Of a stretch of DNA of 64,000 nt, positions 1-64,000 are shown one piece after another (the stretch's first letter is position 1; each line of letters begins with the position of its first letter). The DNA is taken from the NCBI RefSeq assembly GCF_000964465.1, contig NZ_BANH01000028.1:1-64000 (forward strand), written 5' to 3'. Under the pieces are notes generated by a model that saw only the letters and a list, made by a program, of their open reading frames with translations, ran no database searches and was not told the origin of the DNA. Source of the DNA: Gluconobacter thailandicus F149-1 = NBRC 100600. Lineage in GTDB: Bacteria; Pseudomonadota; Alphaproteobacteria; Acetobacterales; Acetobacteraceae. Position numbers and translations under genes: made by a program.

Positions 1-222
1 TAAGACTACCCACCGAACCCGTCAATCACAAAATCATAAAAAAAACGAAAAAACTCCACCCTTCGCTTCTCGCCGTTCATGATGGTCAGATAAGAAGCAC
101 TCTGTTAACGCTACAAAAAGCTTTCCGCGGTATTCTTCACCGAGAATCAGAGCGCACTTTTGCACTTTGTATCGTACGCATCCCTATTTCTCGTGAGCCG
201 TTTTCCGTTCCAGGAGTCTCCG

Positions 223-1626
223 TTGACGGTCGATACATTGCCCATAACTACCGCTTCCCTCTCCCCGGATGAGATGGAGTGGCAACTCATCATCGATGCC
301 GTAGAACCCGCTATCCGCTTGATTGTCGCCGATATCGTGGAGGACAGGGCCCCTGCGGGTGTGGAACACTTTTACTCCACTCTTTTAAATCACCCGGAAG
401 CAACCCCGTTCCTTTCTAACCAGATCGTCAATGACCACTTACATGCCGCGCTCCTAAAGTGGTGCCAGTCTCTTTTCACTCCTGTTGCTCCGGATCTATC
501 TTCGCTCGTTGCAACTCAGCGAAGGATTGGCCTTGTCCATGCCCGAATCAGGGTTCCCCTTCACGTTGTCATGCACGGCGCACGCCTTCTTAAAAGCACT
601 TTGAGGCAATCTCTTTTTGAAAGTCTGACCTCCTCAACAGATCTGGCGAAAGCGATCGACTATGTCGAAAACATGATGGATCTCGCCATAGAGATGATGA
701 GTCGAGAATTCGTCAGGGATCTTCAGAAGGAAATTGAAACCGACGAGGCATATCGACTGGTCACATTAGGGCAGGACGTTACTCTTGAGAGAGAAATCCA
801 GCGTGCAGCTCTTCTCGACTGGGGCCACAAAATCCTGCTTGCTATTTGCTGTAATGCCCCCCCTCCCCTTCCCCTGCTTGAAGCATCGGGTTTCGGGTTG
901 TGGCTCAATCACAAAGGTAGTCTTCTTTTCCCTAATACCGGCGGGATCGAGCATATCAAGATTGCCATCCGCAGGATCGATCAGGTTCTGATTCCATCCC
1001 TCGCCACGGAAACTCCTCCGGCTGCAGCCCGCATTCATGAACTCCAGGCGCAAATTGAAGAGATCCGATTTTTGATGGATGATCTTTTCAAGAAAAGTGA
1101 AGCGCTTGAAAGTGGTCGCGATCCCCTCACCTGCACTCTGAACAGACGATTTCTGCCTACCATCATGGCGAGAGAGGTCGCGCAATCCATCAGAAGAAAG
1201 GTTCCTTTCAGCATTCTGATGATCGATATCGACTACTTCAAAGCAATCAATGACCGTTACGGCCACACTGGAGGAGATGCTGTTCTCCGGGAAGTCGCTG
1301 AAAAATTGATAGCATCCTGCCGCACAAGCGATTTCATTTTCCGTTACGGAGGAGAGGAATTCCTTGTCGCCCTGGTGGAGACCGACCTGCAACGTGCTTT
1401 CCAGATCGCTGAAAGCATTCGCGAAAGTGTCACCAAAGTCTCAACACAACCCACCGGAACCGCTCTGTCCGTAACGGTCTCGATTGGCGTTGCCCACTTC
1501 GAAGGGCATCCTGACTATACTCATCTTATTGAGGACGCCGATCGCGCCCTCTACTATGCAAAAGAACGCGGCAGAAATTGCACTGTCATTGCAACTCCAG
1601 ATCTGGCTAGCTTGCCGCGTTTGTAG
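223..1626 (+). CDS. Globin-coupled diguanylate cyclase (DosC-like)
   Basis: Predicted heme-based gas sensor that makes c-di-GMP from GTP; cytosolic. The N-terminal half (about residues 15-170) resembles sensor globins, with IGLVHARIRVP carrying the likely proximal heme histidine (about H106). A linker/middle region follows, then a C-terminal GGDEF domain from about residue 300. The active-site motif is GGEEF (about 376-380), and an RTSD inhibitory I-site lies five residues before it, so product inhibition is expected. Start: an in-frame TTG lies at 160, but the TTG at 223 has AGGAG at 212-216 with 6-nt spacing, giving 467 aa; a GTG at 193 is also possible. Domain order globin-middle-GGDEF matches the E. 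coli DosC family. Oxygen as the ligand is an inference. Confidence 0.85.
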   Translation: MTVDTLPITTASLSPDEMEWQLIIDAVEPAIRLIVADIVEDRAPAGVEHFYSTLLNHPEATPFLSNQIVNDHLHAALLKWCQSLFTPVAPDLSSLVATQRRIGLVHARIRVPLHVVMHGARLLKSTLRQSLFESLTSSTDLAKAIDYVENMMDLAIEMMSREFVRDLQKEIETDEAYRLVTLGQDVTLEREIQRAALLDWGHKILLAICCNAPPPLPLLEASGFGLWLNHKGSLLFPNTGGIEHIKIAIRRIDQVLIPSLATETPPAAARIHELQAQIEEIRFLMDDLFKKSEALESGRDPLTCTLNRRFLPTIMAREVAQSIRRKVPFSILMIDIDYFKAINDRYGHTGGDAVLREVAEKLIASCRTSDFIFRYGGEEFLVALVETDLQRAFQIAESIRESVTKVSTQPTGTALSVTVSIGVAHFEGHPDYTHLIEDADRALYYAKERGRNCTVIATPDLASLPRL

Positions 1627-1663
1627 TTCTCAGGACGAGAATGTTTAGAGAGCGCGTCTGGGT

Positions 1664-2566
1664 TTATTCATGACCAAGCGCCGCATTCAGAACTGCGGCC
1701 AGCCGGACCCCTGCCTGCTGCAGGCGAAGCTGAATAACTGGCCACGCAATAGCCGTATAGGCGTCTCGAATGTCCGCTCCGTTGACGTGTGGAAGAGCAC
1801 CATAGGAAATGGAACGGGCCAGTGCATGACTTTCATCCGCCCAGTCGACCACCGCATGGTGAACATCGCCGTCGGAAAGGTCGGCAACCCAGTAGGCCGT
1901 TTCATCTGCTGTAATAGTTGAGCCAAGCTGGTTCGCCTCCGTACGGGCCTTGGCAAAATCAATCGTATAATGCGGCCCAACCACCAGCGATGCCTGACGA
2001 TCCAGCACACCCTCATCCCACAAGGCATGAAGGTTCATATGCCCGTTTTCCGTCTCTCCATAATAAGAAAGCCGAACGGCGTTCCCTCCCTTGTCATGGT
2101 CCCGCTCAGCTGCATGTAAGGGCTGATGAAGATCGCCGACAAGATGAACGACCCATTTAAGCGCATCCAGCCTTTGCTGCGATGTTGCTGAGCGATCTGC
2201 CAGTTCTTTTTCCAATTCGGGCAGCTTCTCGACAACACAATTTCCGTCAGCACAATCACGCTCACGTTCGTAGGCCGGATTGGAAACGTCCGTGTCCACA
2301 TAATGCCACACCAACGTTTCCGGGAGGCCGCCTTTTTTCTTTGGAACATGCCCTATCGTATCAGGCCAGGATGCGACCTGATCCAATGTCTGGTGCCCTT
2401 CCTGCGCGAGGAGAGCCTGTACCGCCTTGGCGGCTTCCGGGGTTAAACGATCCTGAGCAATATCAGCAACAATAGCGTGACCATAGGGGCCCCATGCACG
2501 AGCCTGCGGAACACTCATGACTACAGCCGCACAGACAAACGAAACAGGTAAGATCCACGAGCGCAT
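1664..2566 (-). CDS. S1/P1-type nuclease, secreted
   Basis: Zinc-dependent single-strand nuclease family, exported to the periplasm. The protein (300 aa from this start) begins with a clear signal peptide (MRSWILPVSFVCAAVVMSVP, then QARA), and the mature chain would start at the conserved tryptophan of WGPYGHAIVADIA, whose N-terminal W and H are zinc ligands in this family. Further family motifs are WHYVDTD, HLVGDLHQPLHA and NLHALWDEGVL. Longer in-frame starts exist upstream (2611, 2668), but only the start at 2566 puts the signal peptide at the N-terminus. It is divergently transcribed from the Mla operon. Likely role: extracytoplasmic nucleic acid degradation for phosphate or nucleoside scavenging. 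Confidence 0.85.
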   Translation of the reverse strand: MRSWILPVSFVCAAVVMSVPQARAWGPYGHAIVADIAQDRLTPEAAKAVQALLAQEGHQTLDQVASWPDTIGHVPKKKGGLPETLVWHYVDTDVSNPAYERERDCADGNCVVEKLPELEKELADRSATSQQRLDALKWVVHLVGDLHQPLHAAERDHDKGGNAVRLSYYGETENGHMNLHALWDEGVLDRQASLVVGPHYTIDFAKARTEANQLGSTITADETAYWVADLSDGDVHHAVVDWADESHALARSISYGALPHVNGADIRDAYTAIAWPVIQLRLQQAGVRLAAVLNAALGHE

Positions 2567-2684
2567 AGAGAATATCTCAGATGAAAATGAAAGCTGACTT
2601 CGTTCTCTCATCCTTATGCAGCCCCCACAAGGAAAACTGATTTGTTCACAATGATGGACGAGCCCCATCCGTCCTCAATCAAAA

Positions 2685-3926
2685 ATGACCGAACGGTTCA
2701 GTTCCCCCTTTTCACTGGAGAAATCTGGTCCTACACAAGAGAAAGAACAAGCTGACGGAAACGACGAGGCAAACTTGCAACAGCCGGATTTCCCAACAAA
2801 AGACACAGCCGCTCCAGACTGGCATCTGTCTTCTGGCGAGAGTGGTCCGGTTTTGACCCTGCAAGGCTCCTGGATGGCCCGTACCGGCAATATTCCGTCG
2901 TTTCCAGGAAACGGCCTTGATGCCGCTCCTGCCGGCAGCACTCTTGCATTTGATACGCGGGCAACGACCCGTTGGGACACAGGACTCATCGCCTTCCTGT
3001 GGGACGTCAAACGCGTAGGCCATGACAGACACATCACTCTGGATACACAAAGTCTTCCGGCACCGATGCGGCAACTCCTTGATTTGCTGCCTGATGTGCC
3101 GGCCGACAAGCCGACCTCCCATAAGAAACGTTCTACTTTTCTGGAAGTTATCGGCGCGCGCACGCTGAACGGTCTAACCGAAATCGGAACCGTTGCGGAG
3201 CTTGGGGCCATGACCGTCAAAGGTGGCTTCCTTGCCTTGACCGGTCGCAGCCGCATGCGGTTTGTCGACCTACTGACAGACACAACGAATGCTGGTCCTT
3301 ACGCGCTCCTGATCGTCGGGATCGTCAATTTCCTTGTCGGCGCCATCCTCGCCTTTGTTGGTGCCGTCGAACTCCAGAAATTCGCGGCTGGCATCTATGT
3401 TGCGAGTCTGGTCGGTATCGCGATGGTGCGTGAGATGGCAGCCGTCATGACCGCGATCATCATGGCCGGCAGAACCGGCGGGTCTTATGCAGCCCGTATC
3501 TCGACCATGCAGGGCAATGAAGAAATCGACGCTCTGAATGTTTTCGGCATCCCAACGTCCACCTATCTGATTTTGCCTGCCGTCCTGTCACTCGTCATCA
3601 CCATGCCGTTTCTATATCTCTACGGCTGTCTGGTCGGGATTCTTGGCGGCTTCGTCGTGGCTATTTCAATGCTCGATATTACGGCTGCCGGATATTTTCA
3701 TCAGACCGTGATTTCATTCGGGATCGGTCAGTTCATCTTTGCTTTTGTTAAAAGCATTGTCTTTGGTGCATTCATTGGGCTCACCAGCTGCCGCATTGGT
3801 CTGAAGGCTGGACGATCAGCGGCGGACGTCGGAATTGCCGCAACCCGCGCCGTGGTCGTGGGAATTGTCGGCGTCATCGCCATCGATGCCATCTTTGCGG
3901 TTATCGCCGATGTGGTGGGGATCTGA
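2685..3926 (+). CDS. mlaE: MlaE-type ABC permease with N-terminal STAS-like domain
   Basis: Inner-membrane permease of an MCE-type phospholipid transporter. The first ~130 residues are soluble and STAS-like, corresponding to a fused MlaB. Residues ~160-413 are the MlaE domain, with several hydrophobic helices and the conserved stretch MVREMAAVMTAIIMAGRTGG followed by SYAARISTM. Length (413 aa) fits the alphaproteobacterial fused form. First of four tightly spaced genes: the ATPase starts 3 nt after its stop. Expected role is retrograde or anterograde lipid movement keeping outer-membrane asymmetry; direction cannot be told from sequence. Confidence 0.9.
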   Translation: MTERFSSPFSLEKSGPTQEKEQADGNDEANLQQPDFPTKDTAAPDWHLSSGESGPVLTLQGSWMARTGNIPSFPGNGLDAAPAGSTLAFDTRATTRWDTGLIAFLWDVKRVGHDRHITLDTQSLPAPMRQLLDLLPDVPADKPTSHKKRSTFLEVIGARTLNGLTEIGTVAELGAMTVKGGFLALTGRSRMRFVDLLTDTTNAGPYALLIVGIVNFLVGAILAFVGAVELQKFAAGIYVASLVGIAMVREMAAVMTAIIMAGRTGGSYAARISTMQGNEEIDALNVFGIPTSTYLILPAVLSLVITMPFLYLYGCLVGILGGFVVAISMLDITAAGYFHQTVISFGIGQFIFAFVKSIVFGAFIGLTSCRIGLKAGRSAADVGIAATRAVVVGIVGVIAIDAIFAVIADVVGI

Positions 3927-3929
3927 TCC

Positions 3930-4703
3930 ATGAGCGATACCAGACCAACCGTTCTTTCCATGAAAGACGTCACACTCGCCTTTGGCCCCAAAGTGATTCA
4001 GAAGAACATCACGCTGGACGTTAAAAAAGGCAGCATTTTTGCTGTCATGGGCGGATCAGGCTGCGGCAAGAGTACTCTGCTGAAAAGCATGATCGGCCTC
4101 CTTCGCCCGACTGCTGGTGAATACCTGGTCGATGGCGACAGATACTGGGACGGCTCGGAAGCAGAGAGAACAGAGCTGAATCATCGGTTCGGCGTTCTTT
4201 TCCAGAGCGGTGCACTCTGGAGCTCCATGACAATCGGGGAGAACGTCGCCCTCCCCCTCCAGATGTTTACGGACCTGAAACCCGACGTTATTCGCAGACT
4301 GGTTGAACTGAAGCTTGGCTTTGTGGGCATGCTACAGGCCATAGACCTTCAGCCCTCCGAAATTAGCGGAGGCATGCGCAAACGAGCGGGCCTGGCGCGT
4401 GCCATCGCCCTTGATCCGGACGTTCTGTTTTTTGACGAACCCTCCGCCGGCCTGGACCCTATTACATCGGCCCGTCTGGATGACCTGATCCTCAATCTTC
4501 GGGATGGGCTGGGTGCGACGATTGTTATCGTCAGCCATGAACTCTCAAGTCTCTTCCATATCGCTGATGATGGCATCTTTCTGGACGCCAAAACCAAAAT
4601 ACCCATCGCCCATGGGTCTCCGAGAGACCTGCGCGATCACTGTGATGAACCTCAGGTCCATGCTTTCATGCACCGGGAACGTGACGAAGAAGGACGCAAT
4701 TGA
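3930..4703 (+). CDS. mlaF: MlaF-type ABC transporter ATPase
   Basis: Cytoplasmic ATPase energising the MlaE permease. Walker A is GGSGCGKSTLLK (about residues 35-46). The signature EISGGMRKRAGLARA with the SGGM form typical of MlaF, Walker B VLFFDEPSAGLDP and the switch histidine in IVSHE are all present. Length 257 aa is normal. It starts 3 nt after the permease stop, and its TGA overlaps the ATG of the MCE gene (TGATG), indicating translational coupling. Confidence 0.92.
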   Translation: MSDTRPTVLSMKDVTLAFGPKVIQKNITLDVKKGSIFAVMGGSGCGKSTLLKSMIGLLRPTAGEYLVDGDRYWDGSEAERTELNHRFGVLFQSGALWSSMTIGENVALPLQMFTDLKPDVIRRLVELKLGFVGMLQAIDLQPSEISGGMRKRAGLARAIALDPDVLFFDEPSAGLDPITSARLDDLILNLRDGLGATIVIVSHELSSLFHIADDGIFLDAKTKIPIAHGSPRDLRDHCDEPQVHAFMHRERDEEGRN

Positions 4704-5665
4704 TGAACAGGCAAGCTCTTGTCGGTGCCTTTGTCGTAGGCGGTATCGGGCTGGCCGTTGGCGCATTTGTGCTTTTCGGCAACTTCCATCCGTTTACCCG
4801 CATGGAAAAGGCTGTTCTGATTTTTCACGGCGCCTCATCCGGGCTTTCCGTCGGGGCACCCGTTACGTTCCGGGGCGTACAGGTTGGTGCAGTGGACAAG
4901 GTCGTCATTGAATATAATCCGGAGACGAAAGACGCCTACATCCCGGTGTATGTGACCATGCGCCCGGACAATATCAGCTTGACCAGCAACGCTACGCATC
5001 ACCTGCCAACAATCAAGGATCTGGTCTCCCAGGGACTACGGGGAGAAATGAATCTCAAAAGCTTCGTTACCGGCTCGTCCGAAATTGATCTGGATTTTGC
5101 CCCGGAAGTTCCTGCCGTTCTGCACCCTGCGATTGCAAAGGTCACCGAGATCCCGACCAAGCAGTCCTCCATACAGGCCATGTCTCAGACCTTGCAGAAC
5201 CTTCCCATCAAGGAACTGGGGGATAATGCCAACGCCTCTCTCGCAGCAGTGCGGGAACTTTCCGACAGGCTGGATCGCGACCTGCCAGCGCTGATTGAAA
5301 GCGTGCGCTCTACGTCCGATCATAGTCGCGATATGGTGGATGCCAGCCGCAACCTGATTACCCATCTTCAGCCCGAACTGGAACAGACGCTCAAAAGCCT
5401 GAACAGGCTGGCAGATACCGGATCGGAGCAACTGAGCGCACGCGGAAAAGAACTCCACACACTTCTGGAAAACAGTAATGCCACGATCCAGAAAGCTGAT
5501 CAGACTTTGGCCAATATCCAGAGCATGACTTCACCCCGTTCCGTTGACAGAGCCAATCTCGATGCCAGCCTGCGGGACATTGCATCAGCCGCCTCTGCGC
5601 TGCGCGGCTTTGCCAATGATGTCGAACGCAATCCGCAACTTCTGCTGACGGGACGCCACCAATGA
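4703..5665 (+). CDS. mlaD: MlaD-like MCE-domain substrate-binding protein
   Basis: Periplasmic lipid-binding component anchored by one N-terminal helix (residues ~5-27). The MCE domain covers ~38-115, including GLSVGAPVTFRGVQVGAV. A long, largely helical C-terminal half (~150-320) follows, a probable coiled-coil region seen in alphaproteobacterial versions. The ATG at 4703 is preferred over an in-frame TTG at 4700, because AAGGA lies just upstream and the ATG overlaps the stop of mlaF. The ATG of the next gene overlaps its own TGA. Confidence 0.9.
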   Translation: MNRQALVGAFVVGGIGLAVGAFVLFGNFHPFTRMEKAVLIFHGASSGLSVGAPVTFRGVQVGAVDKVVIEYNPETKDAYIPVYVTMRPDNISLTSNATHHLPTIKDLVSQGLRGEMNLKSFVTGSSEIDLDFAPEVPAVLHPAIAKVTEIPTKQSSIQAMSQTLQNLPIKELGDNANASLAAVRELSDRLDRDLPALIESVRSTSDHSRDMVDASRNLITHLQPELEQTLKSLNRLADTGSEQLSARGKELHTLLENSNATIQKADQTLANIQSMTSPRSVDRANLDASLRDIASAASALRGFANDVERNPQLLLTGRHQ

Positions 5666-6234
5666 AACTGTCTTTTGCTTCTCTGGCCGTCGCAGGACTT
5701 CTGCTGAGCGGGTGCGCGTCTGCCCCCATCAAGTTCTACACCTTGGGGGCACCGGCCATCGCAACGGCGACAAGCCCGCTGAATGCGACAACCTCTGTCC
5801 TGTTGGTCGATCCCATTCTGCTGCCTGACTATCTGGATAGTCAGGACATGGTCGTCAGACACGGCGACTTACTGGATCGCAGCACAAACGGTCGATGGGG
5901 CAGTCGTCTGTCGCGTGGAATGACAGATCTGGTGACAGCAAAGCTCTCGCAGATCTGGCCAACTGTTTTTGTGACCTCCCATGCCTCCTCCTCGACACAT
6001 GGCACAAGACTGAACATCAACGTCACCCGACTGGATATTGCAGCGGACGGTCAGGGTACACTGGAAGCAGACTGGTCTTTCATCCCGTCAGACGAACAGA
6101 AACCCGTGACGCATCATCGCGCAAGTTTCACAGCACATGGGCCGATTGCTACAGATGCCGAGAACGTCGCTCTGACACGTGAGCTTGTTGAGCAGCTTTC
6201 TGCAGCAATTGGAGCCTCAACTCCGTCCTTCTGA
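5662..6234 (+). CDS. ABC-type transport auxiliary lipoprotein (PqiC/ABC_trans_aux family)
   Basis: 190-aa lipoprotein with lipobox LLLSGC near residue 18 followed by KFYTLGAPA, the typical opening of this family. Such proteins pair with MCE transporters and sit on the inner leaflet of the outer membrane or in the periplasm. The start overlaps the stop of the MCE gene (ATGA), so it is the last gene of a four-gene operon. No separate MlaC or MlaA gene lies beside it, as is common for this operon layout. Confidence 0.85.
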   Translation: MKLSFASLAVAGLLLSGCASAPIKFYTLGAPAIATATSPLNATTSVLLVDPILLPDYLDSQDMVVRHGDLLDRSTNGRWGSRLSRGMTDLVTAKLSQIWPTVFVTSHASSSTHGTRLNINVTRLDIAADGQGTLEADWSFIPSDEQKPVTHHRASFTAHGPIATDAENVALTRELVEQLSAAIGASTPSF

Positions 6235-6280
6235 CGCATCCCGCAGAGGGCATTGAATTCCCCCTACGGTTTTAGCTCAA

Positions 6281-7237
6281 TCAATTCTCGGGCTGAGCAG
6301 ACATCAGGGCCGTGACAGCATTCCACTCCGGCGCTGCATCAGCCGCACCATGACGTGTTGTCGCGAGTGCCCCGCACGCTGATGCGATACGGACCGCCTT
6401 TTCGAGCGTTTGTCCCTGTGCCAGAGCATACGCCAACCCGGCATTGAAGCAGTCTCCTGCCGCGACCGTATCGACAGGCTGTACCTGAAATGGCGCGCTG
6501 TACCCGCTGCGCGTGCCATCGTGCCAGAACACACCCCGGCTTCCCATTTTCACGAGGGCGGCTTTCGCCCCTTTTGCCAGTAGAACCTCCGCTGCGCGCG
6601 CTGCGTCCTCAACAGTTTCGGCACGAATGCCGGTCAGCTGGAATGTTTCACTCTCATTAGGCGTCAGAACATCTATTTCCTGCCAGAGCGCTTGCAGAAG
6701 TCCATTTTCCGGCGCAGGAGCAGGATCAAGGACAACAATCGCCCCCGCGTTCCGAGCGCGGCGTGCTGCGGCAAGAACCGCAGGCTGTGGGATTTCCAAC
6801 TGAAGCAGCAAGACTTTTGCACGGCTCAGCCATTGTTCAGCATGCAGAACGTCTGTCTCATCAACAGCCATGTTTGCACCGCCAACGACGGTAATGCAGT
6901 TTTCGCCGCTTCCATCAATTCCGATCAGGGCAATCCCTGTTGGGTTGGCAGCATCCTTAAGTAGAGGAGAAAGATCTACGCCGAAACGCTCAAGCTCCTG
7001 ATGCGCCTGCACACCAAATCCATCCTTCCCGATCCGCCCGGCGAGTGCGACCTGAACATTCGAACCTGCCGCAAGACGCCCCGCTGCTGCTGCCTGGTTA
7101 CTTCCTTTTCCACCAAGCATGACAGCATAGCTTTCCCCATGAACTGTCTCTCCGGGTCGCGGCAGACGAGCAGCCCGAGCCGTGACATCTATATTGATGC
7201 TTCCAAAAGAGAGGATCAAAGGGGTGTTGTCTGGCAT
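6281..7237 (-). CDS. rbsK: Ribokinase (PfkB family)
   Basis: ATP-dependent phosphorylation of D-ribose to ribose 5-phosphate in the cytosol. Family signatures: an N-terminal NIDV, the sugar-binding GGKGSNQAAAAGRLA (about residues 43-57), and a C-terminal DTVAAGDCFNAG with the catalytic aspartate. The usual DTTGAGD form is slightly altered here (VAA instead of TGA), with the anion-hole glycine and catalytic Asp retained. Length 318 aa is normal. It stands alone with no ribose transporter beside it; convergent with the Mla operon. A related PfkB sugar kinase specificity cannot be excluded. Confidence 0.85.
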   Translation of the reverse strand: MPDNTPLILSFGSINIDVTARAARLPRPGETVHGESYAVMLGGKGSNQAAAAGRLAAGSNVQVALAGRIGKDGFGVQAHQELERFGVDLSPLLKDAANPTGIALIGIDGSGENCITVVGGANMAVDETDVLHAEQWLSRAKVLLLQLEIPQPAVLAAARRARNAGAIVVLDPAPAPENGLLQALWQEIDVLTPNESETFQLTGIRAETVEDAARAAEVLLAKGAKAALVKMGSRGVFWHDGTRSGYSAPFQVQPVDTVAAGDCFNAGLAYALAQGQTLEKAVRIASACGALATTRHGAADAAPEWNAVTALMSAQPEN

Positions 7238-8704
7238 GGCTTCGTCTCAGCAATAAGGAAGCCCTCCCATTAACACTTCCAGCCGGTGTCCGTCAGTATG
7301 CCGTATAATCCTCGCCGGGAATTTAATCAGGCATCACAGCGCGCTAACGGAAAAGTCTCGTGTATAAGAGGGTTGGGTTCGGGAACGTGACTGCCGAAGA
7401 CCATGGATCGCCGCATCTTCTGGAAACAGGCACTTCACATGCCAGGCTGTATCAGGAGGGGAGCCTTGATTAAGGTAAGCCAGTCGAGACTTCCCGTCTT
7501 AAAGCCATGCAGCTGAATAGCACTCGTCCCCGTACCCGCTTTCATTACGGCAACTGATGGGAAATACACCTCATAGATCTGTTTTGTAGGTATGGTCTCT
7601 TCCGATGCCGTATGTTGAAAAAACATGGTTTTTTTGATGACCCTGAACGCTGTGTTGTCGAGACGCGCCAGTTTTTTGTGTAAGGAACAAGACACATCTG
7701 ATTGCCTGACAACCAATGAAGCAAAATCCGCAGAACAGATCTATCATGGTCCTGTTGATCCAATACCTGATCAAGTGATTTTCTCGGGTCCTGCGAGAGA
7801 AAGCTTTTCCTGTCGCTTTGGAGCTCTTTAAATATACGGCTTTCCAGAATCCGGAATGGGACTGGAACACAGGCACTGCCAACGGCCACACGCAAGCTCG
7901 GCCCGTGCTGCATGGTGAAGAACAACCTGACACCTTTCTTCCAGCATGCGAGGAAAGCTGTTGATGTATATTGACTGAAATACCGTGCACAACCCTGAAT
8001 AACTAATAATATATTTCGTTATCGTTATAAATAGACCAGATCTTCTTCCAGGAATTCTGCTCGCCTTATGACTATCTCCGGCATGCAGCATTACCAAGAT
8101 CAATCCGTATTCGATACATTTAGCACGTCGGAAGCCAATGATGGCTGGGTTTCTAACGGGCAGTCACCTGAAATAATTTTCGCGTCCTGTGTATCCGACG
8201 AATAAATCCTTCGGACAAGCCGAACCTGTTCGTGGCCAACAGTAGCGCATTACAACACGCAAGATAGTGTGAATACAGTATCCAGCTTTGCCTGCATCAA
8301 GGCAAACACAGTAGCCTCAATGACACGAGGCATGTTGTATTTGTTTAAGACGCCCCTAAGGGACGCACCTGCGCAGGCGCCCCATGGGAATGAAAAACTT
8401 TGTAATTGCGTTAAAAAACAAAAATCGTCCGAACTCCTTGTATTTGACCCCCTAAAACCTTGCAGCGATGCAACGCTATTCGATAAATAACGGCGGATAA
8501 CGGATGTTTTCTCACACGCAACATGATCTTTTGCACACCGGATCTGCATCAATGCTATTTCCTGTCACAATAGTGCAAATTTCATTTTAATAATTATCTT
8601 GTTAAGCTATCGTTCACTCATTCGAGACGTTTTGCACTGAGGTCTGGATGGGCCTTCTGTGTGTCCCGCTCCAAACAGATATAGCTCAAAAGGTTCCAGC
8701 CATT
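7238..8704. other. Gene-poor 1.5-kb interval, possibly decayed coding DNA
   Basis: No recognisable gene. On the minus strand several overlapping reading frames (7435-7716, 7545-7925, 7571-7990, 7828-8103) look partly protein-like but switch frame and resemble no family I know, which would fit a frameshifted relic. On the plus strand a 45-codon ORF at 8068-8205 has only a distant AGGA. The stretch is richer in A and T than its neighbours, especially near 8000-8030 and 8575-8600. A short regulatory RNA could lie here; I cannot show one. Confidence 0.5.
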
Positions 8705-9115
8705 ATGTCTTCTACCAGCCGCCAGACATCCCCCCGTCCCACATCAAAAAAAACTGCAGCATCGTCTCGCGCGAAAAAAATTGCTCCGGTTGCAGAAGCT
8801 GCGCCAGAACCTGAAATCACAGTCGTAGAGACAATTGCCGAAATCGCAGAGCCAGTCGTAAATCCTTTTCTCACTGACATGGTCTGTGCTTTTGACAGAG
8901 CGTGGTACGAGCGCGAATACCCGGACGTTGCAGCAGCCGGATTTGACGCCGCGACACATTATCGCGAAACCGGGTATCGAGAAGGCCGCCAGCCAAACCG
9001 CTTTTTCAATTCCAATGATTATCGCGCTGCCAATCCTGATCTTCAGGAATATGACGGCGATCTTTTCCTGCACTTCATTTTCTACGGCATTCAGGAAGGC
9101 CGACGTCTGCGCTAA
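8705..9115 (+). CDS. Hypothetical protein with YPDV-type repeats
   Basis: 136 aa from the ATG at 8705 (an in-frame earlier start at 8648 would add 19 residues with no better ribosome site). The N-terminal half is low-complexity, rich in Ser, Thr, Lys, Ala and Glu. The C-terminal ~65 residues hold two degenerate copies of a motif seen as FDRAWYEREYPDVAAAG...HYRETGYREGRQPN and NDYRAANPDL...HFIFYGIQEGR. Similar repeats occur at the ends of some alphaproteobacterial glycosyltransferases and secreted proteins; their function is not known to me. No operon partner: 120 nt to the next gene. Confidence 0.65.
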   Translation: MSSTSRQTSPRPTSKKTAASSRAKKIAPVAEAAPEPEITVVETIAEIAEPVVNPFLTDMVCAFDRAWYEREYPDVAAAGFDAATHYRETGYREGRQPNRFFNSNDYRAANPDLQEYDGDLFLHFIFYGIQEGRRLR

Positions 9116-9235
9116 TTAGCAGAGCAAACATTGCCTGACCGGTTTGTGCATTAAAATCGGACTCTAGGCAGATTGCACTAAAACCCTGAACGGGAGAGAC
9201 TTCTTCCTCTGATCCCGTTCAGGAGTCCGGAAATC

Positions 9236-9796
9236 GTGAAAAATAATCGCCTCCGCGTTGCTATCGACATGGACGAAGTGATTGCAGATACTTTTGCAGC
9301 ACAACGTCTCTGGTATCTGGACGTCCATGGATACAACTGGAACGATGAAGAGCTGAAAGGCTGCCATCTCGGTGATTTGGCTGCCCCGGAACATGCCGAA
9401 GCCATGCAGAGCGTTCTTCATGCTGGAGCGTTCTTTGCCGAGCTGGGCGTTATGGAAAACGCACAAGATGCTCTGAAGCAGCTCAGTCAGGATTTCGATA
9501 TTTTCATTACGACGGCAGCAATGGAATATCCTGCTTCCTGCGGGCCAAAATTTCAGTGGCTTCAAAAGAATTTTCCTTTTATTTCCCCTTTGAATATAGT
9601 CTTCTGCGGACATAAAAATATTCTTGCTGCCGATTACCTGGTTGACGACAATGTCCGACATTTTCATGATTTTCAGGGTCAGGGTGTTCTATTTTCTGCC
9701 CGTCACAACCAGAAGGTCAAATGGTCTCCACGCGTGAGTAACTGGCGCGAGACCGTTTCATACCTTACGGCACAACGTCTGGCTAAAAACCCGTAA
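9236..9796 (+). CDS. 5'(3')-deoxyribonucleotidase (NT5C-like HAD phosphatase)
   Basis: 186-aa HAD-superfamily phosphatase. The nucleophile motif is IDMDEVIADT near residue 10 (DxDxV/T form), motif II threonine lies in IFITTAAM, and the C-terminal acidic motif is YLVDDN. These match the NT5C / YorS group, which dephosphorylates deoxyribonucleoside 5'- or 3'-monophosphates in the cytosol. Start is GTG at 9236 with AGGAG at 9221-9225. Single gene; role in dNTP pool control is inferred from the family. Confidence 0.8.
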   Translation: MKNNRLRVAIDMDEVIADTFAAQRLWYLDVHGYNWNDEELKGCHLGDLAAPEHAEAMQSVLHAGAFFAELGVMENAQDALKQLSQDFDIFITTAAMEYPASCGPKFQWLQKNFPFISPLNIVFCGHKNILAADYLVDDNVRHFHDFQGQGVLFSARHNQKVKWSPRVSNWRETVSYLTAQRLAKNP

Positions 9797-9947
9797 ACCC
9801 TCGGGACGACCGCAAACGACAGAGACAGTTCGTCGAAATTACAATATTGTAAGCCTTTCCGGTTTTTTGCTTTTGGATTTGTGCTCCAGTTTACGATACA
9901 GCTTTGCTCCCGTTTTTAAGCTTCTGGTCTGTGAGCACGTTTCCTTT

Positions 9948-11846
9948 ATGTCCACTCCTTTCCGCTCTGGTGCGTTTCGCCTTTCCCCTTCCGATTATCG
10001 CGCCCTCACAGACACAGCGCGCCAGAACCCGGAAGCTTACTGGCAAACACAGGGCACGAGACTGGAATGGGTGAACGCGCCCTCCTCAGCGCAGGATACC
10101 GGAAACGGCTGGTTCGCCGATGGCACACTGAACGCCAGTGTAAACTGTCTGGACCGCCATCTTGAGACCAGAGGCGATCAGACGGCCCTGATCTGGCGGG
10201 CGGAAGAAGCCGATCATGTTGTTCGCCTGACATACCGTGACCTGCATGCGCGCGTCTGCCAGATGGCCAATGTCCTGCGTGCCCATGGTATCTCTCGCGG
10301 AGACAGGGTTGCCATTCACCTTCCTACCGTCCTCGAAGGTGTGATCGGCATGCTGGCCTGCGCCCGGCTGGGTGCCATTCATGTTGTTCTGTTTGGCGGA
10401 TTTTCTCCGGAAGCCATTGCAGATCGACTGGCCGATAGCGGCACGGCACTGGTCATTACTGCCAATGTCGGGCGTCGTGGTGCAAAACGCATTCCTTTCA
10501 AGACCACCATGGACTCTGCTCTGAGCCTGCGGCCTGAGACCCTGTTTGTCCGCAGCGTTCTGGTTGTCAGTGTAACGGATGAACCAGTTCCCATGCAGGC
10601 GGGTCGCGACGAAATGCTGACCCCGCTTCTGGAAAAGGCCGAGGCCTCCTGCCCTGCCGAAACCATGGCCTCTACGGACCCATTATTTCTGCTTTATACG
10701 TCGGGCAGCACCGGGAAACCCAAAGGCATTGTGCACGGAACGGGTGGCTACCTGACATGGGCCTCCTATACGCATGAACTGGTTTTTGACCATCAGCCGG
10801 GCGATGTCTTCTGGTGCACAGCAGATATTGGCTGGATTACAGGCCATAGCTACGTCGTTTACGGCCCGCTTTCGAACGGTGGCACCATTCTTCTGTTTGA
10901 GGGCATGCCGTCTCACCCGGGTCCTGGTCGTTGGTGGGAAGTTATTCAGTCCCACAAGGTTACGACATTCTACACGTCCCCAACGGCCATCCGTGCCCTG
11001 ATGCGGGAAGGCAATGAGCTCCCACGTCAGTATGACCTGACGTCCCTGCGTGTTCTGGGAACTGTCGGCGAGCCAATCAGTCAGGAAGCCTGGTCCTGGT
11101 TTGATGACGTGATTGGCGGTGGCCGATGTGCATTTGTCGACACATGGTGGCAGACCGAGAGCGGCGGCATCATGATTTCCCCTGTGCCAGGTGCCGTAAA
11201 GGAAAAGCCGGCGTCTGCCACCCTTCCCCTACCGGGCGTTCATCCTGTGCTTCTGGATGACAAGGGGCAGGTTCTTGACGGCGCAACAGAAGGTGTTCTG
11301 TGCCTGGATGGGTCCTGGCCAGGTCGCGCACTGACGATCTGGAACGACGATACGCTCTTTCAGACAACCTACCTGCGCCCCTACCCGGGCCATTACTTCA
11401 CGGGTGACGGCGCCCGACGGGATGAAGACGGGTATTACTGGATCACCGGGCGCGTCGATGACGTGATCAACGTATCTGGTCATCGTATCGGATCCGCCGA
11501 AATTGAAGATGCCCTCGCCGCCGAGCACGCCATTGTTGAAAGCGCGGCCATTGGCATCCCACATGACCTGAAGGGCCAGGGGATCGTCGTGTACGCTGTT
11601 GCCCGCGATCCGTCTCATCCCGAACTGGAAATGCTTGCGGTCCGCGCCATCACAGCCAAGGTCGGACGCTACGCGGCACCGGAAAAAGTCTACATCGTAC
11701 CGGATCTTCCAAAAACCCGTTCGGGGAAAAACGTGCGCCGCCTGATGCGCAAGATTGCCTGCGGAGAAACAGACGGGCTGGGTGATCTGTCCACGCTCGC
11801 AGACCCCGAAATTGTGGACGTTCTGATCCGCATCGTGCAGGGCTGA
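9948..11846 (+). CDS. acsA: Acetyl-CoA synthetase (AMP-forming)
   Basis: Activates acetate to acetyl-CoA via acetyl-AMP; cytosolic. 632 aa from the ATG at 9948 (27 extra residues are possible from 9867). Motifs in order: P-loop-like YTSGSTGKPKGIVHG (about 249), DTWWQTESGG (about 397) whose tryptophan limits the acyl pocket to acetate, TGDGARRDEDGYYWITGRVDD (about 485), and the C-terminal PKTRSGKNVRR with the regulatory, acetylatable lysine. In acetic acid bacteria this enzyme serves acetate reuse after ethanol oxidation. Propionyl-CoA synthetase is the main alternative but less likely given the pocket motif. Confidence 0.88.
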   Translation: MSTPFRSGAFRLSPSDYRALTDTARQNPEAYWQTQGTRLEWVNAPSSAQDTGNGWFADGTLNASVNCLDRHLETRGDQTALIWRAEEADHVVRLTYRDLHARVCQMANVLRAHGISRGDRVAIHLPTVLEGVIGMLACARLGAIHVVLFGGFSPEAIADRLADSGTALVITANVGRRGAKRIPFKTTMDSALSLRPETLFVRSVLVVSVTDEPVPMQAGRDEMLTPLLEKAEASCPAETMASTDPLFLLYTSGSTGKPKGIVHGTGGYLTWASYTHELVFDHQPGDVFWCTADIGWITGHSYVVYGPLSNGGTILLFEGMPSHPGPGRWWEVIQSHKVTTFYTSPTAIRALMREGNELPRQYDLTSLRVLGTVGEPISQEAWSWFDDVIGGGRCAFVDTWWQTESGGIMISPVPGAVKEKPASATLPLPGVHPVLLDDKGQVLDGATEGVLCLDGSWPGRALTIWNDDTLFQTTYLRPYPGHYFTGDGARRDEDGYYWITGRVDDVINVSGHRIGSAEIEDALAAEHAIVESAAIGIPHDLKGQGIVVYAVARDPSHPELEMLAVRAITAKVGRYAAPEKVYIVPDLPKTRSGKNVRRLMRKIACGETDGLGDLSTLADPEIVDVLIRIVQG

Positions 11847-11906
11847 CTGATGAAACCTGCCGGATTTTGGTCCAGGATCTGACGAGGTATCCGAAAGGCG
11901 AATAAT

Positions 11907-13574
11907 ATGGGGCAGTCCTGGCGCAGAGTTCTTCCTGCCACCTGGCGGAGCGACATTCTCGCCGGACTATCTCTTGCCTTTACCAATATTCCGCAGGTCC
12001 TGGGTTACGCCCGGATAGCGGCCATGCCAGCAGTGACAGGTCTCTATACTGTTCTGCTTCCGCTGGCGGGTTTTGCACTCTTCGGATCATCCAAACACTT
12101 GGTTGTTGCTGCTGATTCTGCCACAGCGGCTATCCTTTCAGGCTCCCTCAGCGCCTTGGCCCCGCTTGGAAGTGCTCATTATATAACGCTTGTCAGCGCG
12201 ACGACGCTGATTGTGGCGGGGCTGCTCCTTGTCGCGCGCCTGTTCCGGCTTGGCTTCCTGGCAGATTTTCTTTCCCGAACAGTGCTAATTGGCTTCATGA
12301 CGGGTGTGGGGCTCCAGATCATGATCGCCATGCTTCATGAACTCATTGGCGTTCAAACTGATGCCCACAATCCCATTCTCCAGCTTGCACAAACCGTTGC
12401 CAACCTACATCACGCCAATGGCGTTTCAGCATGCCTTGCAGCAGGAACAGTAGGCGTCATACTGCTTCTCAACCATTTCTGTTCGCGCTTTCCCACCGCA
12501 TTGTGCGTGGTCGTCGGAAGCATAGTCCTGAGCAAATATATAGGGCTTTCGCGCTTTGGCGTCTCTACTCTCGGGCCTGTCAGTGGGGGCCTTCCTCATG
12601 TCCGGCTTCCGGTCATTGGGTAAAATGAATTCGCCTCTCTTCTTCCGGTCGCAGCATCGTGTGTTTTCGTGATCATCACGCAGAGTGCTGCAACCTCTCG
12701 CTCTTTCGCGACACGTTTCAACGAAGCGCTCAACGAAAACCGGGATCTGGAAGGTTTGTGGATCGCCAATGCGGCGGCGGCACTCAGCGGAACATTCACA
12801 GTCAATGGCAGCCCCACACAGACAGCCATGGCTGTTCGCTCCGGTGCCCGCAGTCAGATTGCGCAACTGACTTTCGTAATCGTTACCCTACTTGTTCTGC
12901 TCTTTTTCACTGGACCGTTGCAGTATCTTCCACAGTGCGTTCTGGCAGCGATTGTTTTCACTGTGGCCATCGGCATGGTCGAAATCCGTGCGCTGCTGGC
13001 TATCCGCCGCGAAAGCCCCGGAGAATTCTGGCTCGCGCTTACAACGGCGGTCATTGTTCTGGCCGCCGGAGTTGAGCAAGGCATTCTTATGGCCATTGCC
13101 CTTTCGCTCTTTCGCCATGTCCGCCATAGCTACGCTCCTCATACGGCGGTTCTTCAGCCTTTCGGAGCAACGGGAGCCCTTGAATCTGTTCCAGCCCATG
13201 GAGGCCTCGAAACCCAGCCTGGTCTCATCATCTTTCGCTTCTGTGCAGACCTGTTTTATGCGAACTCGGCCCGGTTCAGTCGGGACGTTATCACCCTCCT
13301 GAATGATGCCCCTCATCCCGTTCGATGTATTGTGGTAGAGTGTAGTCCGATCACGGATATTGATTATTCGGCTGCGGAGGACCTGCGTGCCCTCCTCAAA
13401 AGTCTCAAACAACGGGGAGTCAGGATGTTTTTCGGGCGCGTCAGTCCTGAGCTGAAAGCAGACATGAACCGCCATCGGCTTGTAGGCGCGATTGGCGCTG
13501 AGAACCTGTTTGAAGAACTCCACACCGCTCTGGCTGCCGCCAGACAGTCCATCCAGACTGCTGCAACGCCATGA
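11907..13574 (+). pseudogene. SulP-family anion transporter, interrupted by an in-frame TAA
   Basis: Two ORFs in the same frame make one complete SulP protein of 555 codons. The N-terminal part (11907-12623) holds the first transmembrane helices and the family opening DILAGLSLAFTNIPQVLGYA. After the TAA at 12621-12623 the frame continues directly with NEFASLLPVAAS, the helix TQSAATSRSFATRFNE and the rest of the membrane domain. A C-terminal STAS domain follows (PITDIDYSAAEDLRALL). No indel is needed: one base change such as CAA to TAA explains the break. A GTG at 12669 could restart only half a transporter. Its 3' end overlaps the tetR start. Substrate (sulfate, bicarbonate or other anion) unknown. 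Confidence 0.85.
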
Positions 13575-14209
13575 TGGACGGGCAGCAGGATGACAAAAAA
13601 GACCTTACCCGCCGCCAAAGCAAGAAAGACCGTACGGCCACAGCTCTAGCGTGGGAAGCCTTGCGGCTGTTCTCAACGCAGGGATACGAGGAGACATCCG
13701 TCGAGCAGATTGCTGAAGCCGCCAATGTCTCGCGTCGGACCCTGTTTCGCTATTTTTCAGGGAAAGGCGATATCATCCTCGCCTGGACCAGTGAAATGAC
13801 AGAGGCGCTGAAGAACGCAATCGCTTCAGCCAGCCCGGATGCTTCTCTTCAGGACATGGTGCTGCTGGCACTTCTGCCCGTGGTGCATCGTATTACAGCG
13901 AACAGAGAGTATGCTTACGCTCTGGTCCAGCTCCTGGAGCTTGAGTCGGCATTACGCAGCGTCAGTTTGCAGAAATATGAAGAATGGGAGGAAGCGCTGG
14001 CCAAAGCTTTGATGGCACGCCTTCCTCCCACCGATATGCCCTCTCTTGCCGCGCGGTTGATTGCCCGCACGGCCATCGCAACATATCGGACGGCAGTTGA
14101 TGAATGGATGAAAACGGAAGGCAATGCAGATCTTGAAGGTCTGCTTCGTCGCGCCTTTACCTTCCATCCCCTTCTCTGGATGGAAGACAGCCCTCTCAGC
14201 CTCGGCTGA
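13571..14209 (+). CDS. TetR/AcrR-family transcriptional regulator
   Basis: 212-aa regulator. The N-terminal helix-turn-helix spans about residues 20-66 and includes RLFSTQGYEETSVEQIAEAA followed by NVSRRTLFRYF, a very typical TetR DNA-binding region. The C-terminal ligand domain is not informative. The first ATG overlaps the stop of the sulP pseudogene by 4 nt, so it is co-transcribed with that gene and may regulate it. A hairpin containing its stop codon separates it from the convergent receptor gene. Confidence 0.85.
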   Translation: MMDGQQDDKKDLTRRQSKKDRTATALAWEALRLFSTQGYEETSVEQIAEAANVSRRTLFRYFSGKGDIILAWTSEMTEALKNAIASASPDASLQDMVLLALLPVVHRITANREYAYALVQLLELESALRSVSLQKYEEWEEALAKALMARLPPTDMPSLAARLIARTAIATYRTAVDEWMKTEGNADLEGLLRRAFTFHPLLWMEDSPLSLG

Positions 14210-14216
14210 AAGGGCT
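14189..14216. terminator. Hairpin between convergent tetR and receptor genes
   Basis: Arms of 13 nt (14189-14201 and 14204-14216) pair with one mismatch around a 2-nt loop. The stop codon of tetR lies inside it. There is no strong T run on either side, so it may be a Rho-assisted or weak bidirectional terminator. Confidence 0.5.
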
Positions 14217-14224
14217 CATGCGGC

Positions 14225-16420
14225 TCAGAGATCCAGTTCGATGGAGAAGTGGTAGGTTCTTGGCAAACCCGCCACTGCGGAGTTAGTGGCCGTACCGCCA
14301 CCATTGATGCTGGAGGGGTAGACAGATGCCCAGTAGTTCTGGTTCGTCACATTATTGACCCCGAAGCGGAAGACCAGTGGCTGCTGATAAACATGCGTTG
14401 CGTAACGGGCACCCAGGTCAAGCGTCACATAAGATGGCGCGAAGGTGGTGTTATAAACATTCGCCGCACGACGGCCCATGTAATGAACATTCGCATTCAC
14501 CGCTCCGCCCTTCAGGAAGGGCAGACGGTAATCGAGCAGAACATTCGCCATCAGCGGTGGTACGCCCACGACCTGTTTGTAGGACGTCTTCGCCACCCCT
14601 GTGTTCAGAAGCTGTGCATCAAGCCATGTCATACCGCCAAGAACACTCAGGCTTTCCGTGATGTTTCCAGAAGCCTGGAACTCGACACCATAGTTCCGCT
14701 GTATGCCGTAATTCGCATAAACATTGGTCACAGGATCCGTATAGCCAAACGGCCGAGCCATGCGGAACCCGGCAACATTCAGCTGAAGCCGTTTTGCGAC
14801 AAGGATCTTGTAGCCAACCTCATATTCTTCTGAACGCAGCGGTGCCGTAACTTCGTTTACATTGACAGCCCCAGATGGAGCCGTCGTTCCCGCCTGCAGA
14901 GAACGGCCCCATGTGAAATAGACCGTCTGATTGGAGGCTGGCTTGTAAAGCAGGCTCGTCATCGGACTGAAGGCCGCAGAACGGCTATAGGTCGATGTTT
15001 TGACAGCGCCTTTGGAATAGTTGTTTGTGCTCAGCCAGCTCCAGGCCAATGTGCCCATGATGGACCAGTGCTTGCCAAGGGAAATCGTATCGCCCGCCAG
15101 CAGGGACTGCGTCATGGTATCTGCAGACTTGTAACGCCCGGAATAATAAGGCTGGGCGCTCGAAACGGTCTGCGGATTGCCGATCGTGGCCTGCCCCAGG
15201 GTAATATTTCCTGTAGAGGATGTCGGGTTGTAATTCCCCATAACATAGCCGTTTGTCCCAACCTCGATCTGATGCTTCAATGGCCCGGTATGGAACACGC
15301 CATTCAGGTAGGCCATGTTGCTGCCCGAGACGAAATCGTTCGCCGTTGTGGCTGCCGAAATCGTCTGGCTGTAACGACCGGCAGAATTGAGCAACTGATT
15401 ACCAACACTGAAGACGTTTCTGCCTGCATTTTCCCACATGCCGCCCAGCTTCAGGCTCCATTCATCATTGAAGTGATGAATGATCTTCATCAGAGCTGTG
15501 TCGGTTTCCATATTGTAGCCAGCTTGCTTCTGGCCGTAGCCCTTCTGGCTCAGGTCCGGCGCATCAGGCAGCTGAATAGCGGTGCTGTACGAAAAGCCAC
15601 CCGGATATCCGCGCTGGGCGTAAGTGTACTGGCTGGCATCAATCTGGATGACGGTTTTGGGTGAAATGTGAATGTCGAAGTCACCACTCACCAGATTTCG
15701 GCGCATATGGGAATCTGCAACATACCCTTCACCATTCTGGTTCAGCAGGTTCAGGCGATATCCAAACCACTTGTTGTGTCCGACACGCCCTGAGACATCC
15801 ACGCTCTCCATCGGCGCACCATTTGAATCTACACCGACGACAAAGCGCTCGGTCTGGCGATCCGTCGGGCGCTTCAGGGTAAAATCAAACGTGCCTGCTG
15901 GATTTTGCGGCCCATAGACAGCACCTGCAAGACCATTGAGAACCTGCAGACTATCAAACTGCTCGGCAGCATAAGGCGTGGTGATGACCATGTTGAGGCC
16001 ATCCATCCGGGAGTTGGCGATCACATCCCCTTCAAACCCACGGGACTGCGGTCGGCTGGTGTTTGGATCTCCACGCATCTCAAGCTGGGCAGATGGTACA
16101 AAAGCAATGAGATCGTTGATGTTTCTGGATTGCTGATTGACCAGGACGTCATGGGGCACCACCATCACGGACATCGGCGTATCCAGAATGGAACGGCTTC
16201 CAAGAGGGCCGAGGGCAGCCTCCTTCGTCCGGTAATCTGCAACCGTTCCGCTTCCACTCCGACGGTGAACCGTAATCTGCTCAGCTTTGGGCGCACTCAC
16301 GGCTTTTCTTGAAGATGACGGATGTTTCGCAGCATCTGTCTGGGTCTCCGCAGCGTATACCGAGACGCTGCTCATGACTGAGCCAGCCAGAAGACACATC
16401 GCAAGCCGCGAGATTTTCAT
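14225..16420 (-). CDS. TonB-dependent siderophore-type receptor
   Basis: 731-aa outer-membrane receptor. Signal peptide MKISRLAMCLLAGSVMSSVS then VYAAE. The plug domain (about 60-200) includes SRSILDTPMSVMVVPHDVL, NINDLIAFVPSA and NGLAGAVYGPQNPAGTFDF. The long beta-barrel ends with SIELDL, a typical barrel terminus with an odd C-terminal Leu rather than Phe. The start at 16420 is preferred over the upstream in-frame ATG at 16552 because AGGA sits 7 nt before it and the signal peptide begins there. A perfect 7-1-7 inverted repeat lies 50 nt upstream (16470-16484); I see no Fur-like box. Ligand unknown. Confidence 0.88.
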   Translation of the reverse strand: MKISRLAMCLLAGSVMSSVSVYAAETQTDAAKHPSSSRKAVSAPKAEQITVHRRSGSGTVADYRTKEAALGPLGSRSILDTPMSVMVVPHDVLVNQQSRNINDLIAFVPSAQLEMRGDPNTSRPQSRGFEGDVIANSRMDGLNMVITTPYAAEQFDSLQVLNGLAGAVYGPQNPAGTFDFTLKRPTDRQTERFVVGVDSNGAPMESVDVSGRVGHNKWFGYRLNLLNQNGEGYVADSHMRRNLVSGDFDIHISPKTVIQIDASQYTYAQRGYPGGFSYSTAIQLPDAPDLSQKGYGQKQAGYNMETDTALMKIIHHFNDEWSLKLGGMWENAGRNVFSVGNQLLNSAGRYSQTISAATTANDFVSGSNMAYLNGVFHTGPLKHQIEVGTNGYVMGNYNPTSSTGNITLGQATIGNPQTVSSAQPYYSGRYKSADTMTQSLLAGDTISLGKHWSIMGTLAWSWLSTNNYSKGAVKTSTYSRSAAFSPMTSLLYKPASNQTVYFTWGRSLQAGTTAPSGAVNVNEVTAPLRSEEYEVGYKILVAKRLQLNVAGFRMARPFGYTDPVTNVYANYGIQRNYGVEFQASGNITESLSVLGGMTWLDAQLLNTGVAKTSYKQVVGVPPLMANVLLDYRLPFLKGGAVNANVHYMGRRAANVYNTTFAPSYVTLDLGARYATHVYQQPLVFRFGVNNVTNQNYWASVYPSSINGGGTATNSAVAGLPRTYHFSIELDL

Positions 16421-16469
16421 TCCATTATCCTGTATGCTGTCTTTCAGATTCTGTGGGCTTTCTATATTT

Positions 16470-16484
16470 TGGCACTGAGTGCCA
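16470..16484. promoter_or_regulatory. Perfect 7-1-7 inverted repeat, candidate operator
   Basis: TGGCACT-G-AGTGCCA is an exact dyad 50 nt upstream of the receptor start and ~220 nt upstream of the RcnB-like gene. A further TGGCAC half-site occurs near 16547. It does not look like the Fur-type TGATAAT dyads elsewhere in the window, so a different regulator is implied. The regulator is unknown. Confidence 0.45.
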
Positions 16485-16702
16485 CAATTTATATAAGCTT
16501 CGTTTTCGCGTGGAAGTGCAATTTTCCGGGCCGAGTGTTTCCAAACTGGCACAGTCTGACCTGAATTTTTGTTACAATCCGAGATTTTCCCTCAGGGGAT
16601 ACGCCATATTACTGCCACGCTGGACCCGTCATATTTCTCTCAAGACCATGTTCGGACAAGTGGTTCTGCCCCTCCCCGAACCATGTTGAGAAAGGCAGTT
16701 TT

Positions 16703-17206
16703 ATGCGTAAAAAAATTATTGCTGGCACTTTGATGAGCTGCATGCTGGCAATCACGATGAACCCGGCTTCCGCCGACCCGCGCGACGGCGGTCCAGGTGG
16801 ACGTGGTGGCCCGGGTGTACAAGACGGGCCGGGTAATCAAGGTGGCCCGGGCGGACAAGGCAGGCCAGGTAATCAAGGTGGGCCGGGCGGCTTTCAGAAC
16901 CGTGGCGGCTACAACGGTGGTCCAAACTCATTCGATCGCAACCGGGTGTGGCGCAAGGGTGAACGCTACACGGGACCACGGAACAACGGATGGATTGTCA
17001 ACAACTGGCGCGGTCGCCCAGGTCTTTGGCAGCCGCCTCGTGGTTACTACTGGATGCAGTACGGAAACCAGTATCTGCTGACGGCTGTTACAACCGGCCT
17101 TATCGCAGGTGTTGTGGGTGGAATGGTTGCCAGTCCCCAGCCAGTGGCTCCGGGGTATCAGCCAGTTCCTCCCCCGCCGCCGCCGCCTGGCCCCGGCCCT
17201 TACTGA
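16703..17206 (+). CDS. RcnB-family periplasmic protein with Gly/Pro repeats
   Basis: 167 aa with signal peptide (MRKKIIAGTLMSCMLAITMN, then PASADP). Residues ~28-75 are a low-complexity run of GGPG/NQGG units. The RcnB-like domain follows (about 80-140): VWRKGERY, NNWRGRPGLWQPPRGYYWMQ, YLLTAVTTGLIAGVV. The tail is QPVPPPPPPPGPGPY. RcnB-family proteins are periplasmic and linked to nickel/cobalt homeostasis in E. coli; many alphaproteobacterial members are of unknown role, so metal function is only an inference. GAGAAAGG precedes the ATG. A rho-independent terminator follows directly. Confidence 0.75.
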   Translation: MRKKIIAGTLMSCMLAITMNPASADPRDGGPGGRGGPGVQDGPGNQGGPGGQGRPGNQGGPGGFQNRGGYNGGPNSFDRNRVWRKGERYTGPRNNGWIVNNWRGRPGLWQPPRGYYWMQYGNQYLLTAVTTGLIAGVVGGMVASPQPVAPGYQPVPPPPPPPGPGPY

Positions 17207-17216
17207 AGCACAAACA

Positions 17217-17246
17217 GGCTCGGGTGAATATTGACCCGAGCCTTTT
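17217..17246 (+). terminator. Rho-independent terminator of the RcnB-like gene
   Basis: Perfect 9-bp stem GGCTCGGGT / ACCCGAGCC (17217-17225 and 17234-17242), 8-nt loop, followed by TTTT. It sits 10 nt after the stop codon. Confidence 0.85.
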
Positions 17247-17396
17247 CTTATCTATCGACGATATTATTTTCAGACGTCTGGATTTCGACCGCTTGCACGG
17301 TCTTCCCCCCCACCCACCTCCGATAAAAGAATATTTTAGATGCGCCAGACGAATGATCTGGATATGTGCATCTGATGTTTTCAGGAAGGGGTCTTT

Positions 17397-17726
17397 ATGC
17401 CGCTCTCACCTAACTCCAAGGACTGGTTAGGCTTGGCCTCGGCCCTCGTTCTTGTTGCGGCTTTGAGCTTATTCGGCTGGCTGGGTTGGGAGAAAGTCTC
17501 GGGCGATGATTCCATCACGCATGTCGCGATTGCCAAGGTCATCAGTGTCGAAAAAATCACCGGGGATAGTGATGATCCTGTCTCATACAAGGTAACCTAT
17601 GATCTCCACGGCCATCCCTTGAGTAACTATTTTTCTGCCGAATGGTACGAGAATCACAAGACAAGAAAGCACTTCCTGATTACCTATCGCATGGCCAACG
17701 GATACCACATCGACAGCGTTCGATAA
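17397..17726 (+). CDS. Hypothetical single-pass membrane protein
   Basis: 109 aa with one N-terminal hydrophobic segment (about residues 10-30, LGLASALVLVAALSLFGWLG) and a small extracytoplasmic domain containing AKVISVEKITGDSDDPVSY and NYFSAEWYENHKTRK. A good ribosome site (AGGAAGGGG) precedes the ATG, and a terminator follows. I do not recognise the family; the domain looks like a small beta-rich fold of the DUF3592 kind, which is a guess. Alone between the RcnB-like gene and the convergent glutathione transferase. Confidence 0.65.
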   Translation: MPLSPNSKDWLGLASALVLVAALSLFGWLGWEKVSGDDSITHVAIAKVISVEKITGDSDDPVSYKVTYDLHGHPLSNYFSAEWYENHKTRKHFLITYRMANGYHIDSVR

Positions 17727-17747
17727 GCCTCGCCTGCTCTGCGTAGA

Positions 17748-17773
17748 AAGCCGGGCCAACAAAGACCCGGCTT
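17748..17773. terminator. Terminator between convergent genes
   Basis: Perfect 8-bp stem AAGCCGGG / CCCGGCTT (17748-17755, 17766-17773) with a 10-nt loop, followed by a short GACCGTTTT tract on the plus strand. It lies between the small membrane protein and the convergent glutathione transferase. Confidence 0.7.
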
Positions 17774-17787
17774 GACCGTTTTGTAGC

Positions 17788-18432
<645 letters not shown>

Positions 18433-18451
18433 TTATTCAAAGAGTGAAAGA

Positions 18452-18471
18452 CGAGAGGCCGCGGCCTCTCG
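18452..18471 (-). terminator. Perfect 20-bp palindrome downstream of yceI
   Basis: CGAGAGGCCG / CGGCCTCTCG is an exact palindrome. Read on the minus strand it lies 20 nt beyond the yceI stop and is followed by a pyrimidine-rich TCTTTCACTCTTT, which fits a terminator. Confidence 0.6.
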
Positions 18472-18490
18472 CCTTCCCTCACCTGAACGC

Positions 18491-19093
18491 TTACGGCTGC
18501 TTTTCGAATGCACCTGCAATTGTCAGGTTCACGTCATCGCTGACATAAGGCACGTACTTCTTCACCCCGAAGTCGCTGCGATGGATTGTCCCTGTGGCCT
18601 GAAAACCTACCGTGTAGGCCTTATCCATCGGGTTCACGCCAGCACCGACGAAATGCACATGCAACACGACCGGCTTGGTCACACCATGAAGTGTAAGGTT
18701 GCCGCTCACAACAGCGTCTTCCGCACCGGCCGGAGAAACCTCTGTCGAGACAAATGTCGCCTCAGGATACTTTGTGGCATCAAACCATTCATTGTTCTTC
18801 AGTTCATCTGTCAGGACTGTGCTGGACGTCGCAACGCTGGAAACTGGAATGGTCACTGACAGCTTTGACGCTGACGGATGAGCAGCATCAAGCTTCAGGC
18901 TGCCGCTGACGTTTGAAAACTGTCCCGAATAATACGTAAAGCCAAAATGCAGAACGGAAAAATTGACCTGGGTATGGCCGGCCTCAACCTTGTAAGTACC
19001 GGATTTAACGTCTGCCGGAGCCGCCGCAAGGGCGCTGGTGGCGGCAAGCGTAAGCGAAAGAGCAGCGACGGCGCCGGAGAGAATTGTCTTCAT
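18491..19093 (-). CDS. YceI-family periplasmic protein
   Basis: 200 aa with a signal peptide (ALSLTLAATSALAAAPADV). YceI-type lipocalin-like beta-barrel: YKVEAGHTQVNFSVLHFGF, VSGSLKLDAAHPSASKLSV, DELKNNEWFDATKYPEATFV, LTLHGVTKPVVL. The fold binds isoprenoid lipids such as polyprenols or quinones in characterised members; induction by acid or base is known for E. coli YceI. It follows the dioxygenase gene by 41 nt on the same strand, so probably one operon with it. Confidence 0.9.
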   Translation of the reverse strand: MKTILSGAVAALSLTLAATSALAAAPADVKSGTYKVEAGHTQVNFSVLHFGFTYYSGQFSNVSGSLKLDAAHPSASKLSVTIPVSSVATSSTVLTDELKNNEWFDATKYPEATFVSTEVSPAGAEDAVVSGNLTLHGVTKPVVLHVHFVGAGVNPMDKAYTVGFQATGTIHRSDFGVKKYVPYVSDDVNLTIAGAFEKQP

Positions 19094-19133
19094 GACAAAG
19101 TCCTTTTCTGAACGTTAAAAAAAGAAAATGGTG

Positions 19134-19958
19134 TCAGCCGAAACGGAAGCCGGACAACGTTTTTCCCATGATGGTATCACTGTAATCCCGAGAACCAGGA
19201 TCAGTTCCCGCAGCCCCGGCAACAAACATCAATGGCATCAGATGGTCTGCTTCCGGATGACACGCCTTCGCGCAGGGAGCATCTTGCCAGGAGGCCAGCA
19301 GGGAAGCACGCTGCGAGGGCGCAGCCTCGACGGCCTGGGTCAGCCAGTTGTCGAACTGTATCGCATGATGGGCCGCTTCGGCATCAGGCCGCAGAAAGCG
19401 GCGCAGGTTATGATAAGACATGCCAGCCCCGACCAGCAGGACATTTTGATCCCGCAGGGGCTCGAGTGCTCTGCCAATATTCATGACCTGGTCTGCTGAA
19501 GCATGATGCGGCAGAGACAGTTCAACGACAGGGATGTCCGCTTCCGGGAAAGCCAGCATGAATGGAATGAACACACCGTGGTCGAAACCGCGCTGATCAT
19601 CTTCATCACCGGCAATACCGGCCTCTTCCAGAAGATGCCGAACCTGACGTGCCAGATCCCGGGATCCAGGAGCGGGATACTGGAGTGCGTAGGTATGTTC
19701 CGGGAAGCCGTAATAATCGTAAATCAGTGAAGGCGTTTCACCGGATGTTACGGTAGGGCGATCAGTTTCCCAATGTCCGGACATGACGACAATTGCCGAG
19801 GGGCGGCGTGGCAAGGTACTCCCGATGCCACGCAGGTGCTCTTCCATACGATCCCAGACGGGAGACCATCCCATGAAAAAGCATGGGCCGCCGCCATGAG
19901 GCATGAAAATCACGGGCTGCCGTTTCCCATCGACTTTCTTCGCTGAAATGTCTGTCAT
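19134..19958 (-). CDS. DODA-type extradiol ring-cleavage dioxygenase (YgiD-like)
   Basis: 274-aa metal-dependent dioxygenase family (4,5-DOPA dioxygenase, LigB-like fold). Likely metal/catalytic histidines: PHGGGPC (about residue 20), MSGHWE (about 60), FDHGVFIP (about 125) and HPEADHLMPL (about 235). Characterised relatives cleave catechol rings such as DOPA; the natural substrate here is unknown. A lysR-type gene is divergent 100 nt upstream and is the obvious candidate regulator. yceI lies downstream. Confidence 0.85.
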   Translation of the reverse strand: MTDISAKKVDGKRQPVIFMPHGGGPCFFMGWSPVWDRMEEHLRGIGSTLPRRPSAIVVMSGHWETDRPTVTSGETPSLIYDYYGFPEHTYALQYPAPGSRDLARQVRHLLEEAGIAGDEDDQRGFDHGVFIPFMLAFPEADIPVVELSLPHHASADQVMNIGRALEPLRDQNVLLVGAGMSYHNLRRFLRPDAEAAHHAIQFDNWLTQAVEAAPSQRASLLASWQDAPCAKACHPEADHLMPLMFVAGAAGTDPGSRDYSDTIMGKTLSGFRFG

Positions 19959-20059
19959 CAGAAGCTACCTCCCTTCATCTATTGAAAGGCAGATTGTCAT
20001 CGAACCGGCATGACGATAATCCTGACTTCAGGAAAGTCATTTAACACCTGGAGTGTGAG

Positions 20060-20980
20060 ATGCTGGATCGCATAACCAGTATGCAGGTTTTTGTCCGGGT
20101 GGTCGGGCAAGGCAGCTTCGCAGCGGCAGCCCGCTCTTTTGGGCTCTCTCAGACGATGGTCACCAAGCATGTCTCAGCCCTTGAAGACCACCTTGGCATC
20201 TCGCTGTTCCATCGTAGTACCCGGGGTCTGTCTCTGACGGAACCAGGGCGCCTCTATCTGGATCGATGCCAGAAGCTGCTTTCCAACCTGGAAGAAATGG
20301 AACAGGAAGTGTCCGCCGAGGCCCTGGAACCACGAGGCCTGCTGCGATTAAACACACCGGTCTCATTTGCAATCCGCCATGTCGCGCCTCTGTTGCCTGC
20401 CTTCAGCCGAAAATACCCGCTTGTAACGGTTGAGCTTGGTATGGATGACCGCCGTGTCGATCCCCTGACGGAGGGTTGGGATCTGACCCTGCGCATAGGT
20501 CATCTCTCGCCCAGCAGCCTCAAAGCCCGGCGCTTGGCTCACATCACTTTCACACTCTGCGCGGCTCCATCCTATCTGGAGCAGCATGGCACCCCGAAAA
20601 CAGTCAGTGACCTCCAGCAGCATGCCTGTCTTGGATATACATTGAGTGATGCCGGGGGCTCAACACGATGGAGTTTTGGGCGAAAGGGAGAGCGCACCAT
20701 TCCCATCCGGAGCACTCTGAGGGCCAATAACGGGGACGTCCTGAGAACGGCAGCCCTTGCGGGCCAAGGCATCCTGTATCAGCCGACCTTTATCGTAGCG
20801 GACGAACTTCGCTCCGGACTATTACGCCTCATCACCCTCGATATGCCTGTTCTGGATGGGCCTGACCTGCATGCCGTCTATGTTCCAACTACGCATGTCC
20901 CCCTGAAAGTCCGGGCGATGATCGACTTTCTGGCTGAACGCTACGCTCCTGTCCCCCCTTGGGAAAGCCCGGCTCCTTAA
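20060..20980 (+). CDS. LysR-family transcriptional regulator
   Basis: 306 aa. Winged helix-turn-helix at residues 4-63: MQVFVRVVGQGSFAAAARSF, then GLSQTMVTKHVSALEDHLG, ending LSLTEPGRLYLDRC. The substrate-binding domain follows. Close to the CrgA/DhcR-like subgroup, where neighbouring oxidoreductases are controlled. Divergent from the dioxygenase-yceI pair with a 101-nt shared promoter region. Its stop codon overlaps that of the convergent small gene (shared TTAA). Confidence 0.9.
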   Translation: MLDRITSMQVFVRVVGQGSFAAAARSFGLSQTMVTKHVSALEDHLGISLFHRSTRGLSLTEPGRLYLDRCQKLLSNLEEMEQEVSAEALEPRGLLRLNTPVSFAIRHVAPLLPAFSRKYPLVTVELGMDDRRVDPLTEGWDLTLRIGHLSPSSLKARRLAHITFTLCAAPSYLEQHGTPKTVSDLQQHACLGYTLSDAGGSTRWSFGRKGERTIPIRSTLRANNGDVLRTAALAGQGILYQPTFIVADELRSGLLRLITLDMPVLDGPDLHAVYVPTTHVPLKVRAMIDFLAERYAPVPPWESPAP

Positions 20981-21318
20981 CCGTGAACGCGGTATCGGGC
21001 GCGAACGAGGACATCCTGCTCCAGCAAGGCAAGAACTTCGGGACGTTCATCCGTCTTCACGAGCAACACAACTGTACTGAAGGGTTGCCCAACGCCCAGA
21101 ATACGGTCCTGAAACAGTTGCGCCATGGTGACGGAAAGACCTTCCCGCGAACAGCAGGAGCAACCGGCCCCATGAACTTTGCGAAACGGAGATGGAGGAG
21201 GAAGCGAAATCTGTCTCGCCCAGCCTTCTGCAGCCTGATCCGCAACCAGCACAGCGCCAGACCGGCGAGCCAGCGGCCAGTCTGACAGATCCGTCACGAC
21301 ATAAACGGAAAGCTGCAT
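20977..21318 (-). CDS. Conserved-looking hypothetical protein with CSCC motif
   Basis: 113 aa. Begins 4 nt after the stop of the EamA transporter and so is probably translated with it. Contains GAGCSCCSREGLSVTMAQLF and ends with LEQDVLVRARYRVHG. Four cysteine/serine residues clustered as CSCC suggest metal or disulfide chemistry. The family is not recognised; the pattern vaguely recalls proteins found beside metal-insertion GTPases, which I cannot confirm. An overlapping plus-strand ORF (20959-21285) is judged a shadow. Confidence 0.55.
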   Translation of the reverse strand: MQLSVYVVTDLSDWPLARRSGAVLVADQAAEGWARQISLPPPSPFRKVHGAGCSCCSREGLSVTMAQLFQDRILGVGQPFSTVVLLVKTDERPEVLALLEQDVLVRARYRVHG

Positions 21319-21322
21319 CCCG

Positions 21323-22228
21323 TTATCCCAAAGTCCGACCAGCTTTGGAGATCACAGTGCGTCTTCCCCAGGTGTTGGTCAGCACCACACCTGCCATGAC
21401 GATACCTCCTCCCAGAAGCGTTCGAACTGTCGGGATTTCATTCGTCAGAATATAGGCCAGAAGCATTGTCACGGGTGGCAGGAGATACAGAAGCGCAGCC
21501 CCACGGGTTGCCCCCAGATGGCCAATCACGAAGGCCCATGCCGCGTACCCTATGGCCGCCGGAAAGGTACCCAGTTCCAGCACCGAGGCCTGACTTGCAA
21601 AAGACCCGTGGACGAAACTGCGGATCCCAGCCGGAAGCCATGGGCTGAGAAACAACGCCCCACTGATCAGCACATAAGCAATGGTTGTCAGCGCGCCATA
21701 CCGGTGGATAAGCCCTTTTTGCAGATTGGTGTAAAGCGCCCCACAGACGGCAGCCCCGAAGACCAGCGTCGCACCAGAGCCGAAGGACAAGCCGCCTGAC
21801 TGCCCTTCTGCAATCAGGACCACACCTGCAAAACTAAGCACGGACCCAGCCCAGCCCCAGAGAGACATGCGCTCTCCAAGAAAAGCCATGGCCATCAAGC
21901 CTGCCATCAGAGGAGCCGCACTGATGAGAAGGCTTGCCGCGCCAGCGGAAACTGTCATTTCTCCGCAGTTAAAGAAGATATTGTAAAGCGTGATGCCGAC
22001 CACACCACAGGCCAGCACCTGCGGAAAGTCAGAGAAACGTAAACGTGCCGGTCGCTTCCAGAGAAGCCATCCCGCCGCAATGACTGCCGCAATCGCATAA
22101 CGCAGGGCAGCCAGAGGGATAGGAGCAAAATCATGAAGAGCAATTCGCACAACCGGGTAGGCACTGGCCCACGACAGAATGGCGACAGCTACGAACAGGA
22201 GAAGAAAGCGACCATCTGAATTTTTCAT
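21323..22228 (-). CDS. EamA/DMT-family transporter
   Basis: About 300 aa with ten hydrophobic segments forming two EamA repeats; first repeat begins LLFVAVAILSWASAYPVVRI, second around GSGATLVFGAAVCGALYTNL. Drug/metabolite exporter family, inner membrane; substrate unknown. The ATG at 22228 (MKNSDGR) is chosen because the first helix follows directly; a longer in-frame version from 22303 adds a non-hydrophobic leader. Divergent from metH. Confidence 0.85.
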   Translation of the reverse strand: MKNSDGRFLLLFVAVAILSWASAYPVVRIALHDFAPIPLAALRYAIAAVIAAGWLLWKRPARLRFSDFPQVLACGVVGITLYNIFFNCGEMTVSAGAASLLISAAPLMAGLMAMAFLGERMSLWGWAGSVLSFAGVVLIAEGQSGGLSFGSGATLVFGAAVCGALYTNLQKGLIHRYGALTTIAYVLISGALFLSPWLPAGIRSFVHGSFASQASVLELGTFPAAIGYAAWAFVIGHLGATRGAALLYLLPPVTMLLAYILTNEIPTVRTLLGGGIVMAGVVLTNTWGRRTVISKAGRTLG

Positions 22229-22418
22229 TACAATGCCGTAGCAAATATGTGTCCCCTCGGGGAGGTAGTTCTCATTATGGCAGGAGGCCCGAAAGAAGGA
22301 CAAGAGAGATCCGGTTTGCCAGCAGCTTCCGGGAACCGTTATACAGGCGAACCTCCGACGCAGACTATGCCCGCGTCATGGTCTGTCCTGTTCCGTTTCC
22401 TTCCTGAAGAGCGCCTCA

Positions 22419-25400
22419 ATGTCCTCACGTCCCCATCTTCTTGATGCCCTGTCAGACCAGGTTCTGCTCTGTGATGGTGGTATGGGATCGCGTGTACAGA
22501 TGCTCGATCTGGAAGTTGAAAAAGACTACTGGGGACAGGAAAACTGCACGGAAATCCTGAACCTTTCCCGCCCGGAACTGGTCCGTGAAATTCATCGCGG
22601 CTATTTTGAAGCCGGCGCAGACATGGTGGAGACCAACACGTTCGGCGGCTCCATCATCACACTTGCCGAGTTCGGTCTTCAGGATCGCGCCCGTGAGATC
22701 AATCGTGTCGCCGCGACCCTTGCCCGTGAGGCCGCAGACACGTTTGCAGACAACCGACACCGTTACGTCATGGGGTCCATCGGGCCGGGCACGAAGCTCC
22801 CAACGCTAGGCAACATCGACTACGACACGCTTGAAGCTGGTCTGGTTGAGCAATGCCGCGGTCTGATTGACGGTGGCGTGGATGGCTTTCTGATCGAAAC
22901 CTGTCAGGACACGCTCCAGATCAAGGCTGCGGTGAACGCTGCAAAGATCGCCCGGATCGAACTTGGATCGGACGCACCGATTTTCGTGCAGGTTACGGTT
23001 GAGACGACCGGTACCCTTCTTGTCGGGCCGGATATTGCTGCTGCCGCGACAACCGTTAATGCACTTGATGTTCCGTCGCTCGGTCTGAACTGCGCAACCG
23101 GTCCGCAGGAAATGGCCGAGCATGTGCGCTGGCTATCTGAAAACTGGCCGGGCCTGATCTCCATGCAGCCCAATGCCGGTCTGCCGGAACTGGTGGATGG
23201 CAAGACGGTCTATCCGCTCAGCCCCGCTGAAATGGCTGTCTGGATGGAGCGTTTTGTCCGTGAAGACGGGTTGAACCTGATCGGCGGCTGCTGTGGAACA
23301 TCCACGCCGCATATTCAGGCCCTGGATGGCATGCTGCGTCGTGTAGGTGGCGACAAATATCGTCCTGCGCCCGTCAAGCGTAGCACGATCTGGATGCCGT
23401 CCGTTTCCAGCCTCTACACCCAAACGCCACTGCGGCAGGAAAACAGCTATTTCTCCATCGGCGAACGTTGCAACGCCAACGGTTCAAAGAAATGGCGCGA
23501 ACTGCAAGAGAGCGGTGACTGGGATGGCTGCGTTGCCGTAGGCCGCGAACAGGCTGCCGAGGGTTCCAACGCGCTCGACATCTGCACAGCCTTCGTAGGA
23601 CGCAACGAAACCGCGGAAATGAGCGAAATCATCACGCGTTTCACGTCCTCAGTGAATGCGCCACTGGTGATTGATTCAACGGAAACGCCCGTTATCGAAG
23701 CTGCCTTGAAGCTGCATGGTGGCAAGCCGATCATCAACTCCATCAATTTCGAAGATGGAGAAGAGCACGCGCACGACCGCATGAAGCTGGCCCGAAAGTT
23801 CGGCGCTGCCATGATCGCCCTGACGATTGATGAAGTTGGTATGGCGAAGGAGCCGCAGGACAAGCTGCGCATCGCTGAACGCCTCGTCGATTTCGCCTGC
23901 AATCAGTATGGGCTACCCCAGTCTGACCTAATGATCGACCCCCTCACCTTCACGATCGCCACTGGTGTGGAAGACGATCGGAAGCTGGGTCAGTGGACGC
24001 TTGAAGGTATCCGCATGATCCGGGACAAATTCCCGGACATCCAGATCATCCTTGGTCTTTCCAACATTTCCTTTGGTCTGAATCCGGCCGCCCGTGCAGT
24101 CCTGAACTCTGTCTTCCTTGACCATGCCGTCAAGGCAGGCATGACAGGCGCTATTGTCCATGTCTCCAAGATCCGTCCGCTGCATCTGATTGCGCCTGAA
24201 GAAGTCAAGGTCGCGGAGGACCTGATCTTCGATCGCCGGACCGAGGACTACGATCCGCTCCAGAAACTCCTTGAACTGTTCGCCGGACGTAAGGCTGCCG
24301 ATGCTGTCAAAAAGCGCCGCGCAGAAACCCCGGCTGAGCGCCTCAAGGACCGGATCGTCGATGGTGACCGCAAGGGCATTGAGGAAGATCTCGAAGCCAC
24401 AATGCAGGAAATGCCCGCGCTGGACATCATCAACAACGTGCTTCTGGATGGCATGAAGGTTGTTGGTGAACTGTTTGGTTCAGGCAAAATGCAGCTGCCG
24501 TTCGTGCTGCAATCCGCCGAGACCATGAAAACCGCCGTTGCATGGCTCGAACCGCATATGGAGCGTGTCGAGGGCCAGCATCGTGGTACAATGGTTCTGG
24601 CGACCGTGAAGGGCGACGTTCACGACATCGGTAAAAACCTTGTCGATATCATCCTGACCAATAATGGCTACCAGGTCATTAATCTGGGCATCAAGGTTCC
24701 CCTCGCGGACATGATCACGGCGGTTAAGGAGCACAGGGCCGATGCCATCGGCATGTCCGGGCTGCTGGTCAAATCCACGGTCATCATGCGCGAGAACCTG
24801 GAAGAGATGAGACGTCAGGGCTTTGATGTTCCCGTCATCCTGGGGGGCGCCGCCCTGACGCGAAATTACGTCGAGGAAGAATGCGCCCTCTCTTATGGCG
24901 GCGAAGAGCCCGGTCGCGTGGCCTATGCGCGTGATGCGTTCGATGGCCTCTCTCTCATGGACAAGATTTCCCAGAAGGAATTTGACAGCTATCTGGGGGC
25001 CATCCAGACGCGCCGTGCTGGCAAGGCCAGCCGCAAAAACGCCCGCGCACCAGAAACAGCAGAGACACGCGGCTTCGGTGCCGTAGATCCGGCTGCGGCC
25101 CGCGAGCGCCGGAACCGCGTTGCAGGCGAGCTTCCTCCGCTTGAGCCACCGTTCTGGGGCGCCCGCCAGGTGGAAGCCACGCCCAACGCCGTTCTGCCGT
25201 TCCTGAATGAGCGCTCGCTTTATCAGTTCCAGTGGGGCTTCCGGAAACAGGGCCGTACCCTTGAAGAATTCATGGACTACGCGAAGACGGAACTCCGGCC
25301 CGTCCTGAAGCGCATGCTGGCTCTGAATGCGGAACAGAACATTCTCCGCCCGCAGGCCATCTACGGCTACTGGAAAGCCGCAGGAGACGGGAACGATCTG

Positions 25401-25925
25401 ATCCTGTTCGAAGAGGACGGAAAAACAGAAGCCACCCGCTTTACCCTTCCCCGCCAGCCCAAAGAGGACGGCGAGTGCATTGCCGACTTCGTGCGGGACA
25501 TCAACGATGAACAGCGCGATGTCGTTGGCCTTCAGGTCGTGACGGTCGGCCAGAAGGCATCTGATCTGGCGCGTGAATGGTTTGAGGCCAACCGTTATCA
25601 GGACTATCTGTACCTGCACGGCCTGTCGGTCGAAATGGCGGAAGCCATGGCCGAATACACACACAAGCGCATCCGTGCCGAACTCGGCTTTGCTGCGGAA
25701 GACGACCGCGACATGGAGAAAATGCTCTCCCAGTCCTATCGGGGATCACGATATTCCTTCGGTTATCCGGCCTGCCCGCGCCTTGAAGATCAGGAACCCA
25801 TCCTGCGTCTTCTGGATGCAGAACGGATCGGTATTTCCCTGTCTGACGGGTTCCAGCTTCACCCGGAGCAGTCGACGTCCGCTCTGGTCATTCTGAACCC
25901 GCGCGCCAAATACTTCACAGTCTGA
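22419..25925 (+). CDS. metH: Methionine synthase, cobalamin-dependent
   Basis: 1168 aa, close to the E. coli length of 1227. Four modules in order. The homocysteine S-methyltransferase domain has zinc cysteines in GLNCATGP and [11 protein letters not shown] (about 287-297). The methyltetrahydrofolate-binding TIM barrel spans ~330-600 ([36 protein letters not shown]). The cobalamin module has [10 protein letters not shown], whose His (about 735) is the lower axial ligand. The S-adenosylmethionine reactivation domain ends with [13 protein letters not shown] (about 1108). It transfers a methyl group from methyl-THF to homocysteine. No riboswitch could be recognised in the 190-nt leader. Confidence 0.97.
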
Positions 25926-25945
25926 TCCAACGGAGACCCACGCTC

Positions 25946-26194
25946 ATGGCATCCCAGCAAATCGACGGGCTTTTGACCCAGCTTCGGCAAATCAATGGTG
26001 AGCGTGGTTTCTTCGCAAACTTCTTCGGGCTCTTCTGCGTGACGTGTCTTCTCGGGCTCGCCAACATGTTCAGCCGCTCCGTTCTTCACGCCGATATGGG
26101 CTGGCTTCTCAAGCCACTGATGGTCGTGATGGCACTATATTTCTTCCTGCCTTATCTGTTGCTCCTGTTTTTGGACCGTCGCAGAAACGGCTAG
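25946..26194 (+). CDS. Small two-helix membrane protein
   Basis: 82 aa, starting 20 nt after metH with GGAG 9 nt before the ATG, so probably in the metH transcript. Two hydrophobic segments, [20 protein letters not shown] (about 22-41) and [20 protein letters not shown] (about 54-73), then a basic tail (DRRRNG). No family recognised. A strong terminator follows 17 nt after the stop and ends the unit. Confidence 0.7.
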
Positions 26195-26210
26195 TTCCCT
26201 CCTCCTTCAA

Positions 26211-26238
26211 AACGCCCCGTCATGGGGCGTTTTTTTTG
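26211..26238 (+). terminator. Rho-independent terminator of the metH unit
   Basis: Stem AACGCCCC / GGGGCGTT (26211-26218, 26224-26231) with 5-nt loop GTCAT, followed by a run of Ts through 26238. Confidence 0.92.
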
Positions 26239-26267
26239 CTCTCCTGCGGAGCTGGCAGAGAGAGAGA

Positions 26268-26297
26268 TTGTCTTTCCACGTATTAAATTTATAATAA
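26268..26297 (+). promoter_or_regulatory. Candidate sigma-70 promoter for dld
   Basis: TTGTCT (26268-26273) and TAATAA (26292-26297) with 18-nt spacing in a very AT-rich stretch 38 nt before the dld start. This is a pattern match by eye only. Confidence 0.4.
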
Positions 26298-26334
26298 TAA
26301 TACAAAATTACGCATTTTTCATTCTGGATATTCC

Positions 26335-27753
26335 ATGACGGTTCTCTCCCCATCTGCCGAAGAACGCCTTCAAACTGTTCTGTCCCGCCTTCGCCCGAGG
26401 CTGGAGAACCAGATCAGCACAGCGTCTTCCGTTCTGGAGGAACACAGCCACGGTGAGGCCATGGATGCTGCCCGCCTTCCGGCTGCAGTCATTTTTGCGG
26501 ACAACTCCGAGGACGTCTCGGCCGTGTTGAAAGAATGCCACATTGCCCGTGTTCCCGTAGTGGCTTTTGGTGCAGGCACATCCGTTGAAGGGCACGTCAC
26601 ACCACCGGAGCACGCCATCAGCCTCGACCTGTCTCGCATGACGGCCATCGTGGAATTAAACGCCGCGGATCTGGATTGCCGCGTTCAGGCTGGCCTGACA
26701 CGGCAGTCTCTCAATACCCAGATCCGGGATACTGGCCTGTTCTTCCCGGTTGACCCCGGCGGCGAGGCCACGCTTGGCGGCATGTGCGCAACCCGAGCCT
26801 CCGGTACGGCAGCCGTGCGCTATGGAACGATGAAAGAGAATGTCCTTGGTCTGACCGTCGTACTGGCAACGGGCGAAATCATCCGCACAGGGGGCCGCGT
26901 CCGCAAATCCTCAACGGGCTATGATCTGACATCGCTTTTCGTCGGCTCAGAGGGCACACTGGGCATCATTACCGAAGTCCAGCTTCGCCTTCACGGCCGC
27001 CCCGATACGCTATCTGCCGCCGTCTGCCAGTTCGAAAACCTGCATGACGCTATCCAGACGGCCATGGAAATCATCCAGTGCGGCATCCCCATCAATCGCG
27101 TTGAACTGATGGACAGTGTGCAGATGGATGCCTCGATCCGCTTTTCAAAGCTCGAAGGCTTCCGCCCTCTTACGACCTTATTCTTTGAATTTGCGGGCGC
27201 GCCTGCTGCCGTACAGGAACAGGTCACTGCTACGGAAGAACTGGCACTCGCCAACAATGGACTGGGATTTGCCTGGGCCGAGAGCGCTGAAGACCGCGCG
27301 CGCCTCTGGAAAGCCCGGCATGACGCTTTCTGGGCAGCCAAGGCGATTGAGCCAACCGCCCGCGTTATTTCAACGGACTGCATCGTCCCGATTTCCCGTC
27401 TCGGGGAACTGATCGAAGGCGTCTCGCAGGATATTGCGGAATCCGGCCTGAAAGCTCCCCTTCTCGGCCATGTCGGAGACGGTAACTTTCACACACTCAT
27501 CATCACGGAACACACACCGGAAGGATATGAGCGCGCCCTCGACCTGGACCGGAAGATTGTTGGTCGCGCCCTGGCCCTTGATGGCTCCTGTAGCGGTGAA
27601 CACGGGGTCGGCATGGGGAAACTGGAGTTTCTGGCGACGGAACATGGAGAAGGCGCCCTGAGCGTCATGCGGGCGCTGAAGACCACAATGGACCCCCATC
27701 ACATTCTCAATCCGGGCAAATTGCTTCCCAAGGGCCCCGTTTATAGAGGATAA
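26335..27753 (+). CDS. dld: FAD-linked D-lactate/glycolate dehydrogenase (GlcD-like)
   Basis: 472-aa flavoprotein of the vanillyl-alcohol-oxidase family. FAD-binding half: VVAFGAGTSVEGHV, FPVDPGGEATLGGMCATRAS, VLATGEIIRTGGRVRKSSTG, GSEGTLGIITEVQLRLH. The C-terminal cap carries HVGDGNFHTLI and SGEHGVGMGKLEFL, typical of D-lactate dehydrogenase (cytochrome/quinone) and glycolate oxidase subunit D. It probably oxidises D-lactate to pyruvate at the membrane, passing electrons to quinone. It stands alone without GlcE/GlcF subunits, favouring D-lactate. mqo follows by 40 nt, so likely co-transcribed. Confidence 0.85.
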   Translation: MTVLSPSAEERLQTVLSRLRPRLENQISTASSVLEEHSHGEAMDAARLPAAVIFADNSEDVSAVLKECHIARVPVVAFGAGTSVEGHVTPPEHAISLDLSRMTAIVELNAADLDCRVQAGLTRQSLNTQIRDTGLFFPVDPGGEATLGGMCATRASGTAAVRYGTMKENVLGLTVVLATGEIIRTGGRVRKSSTGYDLTSLFVGSEGTLGIITEVQLRLHGRPDTLSAAVCQFENLHDAIQTAMEIIQCGIPINRVELMDSVQMDASIRFSKLEGFRPLTTLFFEFAGAPAAVQEQVTATEELALANNGLGFAWAESAEDRARLWKARHDAFWAAKAIEPTARVISTDCIVPISRLGELIEGVSQDIAESGLKAPLLGHVGDGNFHTLIITEHTPEGYERALDLDRKIVGRALALDGSCSGEHGVGMGKLEFLATEHGEGALSVMRALKTTMDPHHILNPGKLLPKGPVYRG

Positions 27754-27793
27754 GGGCCCCTCTTCTATTCTGCTTTTACGGACCCTGCCCGCA

Positions 27794-29287
27794 ATGTCTT
27801 CAGCTTCCGCCACATTCCCTGATGTCGTCCTGATCGGGGGCGGTGTCATGAGTGCGACGTTTGCCGCACTGCTGAAAGAACTGTCTCCCGAACTGTCCAT
27901 CACGATGTTCGAAACACTGGAACAGTGCGGACAGGAAAGCTCCAAAGCCTGGAATAATGCCGGCACAGGTCATGCAGGCAACTGTGAGCTGAATTACACG
28001 CCCCGACGCCCGGACGGCAGCGTGGACATCTCCAAGGCTCTGGCAGTCAATACGGAATTCGATATTTCCCGGCAGCTCTGGTCTCACTGGGTTCGCAGCG
28101 GACGTATTGCCGATGCGAACTCCTTCATCCATGCCTGCCCGCACGTCAGTCTGGTCTGGGGTAAGGAAGATGTTGCATTCCTCAAGGCCCGATATGACGC
28201 TATGGCAAGCCATCACTGTTTTGACGGGATGGAATACAGCGAAGATCCCGATGTCATTGCAGACTGGGCTCCACTGGCGATGGAAGGACGCGATCCCTCC
28301 GTCCCGGTAGCGGCCACACGGATCCGAAGCGGAACAGATGTCGATTTCGGCGCACTGACATGCAGCCTTTTTTCCAGCCTGGAAAAAGAAAACGGCTTCC
28401 ACAGCTTTTATCGCCATCGCGTCACGGATCTCGTCAAAACAACAGATGGTCGCTGGCGCGTTACGGCGGTGAATACGCAAACGGGTGTAAAACGCTCTGT
28501 TCTGACGCGCTTTGTTTTTGTCGGCGCTGGCGGGGCTGCCCTGCCACTGCTTCAGAAATCCGGCATCCCGGAAGCGCGCCGCTACGCAGGCTTCCCAGTC
28601 AGTGGGCTGTGGCTGCAGTGTACTGACCCGGCCATCACCCAACGCCATCATGCGAAAGTTTACGGGAAAGCGCCGGTTGGCTCGCCTCCCATGTCCGTCC
28701 CTCACCTTGATACCCGCGTGATCGACAGAAAATCCTGCCTGCTTTTCGGGCCTTATGCAGGGTTTTCGACAAAATTTCTCAAGACCGGCTCACGGATGGA
28801 CTATTTCCGCTCCCTGAATGGCGGCAACATCATTCCTGCTGTCACCGCGGCCAAGGATAATCTGTCTCTGGTGAACTACCTGGTCCGGGAAGTCACACAG
28901 AGCGATCACAAACGCTTCCGCTCCCTTCTCAACTTCTACCCACTCGCCAACGAGAACCAGTGGACGAAAATCGTGGCCGGACAACGCGTCCAGATCATCA
29001 AGCCCGATAACGGCCTGCATGGTGTCCTGCGCTTCGGAACAGAGTTGGTGCGCAGTTCAGACCAGTCTCTCGCTGCCGTTCTTGGCGCGTCACCGGGCGC
29101 ATCCATTGCTGCATCAGTAGCATTGCAGGTCGTGGAAAAATGCTTTCCACAGAACGTAACTGCGAACGGGTGGCTGCCTCGCCTTAAAGAGATCTTCCCG
29201 GCTTATGGTGTAGATCTGAAGACCACTCCGGAACTCTGCCGTAATCTTCGTCAGGAAACAGCTCGGATCCTACAGATCGAAAACTGA
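27794..29287 (+). CDS. mqo: Malate:quinone oxidoreductase
   Basis: 497-aa FAD-dependent membrane-associated enzyme oxidising malate to oxaloacetate and reducing quinone. The N-terminal dinucleotide fold is VVLIGGGVMSATFAALL, followed by the family hallmark SSKAWNNAGTGHAGNCELNY. GPYAGFSTKFLK and the C-terminal LGASPGASIAAS are also typical. Length is normal. It follows dld by 40 nt and is closed by a long hairpin that also serves glpK from the other strand. Confidence 0.95.
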   Translation: MSSASATFPDVVLIGGGVMSATFAALLKELSPELSITMFETLEQCGQESSKAWNNAGTGHAGNCELNYTPRRPDGSVDISKALAVNTEFDISRQLWSHWVRSGRIADANSFIHACPHVSLVWGKEDVAFLKARYDAMASHHCFDGMEYSEDPDVIADWAPLAMEGRDPSVPVAATRIRSGTDVDFGALTCSLFSSLEKENGFHSFYRHRVTDLVKTTDGRWRVTAVNTQTGVKRSVLTRFVFVGAGGAALPLLQKSGIPEARRYAGFPVSGLWLQCTDPAITQRHHAKVYGKAPVGSPPMSVPHLDTRVIDRKSCLLFGPYAGFSTKFLKTGSRMDYFRSLNGGNIIPAVTAAKDNLSLVNYLVREVTQSDHKRFRSLLNFYPLANENQWTKIVAGQRVQIIKPDNGLHGVLRFGTELVRSSDQSLAAVLGASPGASIAASVALQVVEKCFPQNVTANGWLPRLKEIFPAYGVDLKTTPELCRNLRQETARILQIEN

Positions 29288-29317
29288 GGCCTCGAGGCAT
29301 CCAACTCTCAATAAAAA

Positions 29318-29351
29318 GGCCGGTTATCGTCCCCCGACGAACTAACCGGCC
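29318..29351. terminator. Bidirectional terminator between mqo and glpK
   Basis: Outer stem GGCCGGTTA / TAACCGGCC (29318-29326, 29343-29351) with a second inner stem TCGTC / GACGA (29327-29331, 29336-29340). On the minus strand the stem runs into TTTTTATT, giving a strong terminator for the glpDFK operon. Confidence 0.85.
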
Positions 29352-29375
29352 ATATCAGACAGACCTGGAGAGCGG

Positions 29376-30926
29376 TCAGGCTGCCTGAACTGTACTAACC
29401 TTCTGCGCTGGCGAACGTGCTGCAACAGCACTGGCCGCATGTGGCGTCAGCGTACGTTGAACGGCATCGTGCCAACCATCGATCATGATGCGACGCTGTG
29501 CCGGGTCCATCTTGGGTGAGAACAGGCGCTCCTGCTCCCAGGTGGCCGCGACCTCATCAAGACTTTTCCACAGACCAACATGCAACCCGGCCAGAAAGGC
29601 CGCACCAATCGCCGTGGTTTCGACATTGACCGGGCGCTCGACGTCCGCCTTGAGCATGCTGGCCAGGAACTGGGCGAACCAGTCATTGGCAGCCATGCCG
29701 CCGTCAATACGCAACGTCTTGGCCCGCATGGCGCCATCCTGACGCATGGCATGAACAAGGTCATACGTCTGGTAAGCGACGGATTCCAGCATCGCACGGG
29801 CAATATGAGCCTGCGTTGAACCCAGCGTCAGGCCGCAGATCATGCCACGGGCTTCCGGGTCCCAGTGAGGCGCACCGAGGCCAACGAAGGCCGGAACCAT
29901 GTACACGCCATGGCTGTCAGGAATGCGCGTTGCCATGTCGTGGGTCTGGGAGGCATGCGTGATGAGATGCAGACCATCGCGCAGCCACTTGATGCCAGCG
30001 CCGGCTACGAAAATGGAGCCTTCAAGTGCATAGGTCGTCTTGTTGCCAATGCGATAACCAATCGTCGTCAGAAGACGGTTATTGGACTGGATCGGTTTTT
30101 CCCCGGTGTTGAGGAGCATAAAGCAGCCCGTACCGTAGGTTGCCTTGGCCATGCCCTCTTCAAAACAGGCCTGACCGATGAGCGCGGCATGCTGATCGCC
30201 AGCCATACCACCAATGATAACAGACTCACCGAACAGTTCGGGATCCGTTCGGCCGAACTCGCCGCTGTTGTCCTGAACCTCTGGAAGAAGCGCACGAGGC
30301 ACATTGAACAGGCTCAACAGTTCATCGTCCCACTGGAGGGTATGAATGTTGAACAGGGACGTGCGACAGGCATTCGTGATGTCTGTGGCATGTTTCTTGC
30401 CACCCGTCAGACGCCACAGGAGGAAACTGTCAATCGTTCCGGCAGCCAGTTCTCCGGCTTCTGCACGCTCACGGGCACCGGGAACATGATCGAGCGTCCA
30501 GGCGATTTTGCTGGCTGAAAAATAGGGGTCCAGCAGGAGACCGGTCTTGTCCCGAATGATCTCTTCTGCCCCCTGCTCCCGCAGACGGTTGCATTCATTG
30601 GCCGTCCGGCGATCCTGCCAGACCAGAGCGTTATGAATGGGCTTGCCTGTCTTGCGATCCCAGATCACCACAGTCTCGCGCTGGTTCGTGATCCCGATCG
30701 CAGCGATACGACCGATGCCACCCGCCAGCGATACGGCTTCCTGTGCCGTTTCGAGAACATCTTCCCAGATATCTTCGACGTCATGCTCCACCCAGCCCAG
30801 TTCAGGATAATGCTGAGGGAATTCGCTGCGGGAAATCGACAGAGCCTTTGCATTGCGATCAAAAACAATGCTGCGGGTTGACGTGGTGCCCTGATCAATC
30901 GCCAGGATGCAGTCTTTCTGTGTCAT
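29376..30926 (-). CDS. glpK: Glycerol kinase
   Basis: Phosphorylates glycerol to sn-glycerol 3-phosphate with ATP in the cytosol. FGGY family, 516 aa. Start motif [13 protein letters not shown], substrate/catalytic region [53 protein letters not shown] and [19 protein letters not shown]. The ATG at 30926 (MTQKD) has GGAG 8 nt upstream and is chosen over the longer form starting at 31013, which would run into glpF. Last gene of glpD-glpF-glpK, 25 nt after glpF. Confidence 0.96.
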
Positions 30927-30951
30927 GGTACTTACTCCGGAAACGGACAGA

Positions 30952-31854
30952 TCAAGAAACCTTGTCGATGACGGGGCCTGTTGAAGCAGGCACGGAAGGG
31001 TTCGAGACAACAAGAACAGGTTCTGCTGTGTTTAGCGCTTCAGATGAGCGCTCAGTTGCCATGACAGAAACCCGTGGCATGTAAGGGCGGACCCCATACT
31101 GATAGATTGCAGCACCGATCGGGCCACCCACCATCGGAGCCGCAATCGGCACCCACCAGTAGTTGGACGGCGCCGGAATGGCAGCCTGCCCCCATCCTGC
31201 AAAGAAGCAGAACAGACGCGGCCCGAAGTCACGAGCCGGGTTGATGGCCCATGCTTCAAGATAACCGGCAGAAGCGCCAATGATTGCCACCAGCAGGCCG
31301 ATAATCAATGCTCCGGAATTCGCCTGTGGTGCCTGCGTGTTATACTGGCAGGTCACGGCGAAAATACCGAACACCAGAATACCGGTCAGAACAGCCTCAT
31401 CCCAGAACGCATGAGATACGGTGATGAAATCGCCCGGATGCGTGAAGAACACGCCGGCAGAGCCACCATCAAGAGCACGCGTCAGGCCATGAGCCGCATT
31501 GTAGTGATCAATAACCGGCACATAGAGCGAATACACCAGCGCCGCACCAGCCAGACCTCCCAGCACCTGAGCCCCCATATAGGGCACAACTTTCTTCCAT
31601 GAAAATCCACGGAAGAGCGCGAGTGAGAGCGTCACCGCCGGATTGGCGTGCGTCCCACTAACCGCGCCGGTGGCGTAAATCGCAACCGTGACGGACAGTC
31701 CCCAGACGATACAGACACCCCAGTACGCCGTCTTGTACGGACTGGGATCGTAAAGTGAGTACATGGCGGCCACACCATCTCCGAAGAGGATGATGATGGC
31801 GACGGCAAAGAACTCAGCAAGGAGTTCACCAAAGTAGCGTTTATTCTCTGACAT
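30952..31854 (-). CDS. glpF: Glycerol uptake facilitator (aquaglyceroporin)
   Basis: Inner-membrane glycerol channel, about 300 aa. Two NPA half-helices characteristic of the aquaporin fold: HANPAV (about residue 68) and [10 protein letters not shown] (about 205); the Arg after the second NPA is the selectivity-filter residue. The RDFGPR form is typical of glycerol facilitators. The start at 31854 (MSENKRYF) removes an N-terminal extension that overlaps glpD. A C-terminal cytosolic tail of ~40 residues is longer than in E. coli GlpF. It sits between glpD and glpK. Confidence 0.93.
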
Positions 31855-31891
31855 GACCGGATATCCGACATGAGAATTGAAGAGAAGAAGA

Positions 31892-33472
31892 TCAGGCGAC
31901 GTCCTGCCGCCAGGTCTGGGATGTTTCGGAATGCGCCGGACGACCTGCCCCGCCACGTTCCTCGATATAAGTCTGGAGAGACGCCTTCTCCGCATCGGTC
32001 ATGAACAGACCAAGCTTGGACCGGCGCCACAGAATATCTTCGGCGGAGCGGGCCCATTCGTTGTCGATCAGATAATCGACTTCACGGGCACTTAGCGTCG
32101 CACCAAACCACTGCCCCATTTCGGCCTCGGCAGCCGTCGCAATATCAAACGCTCGCAGACCGTAATTCCGAACCAGACGCCACGCTGTTTTCGGCGTGAG
32201 ATGAGGCGCATAAGCCTGAAGTTTTGCGACCTGACGATCGAACTCGGCCGACGCAAAATCACCACCTGGCAGCGGTGTCTCTGCCGTCCAGGACGGGCCG
32301 CCCAGTACCAGCAGGTACGTCACGAGTTTCTCAAGTGCATGCTCTGCCAGCTTGCGGAACGTCGTAATCTTGCCGCCAAAGACAGACAGGATTGGCGCAC
32401 CAGAGGCATCAACATCCAGCACATAGTCACGGGTCACAGCAGACGCATTGCCGGAATTATCGTCATATAAAGGACGAACGCCAGCATACGTCCAGACCAC
32501 ATCATCCGGGCTGACGGACTTCTGGAAATAGCGGTTCACGCTCTCGCAGAGATACTGGATCTCGTCCTTCGAAATCTCGACTTTGCCGGGATCCTGCTCC
32601 CACGGCACGTCCGTCGTGCCGATCAGCGTGAAGTCCTGCTCATACGGGATGGCAAACACGATCCGCTTGTCAGGGTTCTGAAGGATGTAAGCCTGCTTGC
32701 TCTCGAACAGTCGAGGCACAACGATGTGACTACCCTTGACCAGACGCACCTTGTTCTTGCTGGCAACGCCAACACGATCCTGCAGCAGTTCTGCGACCCA
32801 TGGACCAGCAGCATTAATGATGATCTTGGCCTGAACGGTGCGTGTCTCGCCACTTGTGCGGTCAAGAAGCGTAGTCGTCCAGAGCTTTGATCCACGCTCT
32901 GCATGGATCAACTGCGTACGTGTGTTGATCGAAGCCCCAAGACGCGCAGCATCCATGGCATTCATCACGACAAGACGGCTGTCCTGCACCCATCCATCGG
33001 AATACTCGAAGCCACGGACATATTCGCTCTTGAGCGGCCGACCTGTTACATCAGTACGCAGGTTAACCGCACGCGTCTTCGGCAGTGTCATGGTCGTGCA
33101 GAGGTGATCGTACAGAAACAAGCCCGTTCGCAGCAGCCATGCGGGGCGAAGCATCTTGGAATGCGGCAGAACGAACCGCATCGGCCAGATGATGTGCGGT
33201 GCGATTTTCAGCAATCGCTCACGCTCAATCAGCGCCTCACGGACCAGCCGGAACTCATAATATTCCAGATACCGAAGACCGCCATGGATCAACTTCGTGC
33301 TGGCAGAAGAGGTATGGCTGGCCAGATCATCCTGCTCGACAAGCAGAACACTAGCGCCCCGGCCTGCGGCATCACGTGCGATACCACAGCCGTTAATGCC
33401 CCCACCGACGACAAGCACGTCATAAGGCGCGCTTTCCCGGTTCAAAGGCGAAACTTCACGAATCGATGACAT
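31892..33472 (-). CDS. glpD: Aerobic glycerol-3-phosphate dehydrogenase
   Basis: FAD-dependent membrane-associated enzyme converting glycerol 3-phosphate to dihydroxyacetone phosphate and reducing ubiquinone. 526 aa. FAD motif VLVVGGGINGCGIARDAAGR, then SSASTKLIHGGLRYLEYYEF, FVLPHSKMLRPAWLLRTGLF, RVGVASKNKVRLVKGSHIVV, FVGG-like FGGKITTFRKLAEHALEKL. AGGAG lies 7 nt before the ATG. First gene of glpDFK; a GlpR-operator-like dyad lies 38 nt upstream (33510-33529). Confidence 0.96.
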   Translation of the reverse strand: MSSIREVSPLNRESAPYDVLVVGGGINGCGIARDAAGRGASVLLVEQDDLASHTSSASTKLIHGGLRYLEYYEFRLVREALIERERLLKIAPHIIWPMRFVLPHSKMLRPAWLLRTGLFLYDHLCTTMTLPKTRAVNLRTDVTGRPLKSEYVRGFEYSDGWVQDSRLVVMNAMDAARLGASINTRTQLIHAERGSKLWTTTLLDRTSGETRTVQAKIIINAAGPWVAELLQDRVGVASKNKVRLVKGSHIVVPRLFESKQAYILQNPDKRIVFAIPYEQDFTLIGTTDVPWEQDPGKVEISKDEIQYLCESVNRYFQKSVSPDDVVWTYAGVRPLYDDNSGNASAVTRDYVLDVDASGAPILSVFGGKITTFRKLAEHALEKLVTYLLVLGGPSWTAETPLPGGDFASAEFDRQVAKLQAYAPHLTPKTAWRLVRNYGLRAFDIATAAEAEMGQWFGATLSAREVDYLIDNEWARSAEDILWRRSKLGLFMTDAEKASLQTYIEERGGAGRPAHSETSQTWRQDVA

Positions 33473-33509
33473 AACACTCTCCTGTCACCACGCTCCAAAA
33501 CGAGCATCT

Positions 33510-33529
33510 GATGTTCGTTTTCGCGCATA
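33510..33529. promoter_or_regulatory. GlpR-operator-like dyad upstream of glpD
   Basis: The 20-nt site centred on TGTTCG-TTTT-CGCGCA resembles the E. coli GlpR operator as I remember it (symmetrical form WATKYTCGWW plus its complement): by eye 18 of 20 positions agree. It lies 38 nt before the glpD start. The regulator gene next door is broken, so the site may now be unoccupied. Confidence 0.55.
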
Positions 33530-33591
33530 TTGAACGATAAAGTAAAGAGCGTTCTTCGTTTTATAACATATTAGTGTTGTTTTTTCTCTTT

Positions 33592-34377
33592 CTACTGTGA
33601 TGTTTGAGCGATGTGGAGCGTGACGTTTTCTGCATCCAGAAGGGCTTTGAACTCAGCGGAAACCGGCCGATCCGTGATCAGATCATCAATATCGGCCAGT
33701 CCTCCCACACATCCCATAGGCTGCCGACTGAATTTGGTATGATCGGCGAGAAGAAGAACACGCTTGGAATTGCGAATAATCGTACGGGCACACTGAATTT
33801 CGGTGAGATCGAAATCCAGAAGTGTTCCATCCTCAGCGATGCCACTGATACCAATCACGCCATACTCCGTCCGGAAAGAGTCGAGCGTCTCAATAGCTGC
33901 TGCCCCAAGAATTGCTCCATCCTTGGGACGGAGTTCACCGGCAGCAATCACAGTGCGAAAATCGGGCCGGCCGGAGATCAGAGACGCAACATGCAGGTTG
34001 TTGGTGACAATCCGAAGATCACGATGGCCACCCAGAGAGCGAGCAAAAGCCTCGGTCGTCGTGCCGATATTGATAAAGAGAGACGAGCGATCCGGTATAA
34101 GTGCTGCCGCGCATCGTCCAATCGCGTCCTTCGCCTTCAGGTTGAGGATCTGGCGCTCATTATAGGCAATATTTTCAATCGTGGAGTTCGGCGTGGCCCC
34201 TCCATGATGCCGGATCAGAAGCCCCTGCTCCGCCAGGAAACCGATATCTCTGCGGATGGTCTGGACCGCTACATCGAACTGCTAGGCCAAGTCTTCATTA
34301 GAGACATATCCCTGACTGCGAACCAGCCGAATGATCTGCTCCTGGCGAGGATTGATCCGAAGAGAGAGATTGCTCAT
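33592..34377 (-). pseudogene. glpR: glpR, DeoR-family repressor interrupted by an in-frame TAG
   Basis: From the ATG at 34377 the frame reads MSNLSLRINPRQEQIIRLVR, SQGYVSNEDLA and then TAG at 34282-34284 (codon 32). It continues without further interruption as QFDVAVQTIRRDIGFLAEQG to the stop at 33592. Total 261 codons, the normal length of GlpR (about 252 aa). The stop falls inside the N-terminal helix-turn-helix, just before the recognition helix (QTIRRDI), so the truncated product cannot bind DNA. The rest is intact: NIGTTTEAFARSL, NNLHVASLI, DGAILGAAAIE. One substitution such as CAG to TAG suffices. Expected effect: derepressed glpDFK. Confidence 0.88.
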
Positions 34378-34378
34378 G

Positions 34379-34412
34379 CACACTGACCTGAAATGATTTT
34401 CAGGTCAGTGTG
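34379..34412. repeat. Perfect 15-bp inverted repeat at the glpR start
   Basis: Arms 34379-34393 and 34398-34412 are exact complements around a TGAT loop. On the minus strand the hairpin ends 1 nt before the glpR ATG and contains the only plausible ribosome site (AGG). It could end the upstream heme transcript, hide the glpR ribosome site, or act as an operator. No T run follows on either strand. Confidence 0.75.
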
Positions 34413-34469
34413 ACAATCCGAACAAAAACGCGCAATCAGGAACTTTCGTTTCTGTTCGCCCATCGCATG

Positions 34470-34784
34470 TCAGACTTCAATGTTCTGAAGAACCTGAAAC
34501 CCCTCGAACACTGGCGGTCCGACTGTCAGCACCTTGCCCTGCCCTGCACCAGCATGAGCGGCACGGAACTGCTCCGACTGTGTCCATCCAACAAAAGCGT
34601 CATAGGACTCCCAAACAGTATGGGACGCATAAAGAATATGATCCTCCCGGTTGGGCCCCTGGAGGAACTGGAAGCTGACAAAGCCCGGTACTGTCTTGAG
34701 CAGAACTTCGCGCTCCAGCCAGCGCTGGCGGAAAGCCTCTTCGCTGTCCGGGCGGACCTTGAAGCGATTCATTGCAATATACAT
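34470..34784 (-). CDS. Antibiotic-biosynthesis-monooxygenase-fold protein, probable heme-degrading monooxygenase
   Basis: 104-aa ABM/dimeric alpha-beta-barrel protein: NRFKVRPDSEEAFRQRWLER, VPGFVSFQFLQGP, YASHTVWESYDAFVGWTQSE, FRAAHAGAG. This layout matches the HmoA/IsdG-like group, which opens the heme ring. Its position as last gene of the hmuTUV run, overlapping hmuV by 16 nt, supports heme degradation; the family alone does not prove it. If so, the locus encodes two unrelated heme-degrading enzymes. Confidence 0.75.
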   Translation of the reverse strand: MYIAMNRFKVRPDSEEAFRQRWLEREVLLKTVPGFVSFQFLQGPNREDHILYASHTVWESYDAFVGWTQSEQFRAAHAGAGQGKVLTVGPPVFEGFQVLQNIEV

Positions 34785-35611
34785 GATGTCTCCTTGTTCG
34801 ATGCTCTGCCCGACATGACGAGATCATGAGGGACAACATAGGGTCGGCCGGAACTGTCATGATAATGAATGCAGCCGTCCGGAATTCCGAAAACGTTATT
34901 CAGCAGTTCGGAGGTCATGATCTCCTGAGGCGTACCCTGCGCCTGAATCTCCCCGTTGTGCATGACAACAACCCGATCAGCACAGGCGGCGGCCCAGTTC
35001 AGATCATGCAGGACAAGCAACACTCCGCCCCCTCGTCTCGCATGGGCTCCCGCAATCTGAAGAACAAGTCGCTGCCGAGCCATATCCTGCGCTGACAGCG
35101 GTTCATCGAGCAGCAAAAATCCCGGCGCGTTATCCTGGGCAGCAATCTCAAGCTGGGCAAGCACACGAGCCAGATGAACACGCTGCCGCTCCCCGCCTGA
35201 CAAGGTCATGACATCGCGGGCGGCAAAAGCAGAAAGCCCGACATGCTCCAGCGCAGCCTGCGCGGCAGCAGCCCTTTCCGAAGCAGACCGGGACTGTCCT
35301 GAAATGGCTGTTCCCATCAGAACAAGCTCCAGAGCCGTAAACCTTGCCCGCATGGGACATTCCTGCGGCAACAATGCCCGGCGCTTTGCAAGTTCGCCAC
35401 TTGAGAGAAGACTGATGCTCTCTCCCCCAAGGCTGACAGAGCCCTGTTGCAGAGGCATCAACCCTCAGGCCAGTTTCAGCAACGTGCTTTTACCTGCTCC
35501 ATTCGGCCCGATGATGGCGACCGTCTCTCCTGCCGCCAGGGACAGATCAAGATTCCGCACAAGGCTTCGCCCATTCACGGCGGCGGAAACATTCCGGATT
35601 TCAAGCGTCAT
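34769..35611 (-). pseudogene. hmuV: hmuV, heme ABC transporter ATPase interrupted by an in-frame TGA
   Basis: The frame starts at the ATG 35611, overlapping the hmuU stop by 4 nt. It runs through MTLEIRNVSAAVNGRSLVRN and the Walker A segment IIGPNGAGKSTLLKLA, meets TGA at 35465-35467 (codon 49), then continues with GLMPLQQGSVSLGGESISLL. The signature LSGGERQRVHLARVLAQL, Walker B FLLLDEPLSA and the H-loop VLHDLNWAAACADR follow. Total 280 codons, normal for HmuV. Only one base change is needed, for example TCA to TGA. Restart at 35461 would lack Walker A and be inactive. Energised heme import should therefore fail unless another ATPase substitutes. Confidence 0.88.
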
Positions 35612-36636
35612 GATGGAATATCCGCTCCATGAATACGGCTGAGAAGCCAGACAAAGACAGGTGTTCCCAAAGCTGCCGTCACAATCCCGACCGGCAGTTC
35701 CGCAGGAGCGGCAATAATGCGGGACACCGTATCCGCAGCAGTCAGAAGGATAGCTCCAAGCAGAGCACTTCCCGGCAGGACAAAGCGATGGTCCGGCCCT
35801 GTTACCAGTCGCACCAGATGAGGCACGACAACACCAATAAAACCGATAGCTCCCACAAACGCGACAACCGGCCCGACTGACGCCGCGACAGCCAGCATGG
35901 CCAGCCGCTTGGTGCGTTCAACAGGATACCCCATCAATGCCGCATCCGCTTCACCCAACAGCATTGCATTTAATGGTGCGGCAATACGCGTAGCGATAAT
36001 TCCAGAGATGAGCAGAAAAGGCGTAAGAAGCGCAATCCGCTCCCAGTTTGCGCCAGAGAAGCTCCCCAGCGTCCAGAATGTCAGGTCCCGTAACGCCGTA
36101 TCATTGGCACGGAAAATGAGGATTCCCGTCAATGCTCCCGAAAAAGCCCCGAAAGCAACGCCCGCCAGCAGAACTGTCGTGACGGAAGTAATTCCTGCTC
36201 GCGTTGCAAACACGTACAGCAGGATCGTGACCAGAAAACTTCCTGCCATTCCGGCAACAGGTACGGCCCAGCCATTGAGAAGCCCGGGCTGCGCCATATC
36301 GACGCCCAGCACAATCACGCAAGCCGCCGCGAGAGCCGCTCCGGAAGAAACACCAATCAAACCTGGATCAGCCAACGGGTTCCGGAACAGCCCCTGCATG
36401 ATCGCTCCTGCGGTTCCAAGAGCTGCGCCCGCCATCACGGAAAGGACAACCCGAGGCGCACGGATATGGGCCATCACCATCCAGGACAAGGATCTGCCAG
36501 CATCCTCAGATCCATGTAGCAGTGAAGCAATTCCGATACCGCTTGCACCAACGTCCAGAGCACCCAGCATCACCAGCGCCAGTACCGGGAGAAGAGACAG
36601 AAGCCAAAGTTTTACGTGCCGCCGCACGTCGATCAT
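35608..36636 (-). CDS. hmuU: Heme ABC transporter permease (FecCD family)
   Basis: 342-aa inner-membrane permease with about ten hydrophobic segments. Family motifs: RAPRVVLSVMAGAALGTAGA, IMQGLFRNPLADPGLIGVSS, GEADAALMGYPVERTK, GVVVPHLVRLVTGPDHR. It overlaps hmuT and hmuV by 4 nt each (ATGA), so tightly coupled. Heme rather than siderophore or cobalamin as substrate is inferred from the neighbouring heme oxygenase and receptor. Confidence 0.88.
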   Translation of the reverse strand: MIDVRRHVKLWLLSLLPVLALVMLGALDVGASGIGIASLLHGSEDAGRSLSWMVMAHIRAPRVVLSVMAGAALGTAGAIMQGLFRNPLADPGLIGVSSGAALAAACVIVLGVDMAQPGLLNGWAVPVAGMAGSFLVTILLYVFATRAGITSVTTVLLAGVAFGAFSGALTGILIFRANDTALRDLTFWTLGSFSGANWERIALLTPFLLISGIIATRIAAPLNAMLLGEADAALMGYPVERTKRLAMLAVAASVGPVVAFVGAIGFIGVVVPHLVRLVTGPDHRFVLPGSALLGAILLTAADTVSRIIAAPAELPVGIVTAALGTPVFVWLLSRIHGADIPS

Positions 36637-37550
36637 ACCGGTTTTCCTGCATTGGCCATCATATGCGCCAGATCAAGCGCAGCTTCTGGTGTGCGTGGCC
36701 CAAAGCCCAGAAGTCGCTCGCCTTCCATTTCCACGATCGCTTTCTTCCGGCCTGCCGGCGTCATGCTGAAACCCGGATCGTTCAGCAAAGCCTGGCGGAT
36801 TTCTGCTCCGCCCTGACTCATGGTCAAAATAATATCCGGACGAAGCGTTACGAGAGATTCCGTATTGAGCAGCTTGTAGCCCTGCAGATCAGCTCCAACG
36901 TTGATGCCCCCCGCCAGACGGATCACGGCATCAGCCGCAGTGCCCTGACCAGCAACAAGAGGGCGGTTATTGGTCATCCGCATGACAAACAGAACTCTGG
37001 GAGTGCCAGAATGATCCGCGCGCCACTGTTTCAGCACATTGAAATGGCTCTGGATATCCCGGCACATCTCTTCTCCGGCCTCTTCCCGCCCTACCGCTCT
37101 GGCCAAAAATCTGGTGCGCTCCAGAATAGCGTCTGGCGACGAAGTGGAGTCTACGAAAACAATCAGAATACCGGACGCAACAAGCTGATCCATCGCATCC
37201 GCCGGGCCTGACGCATTCATGGCCAGAATGAGGTCCGGCCGAACGGACAGAACGCCTTCTGAGGAAATGGCGCGCATATAACCGAGAGATTTCTTGTCTT
37301 TAAGTGCCTCCTCCGGCCAGGTCGATGTTGTATCAACGGCAACAATTTTGTTCGCTACCCCCAACCGGTAAAGCGTTTCCGTAATGGTACCTCCGATACA
37401 GGCGATACGGGATGCACTTCCCACTGAAACGGACCGCCCACGACAATCTGTTATCAGACTGGTCTGCGCCTGCACGGCCGTAGGGAAAAGCGCTCCTCCC
37501 ACAAGCAGAGCGACAAAGCCTCGACGATCAAGGCTACGACTATGCATCAT
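36633..37550 (-). CDS. hmuT: Heme ABC transporter periplasmic binding protein
   Basis: 305-aa class III binding protein with signal peptide (RRGFVALLVGGALFPTAVQA; the twin arginines suggest possible Tat export). ChuT/HmuT-like: IACIGGTITETLYRLGVANK, SVRPDLILAMNASGP, NNRPLVAGQGTAADAVIRLA, GFSMTPAGR. It delivers heme from the receptor to HmuU. A Fur-like box lies between the heme oxygenase gene and this gene (37606-37620), so a second promoter may start here. Confidence 0.85.
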   Translation of the reverse strand: MMHSRSLDRRGFVALLVGGALFPTAVQAQTSLITDCRGRSVSVGSASRIACIGGTITETLYRLGVANKIVAVDTTSTWPEEALKDKKSLGYMRAISSEGVLSVRPDLILAMNASGPADAMDQLVASGILIVFVDSTSSPDAILERTRFLARAVGREEAGEEMCRDIQSHFNVLKQWRADHSGTPRVLFVMRMTNNRPLVAGQGTAADAVIRLAGGINVGADLQGYKLLNTESLVTLRPDIILTMSQGGAEIRQALLNDPGFSMTPAGRKKAIVEMEGERLLGFGPRTPEAALDLAHMMANAGKPV

Positions 37551-37605
37551 GCCTGTTCTCCCTCATCCCCAAACAAATCATGCGCCAGAGACCATATAAT
37601 GAAAA

Positions 37606-37620
37606 TGACATTCATTCTCA
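37606..37620. promoter_or_regulatory. Fur-like box upstream of hmuT
   Basis: Read on the minus strand, TGAGAAT-G-AATGTCA agrees with the 7-1-7 Fur pattern TGATAAT-N-ATTATCA at 11 of 14 defined positions. It lies 56 nt before the hmuT start. Confidence 0.6.
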
Positions 37621-37621
37621 C

Positions 37622-38245
37622 TTAAAGCATAGCACGACCTTTTACAGCTCCGTTGATGGTATCGTCTTCCATCAGCTTCTGAGCCAGATCCAGACACGTG
37701 ACGAACCTTGTAAAAGCTTCATCTCCGGCAGCCACACACATGTTTTGGTCAAATTCGGCCCCATCAATCGCCGCTTTGAACACTTTCCATGATTGACCCC
37801 GCCCCTCTGGCGCCGGAGCGAGATGCCGAGCCCCGAAACTCTCCGTCAAACCCAGCGCCAGTGACATGCGAGACAGAATATTGGCGCCGAGCTTCGACCC
37901 TTCCGCAACATAGAGCCAACCGACTGCAACCGAAGGGTTGAATGGGATCACATCTCCGCTACTGGCTGGAGGGGGCGGCAGACAAAGATCACGCATATCG
38001 GCTTCTATGCACGCAAACCGGTTACGTGATTTCAAATCGGGAAGAATGCGAAGTAATGTTTCGTCTTCGTAAATTTTCGTTATGTCACGATGAAAAATAT
38101 ACTGTGACAGAAGGAACATTCTGTAACCGTTCAGACTTGAGAACAGCCCCATGGACATGATCCGATGATCCGTCCGGTCATGAATGGCTTTTGTCTTTTC
38201 ACGCAGCGCGAATGATAGCGTATTTTCCGCAAAAAAGGCGCACAT
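37622..38245 (-). CDS. Biliverdin-producing heme oxygenase
   Basis: 207-aa cytosolic enzyme cleaving heme to biliverdin, CO and iron. ALREKTKAIHDRTD carries the likely proximal heme histidine (H22). VAVGWLYVAEGSKLGANIL is the distal-helix region with the glycine-containing stretch typical of bacterial HemO/BphO-type oxygenases. AGGAGG lies 12 nt before the ATG at 38245; a longer in-frame form from 38329 is less likely. First gene of the minus-strand heme transcript, divergent from the receptor, with Fur-like sites between. Confidence 0.85.
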   Translation of the reverse strand: MCAFFAENTLSFALREKTKAIHDRTDHRIMSMGLFSSLNGYRMFLLSQYIFHRDITKIYEDETLLRILPDLKSRNRFACIEADMRDLCLPPPPASSGDVIPFNPSVAVGWLYVAEGSKLGANILSRMSLALGLTESFGARHLAPAPEGRGQSWKVFKAAIDGAEFDQNMCVAAGDEAFTRFVTCLDLAQKLMEDDTINGAVKGRAML

Positions 38246-38363
38246 GGCTAGGCTTTCCCTCCTGTTTTCCAAGAAACACAACTTTTCAAAAACCAAGACT
38301 CCCCCATCAGATTTGAAGAGCCGGCTCACTGTCTATGTGGCAGATTTGCTTTCTCACCTCAAT

Positions 38364-38382
38364 GAAAATGAGAATCAATATC
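38364..38382. promoter_or_regulatory. Fur-like box in the heme divergent promoter region
   Basis: The 19-nt site matches the classical Fur consensus (GATAATGATAATCATTATC) at 16 of 19 positions. It lies 118 nt before the heme oxygenase start and 66 nt before the receptor start. Confidence 0.7.
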
Positions 38383-38417
38383 AACTAGATTGACGCAGCG
38401 AAAAGTCTGGTCGATTT

Positions 38418-38436
38418 AATGAGAACAATTCTCATT
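38418..38436. promoter_or_regulatory. Second, palindromic Fur-like box before the heme receptor
   Basis: AATGAGAA-CAA-TTCTCATT is a perfect 8-bp dyad. Its core TGAGAAC-A-ATTCTCA fits the 7-1-7 Fur pattern with three mismatches. It ends 12 nt before the receptor start and so covers the ribosome-site region or the promoter. Confidence 0.65.
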
Positions 38437-38448
38437 TAGAGGCTGAAA

Positions 38449-40737
38449 ATGATTCGACATATATCGGCTCTGACCCGCCACAGGCATCAGACAATGCTGG
38501 CAACATCTGCCCTGGCCTGGGGGCTTTCAGCCTTCCCTGCCGCAAAGGCTCAAACACCAGCATCACCTGACGAAACTCCAACCACGGCAGCCAGTGCCCC
38601 CACGGTAAAGCTCCGCCCTCTCCATGTGCGCGGACAGGCTTCGGCAGATGTCATTAATTCCATGAAGGTTGACCCGGACGCAGACTATAGCGCTGTCGGA
38701 AAGCCCCGTGTCATGACGACGACAGTGACACTGAAAACACTCCAGTCCCGCATGATCGACAGCATTGCAGATTATGCCCGGCGCGTGGATGCCGGGATAA
38801 ATTACAACAACAACAATCTGAGCATTAACATGCGTGGATTGGATCAGAACCGCATCCTGACCACGATCGACGGTATTCGGACAATCTGGGCCAATGACGG
38901 CGCCCGCGGCGTGGGTGGTGGCGTATCATCCTACGATTTCAACTCGCTCGGATCGATCGATATTGTCAAAAACGCAAATTCCGGTTTTTTCGGAACGGGT
39001 GCCCTTGGAGGTGTCGTCTCCCTTAAAACTCTGGACCCGGAAGATATCCTGACGGGTAACAAGGTTTTCGGCGGACTGACAAAACTGACCTATGATGGGT
39101 CCAGCGAAAGCGGATACCTCAATCAGGCTCTCGCAGGGCGTTACCACAACACAATGATCCTTGTTCAGGGCGGCTATCAGACCGGAAGCCAGACCGGAAA
39201 CAGAGGCGGCACCGGTGGCGTAGGCACGACGCGTTCTGACAAGGATCCTGCCTCTTACACACAGGGTAATTTCCTCGGAAAAATTCACCAGTATGTCGAA
39301 GGTGGCCATCGTTTTGGCCTGACAGGAGAAGTTTTCGACCGCAACTATAACGAAAATACGTTGAGCAGCATCAGTTCCACATACAGCCGCTATCACACGC
39401 TTGAAGAAAGTAAACGCTCTCGCGTCTCCGGCAGCTACGACTACAAGGCGGAACGCCCTTCTGCACTCATCAGTGAGGCCCATCTCATTGCCTACTGGCA
39501 GAAGGTCAATATGATTACCGATACAGCCGCCAATCGCCTTACAGCCCCGCTCGGCGAGTATGATCGGAACAGTAATCTTGCCGTTCAGTCTTACGGTACG
39601 AGCGGATCAGTCACTTCAAACGTCTTTACTGGCCCCCTCCATCACGTCATTACATTAGGGGGCGAAGCCTACATCACCGATACCAGTCAGTACGCAGGCG
39701 GATTGGATAACTGCACTGCAACTCTCTACGCATGTAGATTCTTGCATGTTAACCAGTCAGATATGCCAGATGTTCATGGCACAGACCTGGGTGCGATTGT
39801 GCAGGACCGCATTGGGGTCGGAAAAATGGAGTGGCTTCACATCACACCAGGCTTCCGCTTCGATTATTACAAGCGCAGCCCGCAATATACAGCGACATAT
39901 GCAAATAATGCCGCCTATACCGGAACACCTAACGATGCCAGTGGCTCCCATTATTCGCCAAAAGTTCTTGTCGAAGCCCGTGTTCTGAAGAATCTCACAC
40001 TGTATGGGCAGTACTCCGAAGCTTTCCGCGCACCTTCCGCAACCGAAATGTATCTGACATATGGTGGCACAGGAAGTTATGTTTCGATTGGTAATCAAAA
40101 TCTGAGACCTGAATCCAGTCGAGGCTGGGAGGTCGGTGCCCGATATGGAGATACTAAGCGGGGCGCTACGATTTCATTCTTTGACAATTACTATCACAAC
40201 TTCATCGACACCATCACCACGACGGCCGCCGCCGCAGGCATTGGCGGCTATTATCCGTTCGGTGTCTTTGAATATGTCAATCGTCAGCATGTTCGTATCT
40301 ACGGCGTAGAGGCCCGCGCCAACTGGACATTTGCAAATTACTGGCAGGTCTGGACCTCCCTCGCGTATTCAGATGGACGCGACACGGATGAGAATGTTCA
40401 CCTGAATTCCGTAGCACCATTTCGTGGCATTGTAGGCGTTGCCTATAACCGGGAGCATTGGGGCGCGAACTTCTCAATGACCTTTGCCGCTGCGCGTAAC
40501 AAGGTCGAAAACATGGCGTCCAATGCCAACAAGACGCCAGGTTACGCGATCTTTGATCTGACAGGTTGGTACTCGCCAAAATTCTTCCCGAACCTGCGCG
40601 TTCAGGCCGGTATGTATAACATGTTCAACAAGCGTTATTATAATGCGCTGGATATTCCGGACAGCATCAGCGTTCCAAAATCCTATTACTCACAGCCTGG
40701 TCGCAGCTTCAAAGTCACGACCCTCATCAACTTTTAA
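38449..40737 (+). CDS. TonB-dependent heme/hemoglobin receptor
   Basis: 762-aa outer-membrane receptor. Signal peptide with SALAWGLSAFPAAKAQ. The plug includes MIDSIADYARRVDAGINYNN, NINMRGLDQNRILTTIDGIR, GGGVSSYDFNSLGSIDIVKN and GTGALGGVVSLKTLDP. Receptors of this HmuR/HasR-like group show a similar GxxLGGVV stretch and barrel motifs such as YSEAFRAPSATEMYLTYGG, where FRAP is a hallmark of heme receptors. The C-terminal Phe (TTLINF) is the normal barrel end. GAGG precedes the ATG. Divergent from the heme oxygenase-hmuTUV operon. Confidence 0.88.
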   Translation: MIRHISALTRHRHQTMLATSALAWGLSAFPAAKAQTPASPDETPTTAASAPTVKLRPLHVRGQASADVINSMKVDPDADYSAVGKPRVMTTTVTLKTLQSRMIDSIADYARRVDAGINYNNNNLSINMRGLDQNRILTTIDGIRTIWANDGARGVGGGVSSYDFNSLGSIDIVKNANSGFFGTGALGGVVSLKTLDPEDILTGNKVFGGLTKLTYDGSSESGYLNQALAGRYHNTMILVQGGYQTGSQTGNRGGTGGVGTTRSDKDPASYTQGNFLGKIHQYVEGGHRFGLTGEVFDRNYNENTLSSISSTYSRYHTLEESKRSRVSGSYDYKAERPSALISEAHLIAYWQKVNMITDTAANRLTAPLGEYDRNSNLAVQSYGTSGSVTSNVFTGPLHHVITLGGEAYITDTSQYAGGLDNCTATLYACRFLHVNQSDMPDVHGTDLGAIVQDRIGVGKMEWLHITPGFRFDYYKRSPQYTATYANNAAYTGTPNDASGSHYSPKVLVEARVLKNLTLYGQYSEAFRAPSATEMYLTYGGTGSYVSIGNQNLRPESSRGWEVGARYGDTKRGATISFFDNYYHNFIDTITTTAAAAGIGGYYPFGVFEYVNRQHVRIYGVEARANWTFANYWQVWTSLAYSDGRDTDENVHLNSVAPFRGIVGVAYNREHWGANFSMTFAAARNKVENMASNANKTPGYAIFDLTGWYSPKFFPNLRVQAGMYNMFNKRYYNALDIPDSISVPKSYYSQPGRSFKVTTLINF

Positions 40738-40749
40738 ATGACTCACCAC

Positions 40750-40790
40750 TTTTCTGAATGGCCCGTACACTCTACCAGCCATTCAGAAAA
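40750..40790. terminator. Bidirectional terminator between heme receptor and YncE-like gene
   Basis: Stem TTTCTGAATGGC / GCCATTCAGAAA (40751-40762, 40778-40789) with a 15-nt loop; T and A runs flank it on both sides. The last codons of the minus-strand gene are inside the 3' arm. Confidence 0.8.
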
Positions 40791-41721
40791 AACCGAGCGT
40801 CTCACAGCCTGATCCAGCTTTAACCGTCCTCACAGGTTTCCGGGTCACAAGGTCGATTTCGGTCAACGTGCCATCATCTTCATTCGCTACGATCACGGTC
40901 GTTCCGTCAGGCCTGAAAGCTGCATCCATCGGCTTGTTCCCGACTGCAACGGGGTACTGATCCCACTGCGGCAGACTGATCAAGGTCACGACAGACTCAG
41001 AATCGCCAATCACCAGAAGCCACTGTTCGTCGGGGCTAAGACGCACGATCTGTGCGGCTTTGCGATGATGCTTGAGTACGATCTCCTGCCGCAACTCCCC
41101 TGCATCCACGTCCATCAGAAACAGAGACGGCTTGAAAGCGTTTGTCACCACGATGAATTTTTCGTCCGGCAAATGCTCGATCCCAGCGACAGATACGGGA
41201 AGAATAATTGTCCGCCTGACGGTATCATCGCCAATCCGGATAACAGATAAAGTTGCGTCTTCTTCATTCTCCGTCACGATAAGCTTGCGGCGGGGAAGAA
41301 TGGTCAGCCTATGGGAATTGCAGGAATATGTAGGCAGAACCGCCGTGACGCGTTTGGTTTCCGGGTTGATCACCGCGAGCGCGGAACTGTTTTCACAACA
41401 GACATACAACAAACCATCAGGCCCAAAGCGTAGAGTGTGCGGCGCTTCCAGAGGTGTCAGGTCAATATCGGCAATACGCTTTCTGGCCATTAAGTCGATT
41501 ACGGTAACGAAATGGTTTGGGTTGGGATTATCGCCATGCACGCCATTTCCGAATGCAGGTATAAATGCCAGTCCGCGTTTATGATCAATTGCCAGTTCAT
41601 GAGGCAGAACCGGCATTCCCGTAATATGATCCAGCGTCTCCAGTGTATCAGGATCAAGGAAAAGAACCTGAGCAGCTTTTTTATCGACCGCAATAAGCCC
41701 GTTGCCGCGTGCACTGATCAT
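40783..41721 (-). CDS. YncE-like beta-propeller protein
   Basis: 312 aa, soluble, no signal peptide visible. Repeated propeller blades, for example HTLRFGPDGLLYVCCENSSA, IVRLSPDEQWLLVIGDSESV and DAAFRPDGTTVIVANEDDG. Similar seven-bladed proteins include YncE and some 6-phosphogluconolactonases; the exact role here is unknown. It is the last plausible member on the same strand as the polyol cluster, but 168 nt and a long hairpin separate it from the deoR gene. Confidence 0.7.
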   Translation of the reverse strand: MISARGNGLIAVDKKAAQVLFLDPDTLETLDHITGMPVLPHELAIDHKRGLAFIPAFGNGVHGDNPNPNHFVTVIDLMARKRIADIDLTPLEAPHTLRFGPDGLLYVCCENSSALAVINPETKRVTAVLPTYSCNSHRLTILPRRKLIVTENEEDATLSVIRIGDDTVRRTIILPVSVAGIEHLPDEKFIVVTNAFKPSLFLMDVDAGELRQEIVLKHHRKAAQIVRLSPDEQWLLVIGDSESVVTLISLPQWDQYPVAVGNKPMDAAFRPDGTTVIVANEDDGTLTEIDLVTRKPVRTVKAGSGCETLGFF

Positions 41722-41736
41722 AAGGGCTATCCTTTG

Positions 41737-41774
41737 GCTCGTTTTTCAGAAGTATTCTCTGAATGAAAACGAGC
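41737..41774. repeat. Interrupted hairpin upstream of the beta-propeller gene
   Basis: Outer arms GCTCGTTTT / AAAACGAGC (41737-41745, 41766-41774) and an inner stem TCAGA / TCTGA (41746-41750, 41758-41762). It starts 16 nt before the gene's ATG on the minus strand. Could be an operator, an attenuator, or a terminator of the deoR transcript. Confidence 0.55.
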
Positions 41775-41889
41775 TATTGGACGTTCAGTTTTGTGTTTTT
41801 TCTTCTTTGAAAATCACGAAAAAACCAGCTCTGACAGCAATTTCGTGACTTTCGATTTTCAGAAATCTTACTCTTATCTCTGATAAATA

Positions 41890-42714
41890 TCAGGCCACAG
41901 CCACGACAGGAGTTTCCATAGGCTGCATTTCTGCAATACGGAGATTAATACCAGCCCTGACCATACGATCAGCAACTTCATCCGGAAGCCCGGAGTCAGT
42001 TATTACGGTATCGAAATCTGATAGATTGGCGAGATGGTTGAGTGCGCTAATGCCAAATTTGCGACTATCCACCATTAGAATTCGCCGGTCTGCCATGTTC
42101 ATCAACGCACTTTTTGCTTTAATCAGATCTTCGTCCTGATGGTAAGCTGAAAGCCCGTGAATGGCAGATGTGGACATGAACAGCGTGTTGATCCGCAGAG
42201 ACGTGACACTCCGCTCGCACAGGACTCCCAGAAATGCATCGAAGGTCGGATTATAATGTCCACCCAGTGCAATCAGGCTGATATCCCTTGAACGCCCAAC
42301 CTTGGTGCTGATCCCAAGACTGTTTGTTACCACCGTGAGTTCCCCGATTGAACTCAGGCGTTCAGACAAAAACCGGGACGTCGTGGAGTCATCAAGTGCA
42401 ATAGTATCGCCCTCTTCAATCAAACCTGCAGCAATGGCGGTAATTCCAAGCTTTTCCTGAACGGCCTGGCGAGCCCTGTGCGTAATACTGCTGGCAGCAA
42501 CAGCATTGGACAGTGTCGTAACACTCTCGCCGACCTTTCGAATAAGCCCCTGTGTGGCTAGCGCATGCAGATCTCGGTTCATGGCAGCCCGCGTCATGAC
42601 GAAATGCGAAAGCAGGTCCTGAATCAGGACGCAGCCCTGTTCGGTCACATAATCCAGTACGGCCTGTCGGCGCGTTGAAAGCCCATGGCTTCCGGGAAGA
42701 AAATCGGGAATCAT
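41890..42714 (-). CDS. DeoR-family transcriptional regulator
   Basis: 274 aa. Winged helix at residues ~14-70, with LIQDLLSHFVMTRAAMNRDL and ALATQGLIRKVGES. The sugar-phosphate-binding domain has EEGDTIALDDSTTSRFLSER, LTVVTNSLGI and MVDSRKFG. The start overlaps the isomerase stop by 4 nt. It is paralogous to the plus-strand regulator at 48249-49067 (shared LDDSTT, LFMSTS/MFLSTS and NP.F.AFLG/FFGLVCE patterns), so two related regulators bracket one cluster. Probable effector: a sugar phosphate intermediate. Confidence 0.85.
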   Translation of the reverse strand: MIPDFLPGSHGLSTRRQAVLDYVTEQGCVLIQDLLSHFVMTRAAMNRDLHALATQGLIRKVGESVTTLSNAVAASSITHRARQAVQEKLGITAIAAGLIEEGDTIALDDSTTSRFLSERLSSIGELTVVTNSLGISTKVGRSRDISLIALGGHYNPTFDAFLGVLCERSVTSLRINTLFMSTSAIHGLSAYHQDEDLIKAKSALMNMADRRILMVDSRKFGISALNHLANLSDFDTVITDSGLPDEVADRMVRAGINLRIAEMQPMETPVVAVA

Positions 42715-43493
42715 GCTGGTGCCCTTTCTTCAATGATACGGTCAATCAGCTTTTCGAAATCAGGAACATTCCAGCCAGCGCGCCCCACGAACACTCCGTC
42801 CACATTGGGCTGTTCAACATAGCTGCGCGCGTTGTCCTGTGTAACGCTGCCACCATAAAGCAGCGGCACGCGCGCGCCGATCTCCGCACCTGCAATTTCG
42901 TTCAGAACCCGACGCAGGCCGGTATGAACACGTGCGACACAGTCCGTATCGGCAGCACGCCCCCCTGCACCGATTGCCCAGACAGGTTCATAGGCAACAA
43001 GAATGTCAGGCAGATCTTCTACTGCAACATCATGCAGGGCGATCTTGAGCTGCCGTGCCAGCGTTTCATCTGTCACGCCATAATCATACTCTTCAAGGCT
43101 TTCCCCAATGCAAAGGAGTGGACGCAGACCGTGACGCATTGCTGCGGCCATCTTGCGACTCACGGTCCAGTCCGTTTCAGCAAAATGCTGGCGGCGCTCG
43201 GAATGACCAATCAGCACAATATCAGCGCCACATTCCTTGACCATTTCTGGTGAAATTTCACCCGTCCAGGAGCCACTCTCTTCCCAATGCATGTTCTGTG
43301 CACCGACCACAACGTCGGAAGTTTTCAGAACGCCTGCAACGGCCTGAAGAGAGGTGAAGGGTATGATGACGAAGGGCTTCACCCCCTCTGGCGGGTGATA
43401 ACTCTTCAGAGCCTCGGCCGCTGCAAGAGCCTCTGCCGGCCCTTTGTTCATTTTCCAGTTCGTGCCGATCCAGACTGTCTTGCGTGTCACCAT
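42711..43493 (-). CDS. Triose-phosphate-isomerase-family enzyme (TpiA or EryH-like)
   Basis: 260 aa TIM barrel with all catalytic residues: K14 in TNWKMNK, H97 in LIGHSERR and E169 in VAYEPVWAIG; phosphate-binding GGSVTQDN is also present. The NWKMNK opening and the AIGAGGRAAD stretch look closer, from memory, to tetrulose-phosphate isomerases such as EryH than to housekeeping TpiA (NWKMNG, AIGTG). Without a search the substrate stays open. GGAG precedes the ATG. It is 196 nt downstream of the aldolase-like gene and overlaps deoR by 4 nt. Confidence 0.8.
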   Translation of the reverse strand: MVTRKTVWIGTNWKMNKGPAEALAAAEALKSYHPPEGVKPFVIIPFTSLQAVAGVLKTSDVVVGAQNMHWEESGSWTGEISPEMVKECGADIVLIGHSERRQHFAETDWTVSRKMAAAMRHGLRPLLCIGESLEEYDYGVTDETLARQLKIALHDVAVEDLPDILVAYEPVWAIGAGGRAADTDCVARVHTGLRRVLNEIAGAEIGARVPLLYGGSVTQDNARSYVEQPNVDGVFVGRAGWNVPDFEKLIDRIIEERAPA

Positions 43494-43689
43494 TCATCTC
43501 CACACAGAAGAGAGCAATTGCCTATTCTTTATCGCTCAACATAGGAAAGCTTTAACGCTAAATTCTAACACCCAAAACAAAGGAAGTTTCAAAACGAATG
43601 ATATTTTCCAGTCAACTCTCCGCGCCTAATCACTATGGATAATACCCAGATAGACGCGAAGAAGTTGGAATATAAAGATCTTTTCAAGA

Positions 43690-44673
43690 TCAGGCGGCCT
43701 GTTCCAGCAGAACGCTTTCCGTCACCAGACTATCAGATTCGGCCGGACGCAGCATTTTAATGCCCTTTCGGCTCAGCCCATCATGATAGAAATGCGTTGC
43801 CTCATTGGGCGACAGATCACCATCCGTCACACGACGCATGGCTTCGATCAGAAGCAATGGATCATCAGCATCGACGATCTTGCGTCCAAAGAGCGCGGCG
43901 CGTGCACCGCGGCTCTGAGCCTGATGCACCAATTCAAGGCAGTCGCGTGTTGTTCCGCTGCCGCCGCCCATGATCCCGACAATGACCGTCGGGTCATAAT
44001 GGCAGAGTTCACTCAGAGCATCTCCCCCATTGAACGGCACCTTGAGGAAAACAGGCTTCTCTTCCTTTTTGAGACCTGCAAGAGATCGGGTGATCATATC
44101 ATTAAGGAATACGCCGTAATCGTTAGGCGCGATCCGGCTTTCGTTAGGATTGAAAACTTCCAGAAAATACGAGAACCGGTGGATCTGCGCTTCCTCACGG
44201 AAGCGGGCAAAGTCTTCCAGAGCCAGCGTATCCTGCTCAACATCGCCGTTAAACGTCATTGAATACAGACCAAGGCCCGTCTGGGCGCGCTCAAGGGACG
44301 CCGAGCGAAATGGCATAGATTTCTGGGACCGATAAGAACTTCCCCGACCACGCCAGAGATCGGTCGTATCGTTCGCGCGAATGGCCGTCTGTACTTTTGT
44401 TCCGTCGAATGCGTCCCGCTCCAGAAGGTCTTCCAGAATGGAAGCGGACGTCAGCATGATGTCCACAATATCCTGACCGATGATGGACTGGATCTCAGAC
44501 AGATATTCCGGTCTGGTCCGAAAGTCAGACTGCCCCGGCCGCGGGTTCCGGCGGCGTCCCATGGCACTGATCCCGGCAGCCATATCTGAATCCTTGGCGT
44601 CTGCCAGGATGAAATCGTAGCGCGTGTCCTTGCCAGCCACCATGCGTGCAATTTTTTCTTCGTAACGGTTCAT
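43690..44673 (-). CDS. Aldolase-like TIM-barrel protein of unassigned family
   Basis: 327 aa, cytosolic. Visible blocks: KDTRYDFILADAKDSDMAAG, VDIMLTSASILEDLLER, AIRANDTTDLW, RFSYFLEVFNPNE, KPVFLKVPFNGGDALSEL, VIVGIMGGGSGTTRDCLEL and ARAALFGRKI. The order of a strand-end Lys (FLKVPFNG), then GIMGGGSGTT and LFGRKI phosphate-site-like glycines, resembles class I aldolases of the LacD/DeoC/FbaB type, but I know no assigned function. It starts 4 nt after the GlpD-like gene, so belongs to the kinase operon. A role cleaving a ketose phosphate to dihydroxyacetone phosphate would fit the neighbours; this is inference. Confidence 0.6.
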   Translation of the reverse strand: MNRYEEKIARMVAGKDTRYDFILADAKDSDMAAGISAMGRRRNPRPGQSDFRTRPEYLSEIQSIIGQDIVDIMLTSASILEDLLERDAFDGTKVQTAIRANDTTDLWRGRGSSYRSQKSMPFRSASLERAQTGLGLYSMTFNGDVEQDTLALEDFARFREEAQIHRFSYFLEVFNPNESRIAPNDYGVFLNDMITRSLAGLKKEEKPVFLKVPFNGGDALSELCHYDPTVIVGIMGGGSGTTRDCLELVHQAQSRGARAALFGRKIVDADDPLLLIEAMRRVTDGDLSPNEATHFYHDGLSRKGIKMLRPAESDSLVTESVLLEQAA

Positions 44674-44676
44674 GGC

Positions 44677-46386
44677 TCAAGCCTTCAGAATTTCCTTGGG
44701 TTCAGACGAAAGAAGGAATTCACCCGGAAGATTGTGGCGTTCACGCCCTTCCTGCCAGGCAGCCTGAGCTTCACGAGCAATATCCTGCTCGCTCCAGCCA
44801 AGCTCTTCCCCAACGACACGAGCAACCTCCTGCACCACGTCCGGTGTCATGTGTCCGCTCAATGCAATAGGTGTCCGCCGGTACAGAACGTCCGACAGTC
44901 GGCGGACAAGTTCATTTCTGGCAATAAACGCCAGCTCACGACGCGTGTACGACGGCAATGTTCGCAGGGGCGCATCCGCTTCTTCCTGACAGAACGCCGC
45001 AATTTTCCGCGCAAGCGTACCATATCGATCCAGAAGGTCCGCAGCCCGCGGGCGCGGTATCCCGCAGGAGATGGCCAGCTTGTCCAGATAGGCGGTATGC
45101 TGTTCCACAGACGGGAAACTACGGCCGCCACCAATAGGCAGCTCTTTCGTGGACGTGCTTCTGGGGTAACCCAGCACATTCAGAATGCGATCAGCCACCT
45201 CTTCACCAAGTCCCCGGAACGTCGTCCACTTACCTCCTACGAGGGACAGCAAAGGCGTTCCTGCGAGATTGTCTTCGTGGGTGATGTGATCCCGGCTGAT
45301 AGCACCGGGGTCCGCCGCGTTCGTCGCTGGCAGAGGTCGCACACCACTATAACGGTAAACAACCTGTTCCTTGGCAATATGGAAACCGGGGAACAAATCC
45401 GCCAGCATGCGGAGCATGTAATGCTGCTCCTCATCCGTGCAGACAGCTTTGTCCGGATCGTCAATCCGCAGGTCCGTGGACCCCACGAGCACCTGGCCAA
45501 AGAAGGGATAAGCAAGACAGATACGCCCGTCGGGAGTACCAAAATAAACCATCCGTCCCTTTAATTCCCGAAGCAGATCATCATGCTTCAGAAGCAGATG
45601 GGAACCCTTGGTGCCTCCAATATACTTTGTCGGGAAGCCAAGAATCGCATTGATCTGATCAATCCATGCGCCGCCCGCATTGACGATCACACGGGCCTTC
45701 ACAATACGCGCTTCATCCGTCAGAACATCACGCAGCACAAGCTGACCATTCTGCAATGAAACAGGTACGGTATATGTCAGCGCTTTACAATTCGGCGCTG
45801 TTTCAAGCGCATCCTGCACACATTCATAACCAAGCCGCTCAGGCTGTGTGATGGCGGCATCATAATACTGAGCTGTCGCTACAACATCCCTAGCCATATG
45901 CGGCCATTCGCGACGCGTACGACCGTTCAGGAACAGCGAATGCCGCGGCATGACCCTGGCCCGACGTCCGAGGAAATCGTAGATCTGCAGACCGACTTCC
46001 AGAACAAGCGCGCCCCGGTCCGTCATTTTGCCCCCAAGCTTCAGGAAGCGGCGGAAAGACGGAACAATGCCTCCAAACCATGTGCGGATTGGTAGGACCG
46101 TCGGTAATGGACGCACCACATGCGGCGCATTTCTGAGAAGCAGATTACGCTCAAGCGTGGACTGCGCCACAAGCTTGAACTCACCTGTTTCCATGTACTT
46201 GATGCCACCATGAATCAGACGGGAGGGCGCGCAGGATGCACCCGTGCAGATGTCGCTCCGATCCAGAATGAGCGTTTTGACGCCCTGTAAAGCCAGTTCG
46301 CGGAACAACCCTGCGCCATTGATGCCCGCGCCAATAATGACAACATCAAATTCAGCGTTGTCCGAAACAACGGAAACGGATTTCAT
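44677..46386 (-). CDS. FAD-dependent polyol-phosphate dehydrogenase (GlpD paralogue)
   Basis: 569 aa flavoprotein of the glycerol-3-phosphate dehydrogenase family. FAD motif VVIIGAGINGAGLFRELALQ, then ASCAPSRLIHGGIKYMETGE, GGTKGSHLLLKHDDLL, GVRPLP and LVGGKWTTFRGLGEEVADRI. A GlpD C-terminal domain follows (RNELVRRLSDVLYRRTPIAL). It differs from GlpD of this window in the substrate loops (SCAPSRLIHGG versus SSASTKLIHGG), so a different polyol phosphate is likely, such as a tetritol or pentitol phosphate. Overlaps the kinase stop by 4 nt. Electrons would go to quinone. Confidence 0.8.
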   Translation of the reverse strand: MKSVSVVSDNAEFDVVIIGAGINGAGLFRELALQGVKTLILDRSDICTGASCAPSRLIHGGIKYMETGEFKLVAQSTLERNLLLRNAPHVVRPLPTVLPIRTWFGGIVPSFRRFLKLGGKMTDRGALVLEVGLQIYDFLGRRARVMPRHSLFLNGRTRREWPHMARDVVATAQYYDAAITQPERLGYECVQDALETAPNCKALTYTVPVSLQNGQLVLRDVLTDEARIVKARVIVNAGGAWIDQINAILGFPTKYIGGTKGSHLLLKHDDLLRELKGRMVYFGTPDGRICLAYPFFGQVLVGSTDLRIDDPDKAVCTDEEQHYMLRMLADLFPGFHIAKEQVVYRYSGVRPLPATNAADPGAISRDHITHEDNLAGTPLLSLVGGKWTTFRGLGEEVADRILNVLGYPRSTSTKELPIGGGRSFPSVEQHTAYLDKLAISCGIPRPRAADLLDRYGTLARKIAAFCQEEADAPLRTLPSYTRRELAFIARNELVRRLSDVLYRRTPIALSGHMTPDVVQEVARVVGEELGWSEQDIAREAQAAWQEGRERHNLPGEFLLSSEPKEILKA

Positions 46387-47975
46387 GGCCTGATCTCCTG
46401 CGTCTTTTCAGCTGCGACAAGAAAATTCGATACCGGCATCTGGTCAGTCGTCTCTTGGGCCGACCGCTCCGCCGCCCCCTCATACAGACCTGACCAGAAC
46501 GGCTTCATGGCCTGAGTAAGCGCAACATAACGCTGGTAAATGCCCTCATAGACGCGGGTTCGGACAGGTTCAGGCTGATAGACAGTCATGGGAATATCCT
46601 GCGCCGCAACAGCGTCTTCGAGACTGTCATGAAGACCAACGGCCACACTGGCCGTCAGGGCCGCGCCCAGCGCTCCGGCTTCCCGAACCCCGGAAATTTC
46701 CACCGGCATGTTGAGAATATCGGCAAACATCTGAGCGATTGAGGGTTGACCACTCCCTCCTCCCGAAACCCCAAGACGACGAACAGCTCCCGTTAGACGA
46801 AGAGTTTCGACATGCTCTCGATGATTGAAGATCGTCCCTTCAATCATGGCCTGAAACAGGTCAGCACGATCATGCCAGGACTGCACGCCAAAAAGAGACG
46901 CACTGGCCGGTGCTTCGTAGGGGGACCCGAACAGGAAGGGGTGATAGAGTGGAACCGGACGCTCCGCACGTGAACGATCAAGCCGGGCTTCGACTTCCCG
47001 CATCAAAATCTGGGCGGCCTCCTTTTCTTCCGGCAAAAGCAGGCGCGCCAGCCATTCGAGATTACTGGAAGAAGCAGGCGAAATTGCCATGCAATTCCAC
47101 AATCCGCGCCGGTATCCGGCACGACAGGACCACCCATCCCCAATGACCGGGCGGCTCCGGAAAATTTCGTTGATAGAGAAGGTCCCGGCCGTAATGGAGA
47201 GGTCACCGGGCTGGGTGTAACCCAACCCCACAGCCGCAGCCGTCACATCATGCAGCCCCACCGAAACAGGCGTTCCTTCCAGAAGTCCTGTCGCAACCGC
47301 GGCCTCACGCGTGATCGCACCACCCCGGTCGCAGGAAAGACGTATCTGTGGAAGTGCGTTCCTGATCTCCCTGATGTCCAGAATATCAAGAATGCTAGTG
47401 TTATAGTCCTGCATGTACAGATCGGTGAACGACGTACTGGCTTCCGTCAGATCCGTGGCAATTTCTCCGGTCAGGCACAGCCGGATCCAGTCCTTGGCAA
47501 AAAAGACCGTGCCTATCGCGCCATATCGTTCCGGCTCGTGACGCTTCATCCATGCGAGAAGCGTATTGGCCGAATAGGGATAAGGCCGCTGCCCCGCAAT
47601 CGGAACGATCTTCTCAAGGCGCCCCGCCTGCTTCCACTCTTCGTGCAATTCCGTCGCACGGCTGTCGAGCGACATGATCCCACGCCCCAAGGGTTTACTT
47701 GAGCGGTCAAGAACAAAAAGCCCATCTCCATGTGCCGTCACGCCCACACCAGCAATCGTTCGGGGATCCACGCCGGACGTCTCCACCGCATCCCTGACAG
47801 CCTCAACGACAGCCTGCCATGCTTCATGCATGTCACGTTCGACGTGTTTCGGCTCATCCATATGCTGTGGAACCCGCCGACGGCCCAACCCTAAGATTTC
47901 TCCCGTTCCCGAAAAGACAACAGCCTTCGTCGTAGTGGAACCGCAGTCGATCCCGATTGTGAAATCCTGGCGCAT
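46383..47975 (-). CDS. FGGY-family polyol/ketose kinase
   Basis: 530 aa. The N-terminal nucleotide fold is IGIDCGSTTTKAVVF; GVGVTAHGDGLFVLD and GIMSLDSRATELHEEW form the substrate face. GLHDVTAAAVGLGYTQPGDL, SITAGTFSINEI and the FGGY C-terminal LGVSGGGSGQPSIAQMFADI with VREAGALGAAL complete the family pattern. It phosphorylates a polyol or ketose not identifiable here; erythritol, threitol or a pentitol are candidates. The ATG at 47975 has GGAGG 7-8 nt upstream, preferred to 48035. First gene of the minus-strand operon; divergent from a deoR gene. Confidence 0.82.
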   Translation of the reverse strand: MRQDFTIGIDCGSTTTKAVVFSGTGEILGLGRRRVPQHMDEPKHVERDMHEAWQAVVEAVRDAVETSGVDPRTIAGVGVTAHGDGLFVLDRSSKPLGRGIMSLDSRATELHEEWKQAGRLEKIVPIAGQRPYPYSANTLLAWMKRHEPERYGAIGTVFFAKDWIRLCLTGEIATDLTEASTSFTDLYMQDYNTSILDILDIREIRNALPQIRLSCDRGGAITREAAVATGLLEGTPVSVGLHDVTAAAVGLGYTQPGDLSITAGTFSINEIFRSRPVIGDGWSCRAGYRRGLWNCMAISPASSSNLEWLARLLLPEEKEAAQILMREVEARLDRSRAERPVPLYHPFLFGSPYEAPASASLFGVQSWHDRADLFQAMIEGTIFNHREHVETLRLTGAVRRLGVSGGGSGQPSIAQMFADILNMPVEISGVREAGALGAALTASVAVGLHDSLEDAVAAQDIPMTVYQPEPVRTRVYEGIYQRYVALTQAMKPFWSGLYEGAAERSAQETTDQMPVSNFLVAAEKTQEIRP

Positions 47976-48028
47976 TACTGGCCCTCCGAACGCTCTCTCG
48001 CCATCAGCCTTCACGGAACACGCGACTG

Positions 48029-48098
48029 ATAACATGAGAAATGTTATTATCAGGTGATATAAGTGTTATTATGTCCGCGTCAACGTGATAAATATCAC
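48029..48098. promoter_or_regulatory. Cluster of dyads and repeats in the divergent kinase/deoR promoter region
   Basis: ATAACAT-GAGAA-ATGTTAT (48029-48047) has perfect 7-bp arms. GTGATAAATATCAC (48085-48098) is a perfect palindrome. TGTTATTAT occurs twice (48042-48050 and 48064-48072) and GTGATAT recurs at ~48054 and ~48122. Together they look like multiple operators for the two DeoR paralogues. Confidence 0.6.
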
Positions 48099-48248
48099 TT
48101 TCAGCGCTAGAGAGCTTCTTGTGTGATATTTCCTCGCAAAACCTCATCAAACTGCACATCCGAACATTACAAATCCGGCTAGCGCTGGTATGTAGAACTC
48201 CCTTTGCCGCGAAACGGCCTTCCCGATGGACAAGGATCTTTTTGACAG

Positions 48249-49067
48249 ATGACTGATGGTTCGGGCGTGATAACTGCCTCCCCTGGCGTCCTTCTCAGCA
48301 AACGTCGGGACAATAGCGCCAGGCAGCAGCAGATCCTCGATGTCCTTCTGGAAACCGGAAGCGCGACGATCGAGACACTTTCAGAACGCTTTGGCGTCAG
48401 CCGGATGACCATTCACCGGGACGCACATGCCCTTGCCGACCAAGGTTTGATCGATAAACTTCATGGCAGCATTGTTCTTAAAAACCGGGTAGTAACCCAG
48501 AAAACAGTCAATTTCCGAAAATCCCGCGCACCTGATCTGAAACAATCCATCATCCATCGAGCCATCTCGATGATTACGCCGGAACAGATTCTGGTATTGG
48601 ATGACTCGACAACAGTCGCAGCAATGCTTCCTCTCCTGCCGGCTCTTGCTCCCCTGACAATCATTACTAACGCAGTCGGGGTTATTCAGGCTCTTTCCCC
48701 TTACCCGAACCTTAAGCTCATCTGTCTTGGGGGAGATTATAATCAGCCGCGCAATGCATTTTTTGGTCTCGTGTGTGAACAGGCGGCCAAGTCTTTGCGC
48801 GCCAATACGATGTTTCTCTCAACATCAATCATTCACAATGAAACTGCTTTCCAGAACGATCAGGACGTCGTGAAAGTGAAGCAGGCTCTGATGCAGATCG
48901 CAGATCAGACAGTCCTGCTTGTGGACAGCACGAAATTCCGAAAAGGTGGCCTGCATCGACTCGCCTCCCTGAACGAATTCGATCTTGTCCTGACGGACTC
49001 TCAACTCAAACCATCCATTCGGAAGTCTCTTATCCAGGATGGAATCAATATAGAAACCTGCGGTTGA
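48249..49067 (+). CDS. DeoR-family transcriptional regulator, divergent from the kinase operon
   Basis: 272 aa. Winged helix-turn-helix at ~25-80: RQQQILDVLLETGSATIETL, SERFGVSRMTIHRDAHAL, ADQGLIDKLHGSIV. Effector domain: ILVLDDSTTVAAMLPLL, LTIITNAVGVIQAL, CLGGDYNQPRNAFFGLVCE, VLLVDSTKFRKGG. It has the full DeoR recognition region (RMTIHRD), whereas the second copy at 41890 has a more divergent helix (RAAMNRD). Likely represses or activates the kinase operon from the shared 270-nt region. Confidence 0.87.
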   Translation: MTDGSGVITASPGVLLSKRRDNSARQQQILDVLLETGSATIETLSERFGVSRMTIHRDAHALADQGLIDKLHGSIVLKNRVVTQKTVNFRKSRAPDLKQSIIHRAISMITPEQILVLDDSTTVAAMLPLLPALAPLTIITNAVGVIQALSPYPNLKLICLGGDYNQPRNAFFGLVCEQAAKSLRANTMFLSTSIIHNETAFQNDQDVVKVKQALMQIADQTVLLVDSTKFRKGGLHRLASLNEFDLVLTDSQLKPSIRKSLIQDGINIETCG

Positions 49068-49074
49068 TTTCTTA

Positions 49075-49107
49075 TTCCGGGAAATTTCGAAATCGAGTTT
49101 CCCGGAA
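49075..49107 (+). terminator. Hairpin after the divergent deoR gene
   Basis: Perfect 10-bp stem TTCCGGGAAA / TTTCCCGGAA (49075-49084, 49098-49107), 13-nt loop, 8 nt after the stop. No T run follows on the plus strand. Confidence 0.6.
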
Positions 49108-49674
49108 CATTCATGTTGCGCTTCATTGTCAAACGCAAATGCAGCCATGATTGACTGATGTGCCAGCTTTAAAACTCGAAAAAACACTATTTTAAATCGT
49201 TTTTAATGAAAAGACACAGCGCAGCCAAACCTGAGAAGGCATAAAATCTCACTGTTATCACGCCGATCATTTGTGGAAGCACTGACTGGCCAGAATCGGC
49301 TTCGAATAATGTCTGGAGCAGAGCGATCTCGCCGCTCCATACCCTTCGCAAAGCATTTTTTCATGTATCTCACACGCCCACACAAAAAAGTTATCTATTT
49401 TAACTATATATTTTAGTGAAAAATTATTCCTTGGGCAGACTGTCCTGTTTTCTGCACTCCTGCTCCTTTTTTCCTAGAATAACTGCCACCTCAATACGGG
49501 CGGTAGGTATCCTGCGAAAACCTTCATTTTCGTTGAAATATGGCCAAAAACGGAACGGAAGTTTCAATTGGTATCATTTGTGTCCACAATGATATTAACG
49601 ATATATTGACGATCGCCCAATAACCCGCGTACCCCTTTTTCTCCGTCTTCCTCGACACACCTGGAGATGCTGGA
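49108..49674. other. 567-nt interval with no recognisable gene
   Basis: AT-rich, especially 49375-49430. Contains the upstream region of the small gene at 49675, with CGAAAA/TTTTCG inverted repeats near 49517-49536 and repeated ATAT/GATAT steps near 49570-49605. A 60-codon minus-strand ORF (49203-49385) shows no family resemblance and no ribosome site. I see no RNA gene. Confidence 0.5.
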
Positions 49675-49983
49675 ATGTCTGGCATAACATTAAACGATTT
49701 CCTGAGTGTCACGCGCTGGACACCAGCCGAACTTGCCGCCCAGATTGATCGTAATCCGGATGACGTCGAATGGTGGTTAAACAACCAGGAACACGTCCCT
49801 GAGCGTCTGACTGTCTGGATGAGCCAGATTGTTGACGCCTTTCGGAGCAACCCCGCTCCTAAAGGCTATGCGATGGAGCGTTCAGAGGGCTGCATTTTCA
49901 ACGATGACCCGTCCATCACGGTCGTATGCTCCGTATGCCGTTTTGCTGCGACATGCACAGCATCCCGGATAATCAGGAACTAA
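49675..49983 (+). CDS. Small hypothetical protein with helix-turn-helix-like N-terminus and C-terminal cysteines
   Basis: 102 aa with GGAG 8 nt before the ATG. The first ~60 residues ([20 protein letters not shown], then [13 protein letters not shown]) look like a small Cro/XRE-type helical domain. The C-terminus has [10 protein letters not shown], a C-x2-C-x5-C set that could bind metal. It is convergent with mntR, with its stop next to that of mntR. Family not recognised; a regulator linked to metal or redox is only a suggestion. Confidence 0.6.
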
Positions 49984-50444
49984 CGGCCCGCTTTCTGGCT
50001 TTCGTCTCCTACCACGGATGACGTCTTCATGAAGTCTGCCAACCCTCTCTTGAGAGCTTTTTCAAATACTGCGAGCGTTTCTGCTCCGACATAGTGCTCA
50101 ATACCCTCAGCATCGATGCGCGCGTTCTCTTCACTAATTCCAAGTGCGAGAAGAAAAGCCTCCACAATTCCATGTCGATGCCGGGCCTTGCTGGCCATGT
50201 CTTGCCCGGCATTCGTCAGGAACACCCCCCTGTAGGGCTTCTGCGTAACCAACCCTTCCGCTGAAAGCCGCGCAAGCATCTTGGCCACCGTTGGCTGAGA
50301 CACCCCCAGGCGTCCAGCGATATCAACCTGACGAGCCTCCTGCCCTTCGGACAAAAGATCGGAAATCAGCTCGACATAATCTTCAACCAGAACTTTCTGC
50401 CGCGCGGCCCGGTTGGCACGAAACCCCTCTGAATGGGTTTCCAT
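49980..50444 (-). CDS. mntR: Manganese-responsive regulator (DtxR/MntR family)
   Basis: 154 aa from the ATG at 50444, the length of E. coli MntR (155). DNA-binding winged helix: [58 protein letters not shown]. The metal-binding dimerisation region has [20 protein letters not shown] then [11 protein letters not shown], with the E/H residues of the Mn sites. An in-frame TTG at 50504 would extend it by 20 residues. Divergent from mntH, whose promoter it should repress when manganese is sufficient. Confidence 0.9.
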
Positions 50445-50581
50445 ATCCAAAAGTGTCTTCTGCCTGCTCTTTTTCCGTTCCACTGTTCGGCTACCAACTT
50501 TCAATATAAATTATTCAGCGAAGAATAAAATATTCCTCTTCTTAATTCCAGCCTCTGAAAAATCGAAAGTCACATCCTGAA

Positions 50582-50598
50582 TATAGCACATTGCATAA
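50582..50598. promoter_or_regulatory. Candidate MntR operator upstream of mntH
   Basis: TATAGC-ACATT-GCATAA is an imperfect dyad (4 of 6 arm positions complementary) 16 nt before the mntH start. It resembles the ATAGC-N5-GCTAT type of MntR box. Pattern match by eye only. Confidence 0.4.
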
Positions 50599-50613
50599 TT
50601 TAGAGATTCACGT

Positions 50614-52014
50614 TTGAATGGCATTCTGATGCCAGAACAGTCCCTCCCCCCCGAAACAACCCCACGCAACCTGCCTCACAAAGCTGCGGCATGGCGTTTT
50701 TCGCGTGATGAGGACAGGACACGCCCTTCTCTTCCGGAAGTTTTTTCCAGTGTGCATGTCCCGAATGGGCAAACATCCTGGGTGAAGCGTTTTCTGGCCT
50801 TCGTTGGCCCGGGCTACATGGTCTCCGTAGGCTATATGGACCCTGGCAACTGGGCCACGGATCTTCAGGGGGGTGCCCAATACGGTTACAGCCTGCTCTG
50901 CATCATCATGCTTTCCAACCTGATGGCTATTTTGCTACAGGCGCTCTCCGCCCGGCTGGGCATAGCTACCGGCCGTGATCTGGCGCAGGCGTGCCGGGAT
51001 CAATACCACCCGGTAGTCAATATTATTCTATGGCTAGCCTGCGAGCTCGCCATCATTGCCTGCGATCTTGCAGAGGTGATTGGCACGGCGGTGGCATTGC
51101 AATTGCTGTTCGGCCTTCCCCTCCTCCCAGGGGCCATCCTCTCGATCCTCGATGCGTTTATCGTGCTGCTTCTGATGGGGCGTGGCTTCCGGTATCTGGA
51201 AGCCTTTGTCATCAGCCTCCTGTCCATCATTGCCCTCTGTTTCGGCGTTCAGCTTATCGCTGCTGCGCCCCCTGTTGCCGGTGTTCTGAAGGGGCTGATC
51301 CCCACCCCTCAGATCGTTACGACACCCGGAATGCTCTACATTGCTATCGGCATTATCGGTGCAACCGTCATGCCGCATAACCTGTATCTGCATTCTTCCA
51401 TCGTCCAGACTCGTGCTTATGAACGCACGCCTTCCGGGCGGCGCGAGGCAATCCGGTGGTCAACCTGGGACAGCACGATCGCCCTCATGCTGGCCCTGTT
51501 CATCAATGCCGCCATCCTGATCGTGTCAGCCGCGGCTTTTCATGAAACAGGCCATCAGAACGTTGCAGAAATCGAGGAGGCTTATCGGCTTCTGTCACCC
51601 ATTCTGGGCTTGGGGATTGCCTCCACTCTATTTGCTCTCGCCCTCCTCGCCGCAGGAACGAACTCGACTGTTACCGGCACCCTTGCCGGCCAGATCATTG
51701 TGGAAGGCTTTCTGCGGCTACATATCCCGCACTGGGCCCGACGCCTCCTGACGCGGGGCCTGGCCATCATTCCGGTTGCTGTTGTGACAGTAATCTATGG
51801 GGACCATGGTGTCGGTACGCTCCTGCTGGCCAGTCAGGTCATTCTTTCGCTTCAGCTTCCGTTCGCTGTCATTCCTCTCGTGATGTTCGTATCTGACTGC
51901 CGCAAGATGGGAGAGTTCACAATCTCCCGGGTAATGACTGCTCTGTCCTGGGGAGTTGCGGGGCTGATCCTCCTCCTGAATTTCAAACTCCTCTACGACA
52001 CACTGACCGGGTAA
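50614..52014 (+). CDS. mntH: Manganese transporter, NRAMP family
   Basis: 466 aa (461 if the ATG at 50629 is used rather than the TTG at 50614). Inner-membrane proton-coupled Mn(II)/Fe(II) importer with about eleven helices. NRAMP signatures: [20 protein letters not shown] in helix 1 (metal-binding D, N) and [20 protein letters not shown] in helix 6 (the MPH metal-binding motif). The intracellular consensus loop is present between helices 8 and 9. Neighbouring mntR and the dyad upstream indicate manganese control. Confidence 0.95.
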
Positions 52015-52161
52015 AACCGGCCCTTATCCAACGGCTTCTCCATTTTCAGGACGATTGCATCTACGTATCCAAGGCGCGCTTTTTTATATAGTAATTGCTA
52101 TATTTTTAAATATTGCACTTTCGGGCGCGCCCCCTGGAAAGTCTACCCCCCCTCCGTTCAA

Positions 52162-52610
52162 TTCCGCTTTCTGGAGGATGGCCAAGCAGAGCAGAATTAC
52201 TATGCTGTCGTTTCCTATCAGCACAGTGCGGAAAAGCTGAACTTCCAGTTTCTCCCTATTTCCGTTCGGCCCGCATTGATTTTACGCCTGCCGCGTTCGT
52301 GATCTAGTTTTCCGGATGTGGCCGAACACGAGGCCAAGGATTTTACAACCGGCGGATCACGGCTCGATCTGTCTTCTCACTCCGGATCATACGATCCGCG
52401 CTGGCCTGCTATAGTTGCATACAGCCAGCCCGGGAGCCTTCTACACAAACAGCCGCAATATGCAGCCTTCAATATGGAGTACCAGTCACTCACGCACTTC
52501 CGTTCGGACGTGACCTGGAAATTCGCGATGGCAGCAGTGTCGGGACTTATCAGGGCCAGTACAGTCAACGCCGGAGTGTTTGTTTTTCACTCGTCTCTGA
52601 TTTCTGATCC
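52162..52610 (+). pseudogene. Remnant of a TonB-dependent receptor (plug/barrel fragment)
   Basis: Short stretches in changing frames read like the early barrel of a TonB receptor: FRFLEDGQAEQNYYAVVSYQ then HSAEKLNFQ (52162-52248), SPYFRSARIDFTPAAFV in another frame (52251 on), and DVAEHEAKDFTTGGSRLDLS from 52315. Together these match the familiar order of strands (YQHS..LNFQ, RS..IDFTP, DF..G..LDLS). At least two frameshifts and a stop separate them, and neither the plug nor the C-terminal barrel is present. It lies on the strand opposite to the intact receptor operon next door. Confidence 0.5.
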
Positions 52611-52611
52611 C

Positions 52612-54207
52612 TCAGACCTTGCTAAGACCTGAAGGCTGCTCCTTCCGGAAAAGTGGCTGTCCCGCTTGAGGCCGGATAGCCCATAGCAGCAGAAGTGCGC
52701 CGTAGAGAATGGCGGTGCAATCAACGATCAAGCTTGATGCCGTCACCTGAGACAGTGGCGTTGCAACGGATGCGGAAATTGGCATCAAAAAAGTCAGAAT
52801 AGCCGATACGAACAGAAGTGTTCGAATAGCCTGCCGTTCCTTGAGGCAAAAACAGACCGCCACACAGGAGAGAAAAACGGCGAAATAAATGATCTGAACG
52901 TGCGACATCTCTCCGCCGGCCGGAAGCAATGGAGCCGCGGCCAGAACAGTGGACACACCGGCAACACATCCGAGAGAACAACCAACTGTAAGAGAGCAGA
53001 GCAACCGGGTGGAACGCGTATCCTCCACACACCCACTTCCTCTCTCCCGGCGCCTGCGTGAGACAATCCAGAGCTGGTTTCCAGCGTAAAACATGAATGC
53101 ACCAGCCAACCCCAGCACGGCATATCCCCAGCGCACACCTTCCCCGCCAAAGCTTCCAAAATGCAGGACAAAAAAGGATGTCAGAACAGCCATGGGAAGG
53201 GTCTGATGTCCTGGAAGATAATCCGTTGAAAGCAGTTTGCCACTGTACGGATCCACGCCCGCAAAGCCTCCGCCAGCACCACGAGCGCCATATCGCGGGT
53301 CATGTCCCGTAACCCGCAAGGCGAGATGACCGCCATGCGAGTTATCATACACCAGCGTTTCCGGCATAAAGCCCGGAGCCTGCTTTGTGATGGTGGCAAC
53401 GATTTGAGCGGGTTCCAGCGGAGCCCGGAATTCTCCCGCTGGCACTTGCTGTTGATGCAGACCTGAAGCTCGGTCAGCGTGCGGATGACCTTGCACCTGA
53501 TGAACCGCTTTTCCACCCAGCAAAGCATGTTCAGCGACGTAAATTTCATCGTGAAATGCAAACACCACCGACGTCAAAGCCATGATGATGTGAAACGGCA
53601 ATGAGAACAGCCCAAGCATACTGTGCAGATCAAGCCACATGCGTTTGGCGTTCTGGCCCAGTCGAATTGCAAAAAGATTTTTTACCAGCCCTGGCAAAAC
53701 AACAAGCGTGCCTGAAATCAGCGCCACTGAATATAATAACGCCACCACCCCCATGAAGAACCGGCCGACTTCGTGGGGCATCCACAAACCCACCTGCTGA
53801 TGCAGCATATTGATGAAATGTGCAGCTTCAGAAGGGGGCTGCCGCCTGGTCACTAACGACCCATCCTCTGCAAGAGCTGAATAACTCGCTGCCGCAGGTC
53901 CGTGCATCCGTTGCGGCATTCCCCAGACGAGACTGGCCGGCTGAGAGGGTGTTGGATGAAGAACAACCGTGTAAGCGTTTCTGGCTTCCGGATGCTCTGC
54001 GAATGTCTTTTCCAGAAGCTCAGGGAAACGTTCCAGAGAAACCGGTGGTGGAAGCGATACCGGCGGGGACGCCCAATCCTGCAGAGGGCGCTCAAACATC
54101 GTTATGGCACCTGCATAAAATGCCACAAACAGGAACAGACCACAGACAATTCCGACCCAGCTATGGATCTCACGATACATCCGGACGATATCGGCACGGA
54201 TTTTCAT
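52612..54207 (-). CDS. PepSY-associated transmembrane protein (iron-uptake operon type)
   Basis: 531 aa. The N-terminal helix with MYREIHSWVGIVCGLFLFVA, a large periplasmic part, a paired helix around WLDLHSMLGLFSLPFHIIMA, and a C-terminal block of four helices match PepSY_TM proteins. Several conserved histidines in helices (HSWVG, HSMLG, HIIM) suggest heme or iron-reductase chemistry; members are often ferric-siderophore reductases, but not proven here. Third gene after the siderophore receptor, overlapping the small membrane gene by 4 nt. Confidence 0.82.
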   Translation of the reverse strand: MKIRADIVRMYREIHSWVGIVCGLFLFVAFYAGAITMFERPLQDWASPPVSLPPPVSLERFPELLEKTFAEHPEARNAYTVVLHPTPSQPASLVWGMPQRMHGPAAASYSALAEDGSLVTRRQPPSEAAHFINMLHQQVGLWMPHEVGRFFMGVVALLYSVALISGTLVVLPGLVKNLFAIRLGQNAKRMWLDLHSMLGLFSLPFHIIMALTSVVFAFHDEIYVAEHALLGGKAVHQVQGHPHADRASGLHQQQVPAGEFRAPLEPAQIVATITKQAPGFMPETLVYDNSHGGHLALRVTGHDPRYGARGAGGGFAGVDPYSGKLLSTDYLPGHQTLPMAVLTSFFVLHFGSFGGEGVRWGYAVLGLAGAFMFYAGNQLWIVSRRRRERGSGCVEDTRSTRLLCSLTVGCSLGCVAGVSTVLAAAPLLPAGGEMSHVQIIYFAVFLSCVAVCFCLKERQAIRTLLFVSAILTFLMPISASVATPLSQVTASSLIVDCTAILYGALLLLWAIRPQAGQPLFRKEQPSGLSKV

Positions 54208-54500
54208 GACATTATACTCCGCACGCCAATATAGAGGGCCCAGAGCAGGACATTAATGCCCCCCAGAATACCCCAGGCTCTCCAGCCTGTCCGAAACATG
54301 AAGCAACTCCCCAATACGGCCGTCCACATCGGAGCTACGAGCCACATCAGGTACTGGGATGCCGGCGAACGCGGATCTCCATTCGTATGGCAAAGCAGCC
54401 CCAAAATTCCGACGCATGACAACGCCAGGGTCAGTCCAAGCACCAGACCGGCGCTCGCTTTGGGAAACCAGTTCCTGCTGGAAAGCGGCGCTGACCTCAT
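54204..54500 (-). CDS. Small membrane protein of siderophore-receptor operon
   Basis: 98 aa with three hydrophobic segments (AGLVLGLTLALSCVGILGLL, LMWLVAPMWTAVLGSCFMF, WGILGGINVLLWALYIGV). The set SPASQYLMWLVAPMWTAV and FRTGWRAWGILGG resembles small proteins (DUF3649-like) that accompany TonB siderophore receptors and PepSY proteins. Overlaps both neighbours by 4 nt. Function unknown; presumably part of inner-membrane iron handling. Confidence 0.7.
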   Translation of the reverse strand: MRSAPLSSRNWFPKASAGLVLGLTLALSCVGILGLLCHTNGDPRSPASQYLMWLVAPMWTAVLGSCFMFRTGWRAWGILGGINVLLWALYIGVRSIMS

Positions 54501-54784
54501 GGCGCTTTATGCCCCTGTTTCAGAAGAGCCAGTCCGATTGGCAACAGGCTCCAGACAATCATTAAGAGGGTCAGCAGAGCGAAAAAAGCCGTTCCGCTCC
54601 CGTAGATCATGAGATGAAAAAGCAGGGACAGACAAAGCAATCCCGTTCCTGACAATGCGCAGATCCTGTTTGTGAGGCGGCATTTCAATAGACGCTGCGC
54701 TGGAGCGGCAAGGTACAGAAATACTGCCCCTATCACCCCAATCAACATCGCAAAAAACGTCATCATCATGATGGCTCCGAACAC
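54497..54784 (-). CDS. Small membrane protein of siderophore-receptor operon
   Basis: 95 aa with three hydrophobic segments (MMTFFAMLIGVIGAVFLYLA, ICALSGTGLLCLSLLFHLMI, FFALLTLLMIVWSLLPIGLA). Position directly after the receptor gene and before two more membrane genes is the usual DUF3325/DUF3649 arrangement. I cannot assign which of those families it belongs to. Overlaps the next gene by 4 nt. Confidence 0.68.
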   Translation of the reverse strand: MFGAIMMMTFFAMLIGVIGAVFLYLAAPAQRLLKCRLTNRICALSGTGLLCLSLLFHLMIYGSGTAFFALLTLLMIVWSLLPIGLALLKQGHKAP

Positions 54785-54785
54785 G

Positions 54786-57083
54786 TTACCAGCGGTATTC
54801 CAGACGCGCCGTCAGATTGCGTCCCTGCCCGTAATAGCAGGCGGAAACAGCCGTGCACGTAGCCACGAACCGCTTGTTGGCAATGTTTCGTGCGTTGAAC
54901 GAGAATGACAGTCCTTTGTAGCGCGGATGAGCAAGCGCAAAATCATACCGCAGAAACAGATCGAACAACGTGTAATCCGGAATCCGGAGCTTATTTGCCG
55001 TATCACCGAAGCTGGCGCCCGTATAACGGACGCCACCCCCCATCCCGAGGCCGGCCAACGCTCCGTGCTGAATCCGCTGATCCACAAACAGGGACGCCAT
55101 CCATTTTGGTGCCTGACCCAGATAATTTCCAACTTGAGACGCCGTATTGGAACGGGTGATTTTTGCGTCGCTTCGGGTTCCGGTAAAGATTACAGACATA
55201 TCCCAGGGAAGGTTGGCTTTCCCTTCCAGTTCAAGCCCGCGAACACGTCCCTGCCCCGTCTGGACAAGACAGGTGGCTGTGCCACACAGACGCCCGGCTG
55301 GATCAGAGGTTGTCATGTTGTTCTGGGTGATCTGATAGCCCCCGAACGTGACGTAAATGCTCTTTCCGTACTGATACCGGATGCCGCCTTCGTACTGGTC
55401 ACCGGTTGTTGGCTTGAAAGGCTTACCATCCACCGACGTGGACGGATCAGATACCTGAGGTTGGAAGGACTGGGCGTAGCTGAAATAGGGTGCGAGACCA
55501 TTATCGAATAGATAAACTGCGCCTGCACGCCATGTGAACGCGTTCGAATTGGTGATGTAGCGGGACTTCGTCAGAACATTGAGCGTGTTGTCACGAGCCC
55601 AGTCCTGACGGCCACCGATCGTGACGCGCAGACGGTCAAACTTGAGTTGATCCTGGAAATAAATACCGTTCTGCTCACTCACTGTGGCCGAATAGATCTG
55701 CGGACCCAAACCAGCAGAATACCCTCTGCTGCCTCTGGCCTGCGGGTTAAAAATGTTCAGAACGGGCAAAACAAGTGATGAATTCACCAAATCACGGCTA
55801 TGGCGCCAGTTCGTGTAGAAATAGTCCGTTCCAACCAGCAGAAGATGACGCACGGGACCAGTCTGCACATGCCCCTCAAGCTGTGTATCGGTTGTCACGC
55901 CCTGTGACTGACCACGTCCTTCAACAGCGCGTCGGCCAACCGTTTCCCCGGCAACACATCCAGCAATAGCCGCCGTACATTTCGAGATCGTATCGCCCGA
56001 CAGAACTGTGGCGCGATAAAGGGTGTTGAGATAGGTGTAGCGGGTGTTGTTCCGTACCGTCAGATAGCGGTTGAATTTATGCTCAAAGAACGACCCGGCA
56101 AGCGCCTGATTGCGGTCAAACGTATCCCACGTTGGTTCACCGATATTGGCATCATTCGCAATATACCGCCCCTTGGATGAATAAAGCGTACCCGTGGAAG
56201 GGAGGAACTGGAACGTCGACCCTCCCTGGTCCCGCTGGTATTGTGCCAACAGGGTCCAACTGGTCCGCGGTGTAATCTTCCAGGTCAGACTGGGAGAAAT
56301 GTAATAACGCCCCGTGCGGACCTCATTGACCTGCGTATCACCATACCGGGCCAATCCGACGATACGCCCGGTGACGGTGCCATCCCTGGTCAGACGACCG
56401 GAAACATCCCCGGAAGCCTGCCCTTGCCAGTTGGAAAGGTTGGTGAAACCACTGCTCTGGAGAAAAAATTCACCTTCGCTTTTGTCGGTCGGCCGCTTTG
56501 TCACAAGATTGACCACGCCACCCGGTGCCGTCTGACCATAAAGCGCTCCTGACGGTCCCTTCAGGACTTCAATCTGCTGAAGGGCAAACGGATCAAACGA
56601 GGTTCGCGTCCACTGCCCTCCGGATGGCAGACGCAGGCCGTCTACAAAGTTGTTGTTTGATGAGAAGCCGCCCGCACCAAATCCACGAACAGAGACTTCA
56701 TCGACACGACTATCAATACCTGAAGGCTCAGCCTGAACACCGGCGGTATAGGCCAGCGCGTCTGCAATTGTCGGTGAGGCACGCAATTCAATTTCTTCGC
56801 GGCTCACGATGGAAATTGATTGAGGTGATTCAATAATGGGCGTCCGCGTCTTTGTTGCCGATGATGCATGCGACATGCCTGTAGCCGTCACAACAATAAT
56901 TTCTGCTTTGGATTTTCCGGGAACTGCTGATGCCGTATGCGGCTGTGTTTTTGGGGCAATTTTCTGCCCCTTCCCTTCAATATCTCCTGCATTGGCGGGG
57001 ACTTCCGCACCGGCAGCAGCCGAGGTCAGCCCCGCCAATACAAGAGCAGGAATGAAAGTACGCTTAGCGAAGGGAAACGACAT
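54786..57083 (-). CDS. TonB-dependent siderophore receptor
   Basis: 765 aa. Signal peptide MSFPFAKRTFIPALVLAGLT, then SAAAGAEV. The plug has PIIESPQSISIVSREEIELR, TIADALAYTAGVQAEPSGID, VRGFGAGGFSSNNNFVDGLR and GPSGALYGQTAPGGVVNLVT. The last reads like FpvA/FhuA-type ferric siderophore receptors. The barrel ends ARLEYRW, an aromatic C-terminus as required. Start 57083 is chosen since the signal peptide begins there; the longer form from 57122 would begin 10 nt after a Fur-like box. First gene of a four-gene operon with two small membrane proteins and a PepSY protein. Siderophore not identifiable. Confidence 0.9.
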   Translation of the reverse strand: MSFPFAKRTFIPALVLAGLTSAAAGAEVPANAGDIEGKGQKIAPKTQPHTASAVPGKSKAEIIVVTATGMSHASSATKTRTPIIESPQSISIVSREEIELRASPTIADALAYTAGVQAEPSGIDSRVDEVSVRGFGAGGFSSNNNFVDGLRLPSGGQWTRTSFDPFALQQIEVLKGPSGALYGQTAPGGVVNLVTKRPTDKSEGEFFLQSSGFTNLSNWQGQASGDVSGRLTRDGTVTGRIVGLARYGDTQVNEVRTGRYYISPSLTWKITPRTSWTLLAQYQRDQGGSTFQFLPSTGTLYSSKGRYIANDANIGEPTWDTFDRNQALAGSFFEHKFNRYLTVRNNTRYTYLNTLYRATVLSGDTISKCTAAIAGCVAGETVGRRAVEGRGQSQGVTTDTQLEGHVQTGPVRHLLLVGTDYFYTNWRHSRDLVNSSLVLPVLNIFNPQARGSRGYSAGLGPQIYSATVSEQNGIYFQDQLKFDRLRVTIGGRQDWARDNTLNVLTKSRYITNSNAFTWRAGAVYLFDNGLAPYFSYAQSFQPQVSDPSTSVDGKPFKPTTGDQYEGGIRYQYGKSIYVTFGGYQITQNNMTTSDPAGRLCGTATCLVQTGQGRVRGLELEGKANLPWDMSVIFTGTRSDAKITRSNTASQVGNYLGQAPKWMASLFVDQRIQHGALAGLGMGGGVRYTGASFGDTANKLRIPDYTLFDLFLRYDFALAHPRYKGLSFSFNARNIANKRFVATCTAVSACYYGQGRNLTARLEYRW

Positions 57084-57131
57084 GTGCAGCTCACCGAAAT
57101 GCGATCGGAAATGCCGCCTCATATTTGCAAT

Positions 57132-57146
57132 TGATAATCAGTGTCA
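57132..57146. promoter_or_regulatory. Fur-like box upstream of the siderophore receptor
   Basis: TGATAAT-C-AGTGTCA agrees with the 7-1-7 Fur pattern at 12 of 14 defined positions, with one perfect half-site. It lies 49 nt before the receptor start at 57083. Confidence 0.65.
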
Positions 57147-57252
57147 ATTGAAAGGTATTCACTGCATTGCATCAAAACATGGCTGAAAATATTCGTTTCT
57201 ATAGAGGAATTAAATTAAGTTTGTTATTCAATAGTTTATTGTTGTTTTTTTC

Positions 57253-58191
57253 TTATCGACTAGCGCGAAAAACATTCCACCCTGTGTGCTGGACAAGTCG
57301 CTCGAGCGCACGCGTTCCAAGCAGGGAGTTGCCTTGCGTGTTCAATCCTGGCGACCAGACGGCAACAGACGCCACCCCCGGCGTAACCGCAAGGATACCG
57401 CCGCCAACACCAGATTTTCCGGGAAGCCCGACACGAATGGCGAAAGACCCAGAACCATCATAATGACCGCACATCATCATGAGGGCGAGGACTGTCTGTG
57501 CATTGCGGGTTGAAATGACACGCTCTCCCGTACGGGAATTAATCCCGCCGGTCATCAGGTAAGTCCCCATTTCGGCAAGCTGGCGGCAGCTCATGGTCAG
57601 TGCACACTGATGAAAATAAAATGCGAGCGTCTCATCGACGGCGTTATGAATATTCCCGAAGGTTCGCATGTAATTCGCAAGAGCTTTGTTTCGAAACCCG
57701 GTTTCTTCTTCCTGAGTTGCAACATCTCGGTCAATCAGAATGGTATCTGGATCAGCACTCAGCGGACGTAGAAGACCCAGCAGTTCATTCTGCGCGTCTT
57801 CCAAGCCGTAATGCGAAACCAGAATGTCCGAAACAACAATAGCCCCCGCATTAATGAACGGGTTTCTGGGTATTCCATTCTCGTTTTCAAGCTGAATAAT
57901 GGAATTGAAAGCGCTACCTGACGGCTCCTGACGCACACGGCTCCATAAGCCCGCATCCACTGCGTTCAGGGCGAGAGTCAGTCCAAAAACCTTGGAGACG
58001 CTCTGGATGGAAAACGGCTCTTCAGCATCACCGACAGTATGACTGCCGCCCTCCGCATCAACAATCGCCATTCCAAACCGCCCCAGATCGACTGATGCTA
58101 GAGGCGGGATATAATTTGCCACCTGCCCCCGATCCGTCTCAGCACGCATTTCGTCTGCGATTTCCGAAATTGTGGCAGTCAGTGACGTCAT
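57253..58191 (-). CDS. glsA: Glutaminase
   Basis: Hydrolyses glutamine to glutamate and ammonia; cytosolic. 312 aa, beta-lactamase-like fold with catalytic SVSK (S64-K67 in [12 protein letters not shown]). Family blocks: [11 protein letters not shown]-like [64 protein letters not shown] and [14 protein letters not shown]. The start at 58191 has GGAG 10 nt upstream and is preferred to 58215. In other bacteria glutaminase supports acid resistance, which would suit an acetic acid producer (inference). Confidence 0.94.
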
Positions 58192-58251
58192 GCAATACTT
58201 CTCCGGGTCAGGCATGGCGCTTCATCAAGTAACGCCATAGAGGCAAAATTC

Positions 58252-59661
58252 TTACAGTGAAATCACACGATGGCGGACGACTTCACCAACAATAACGAGT
58301 GCCGGCGATGACACCGCCGCTGTAGCCGCCTGGTCAGCGATTGTAGAAAGCGTTCCGGTCAGAACACGCTGAGCAGGTTGCGTTCCCCTTTCCACAATCG
58401 CGACTGGCCAGTCCTGCGGAAGACCGTTTTTCATAAGCCCTGCCATAAGCTCGGGCAGCGTTGATATTCCCATATAGATCACCACAGTCTGCCGCCGATC
58501 CGCCATATCATCCCATGGCAGATCCAGAACGCCGTCAGCACGCGCATGCCCCGTTACGAAAAGGCAGGCCTGTGCACAATCTCTGTGGGTCAGCGGAATG
58601 CCAGCATAAGACGCACATCCGCTTGCAGCCGTAATACCAGGTACCACGCGGAACGCGACGCCTGCTTCTACGAGAGATTCAATTTCCTCTCCCCCACGCC
58701 CAAAAATAAATGGGTCTCCCCCTTTAAGACGTAGAACGCGTTGGCCAGCCTTTGCATGACGGATCATCTCGGCATTGATAGCAGACTGCGGCATGGCATG
58801 ACGGTCGCGCTGTTTACCAACGAAAATCAGCTCAGCGTCCCGCCGCACACGCTCCAGAAGAACCTTGGGAAGAAGATTGTCATAAAGCACGACATCGGCA
58901 TTCTGCATGAAATGCAGTGCCTTGAGGGTAAGAAGATCCGGATCACCGGGACCGCCTCCCACCAGCCAGACCTCTCCGGCTTTTTTCTGCTCTATCAGAA
59001 GTTGATCAAGGATCCGATCCGCCCGGACATCATCTCCGGAAAGTGCAGCTTCAGCACCCGCTCCATCCAGAAAGTCTTCCCAGACCCGTTTGCGGTCCTG
59101 AACAGCAGGATATGTCCCTGAGACGCGAGGCCGCCGAGACTGCATGTAGGCTGCGAGGCGGCCAGTTCCTTCTGGCATCCAGCTTTCAATCTGCTCCCGG
59201 AGACGACGTGCCAGAACGGGCGCTCCACCAGCCGTGGAAATCGCTACCCGAACCGCTCCTCGTCGCACCTGGGCAGGCGTAATGAATGTTGAGGGCTCCG
59301 GGTCGTCAACCGCACAGACGGGGATATTCAGACTGTCTGCAAGAGCAGCAACAGTCCGGTTAACGGCTCTGTCGTCCGTCGCAGCATAGACAAGACGACA
59401 CCCCGGCATGACCTGCCTGAGCATCTCATCATCAACCCGACCACCCACATGTCGAGCCAGGCCTTCATCCACCCAACCCTGAACAACGCCATTCAGGGTT
59501 TCAGCAACAATCTCGATCTTTGCACCATGATCGAGCAGAAGCCGTCCTTTGTTGACGGCGACCTCGCCACCTCCAACAAGGAGAACACGGGCGCCTTCAA
59601 GACGAAGGGAAATGGGAAACCAGCCTGTCTCAACCCCGGATGCGGGCATCTCTGTATCCAT
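58252..59661 (-). CDS. cysG: Siroheme synthase (CysG, fused)
   Basis: 469 aa multifunctional enzyme. The N-terminal ~210 residues are precorrin-2 dehydrogenase/ferrochelatase: [54 protein letters not shown]. Residues ~225-469 are uroporphyrinogen-III C-methyltransferase: [68 protein letters not shown]. It makes siroheme for sulfite reductase. The fused form with all motifs is complete. No sulfate-assimilation genes are adjacent. Confidence 0.95.
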
Positions 59662-59787
59662 ACGCTTTCAGAAAACAGTTCCAGAAAGGAACACCTTCCT
59701 ACTCACTACACTCCCGTACCTGACAGGCAAAGCCGGTCAGACACTCACGAGCACAGACACCTCCCTCTATCAGACGAAAAACGCCTT

Positions 59788-59940
59788 TTAGCGAGGGCCG
59801 TACCCACCGCCACCGCCCATATATGGACCACCACGATAATCATGATGGTGATGATGCCAGTCATGCCCATGAGGGCCGTAGCAGGCCATCAACGGCAGCA
59901 TCAGACCAAACCCCAGAAACAGTGTCGCAAAACGCTTCAT
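59788..59940 (-). CDS. Very short His/Gly-rich lipoprotein
   Basis: 50 aa, missed by a length cut-off. The sequence begins MKRFATLFLGFGLMLPLMAC, a signal peptide with lipobox LMAC (Cys20). It is followed by a tail with HGHDWHHHHHDYRGG and a GGGGG run, ending YGPR. AGGA lies 8 nt before the ATG. The histidine cluster could bind metal at the membrane surface; function unknown. 127 nt downstream of it lies cysG on the same strand. Confidence 0.65.
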   Translation of the reverse strand: MKRFATLFLGFGLMLPLMACYGPHGHDWHHHHHDYRGGPYMGGGGGYGPR

Positions 59941-60154
59941 CACATATTTCCTTTTTCAGAACTACGAGAAGCCTAGTTCGGCAATATGGCCTCATTCAGG
60001 CCAAATCCGTACGGCGCATAAGCGGCCTATGTCGGCAAAAACAGTTGGACCACCCGGCCATTTCTGAAAGGGGCGTTATCTTTTCGGAGGATTTGTCCTA
60101 TAGTCCTGCCAAGTGCCCGAGACCTCTCCTGTGCACTTTCACCCGGAGTGCGCC

Positions 60155-60280
60155 ATGGCCCAGTTCCTCGTCAAAGCTTTCAAATCCCTTCAGAATGGAA
60201 TTGGTTTTCCGGTTCTTCTCGGTATTTTGGCGACGCTGGTTCTGATTGGCTACCTCATCCTGTATGCGCTGGTCATGTAA
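60155..60280 (+). CDS. Very short single-helix membrane protein
   Basis: 41 aa: MAQFLVKAFKSLQNGIGFPV followed by one hydrophobic helix (LLGILATLVLIGYLILYALV). GGAG lies 8 nt before the ATG. Too short for standard calling and of unknown function. It precedes the HD-domain gene by 83 nt. Confidence 0.55.
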   Translation: MAQFLVKAFKSLQNGIGFPVLLGILATLVLIGYLILYALVM

Positions 60281-60363
60281 CGCGACAAAGCACTCCTATC
60301 TCCCATGATTTTTTGACGACCTGCTCTTCTGGGCAAGAAGACCCAACGACCGGAACTGACTGA

Positions 60364-60939
60364 ATGACCATTACCGAGATTGAAAGACGTCTCGATTTCC
60401 TGCGTGAAGCCTCAAAACTGAAAGACGTGCTCCGACGCTCCTTTACGCGGGACGGCCAGCCGGAAAGCACTGCCGAGCATACATGGGGCCTTTGCCTGCT
60501 GGTCATTACCTTTGCAGACTATCTTGAAGGCATTGACCTGCTGCGACTGTTGAAAATCTGCATCCTGCATGACCTGGGCGAAGCCATTCATGGAGATGTT
60601 CCGGCAATCTCGATTGAGGCGTCTCTCAACAAATCCCAGCAGGAGCGGGAAGATCTTCTGACCGTCATGGCGCCCCTGCCTGACGACCTCAGAGCCGAGT
60701 TCCTTGAACTCTGGGACGAATACGAAAACGCCTCCACTCCTGAAGCCAGAATGGCCAAAGCTTTCGACAAGATCGAGACGATCTGGCAGCACAATACGGG
60801 AATCAATCCGCCTGATTTTGATCACCAGTTCAACCTGACCTATGGCCGCCGTTACACAGACCATTCCAAGCTCACGCGCGCCATAAGGGATGTGATTGAT
60901 CAGGAAACCTTGCGGAATGCAGAAAAAGTCTCCCCCTGA
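60364..60939 (+). CDS. HD-domain phosphohydrolase (YfbR/HDDC2-like)
   Basis: 191 aa. Metal-binding HD pattern: H39 in STAEHTWGL, H69-D70 in CILHDLGEAIHGD, and a later Asp in AKAFDKIETIWQHNTG (the D-K-x-E of this subgroup). These match YfbR/HDDC2-type 5'-deoxynucleotidases acting on deoxyribonucleoside monophosphates. Length is right for the group. No operon partner beyond the small upstream ORF. Confidence 0.85.
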   Translation: MTITEIERRLDFLREASKLKDVLRRSFTRDGQPESTAEHTWGLCLLVITFADYLEGIDLLRLLKICILHDLGEAIHGDVPAISIEASLNKSQQEREDLLTVMAPLPDDLRAEFLELWDEYENASTPEARMAKAFDKIETIWQHNTGINPPDFDHQFNLTYGRRYTDHSKLTRAIRDVIDQETLRNAEKVSP

Positions 60940-61092
60940 GGAGGCCATTTTCTGCTGTCGTATTGCTCGACAAAACGAAACGTATCCGTCACAATAGGCC
61001 TGTTCCAATATCCTTTTCAGAACACAGGTTCTAACCTTATCGCCCTATCAGCAGGACTGAAGGCTATTTTCGCGGAGATCAGCGGGCCGACA

Positions 61093-63729
61093 ATGAATAG
61101 CCGTACTCAGGGCCATCTTGCCGCCATCTCGTCTCGTTTCGTCATACGAAAACTTTCATATTACGGTCTCGGGACCGCCCTCTCCTGCGGAACAGCACTG
61201 GCGCAGGTTGAACCATCTGCGACAACGCCAGTAAGCAGCACGCAGACAGAAACTCCCTCCACGACTGAGCGGATCGTCGTAACAGGTCACAAATCTGAAG
61301 GCACAGTCATCGGCTCACCCAAGCCACTGATGCAGATCGGAGCAGACGAAATTCGCTCTTACGGGGTCGATACCGTTACTGACCTGCTCACGACCCTCTC
61401 CCCCGAAACACGTTCAGGGCGTGGGGCCACCGGGAATGCACCCGTTATCCTGTTGAATGGCAAACGGATTTCCGGTCTCCAAGAAGTTAACGACCTACCA
61501 TTCGAAGCCATATCCCGTGTAGAAATCTTCACGGAAGAAGAAGCCCTGCGTTATGGCTACGCCGCAGATCAGCGCGTGGTGAACATCATCACGGTCAAAC
61601 AGTTTCACGCAATTCGAGCCCGCGCCTATAGGGAAACCTCGACAGATGGCGGCGGCGAAAATGCTGCCCTCTCGCTCAGTTTCACCAGGCTACATGACGA
61701 CCGACGCATCAATCTCAGTGCACGCTATACGGCAAGTGCATGGCTGCGAGACAGCCAGCGGGGCGTAGTTCCTCCTGCAGCCAGTTCGCTTTATTCCACA
61801 CAGGGAAACCTTGCCACAGCTGATGACAGCAGCCTTGATCCGGTACTCGATCGCCTCACCGGACAGACCGTCACGACAGCGGGCAGCCCGTCACTTCCTT
61901 ACGGACAGGCCGCCACGCTGAATGATATTCTGCCCTCTGTGAATTCACTGACCAGCAGCACGAATGCCTCTGCCTACACTCTGCAACCGCGCAAACATGA
62001 CCTCTCCCTGAACGGGGTCTATGCCGACCATCTGACTGAAGACGTCACAAGTTCCATCAATCTGAGCTTTGACCATCAGGATCAGATCAGCCTTCAGGGC
62101 CCGGCGCGGGGAATAGTGACAATACCAGCCGGGAATGCCTATTCGCCCTTTTCACAAGATGTTCTGCTTTATCGTAGCTTCAGCAATGTCCGCCCTCTTC
62201 AACAAACGGGACACACTGACACAGGCCATGCAGGACTGAACTTCAACGGTAACCTCGGAAGCTGGAAATGGAATGGCGAGGGCAGCTACGACTATGCACG
62301 AACAGTAACAGAAAGCCAGACCGGCCTCTCCCTGACAACGGCCCAGGCGGCTCTGAACAACGGAGACCTGTCCTTCGATCCATGGTCTACAATCTCGTCA
62401 TCATGGCTCAACAGTCGACTGGTCAATCATGGTCGTACGACCAGCAATCAGGGCCAGATCAGCGGCCTGCTGTCCGGCCCAGTTTTTTCTCTCCCGGCAG
62501 GTGAAGCTTCAACAAGTATCGCCGCGACCGGGATACTCAGCAAACAGAACGCAGCATCTTCTGTTAACGGGGTTACATCCCGGTCATCGATCAGCCGAGA
62601 TATAGGAACCCTGCGGATCAACGGGGATCTGCCGATCGCCAACAGCAAGCAGCATGTCCTGTCCTTTCTCGGAAAACTTGATGCCAACGTGAATGGTGCA
62701 GTGAGCCAGGTCTCCCATTTTGGAACACTCGGCACCCTCGGCGGCGGTATCACGTGGTCCCCGACAAGCTGGGTCCAGCTTCCCTTCTCGGTTCTACAAC
62801 AAACAGAGGCCCCGGCAGCTTCATCTCTCGTCGCCCCAACCATCGAGACGCCAAACGTCACGACCTATGATTATGTGCGCGGTGAATCCGTGCAGGTCAC
62901 AACCATTTCCGGCGGCAATCGCAATCTTCATTCCGCAGACCGTCACGAGCTCAGTCTGGGCGTCATTCTCTCCCCGCCTTTTCTGGAAGGATCACGCCTG
63001 CACCTCAACTATGTGCATGACAACACACACAATCCCGTTCTTTCACTCCCGACCGCCACAGCAGCTATTCAGGATGCGTTTCCCGACAACTATCAGCGCA
63101 ACGCAAGCGGTGTTCTTGAAACCGTAGATCTGCGACCCGTGAATGCCAACAACGAGAAACGCACCGAGTGGAATGCCACCTTCTCGCTTTCCCGTCCCTT
63201 TGGAGACGATCATGAGGCGGCCGGTCATAAAAGACATGCCGGAGGTGGCGCCGAAGGACGATACTACGTTGTCCTGACACAGGTCTGGCGTCTTGATGAT
63301 ACCATCAGGCTACGCTCCGGGTTGCCGGCCATTGATCTGCTGAATGGTGGCACCATCGGAGGGACGGGCGGAAAACCGAAACACGAAGTTGAACTTCAGG
63401 CTGGCGCTTACAAAAATGGTTTTGGCGTGCGACTGGATGGAAAATGGCAGTCCGGCACCACCACACTCGGAAGCACCTCAGCGGGAAGCCTCTATTTCAG
63501 CAGCCTCGCAACACTCGATCTTTCCGTCTTCGTGACACTGGGAGATATGCCGCATTGGCAGAATCGGAACTGGGCAAAAAACTTTCGTATCATGCTGTCG
63601 CTGGACAACGTCTCCAACAATCGCATTCACGCGCATAACGGGCTGGGCATCACCCCTGCAGGCTATCAACCTGCTTTCATGGACCCGATCGGACGCACGA
63701 TTGGCCTTTCTCTACGCAAGACACTCTGA
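61093..63729 (+). CDS. Atypical TonB-dependent receptor-like outer-membrane protein
   Basis: 878 aa. N-terminal region with LSCGTALAQVEPS (signal cleavage), then ERIVVTGHKSEGTV (TonB-box-like). The plug-like segment reads IRSYGVDTVTDLLTTLSPET, NAPVILLNGKRISGLQEVND and FEAISRVEIFTEEEALRYGY. It lacks the usual DGV...GA.G..NIIT block: AADQRVVNIITVKQ replaces it. A long barrel follows, ending TIGLSLRKTL. Similar receptors are common in sphingomonads. No partner transporter or Fur-like box is visible nearby. Ligand unknown. Confidence 0.8.
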   Translation: MNSRTQGHLAAISSRFVIRKLSYYGLGTALSCGTALAQVEPSATTPVSSTQTETPSTTERIVVTGHKSEGTVIGSPKPLMQIGADEIRSYGVDTVTDLLTTLSPETRSGRGATGNAPVILLNGKRISGLQEVNDLPFEAISRVEIFTEEEALRYGYAADQRVVNIITVKQFHAIRARAYRETSTDGGGENAALSLSFTRLHDDRRINLSARYTASAWLRDSQRGVVPPAASSLYSTQGNLATADDSSLDPVLDRLTGQTVTTAGSPSLPYGQAATLNDILPSVNSLTSSTNASAYTLQPRKHDLSLNGVYADHLTEDVTSSINLSFDHQDQISLQGPARGIVTIPAGNAYSPFSQDVLLYRSFSNVRPLQQTGHTDTGHAGLNFNGNLGSWKWNGEGSYDYARTVTESQTGLSLTTAQAALNNGDLSFDPWSTISSSWLNSRLVNHGRTTSNQGQISGLLSGPVFSLPAGEASTSIAATGILSKQNAASSVNGVTSRSSISRDIGTLRINGDLPIANSKQHVLSFLGKLDANVNGAVSQVSHFGTLGTLGGGITWSPTSWVQLPFSVLQQTEAPAASSLVAPTIETPNVTTYDYVRGESVQVTTISGGNRNLHSADRHELSLGVILSPPFLEGSRLHLNYVHDNTHNPVLSLPTATAAIQDAFPDNYQRNASGVLETVDLRPVNANNEKRTEWNATFSLSRPFGDDHEAAGHKRHAGGGAEGRYYVVLTQVWRLDDTIRLRSGLPAIDLLNGGTIGGTGGKPKHEVELQAGAYKNGFGVRLDGKWQSGTTTLGSTSAGSLYFSSLATLDLSVFVTLGDMPHWQNRNWAKNFRIMLSLDNVSNNRIHAHNGLGITPAGYQPAFMDPIGRTIGLSLRKTL

Positions 63730-64000
63730 CGCAGGATGGCTTCCGTATACTGAATCCAGGAAGCAGGCGACGCTACATGCGCAGCAGTAGTTCATGGATC
63801 CTGCGAGACTCAAGCGCCTGTCTGGCATTGGATACCACTGAGCCTGCAATATGTTCCGCGTACTGGAAGATATTCTCCATATCAATTCAGACGGTATATC
63901 TCGCCATGCTTTTCTCTATTTTCCGGCAACTATCCGATCGTCTGTTTTTAACAGTTTTTTAATTCTATTGGCAGATGAAACAACGTTTGGTCAGCTATTT
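63730..64000. other. 271-nt tail of the window without a supported gene
   Basis: A possible GCTTCC/GGAAGC stem lies just after the receptor stop (63750-63773). A minus-strand 35-codon ORF (63773-63880) and a plus-strand 61-codon ORF are not convincing. The next gene is outside the window. Confidence 0.4.

Follow-up and report, generated by a model that had tools for sequence, protein, structure and literature searches.

Six genes in the analysed window, a stretch of 64,000 nucleotides from Gluconobacter thailandicus F149-1 = NBRC 100600, appear to be half of a gene set, split in two, for the use of small sugar alcohols or of sugars made from them. On balance, sequence comparison favours a divided catabolic operon for a tetritol and its tetrulose, in which an aldolase-like protein (ALD) would act as a Schiff-base lyase releasing dihydroxyacetone phosphate (DHAP) and so provide a second exit.

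Gene content, order and the second operon half

An initial annotation of the window had listed an FGGY kinase, a GlpD-like flavoprotein, an aldolase-like protein, a triose-phosphate isomerase (TIM)-family enzyme and two DeoR regulators, all of which were confirmed at the same positions (Table 1). The gene coupling it described was borne out as well, with 4-nt overlaps between the kinase and GlpD-like genes and between the isomerase and DeoR genes, and with a gap of 3 nt between the GlpD-like and ALD genes; the ALD and isomerase genes are spaced by 196 nt. The kinase may truly begin at an internal ATG, at 47975, the start used by its relatives in loci L015 and L018. The order of the four enzyme genes is kept in 15 of the 15 Gluconobacter loci found, and thus the cluster is no chance assembly. 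A scan for promoter-like sequences showed no excess over shuffles (3 found, shuffled mean 5.3), and terminator-like sequences numbered 12 (shuffled mean 8.2, sd 2.7).

Table 1. Features of the cluster with their positions in the window and the supporting evidence
Feature	Position	Strand	Evidence
FGGY kinase, kin2 type (putative tetritol/polyol kinase)	46383..48035	-	FGGY_N/FGGY_C Pfam; quick tree
GlpD-like FAD dehydrogenase, glpD2 type	44677..46386	-	DAO + DAO_C Pfam; quick tree
Aldolase-like protein (ALD)	43690..44673	-	no Pfam family; invariant residues; hhalign
TIM-family isomerase, EryH/LerI type	42711..43493	-	PDB match, GRAGW loop, Pfam TIM
DeoR-family regulator 1	41890..42714	-	DeoRC + HTH_DeoR Pfam
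DeoR-family regulator 2, divergent	48249..49067	+	DeoRC + HTH_DeoR Pfam
Divergent promoter region, GTGATAT/ATATCAC repeats, palindrome GTGATAAATATCAC	48036..48248	.	repeat count versus shuffles

Gene families, content, order and conservation are direct observations, as is the split of the set within this genome, where contig C78 carries RpiB, an ABC transporter, a Dak kinase (Dak1+Dak2) and second copies of the isomerase and DeoR. The absence of RpiB and of a transporter, as initially stated, therefore holds for the window and not for the genome. RpiB follows the window-type genes in 11 of 15 Gluconobacter relatives, and locus L008 of G. morbifer shows the full operon in the order kinase-GlpD-ALD-LerI-DeoR-RpiB-SBP-ABC-permease-Dak, likewise with a Dak1+Dak2 kinase and with an ABC binding protein of the RbsB type (Peripla_BP_4). 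The same operon is present at six loci from three further genera of the Acetobacteraceae. The L008 RpiB passes the NCBIfam D-erythrulose-4-phosphate isomerase model NF051858 (241.0, cut-off 240), with the C78 protein just under the cut-off (233.5). The draft genome of G. frateurii retains kinase-GlpD-ALD-LerI, but a search of it found no such RpiB, so that ALD may be the sole exit there.

Regulator 1 is 50% identical to the C78 DeoR and 56% to that of the G. morbifer operon, and homologues of the divergent regulator 2 (66-70% identical) occupy the equivalent position in L115-L119 and L121. The motif GTGATAT/ATATCAC matched 15 upstream regions 27 times in all, compared with an average of 1.0 over 300 shuffles, a count to be read in the light of a motif chosen by eye from the data later counted and of upstream sequences that are related. 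These repeats, together with the palindrome, constitute a candidate DeoR operator, and the two operon halves are presumably co-regulated.

Isomerase, kinase and flavoprotein in relation to known tetritol pathways

The best PDB match of the isomerase is 11ef, an L-erythrulose-1-phosphate isomerase (225 bits versus 189 for the best TIM), and its GRAGW loop is of the GR(A/S)xW type of the EryH/LerI clade. The protein is 61% identical to its C78 paralogue and 38% to another, housekeeping-type TIM encoded on contig C169, which has VGSASL instead; given this identity and the loop, a housekeeping role was rejected. An isomerase of EryH/LerI type would convert L-erythrulose 1-phosphate to D-erythrulose 4-phosphate, and the tetrulose-phosphate alternative of the initial annotation accordingly suits the protein better than the conversion of DHAP to glyceraldehyde 3-phosphate that it had placed first. 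A second TIM draining ALD-made DHAP would complete the path to glyceraldehyde 3-phosphate and could appeal to the TIM family membership and to the NCBIfam models NF000722 and TIGR00419, both of which the protein passes (the C169 TIM fails NF000722), but the closest solved relative, the loop type, the TIM already present on C169 and an RpiB gene near 22 of 28 LerI-type isomerase loci make this reading highly improbable.

For the kinase and the flavoprotein, family membership supports the steps proposed earlier, from polyol to polyol phosphate and on to ketose phosphate, and the GlpD-like enzyme would probably yield a ketose 1-phosphate. In quick trees carrying long-branch warnings, the kinase clusters not with EryA but with the second kinase that four ery-type loci encode, and the GlpD-like protein with their second GlpD, away from EryB and from the other GlpD-type protein of the genome. 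In these loci, EryA and EryB, named here after gene order and PMC3599248, form clades separate from the window pair. Three of the four loci show a TIM and an RpiB gene, and the retrieved stretch of the fourth begins at RpiB. The cluster points to a role for the unassigned second kinase/GlpD pair (kin2/glpD2) beside Rhizobium ery-type genes.

The lack of EryC noted for the window extends to the genome, in which two EryC queries gave 0 matches, the second of them matching 3 of the 3 ery plasmids used as positive control. Xylose-isomerase-like proteins of the genome (L047-L049) had seemed EryC candidates by eye and were not matched by this search. Direct membership in the EryABC pathway was rejected, since the kinase and GlpD-like protein fall outside the EryA/EryB clades and EryC was not found. 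Still, the Brucella/Rhizobium pathway (EryA-EryB-EryC-EryH(TpiB)-EryI(RpiB)) resembles the Gluconobacter set in its FGGY kinase, GlpD-like dehydrogenase, EryH-type isomerase, near-DerI RpiB, DeoR beside the isomerase and RbsB-type ABC binding protein (Peripla_BP_4). It differs in that the Gluconobacter kinase and GlpD correspond to the second pair of ery-type loci, that EryC is not detected, that ALD and a Dak kinase are added, and that the operon is split in the species of the window. With the LerK-LerI-DerI pathway of Mycolicibacterium smegmatis, in which LerK belongs to the Dak family, the Gluconobacter operon shares the combination of a Dak-family kinase, a LerI-type isomerase and an RpiB of probable DerI type, whereas the kinase and flavoprotein route and ALD are additional and no cytosolic polyol dehydrogenase was noticed among the genes of the Gluconobacter operons. 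PMC10733421 describes the M. smegmatis enzymes and PMC12780249 the pathway.

The aldolase-like protein and its family

ALD matches no Pfam family at E<=0.001 and lies below every curated family cut-off of Pfam and NCBIfam; its similarity to the LsrF/ADH-synthase-type aldolases of NCBIfam is weak (best 2.8e-6, 26.8 bits versus a cut-off of 297), and among the matches listed (40 of 47 plasmid records) annotated copies are called solely 'hypothetical protein'. Lys211, Glu172, Gly236-Gly237 and Gly263-Arg264 are strictly conserved in all 76 family members. In hhalign comparisons, which are weak with one or two target sequences each, the archaeal-type fructose-bisphosphate (FBP) aldolase of Haloarcula as single target placed Lys211 on Lys and the GG/GR pairs on GG/GR (probability 82), LsrF alone reached a probability of 13 with the Lys opposite a gap, and both together gave 94.5. 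A profile search of the PDB found LsrF (E 4.3e-5) over positions 235-300 of 330. ALD resembles the LsrF/DhnA-type class I aldolases (archaeal FBP aldolase, 2-amino-3,7-dideoxyheptulosonate synthase) in a weak profile similarity and in the Lys and GG...GR aligned with the Haloarcula enzyme, and differs by its own conserved motifs around DAKD, RxND, EVFNP and FGRKI. It is a candidate class I DHAP-forming ketose-1-phosphate lyase, with Lys211 as the predicted Schiff base and Gly236-Gly237 and Gly263-Arg264 as predicted phosphate loops. An autoinducer-2 (LsrK/LsrF-like) function was considered as well, the best PDB match of the kinase being an autoinducer-2 kinase and ALD being weakly LsrF-like, and was rejected because the scores are far below the cut-offs and the kinase adjoins ery-type genes.

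The initial assignment as an aldolase gains support from the invariant Lys, the phosphate loops and the sugar kinase found within 8 kb of ALD in 79 of 79 loci (35 FGGY+GlpD, 27 PfkB, 10 ADP-PFK-like, 7 Dak), a raw count which is not set against the frequency of sugar kinases in random stretches, takes in three repeats (L090/L017, L091/L015, L111/L027) and short contigs, and has kinase families assigned via tblastn matches, some of only 23-29% identity. Within the same distance, LerI occurs in just 28 and RpiB in just 22 of these loci. Also in favour, the kinase label needs 9 changes on the ALD tree (least possible 3), and ALD is linked with the kin2/glpD2 pair in two distinct clades of this tree, that of the window and that of Shinella L036. 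On the other side, the label shows strong clustering on the tree (shuffled mean 35.1 changes), and fewer changes (4, 3, 2 and 2 by group) are required by the well-supported branches alone. The operon does not require ALD in every case, as can be seen from two genomes (L130, L131) whose operons look intact yet hold no ALD, the single ALD of each lying in an erythronate-type locus, and from four plasmid records with kin2/glpD2 that are absent from the records with an ALD match. The operon ALD of G799/G908 has diverged, with a long branch and DAKD changed to DARD. Moreover, five loci of the ALD clade of the window have ALD accompanied by a Dak kinase and a gene of D-erythronate dehydrogenase type, so that the substrate there may be an acid and not a tetrulose.

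Proposed pathway and competing readings

The EryH/LerI-type isomerase, together with the RpiB, transporter and Dak kinase in relatives and on C78, makes a tetritol and its ketose the most likely substrates. A tetritol (erythritol or a threitol) entering the cell would be phosphorylated by the FGGY kinase, and the GlpD-like flavoprotein would oxidise the hydroxyl beside the phosphate, giving erythrulose 1-phosphate with the electrons passing to quinone. One exit would lead via the isomerase and the C78 RpiB to D-erythrose 4-phosphate; at the other, ALD as a class I Schiff-base lyase would split a ketose 1-phosphate into DHAP and a small aldehyde, which would be formaldehyde in the case of tetrulose 1-phosphate. 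Since formaldehyde is toxic, this point counts against such an exit. L-Erythrulose is made in the periplasm by Gluconobacter, and the C78 half may import a ketose, possibly this one, for phosphorylation by the Dak-family kinase. All substrates named here, as well as the lyase reaction, are inferred. Of the pathway first annotated, the kinase and flavoprotein steps and the aldolase are retained, and the DHAP isomerase and the genome-level lack of RpiB and a transporter are not.

In the window operon, ALD perhaps cleaves erythrulose 1-phosphate (EC 4.1.2.2, erythrulose-1-phosphate formaldehyde-lyase), a reaction that would suit a kinase, a GlpD and an aldolase acting on a tetritol; the literature search results showed nothing linking EC 4.1.2.2 to the ALD family. 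According to PMC10733421, cleavage of erythrulose 1-phosphate was suggested to serve erythritol use in Propionibacterium pentosaceum and Sinorhizobium meliloti, and the lyase activity reported is a side activity of other aldolases. ALD, widespread and unnamed, may supply a reaction that has no known dedicated gene. A broader and tentative proposal is that the family comprises new class I lyases, cutting R-CHOH-CO-CH2OP into DHAP and R and partnered by four or more kinase types, whose Acetobacteraceae members are the dedicated erythrulose-1-phosphate lyase, the gene missing so far for the DHAP plus formaldehyde tetritol route, beside LerI/DerI in one operon. If the lyase reading is true, the family would gain a function in Vibrio as well as throughout Acetobacteraceae and Rhizobiaceae. 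An erythrulose-1-phosphate lyase of its own kind would, moreover, be a better enzyme for the formaldehyde-fixing erythrulose monophosphate cycle, as called for in PMC10733421, and would allow a test of the natural existence of this cycle.

Alternatively, the substrate may be a pentitol, with glycolaldehyde as product, or a hexitol. In this clearly less probable reading, a pentulose or hexulose 1-phosphate made by the kinase and GlpD would be cut by ALD to DHAP and glycolaldehyde or glyceraldehyde, and LerI, RpiB and Dak would serve L-erythrulose. The several kinases and differing transporters of the ALD family, which may indicate a wide substrate range, agree with it, as do the aldehyde and alcohol dehydrogenase genes adjoining ALD in Vibrio L035 and the 8 of 35 FGGY+GlpD loci with no LerI within 8 kb; among these, four plasmid records gave no match to a TpiB query, and a fifth genome gave matches only at the level of TIM (39-43%). 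Nevertheless, kin2/glpD2 also occur in four ALD-less ery-type loci, where a pentulose 1-phosphate would have to leave by a different route, and the tetrulose enzymes share the gene row in most full operons.

It is rather unlikely that ALD replaces EryC, epimerising D- to L-erythrulose 1-phosphate through an enamine or by retro-aldol/aldol chemistry, as the non-orthologous epimerase of a Brucella-like pathway. A genome without detected EryC, a LerI-type isomerase next in the operon and the 26 of 35 FGGY+GlpD loci in which GlpD and LerI flank ALD would all fit such a role, but 51 of 79 loci lack LerI within 8 kb and would leave the epimerised product without an evident local route. Two genomes, besides, keep an ALD-less operon, although the one ALD that each has elsewhere could act in trans, and in 37 of 79 loci ALD is paired with PfkB or ADP-PFK-like kinases.

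Layout of the cluster and its probable second half

The ordinary-looking polyol cluster is most likely one half of a tetritol operon in a new layout. The positions initially annotated for its five minus-strand genes and the divergent DeoR gene were confirmed, as were the assigned gene families (FGGY kinase, GlpD-like flavoprotein, triose-phosphate isomerase (TIM) family, DeoR), except for that of the aldolase-like protein (ALD), which belongs to no Pfam family and scored under every NCBIfam cut-off. The draft genome (3.43 Mb, 191 contigs) has Gluconobacter species as its closest named relatives, with ALD at 95% to that of G. frateurii. The order kinase, GlpD-like protein, ALD and isomerase is kept in all 15 Gluconobacter loci with ALD; with the window's sequences as queries and the same threshold, regulator 1 was detected in five and regulator 2 in four of them. 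In the Acetobacteraceae genome sample, two more Gluconobacter genomes carry ALD and four listed ones lack it. Some 8 kb outside the cluster, the window encodes a further FGGY kinase together with a GlpD-type protein, probably from ordinary glycerol genes. TonB-dependent receptor-type and beta-propeller genes adjoin the cluster here and also in G. frateurii, G. sp. Gdi and G. cerinus (L004, L006, L007).

In G. morbifer (L008), the operon runs on with DeoR, RpiB (a candidate isomerase for D-erythrulose 4-phosphate), a periplasmic binding protein, an ABC ATPase, a permease and a Dak kinase. Three other Acetobacteraceae genera share this gene row, with six loci between them (L115-L119, L121), as does a further genus with two (L134, L135). 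Of the 15 Gluconobacter loci, 11 have an RpiB gene no more than 8 kb from ALD; G. japonicus, G. sp. Gdi and G. cerinus lack one near ALD and carry it elsewhere in the genome. Among six genomes searched, five gave an RpiB match, the exception being the draft G. frateurii genome. The window's own genome encodes isomerase, DeoR, RpiB, binding protein, ATPase, permease and Dak kinase on another contig, C78. Thus, the reading that RpiB and a transporter are missing fails for the genome. The model for D-erythrulose-4-phosphate isomerase (cut-off 240) scored the L008 RpiB just over its limit (241.0) and the C78 RpiB under it (233.5). In 15 upstream regions there are 27 copies of the heptamer GTGATAT, compared with an average of 1.0 over 300 shuffles; the motif was picked from the same data, and the sequences are related. 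One copy precedes the C78 half, and the L013 region has none.

The window isomerase has as its top solved match an L-erythrulose-1-phosphate isomerase (11ef, 225 bits, versus 189 bits for triose-phosphate isomerases). Three TIM-family genes were found in the genome, with the copies on C78 and on contig C169 sharing 61% and 38% identity with that of the window. The C169 copy, which by eye neighbours CTP synthase and enolase, is likely the housekeeping TIM. At their end, the window, C78, other Acetobacteraceae and TpiB sequences compared have GR(A/S)xW or GRAGW, where C169 reads VGSASL; one of them, L120, deviates with GRFAH. The NCBIfam TIM model NF000722 is passed by the window and C78 copies and not by C169; its label, as named, therefore does not separate the two functions.

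Coordinates of the features discussed
Locus	Position	Feature
Window	29376-33472	FGGY kinase and GlpD-type gene
Window	38449-41721	TonB-dependent receptor-type and beta-propeller genes
Window	41890-42714 (-)	DeoR, regulator 1
Window	43690-44673 (-)	ALD
Window	48249-49067 (+)	divergent DeoR, regulator 2
L028	10349-11605	ADP-PFK-like kinase (PF04587)
L037	10077-11336	ADP-PFK-like kinase (PF04587)
L122	4164-8590, Dak from 8636	erythronate-type row: dehydrogenase-type, xylose-isomerase-like, ALD, Dak
L123	7368-12112	same row, xylose-isomerase-like part fused
L129	13875-17330	kinase and GlpD as shortened frames (operon without ALD)
L134	9191-10147	operon ALD
L135	9167-10123	operon ALD
L138	567-3237	DhaK, DhaL, LsrF-type aldolase
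L140 (pRL12)	14022-17340	second FGGY/GlpD pair

Relation to ery-type loci

Two gene sets lie on opposite strands of plasmid pRL12 (Rhizobium johnstonii 3841): the first is annotated, in this order, as RpiB, TIM, DeoR, regulator, TIM-barrel protein, GlpD and FGGY, and the other comprises an ABC transporter, DeoR and a further FGGY kinase and GlpD. The first set is named ery genes here from gene order and passages of PMC3599248, the names being absent from the record. Those passages do not mention Gluconobacter and give the second FGGY/GlpD pair no role. On pRL12, a class II FBP aldolase adjoins this second pair on the opposite strand. Two such pairs likewise occur in Sinorhizobium sp. B11, Shinella zoogloeoides and Paracoccus sp. 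TOH. In quick trees, both with long-branch warnings, the window kinase and GlpD-like protein cluster with the second pair (kin2/glpD2) in 18-row clades (SH-aLRT 95 and 98), apart from EryA and EryB, which have clades of their own. Neither Rhizobium nor Sinorhizobium EryC found a match in the window's genome, the latter query matching three of three ery plasmids as positive control; it was also without a match in the Shinella record with L036.

Together with ALD, kin2/glpD2 occurs in the window's ALD clade and, separately, in Shinella L036, where ALD belongs to a different part of the ALD tree. It occurs without ALD in four plasmid records, three from Rhizobiaceae and one from Paracoccus, none of them among the 54 plasmid records with an ALD match. 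Operons L130 and L131 likewise have kin2/glpD2 and lack ALD, and in L129, also without ALD in the operon, kinase and GlpD were seen just as shortened reading frames; these three genomes each hold one ALD elsewhere, within an erythronate-type locus. A TpiB query had no matches in the plasmid records of L036, L025, L026 and L035. We read ALD and LerI/RpiB (LerI being the L-erythrulose-1-phosphate-type isomerase) as two exits from one ketose phosphate.

ALD as a candidate DHAP-forming lyase

GlpD-type oxidation beside a phosphate yields a 2-ketose 1-phosphate, which retro-aldol cleavage splits into DHAP and the remainder, i.e., formaldehyde for a tetrulose. In the cluster, the GlpD-like enzyme would oxidize next to the phosphate, and cleavage of the resulting ketose 1-phosphate would release DHAP, plus formaldehyde if it is a tetrulose. 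If true, this lyase reading of ALD would be the new part. PMC10733421 describes erythrulose-1-phosphate lyase (EC 4.1.2.2) as known from side activities of FBP, rhamnulose- and fuculose-phosphate aldolases; it adds that a cleavage role in erythritol use has been proposed for two bacteria. For Propionibacterium freudenreichii, the erythritol pathway could not be reconstructed (PMC4437456).

ALD is an unassigned family reaching wider than the probable tetritol operon. Of 299 Acetobacteraceae genomes sampled, 38 have it; at class level it was present in 5 of 289 genomes and at phylum level in 4 of 398 (overlapping samples, each counting the window's genome). It also lies on 46 plasmid records at a coverage of at least 80%; annotated copies among the 40 plasmid matches listed are called hypothetical protein. 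Neighbourhoods were counted within 8 kb for 79 loci (window, 15 Gluconobacter, 16 plasmid and 47 further genome loci), all of which hold a sugar kinase: FGGY with GlpD in 35, PfkB in 27, ADP-PFK-like in 10 and Dak in 7. In all 27 PfkB loci, at most 104 bp separate PfkB from ALD, and in 25 of them the two share a strand. LerI was near ALD in 28 and RpiB in 22 of the 79 loci, EryC and a four-carbon-acid-type kinase in none. Mapped on the ALD tree, the partner kinase requires 9 changes where 3 are the minimum, yet it is clustered (shuffled mean 35.1); well-supported branches alone force 4, 3, 2 and 2 changes by group. Such pairings fit a DHAP-releasing lyase better than an epimerase.

Five of the seven Dak loci (L122, L123, L125, L126, L133) also contain a D-erythronate dehydrogenase-type gene, exceeding the NF043036 cut-off in the two loci scanned (L122, L123), and a xylose-isomerase-like protein. 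The usual erythronate route employs a kinase and a decarboxylase; possibly, these five loci encode an erythronate-type route with ALD and Dak in their place. The ADP-PFK-like kinases, bacterial members of the ADP-dependent phosphofructokinase/glucokinase family (L028, L037, L102, L105, L109, L110, L113, L114, L120, L128), are frequently accompanied by a short-chain dehydrogenase.

Among 76 distinct ALD sequences, Lys211, Glu172, Asp25, Asp28, Gly236-237 and Gly263-Arg264 are invariant, and Lys27 is Arg in two. A PDB profile search with ALD matched LsrF (E 4.3e-5, span 235-300 of 330 positions). By hhalign, the family aligned with one target, Haloarcula FBP aldolase (E 1.2e-6, probability 82), with the GG/GR loops matched and Lys211 on a lysine, which we take to be the strand 6 residue that forms the Schiff base in this family. 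With a single LsrF as target, the probability was 13 and Lys211 fell opposite a gap; with both proteins aligned together, it was 94.5. The operon ALD of L134 and L135 has a long branch and reads DARD in place of DAKD; its function has perhaps changed. In another phylum, an Aureibacter plasmid (L138) holds a similar kinase-aldolase pairing in a row.
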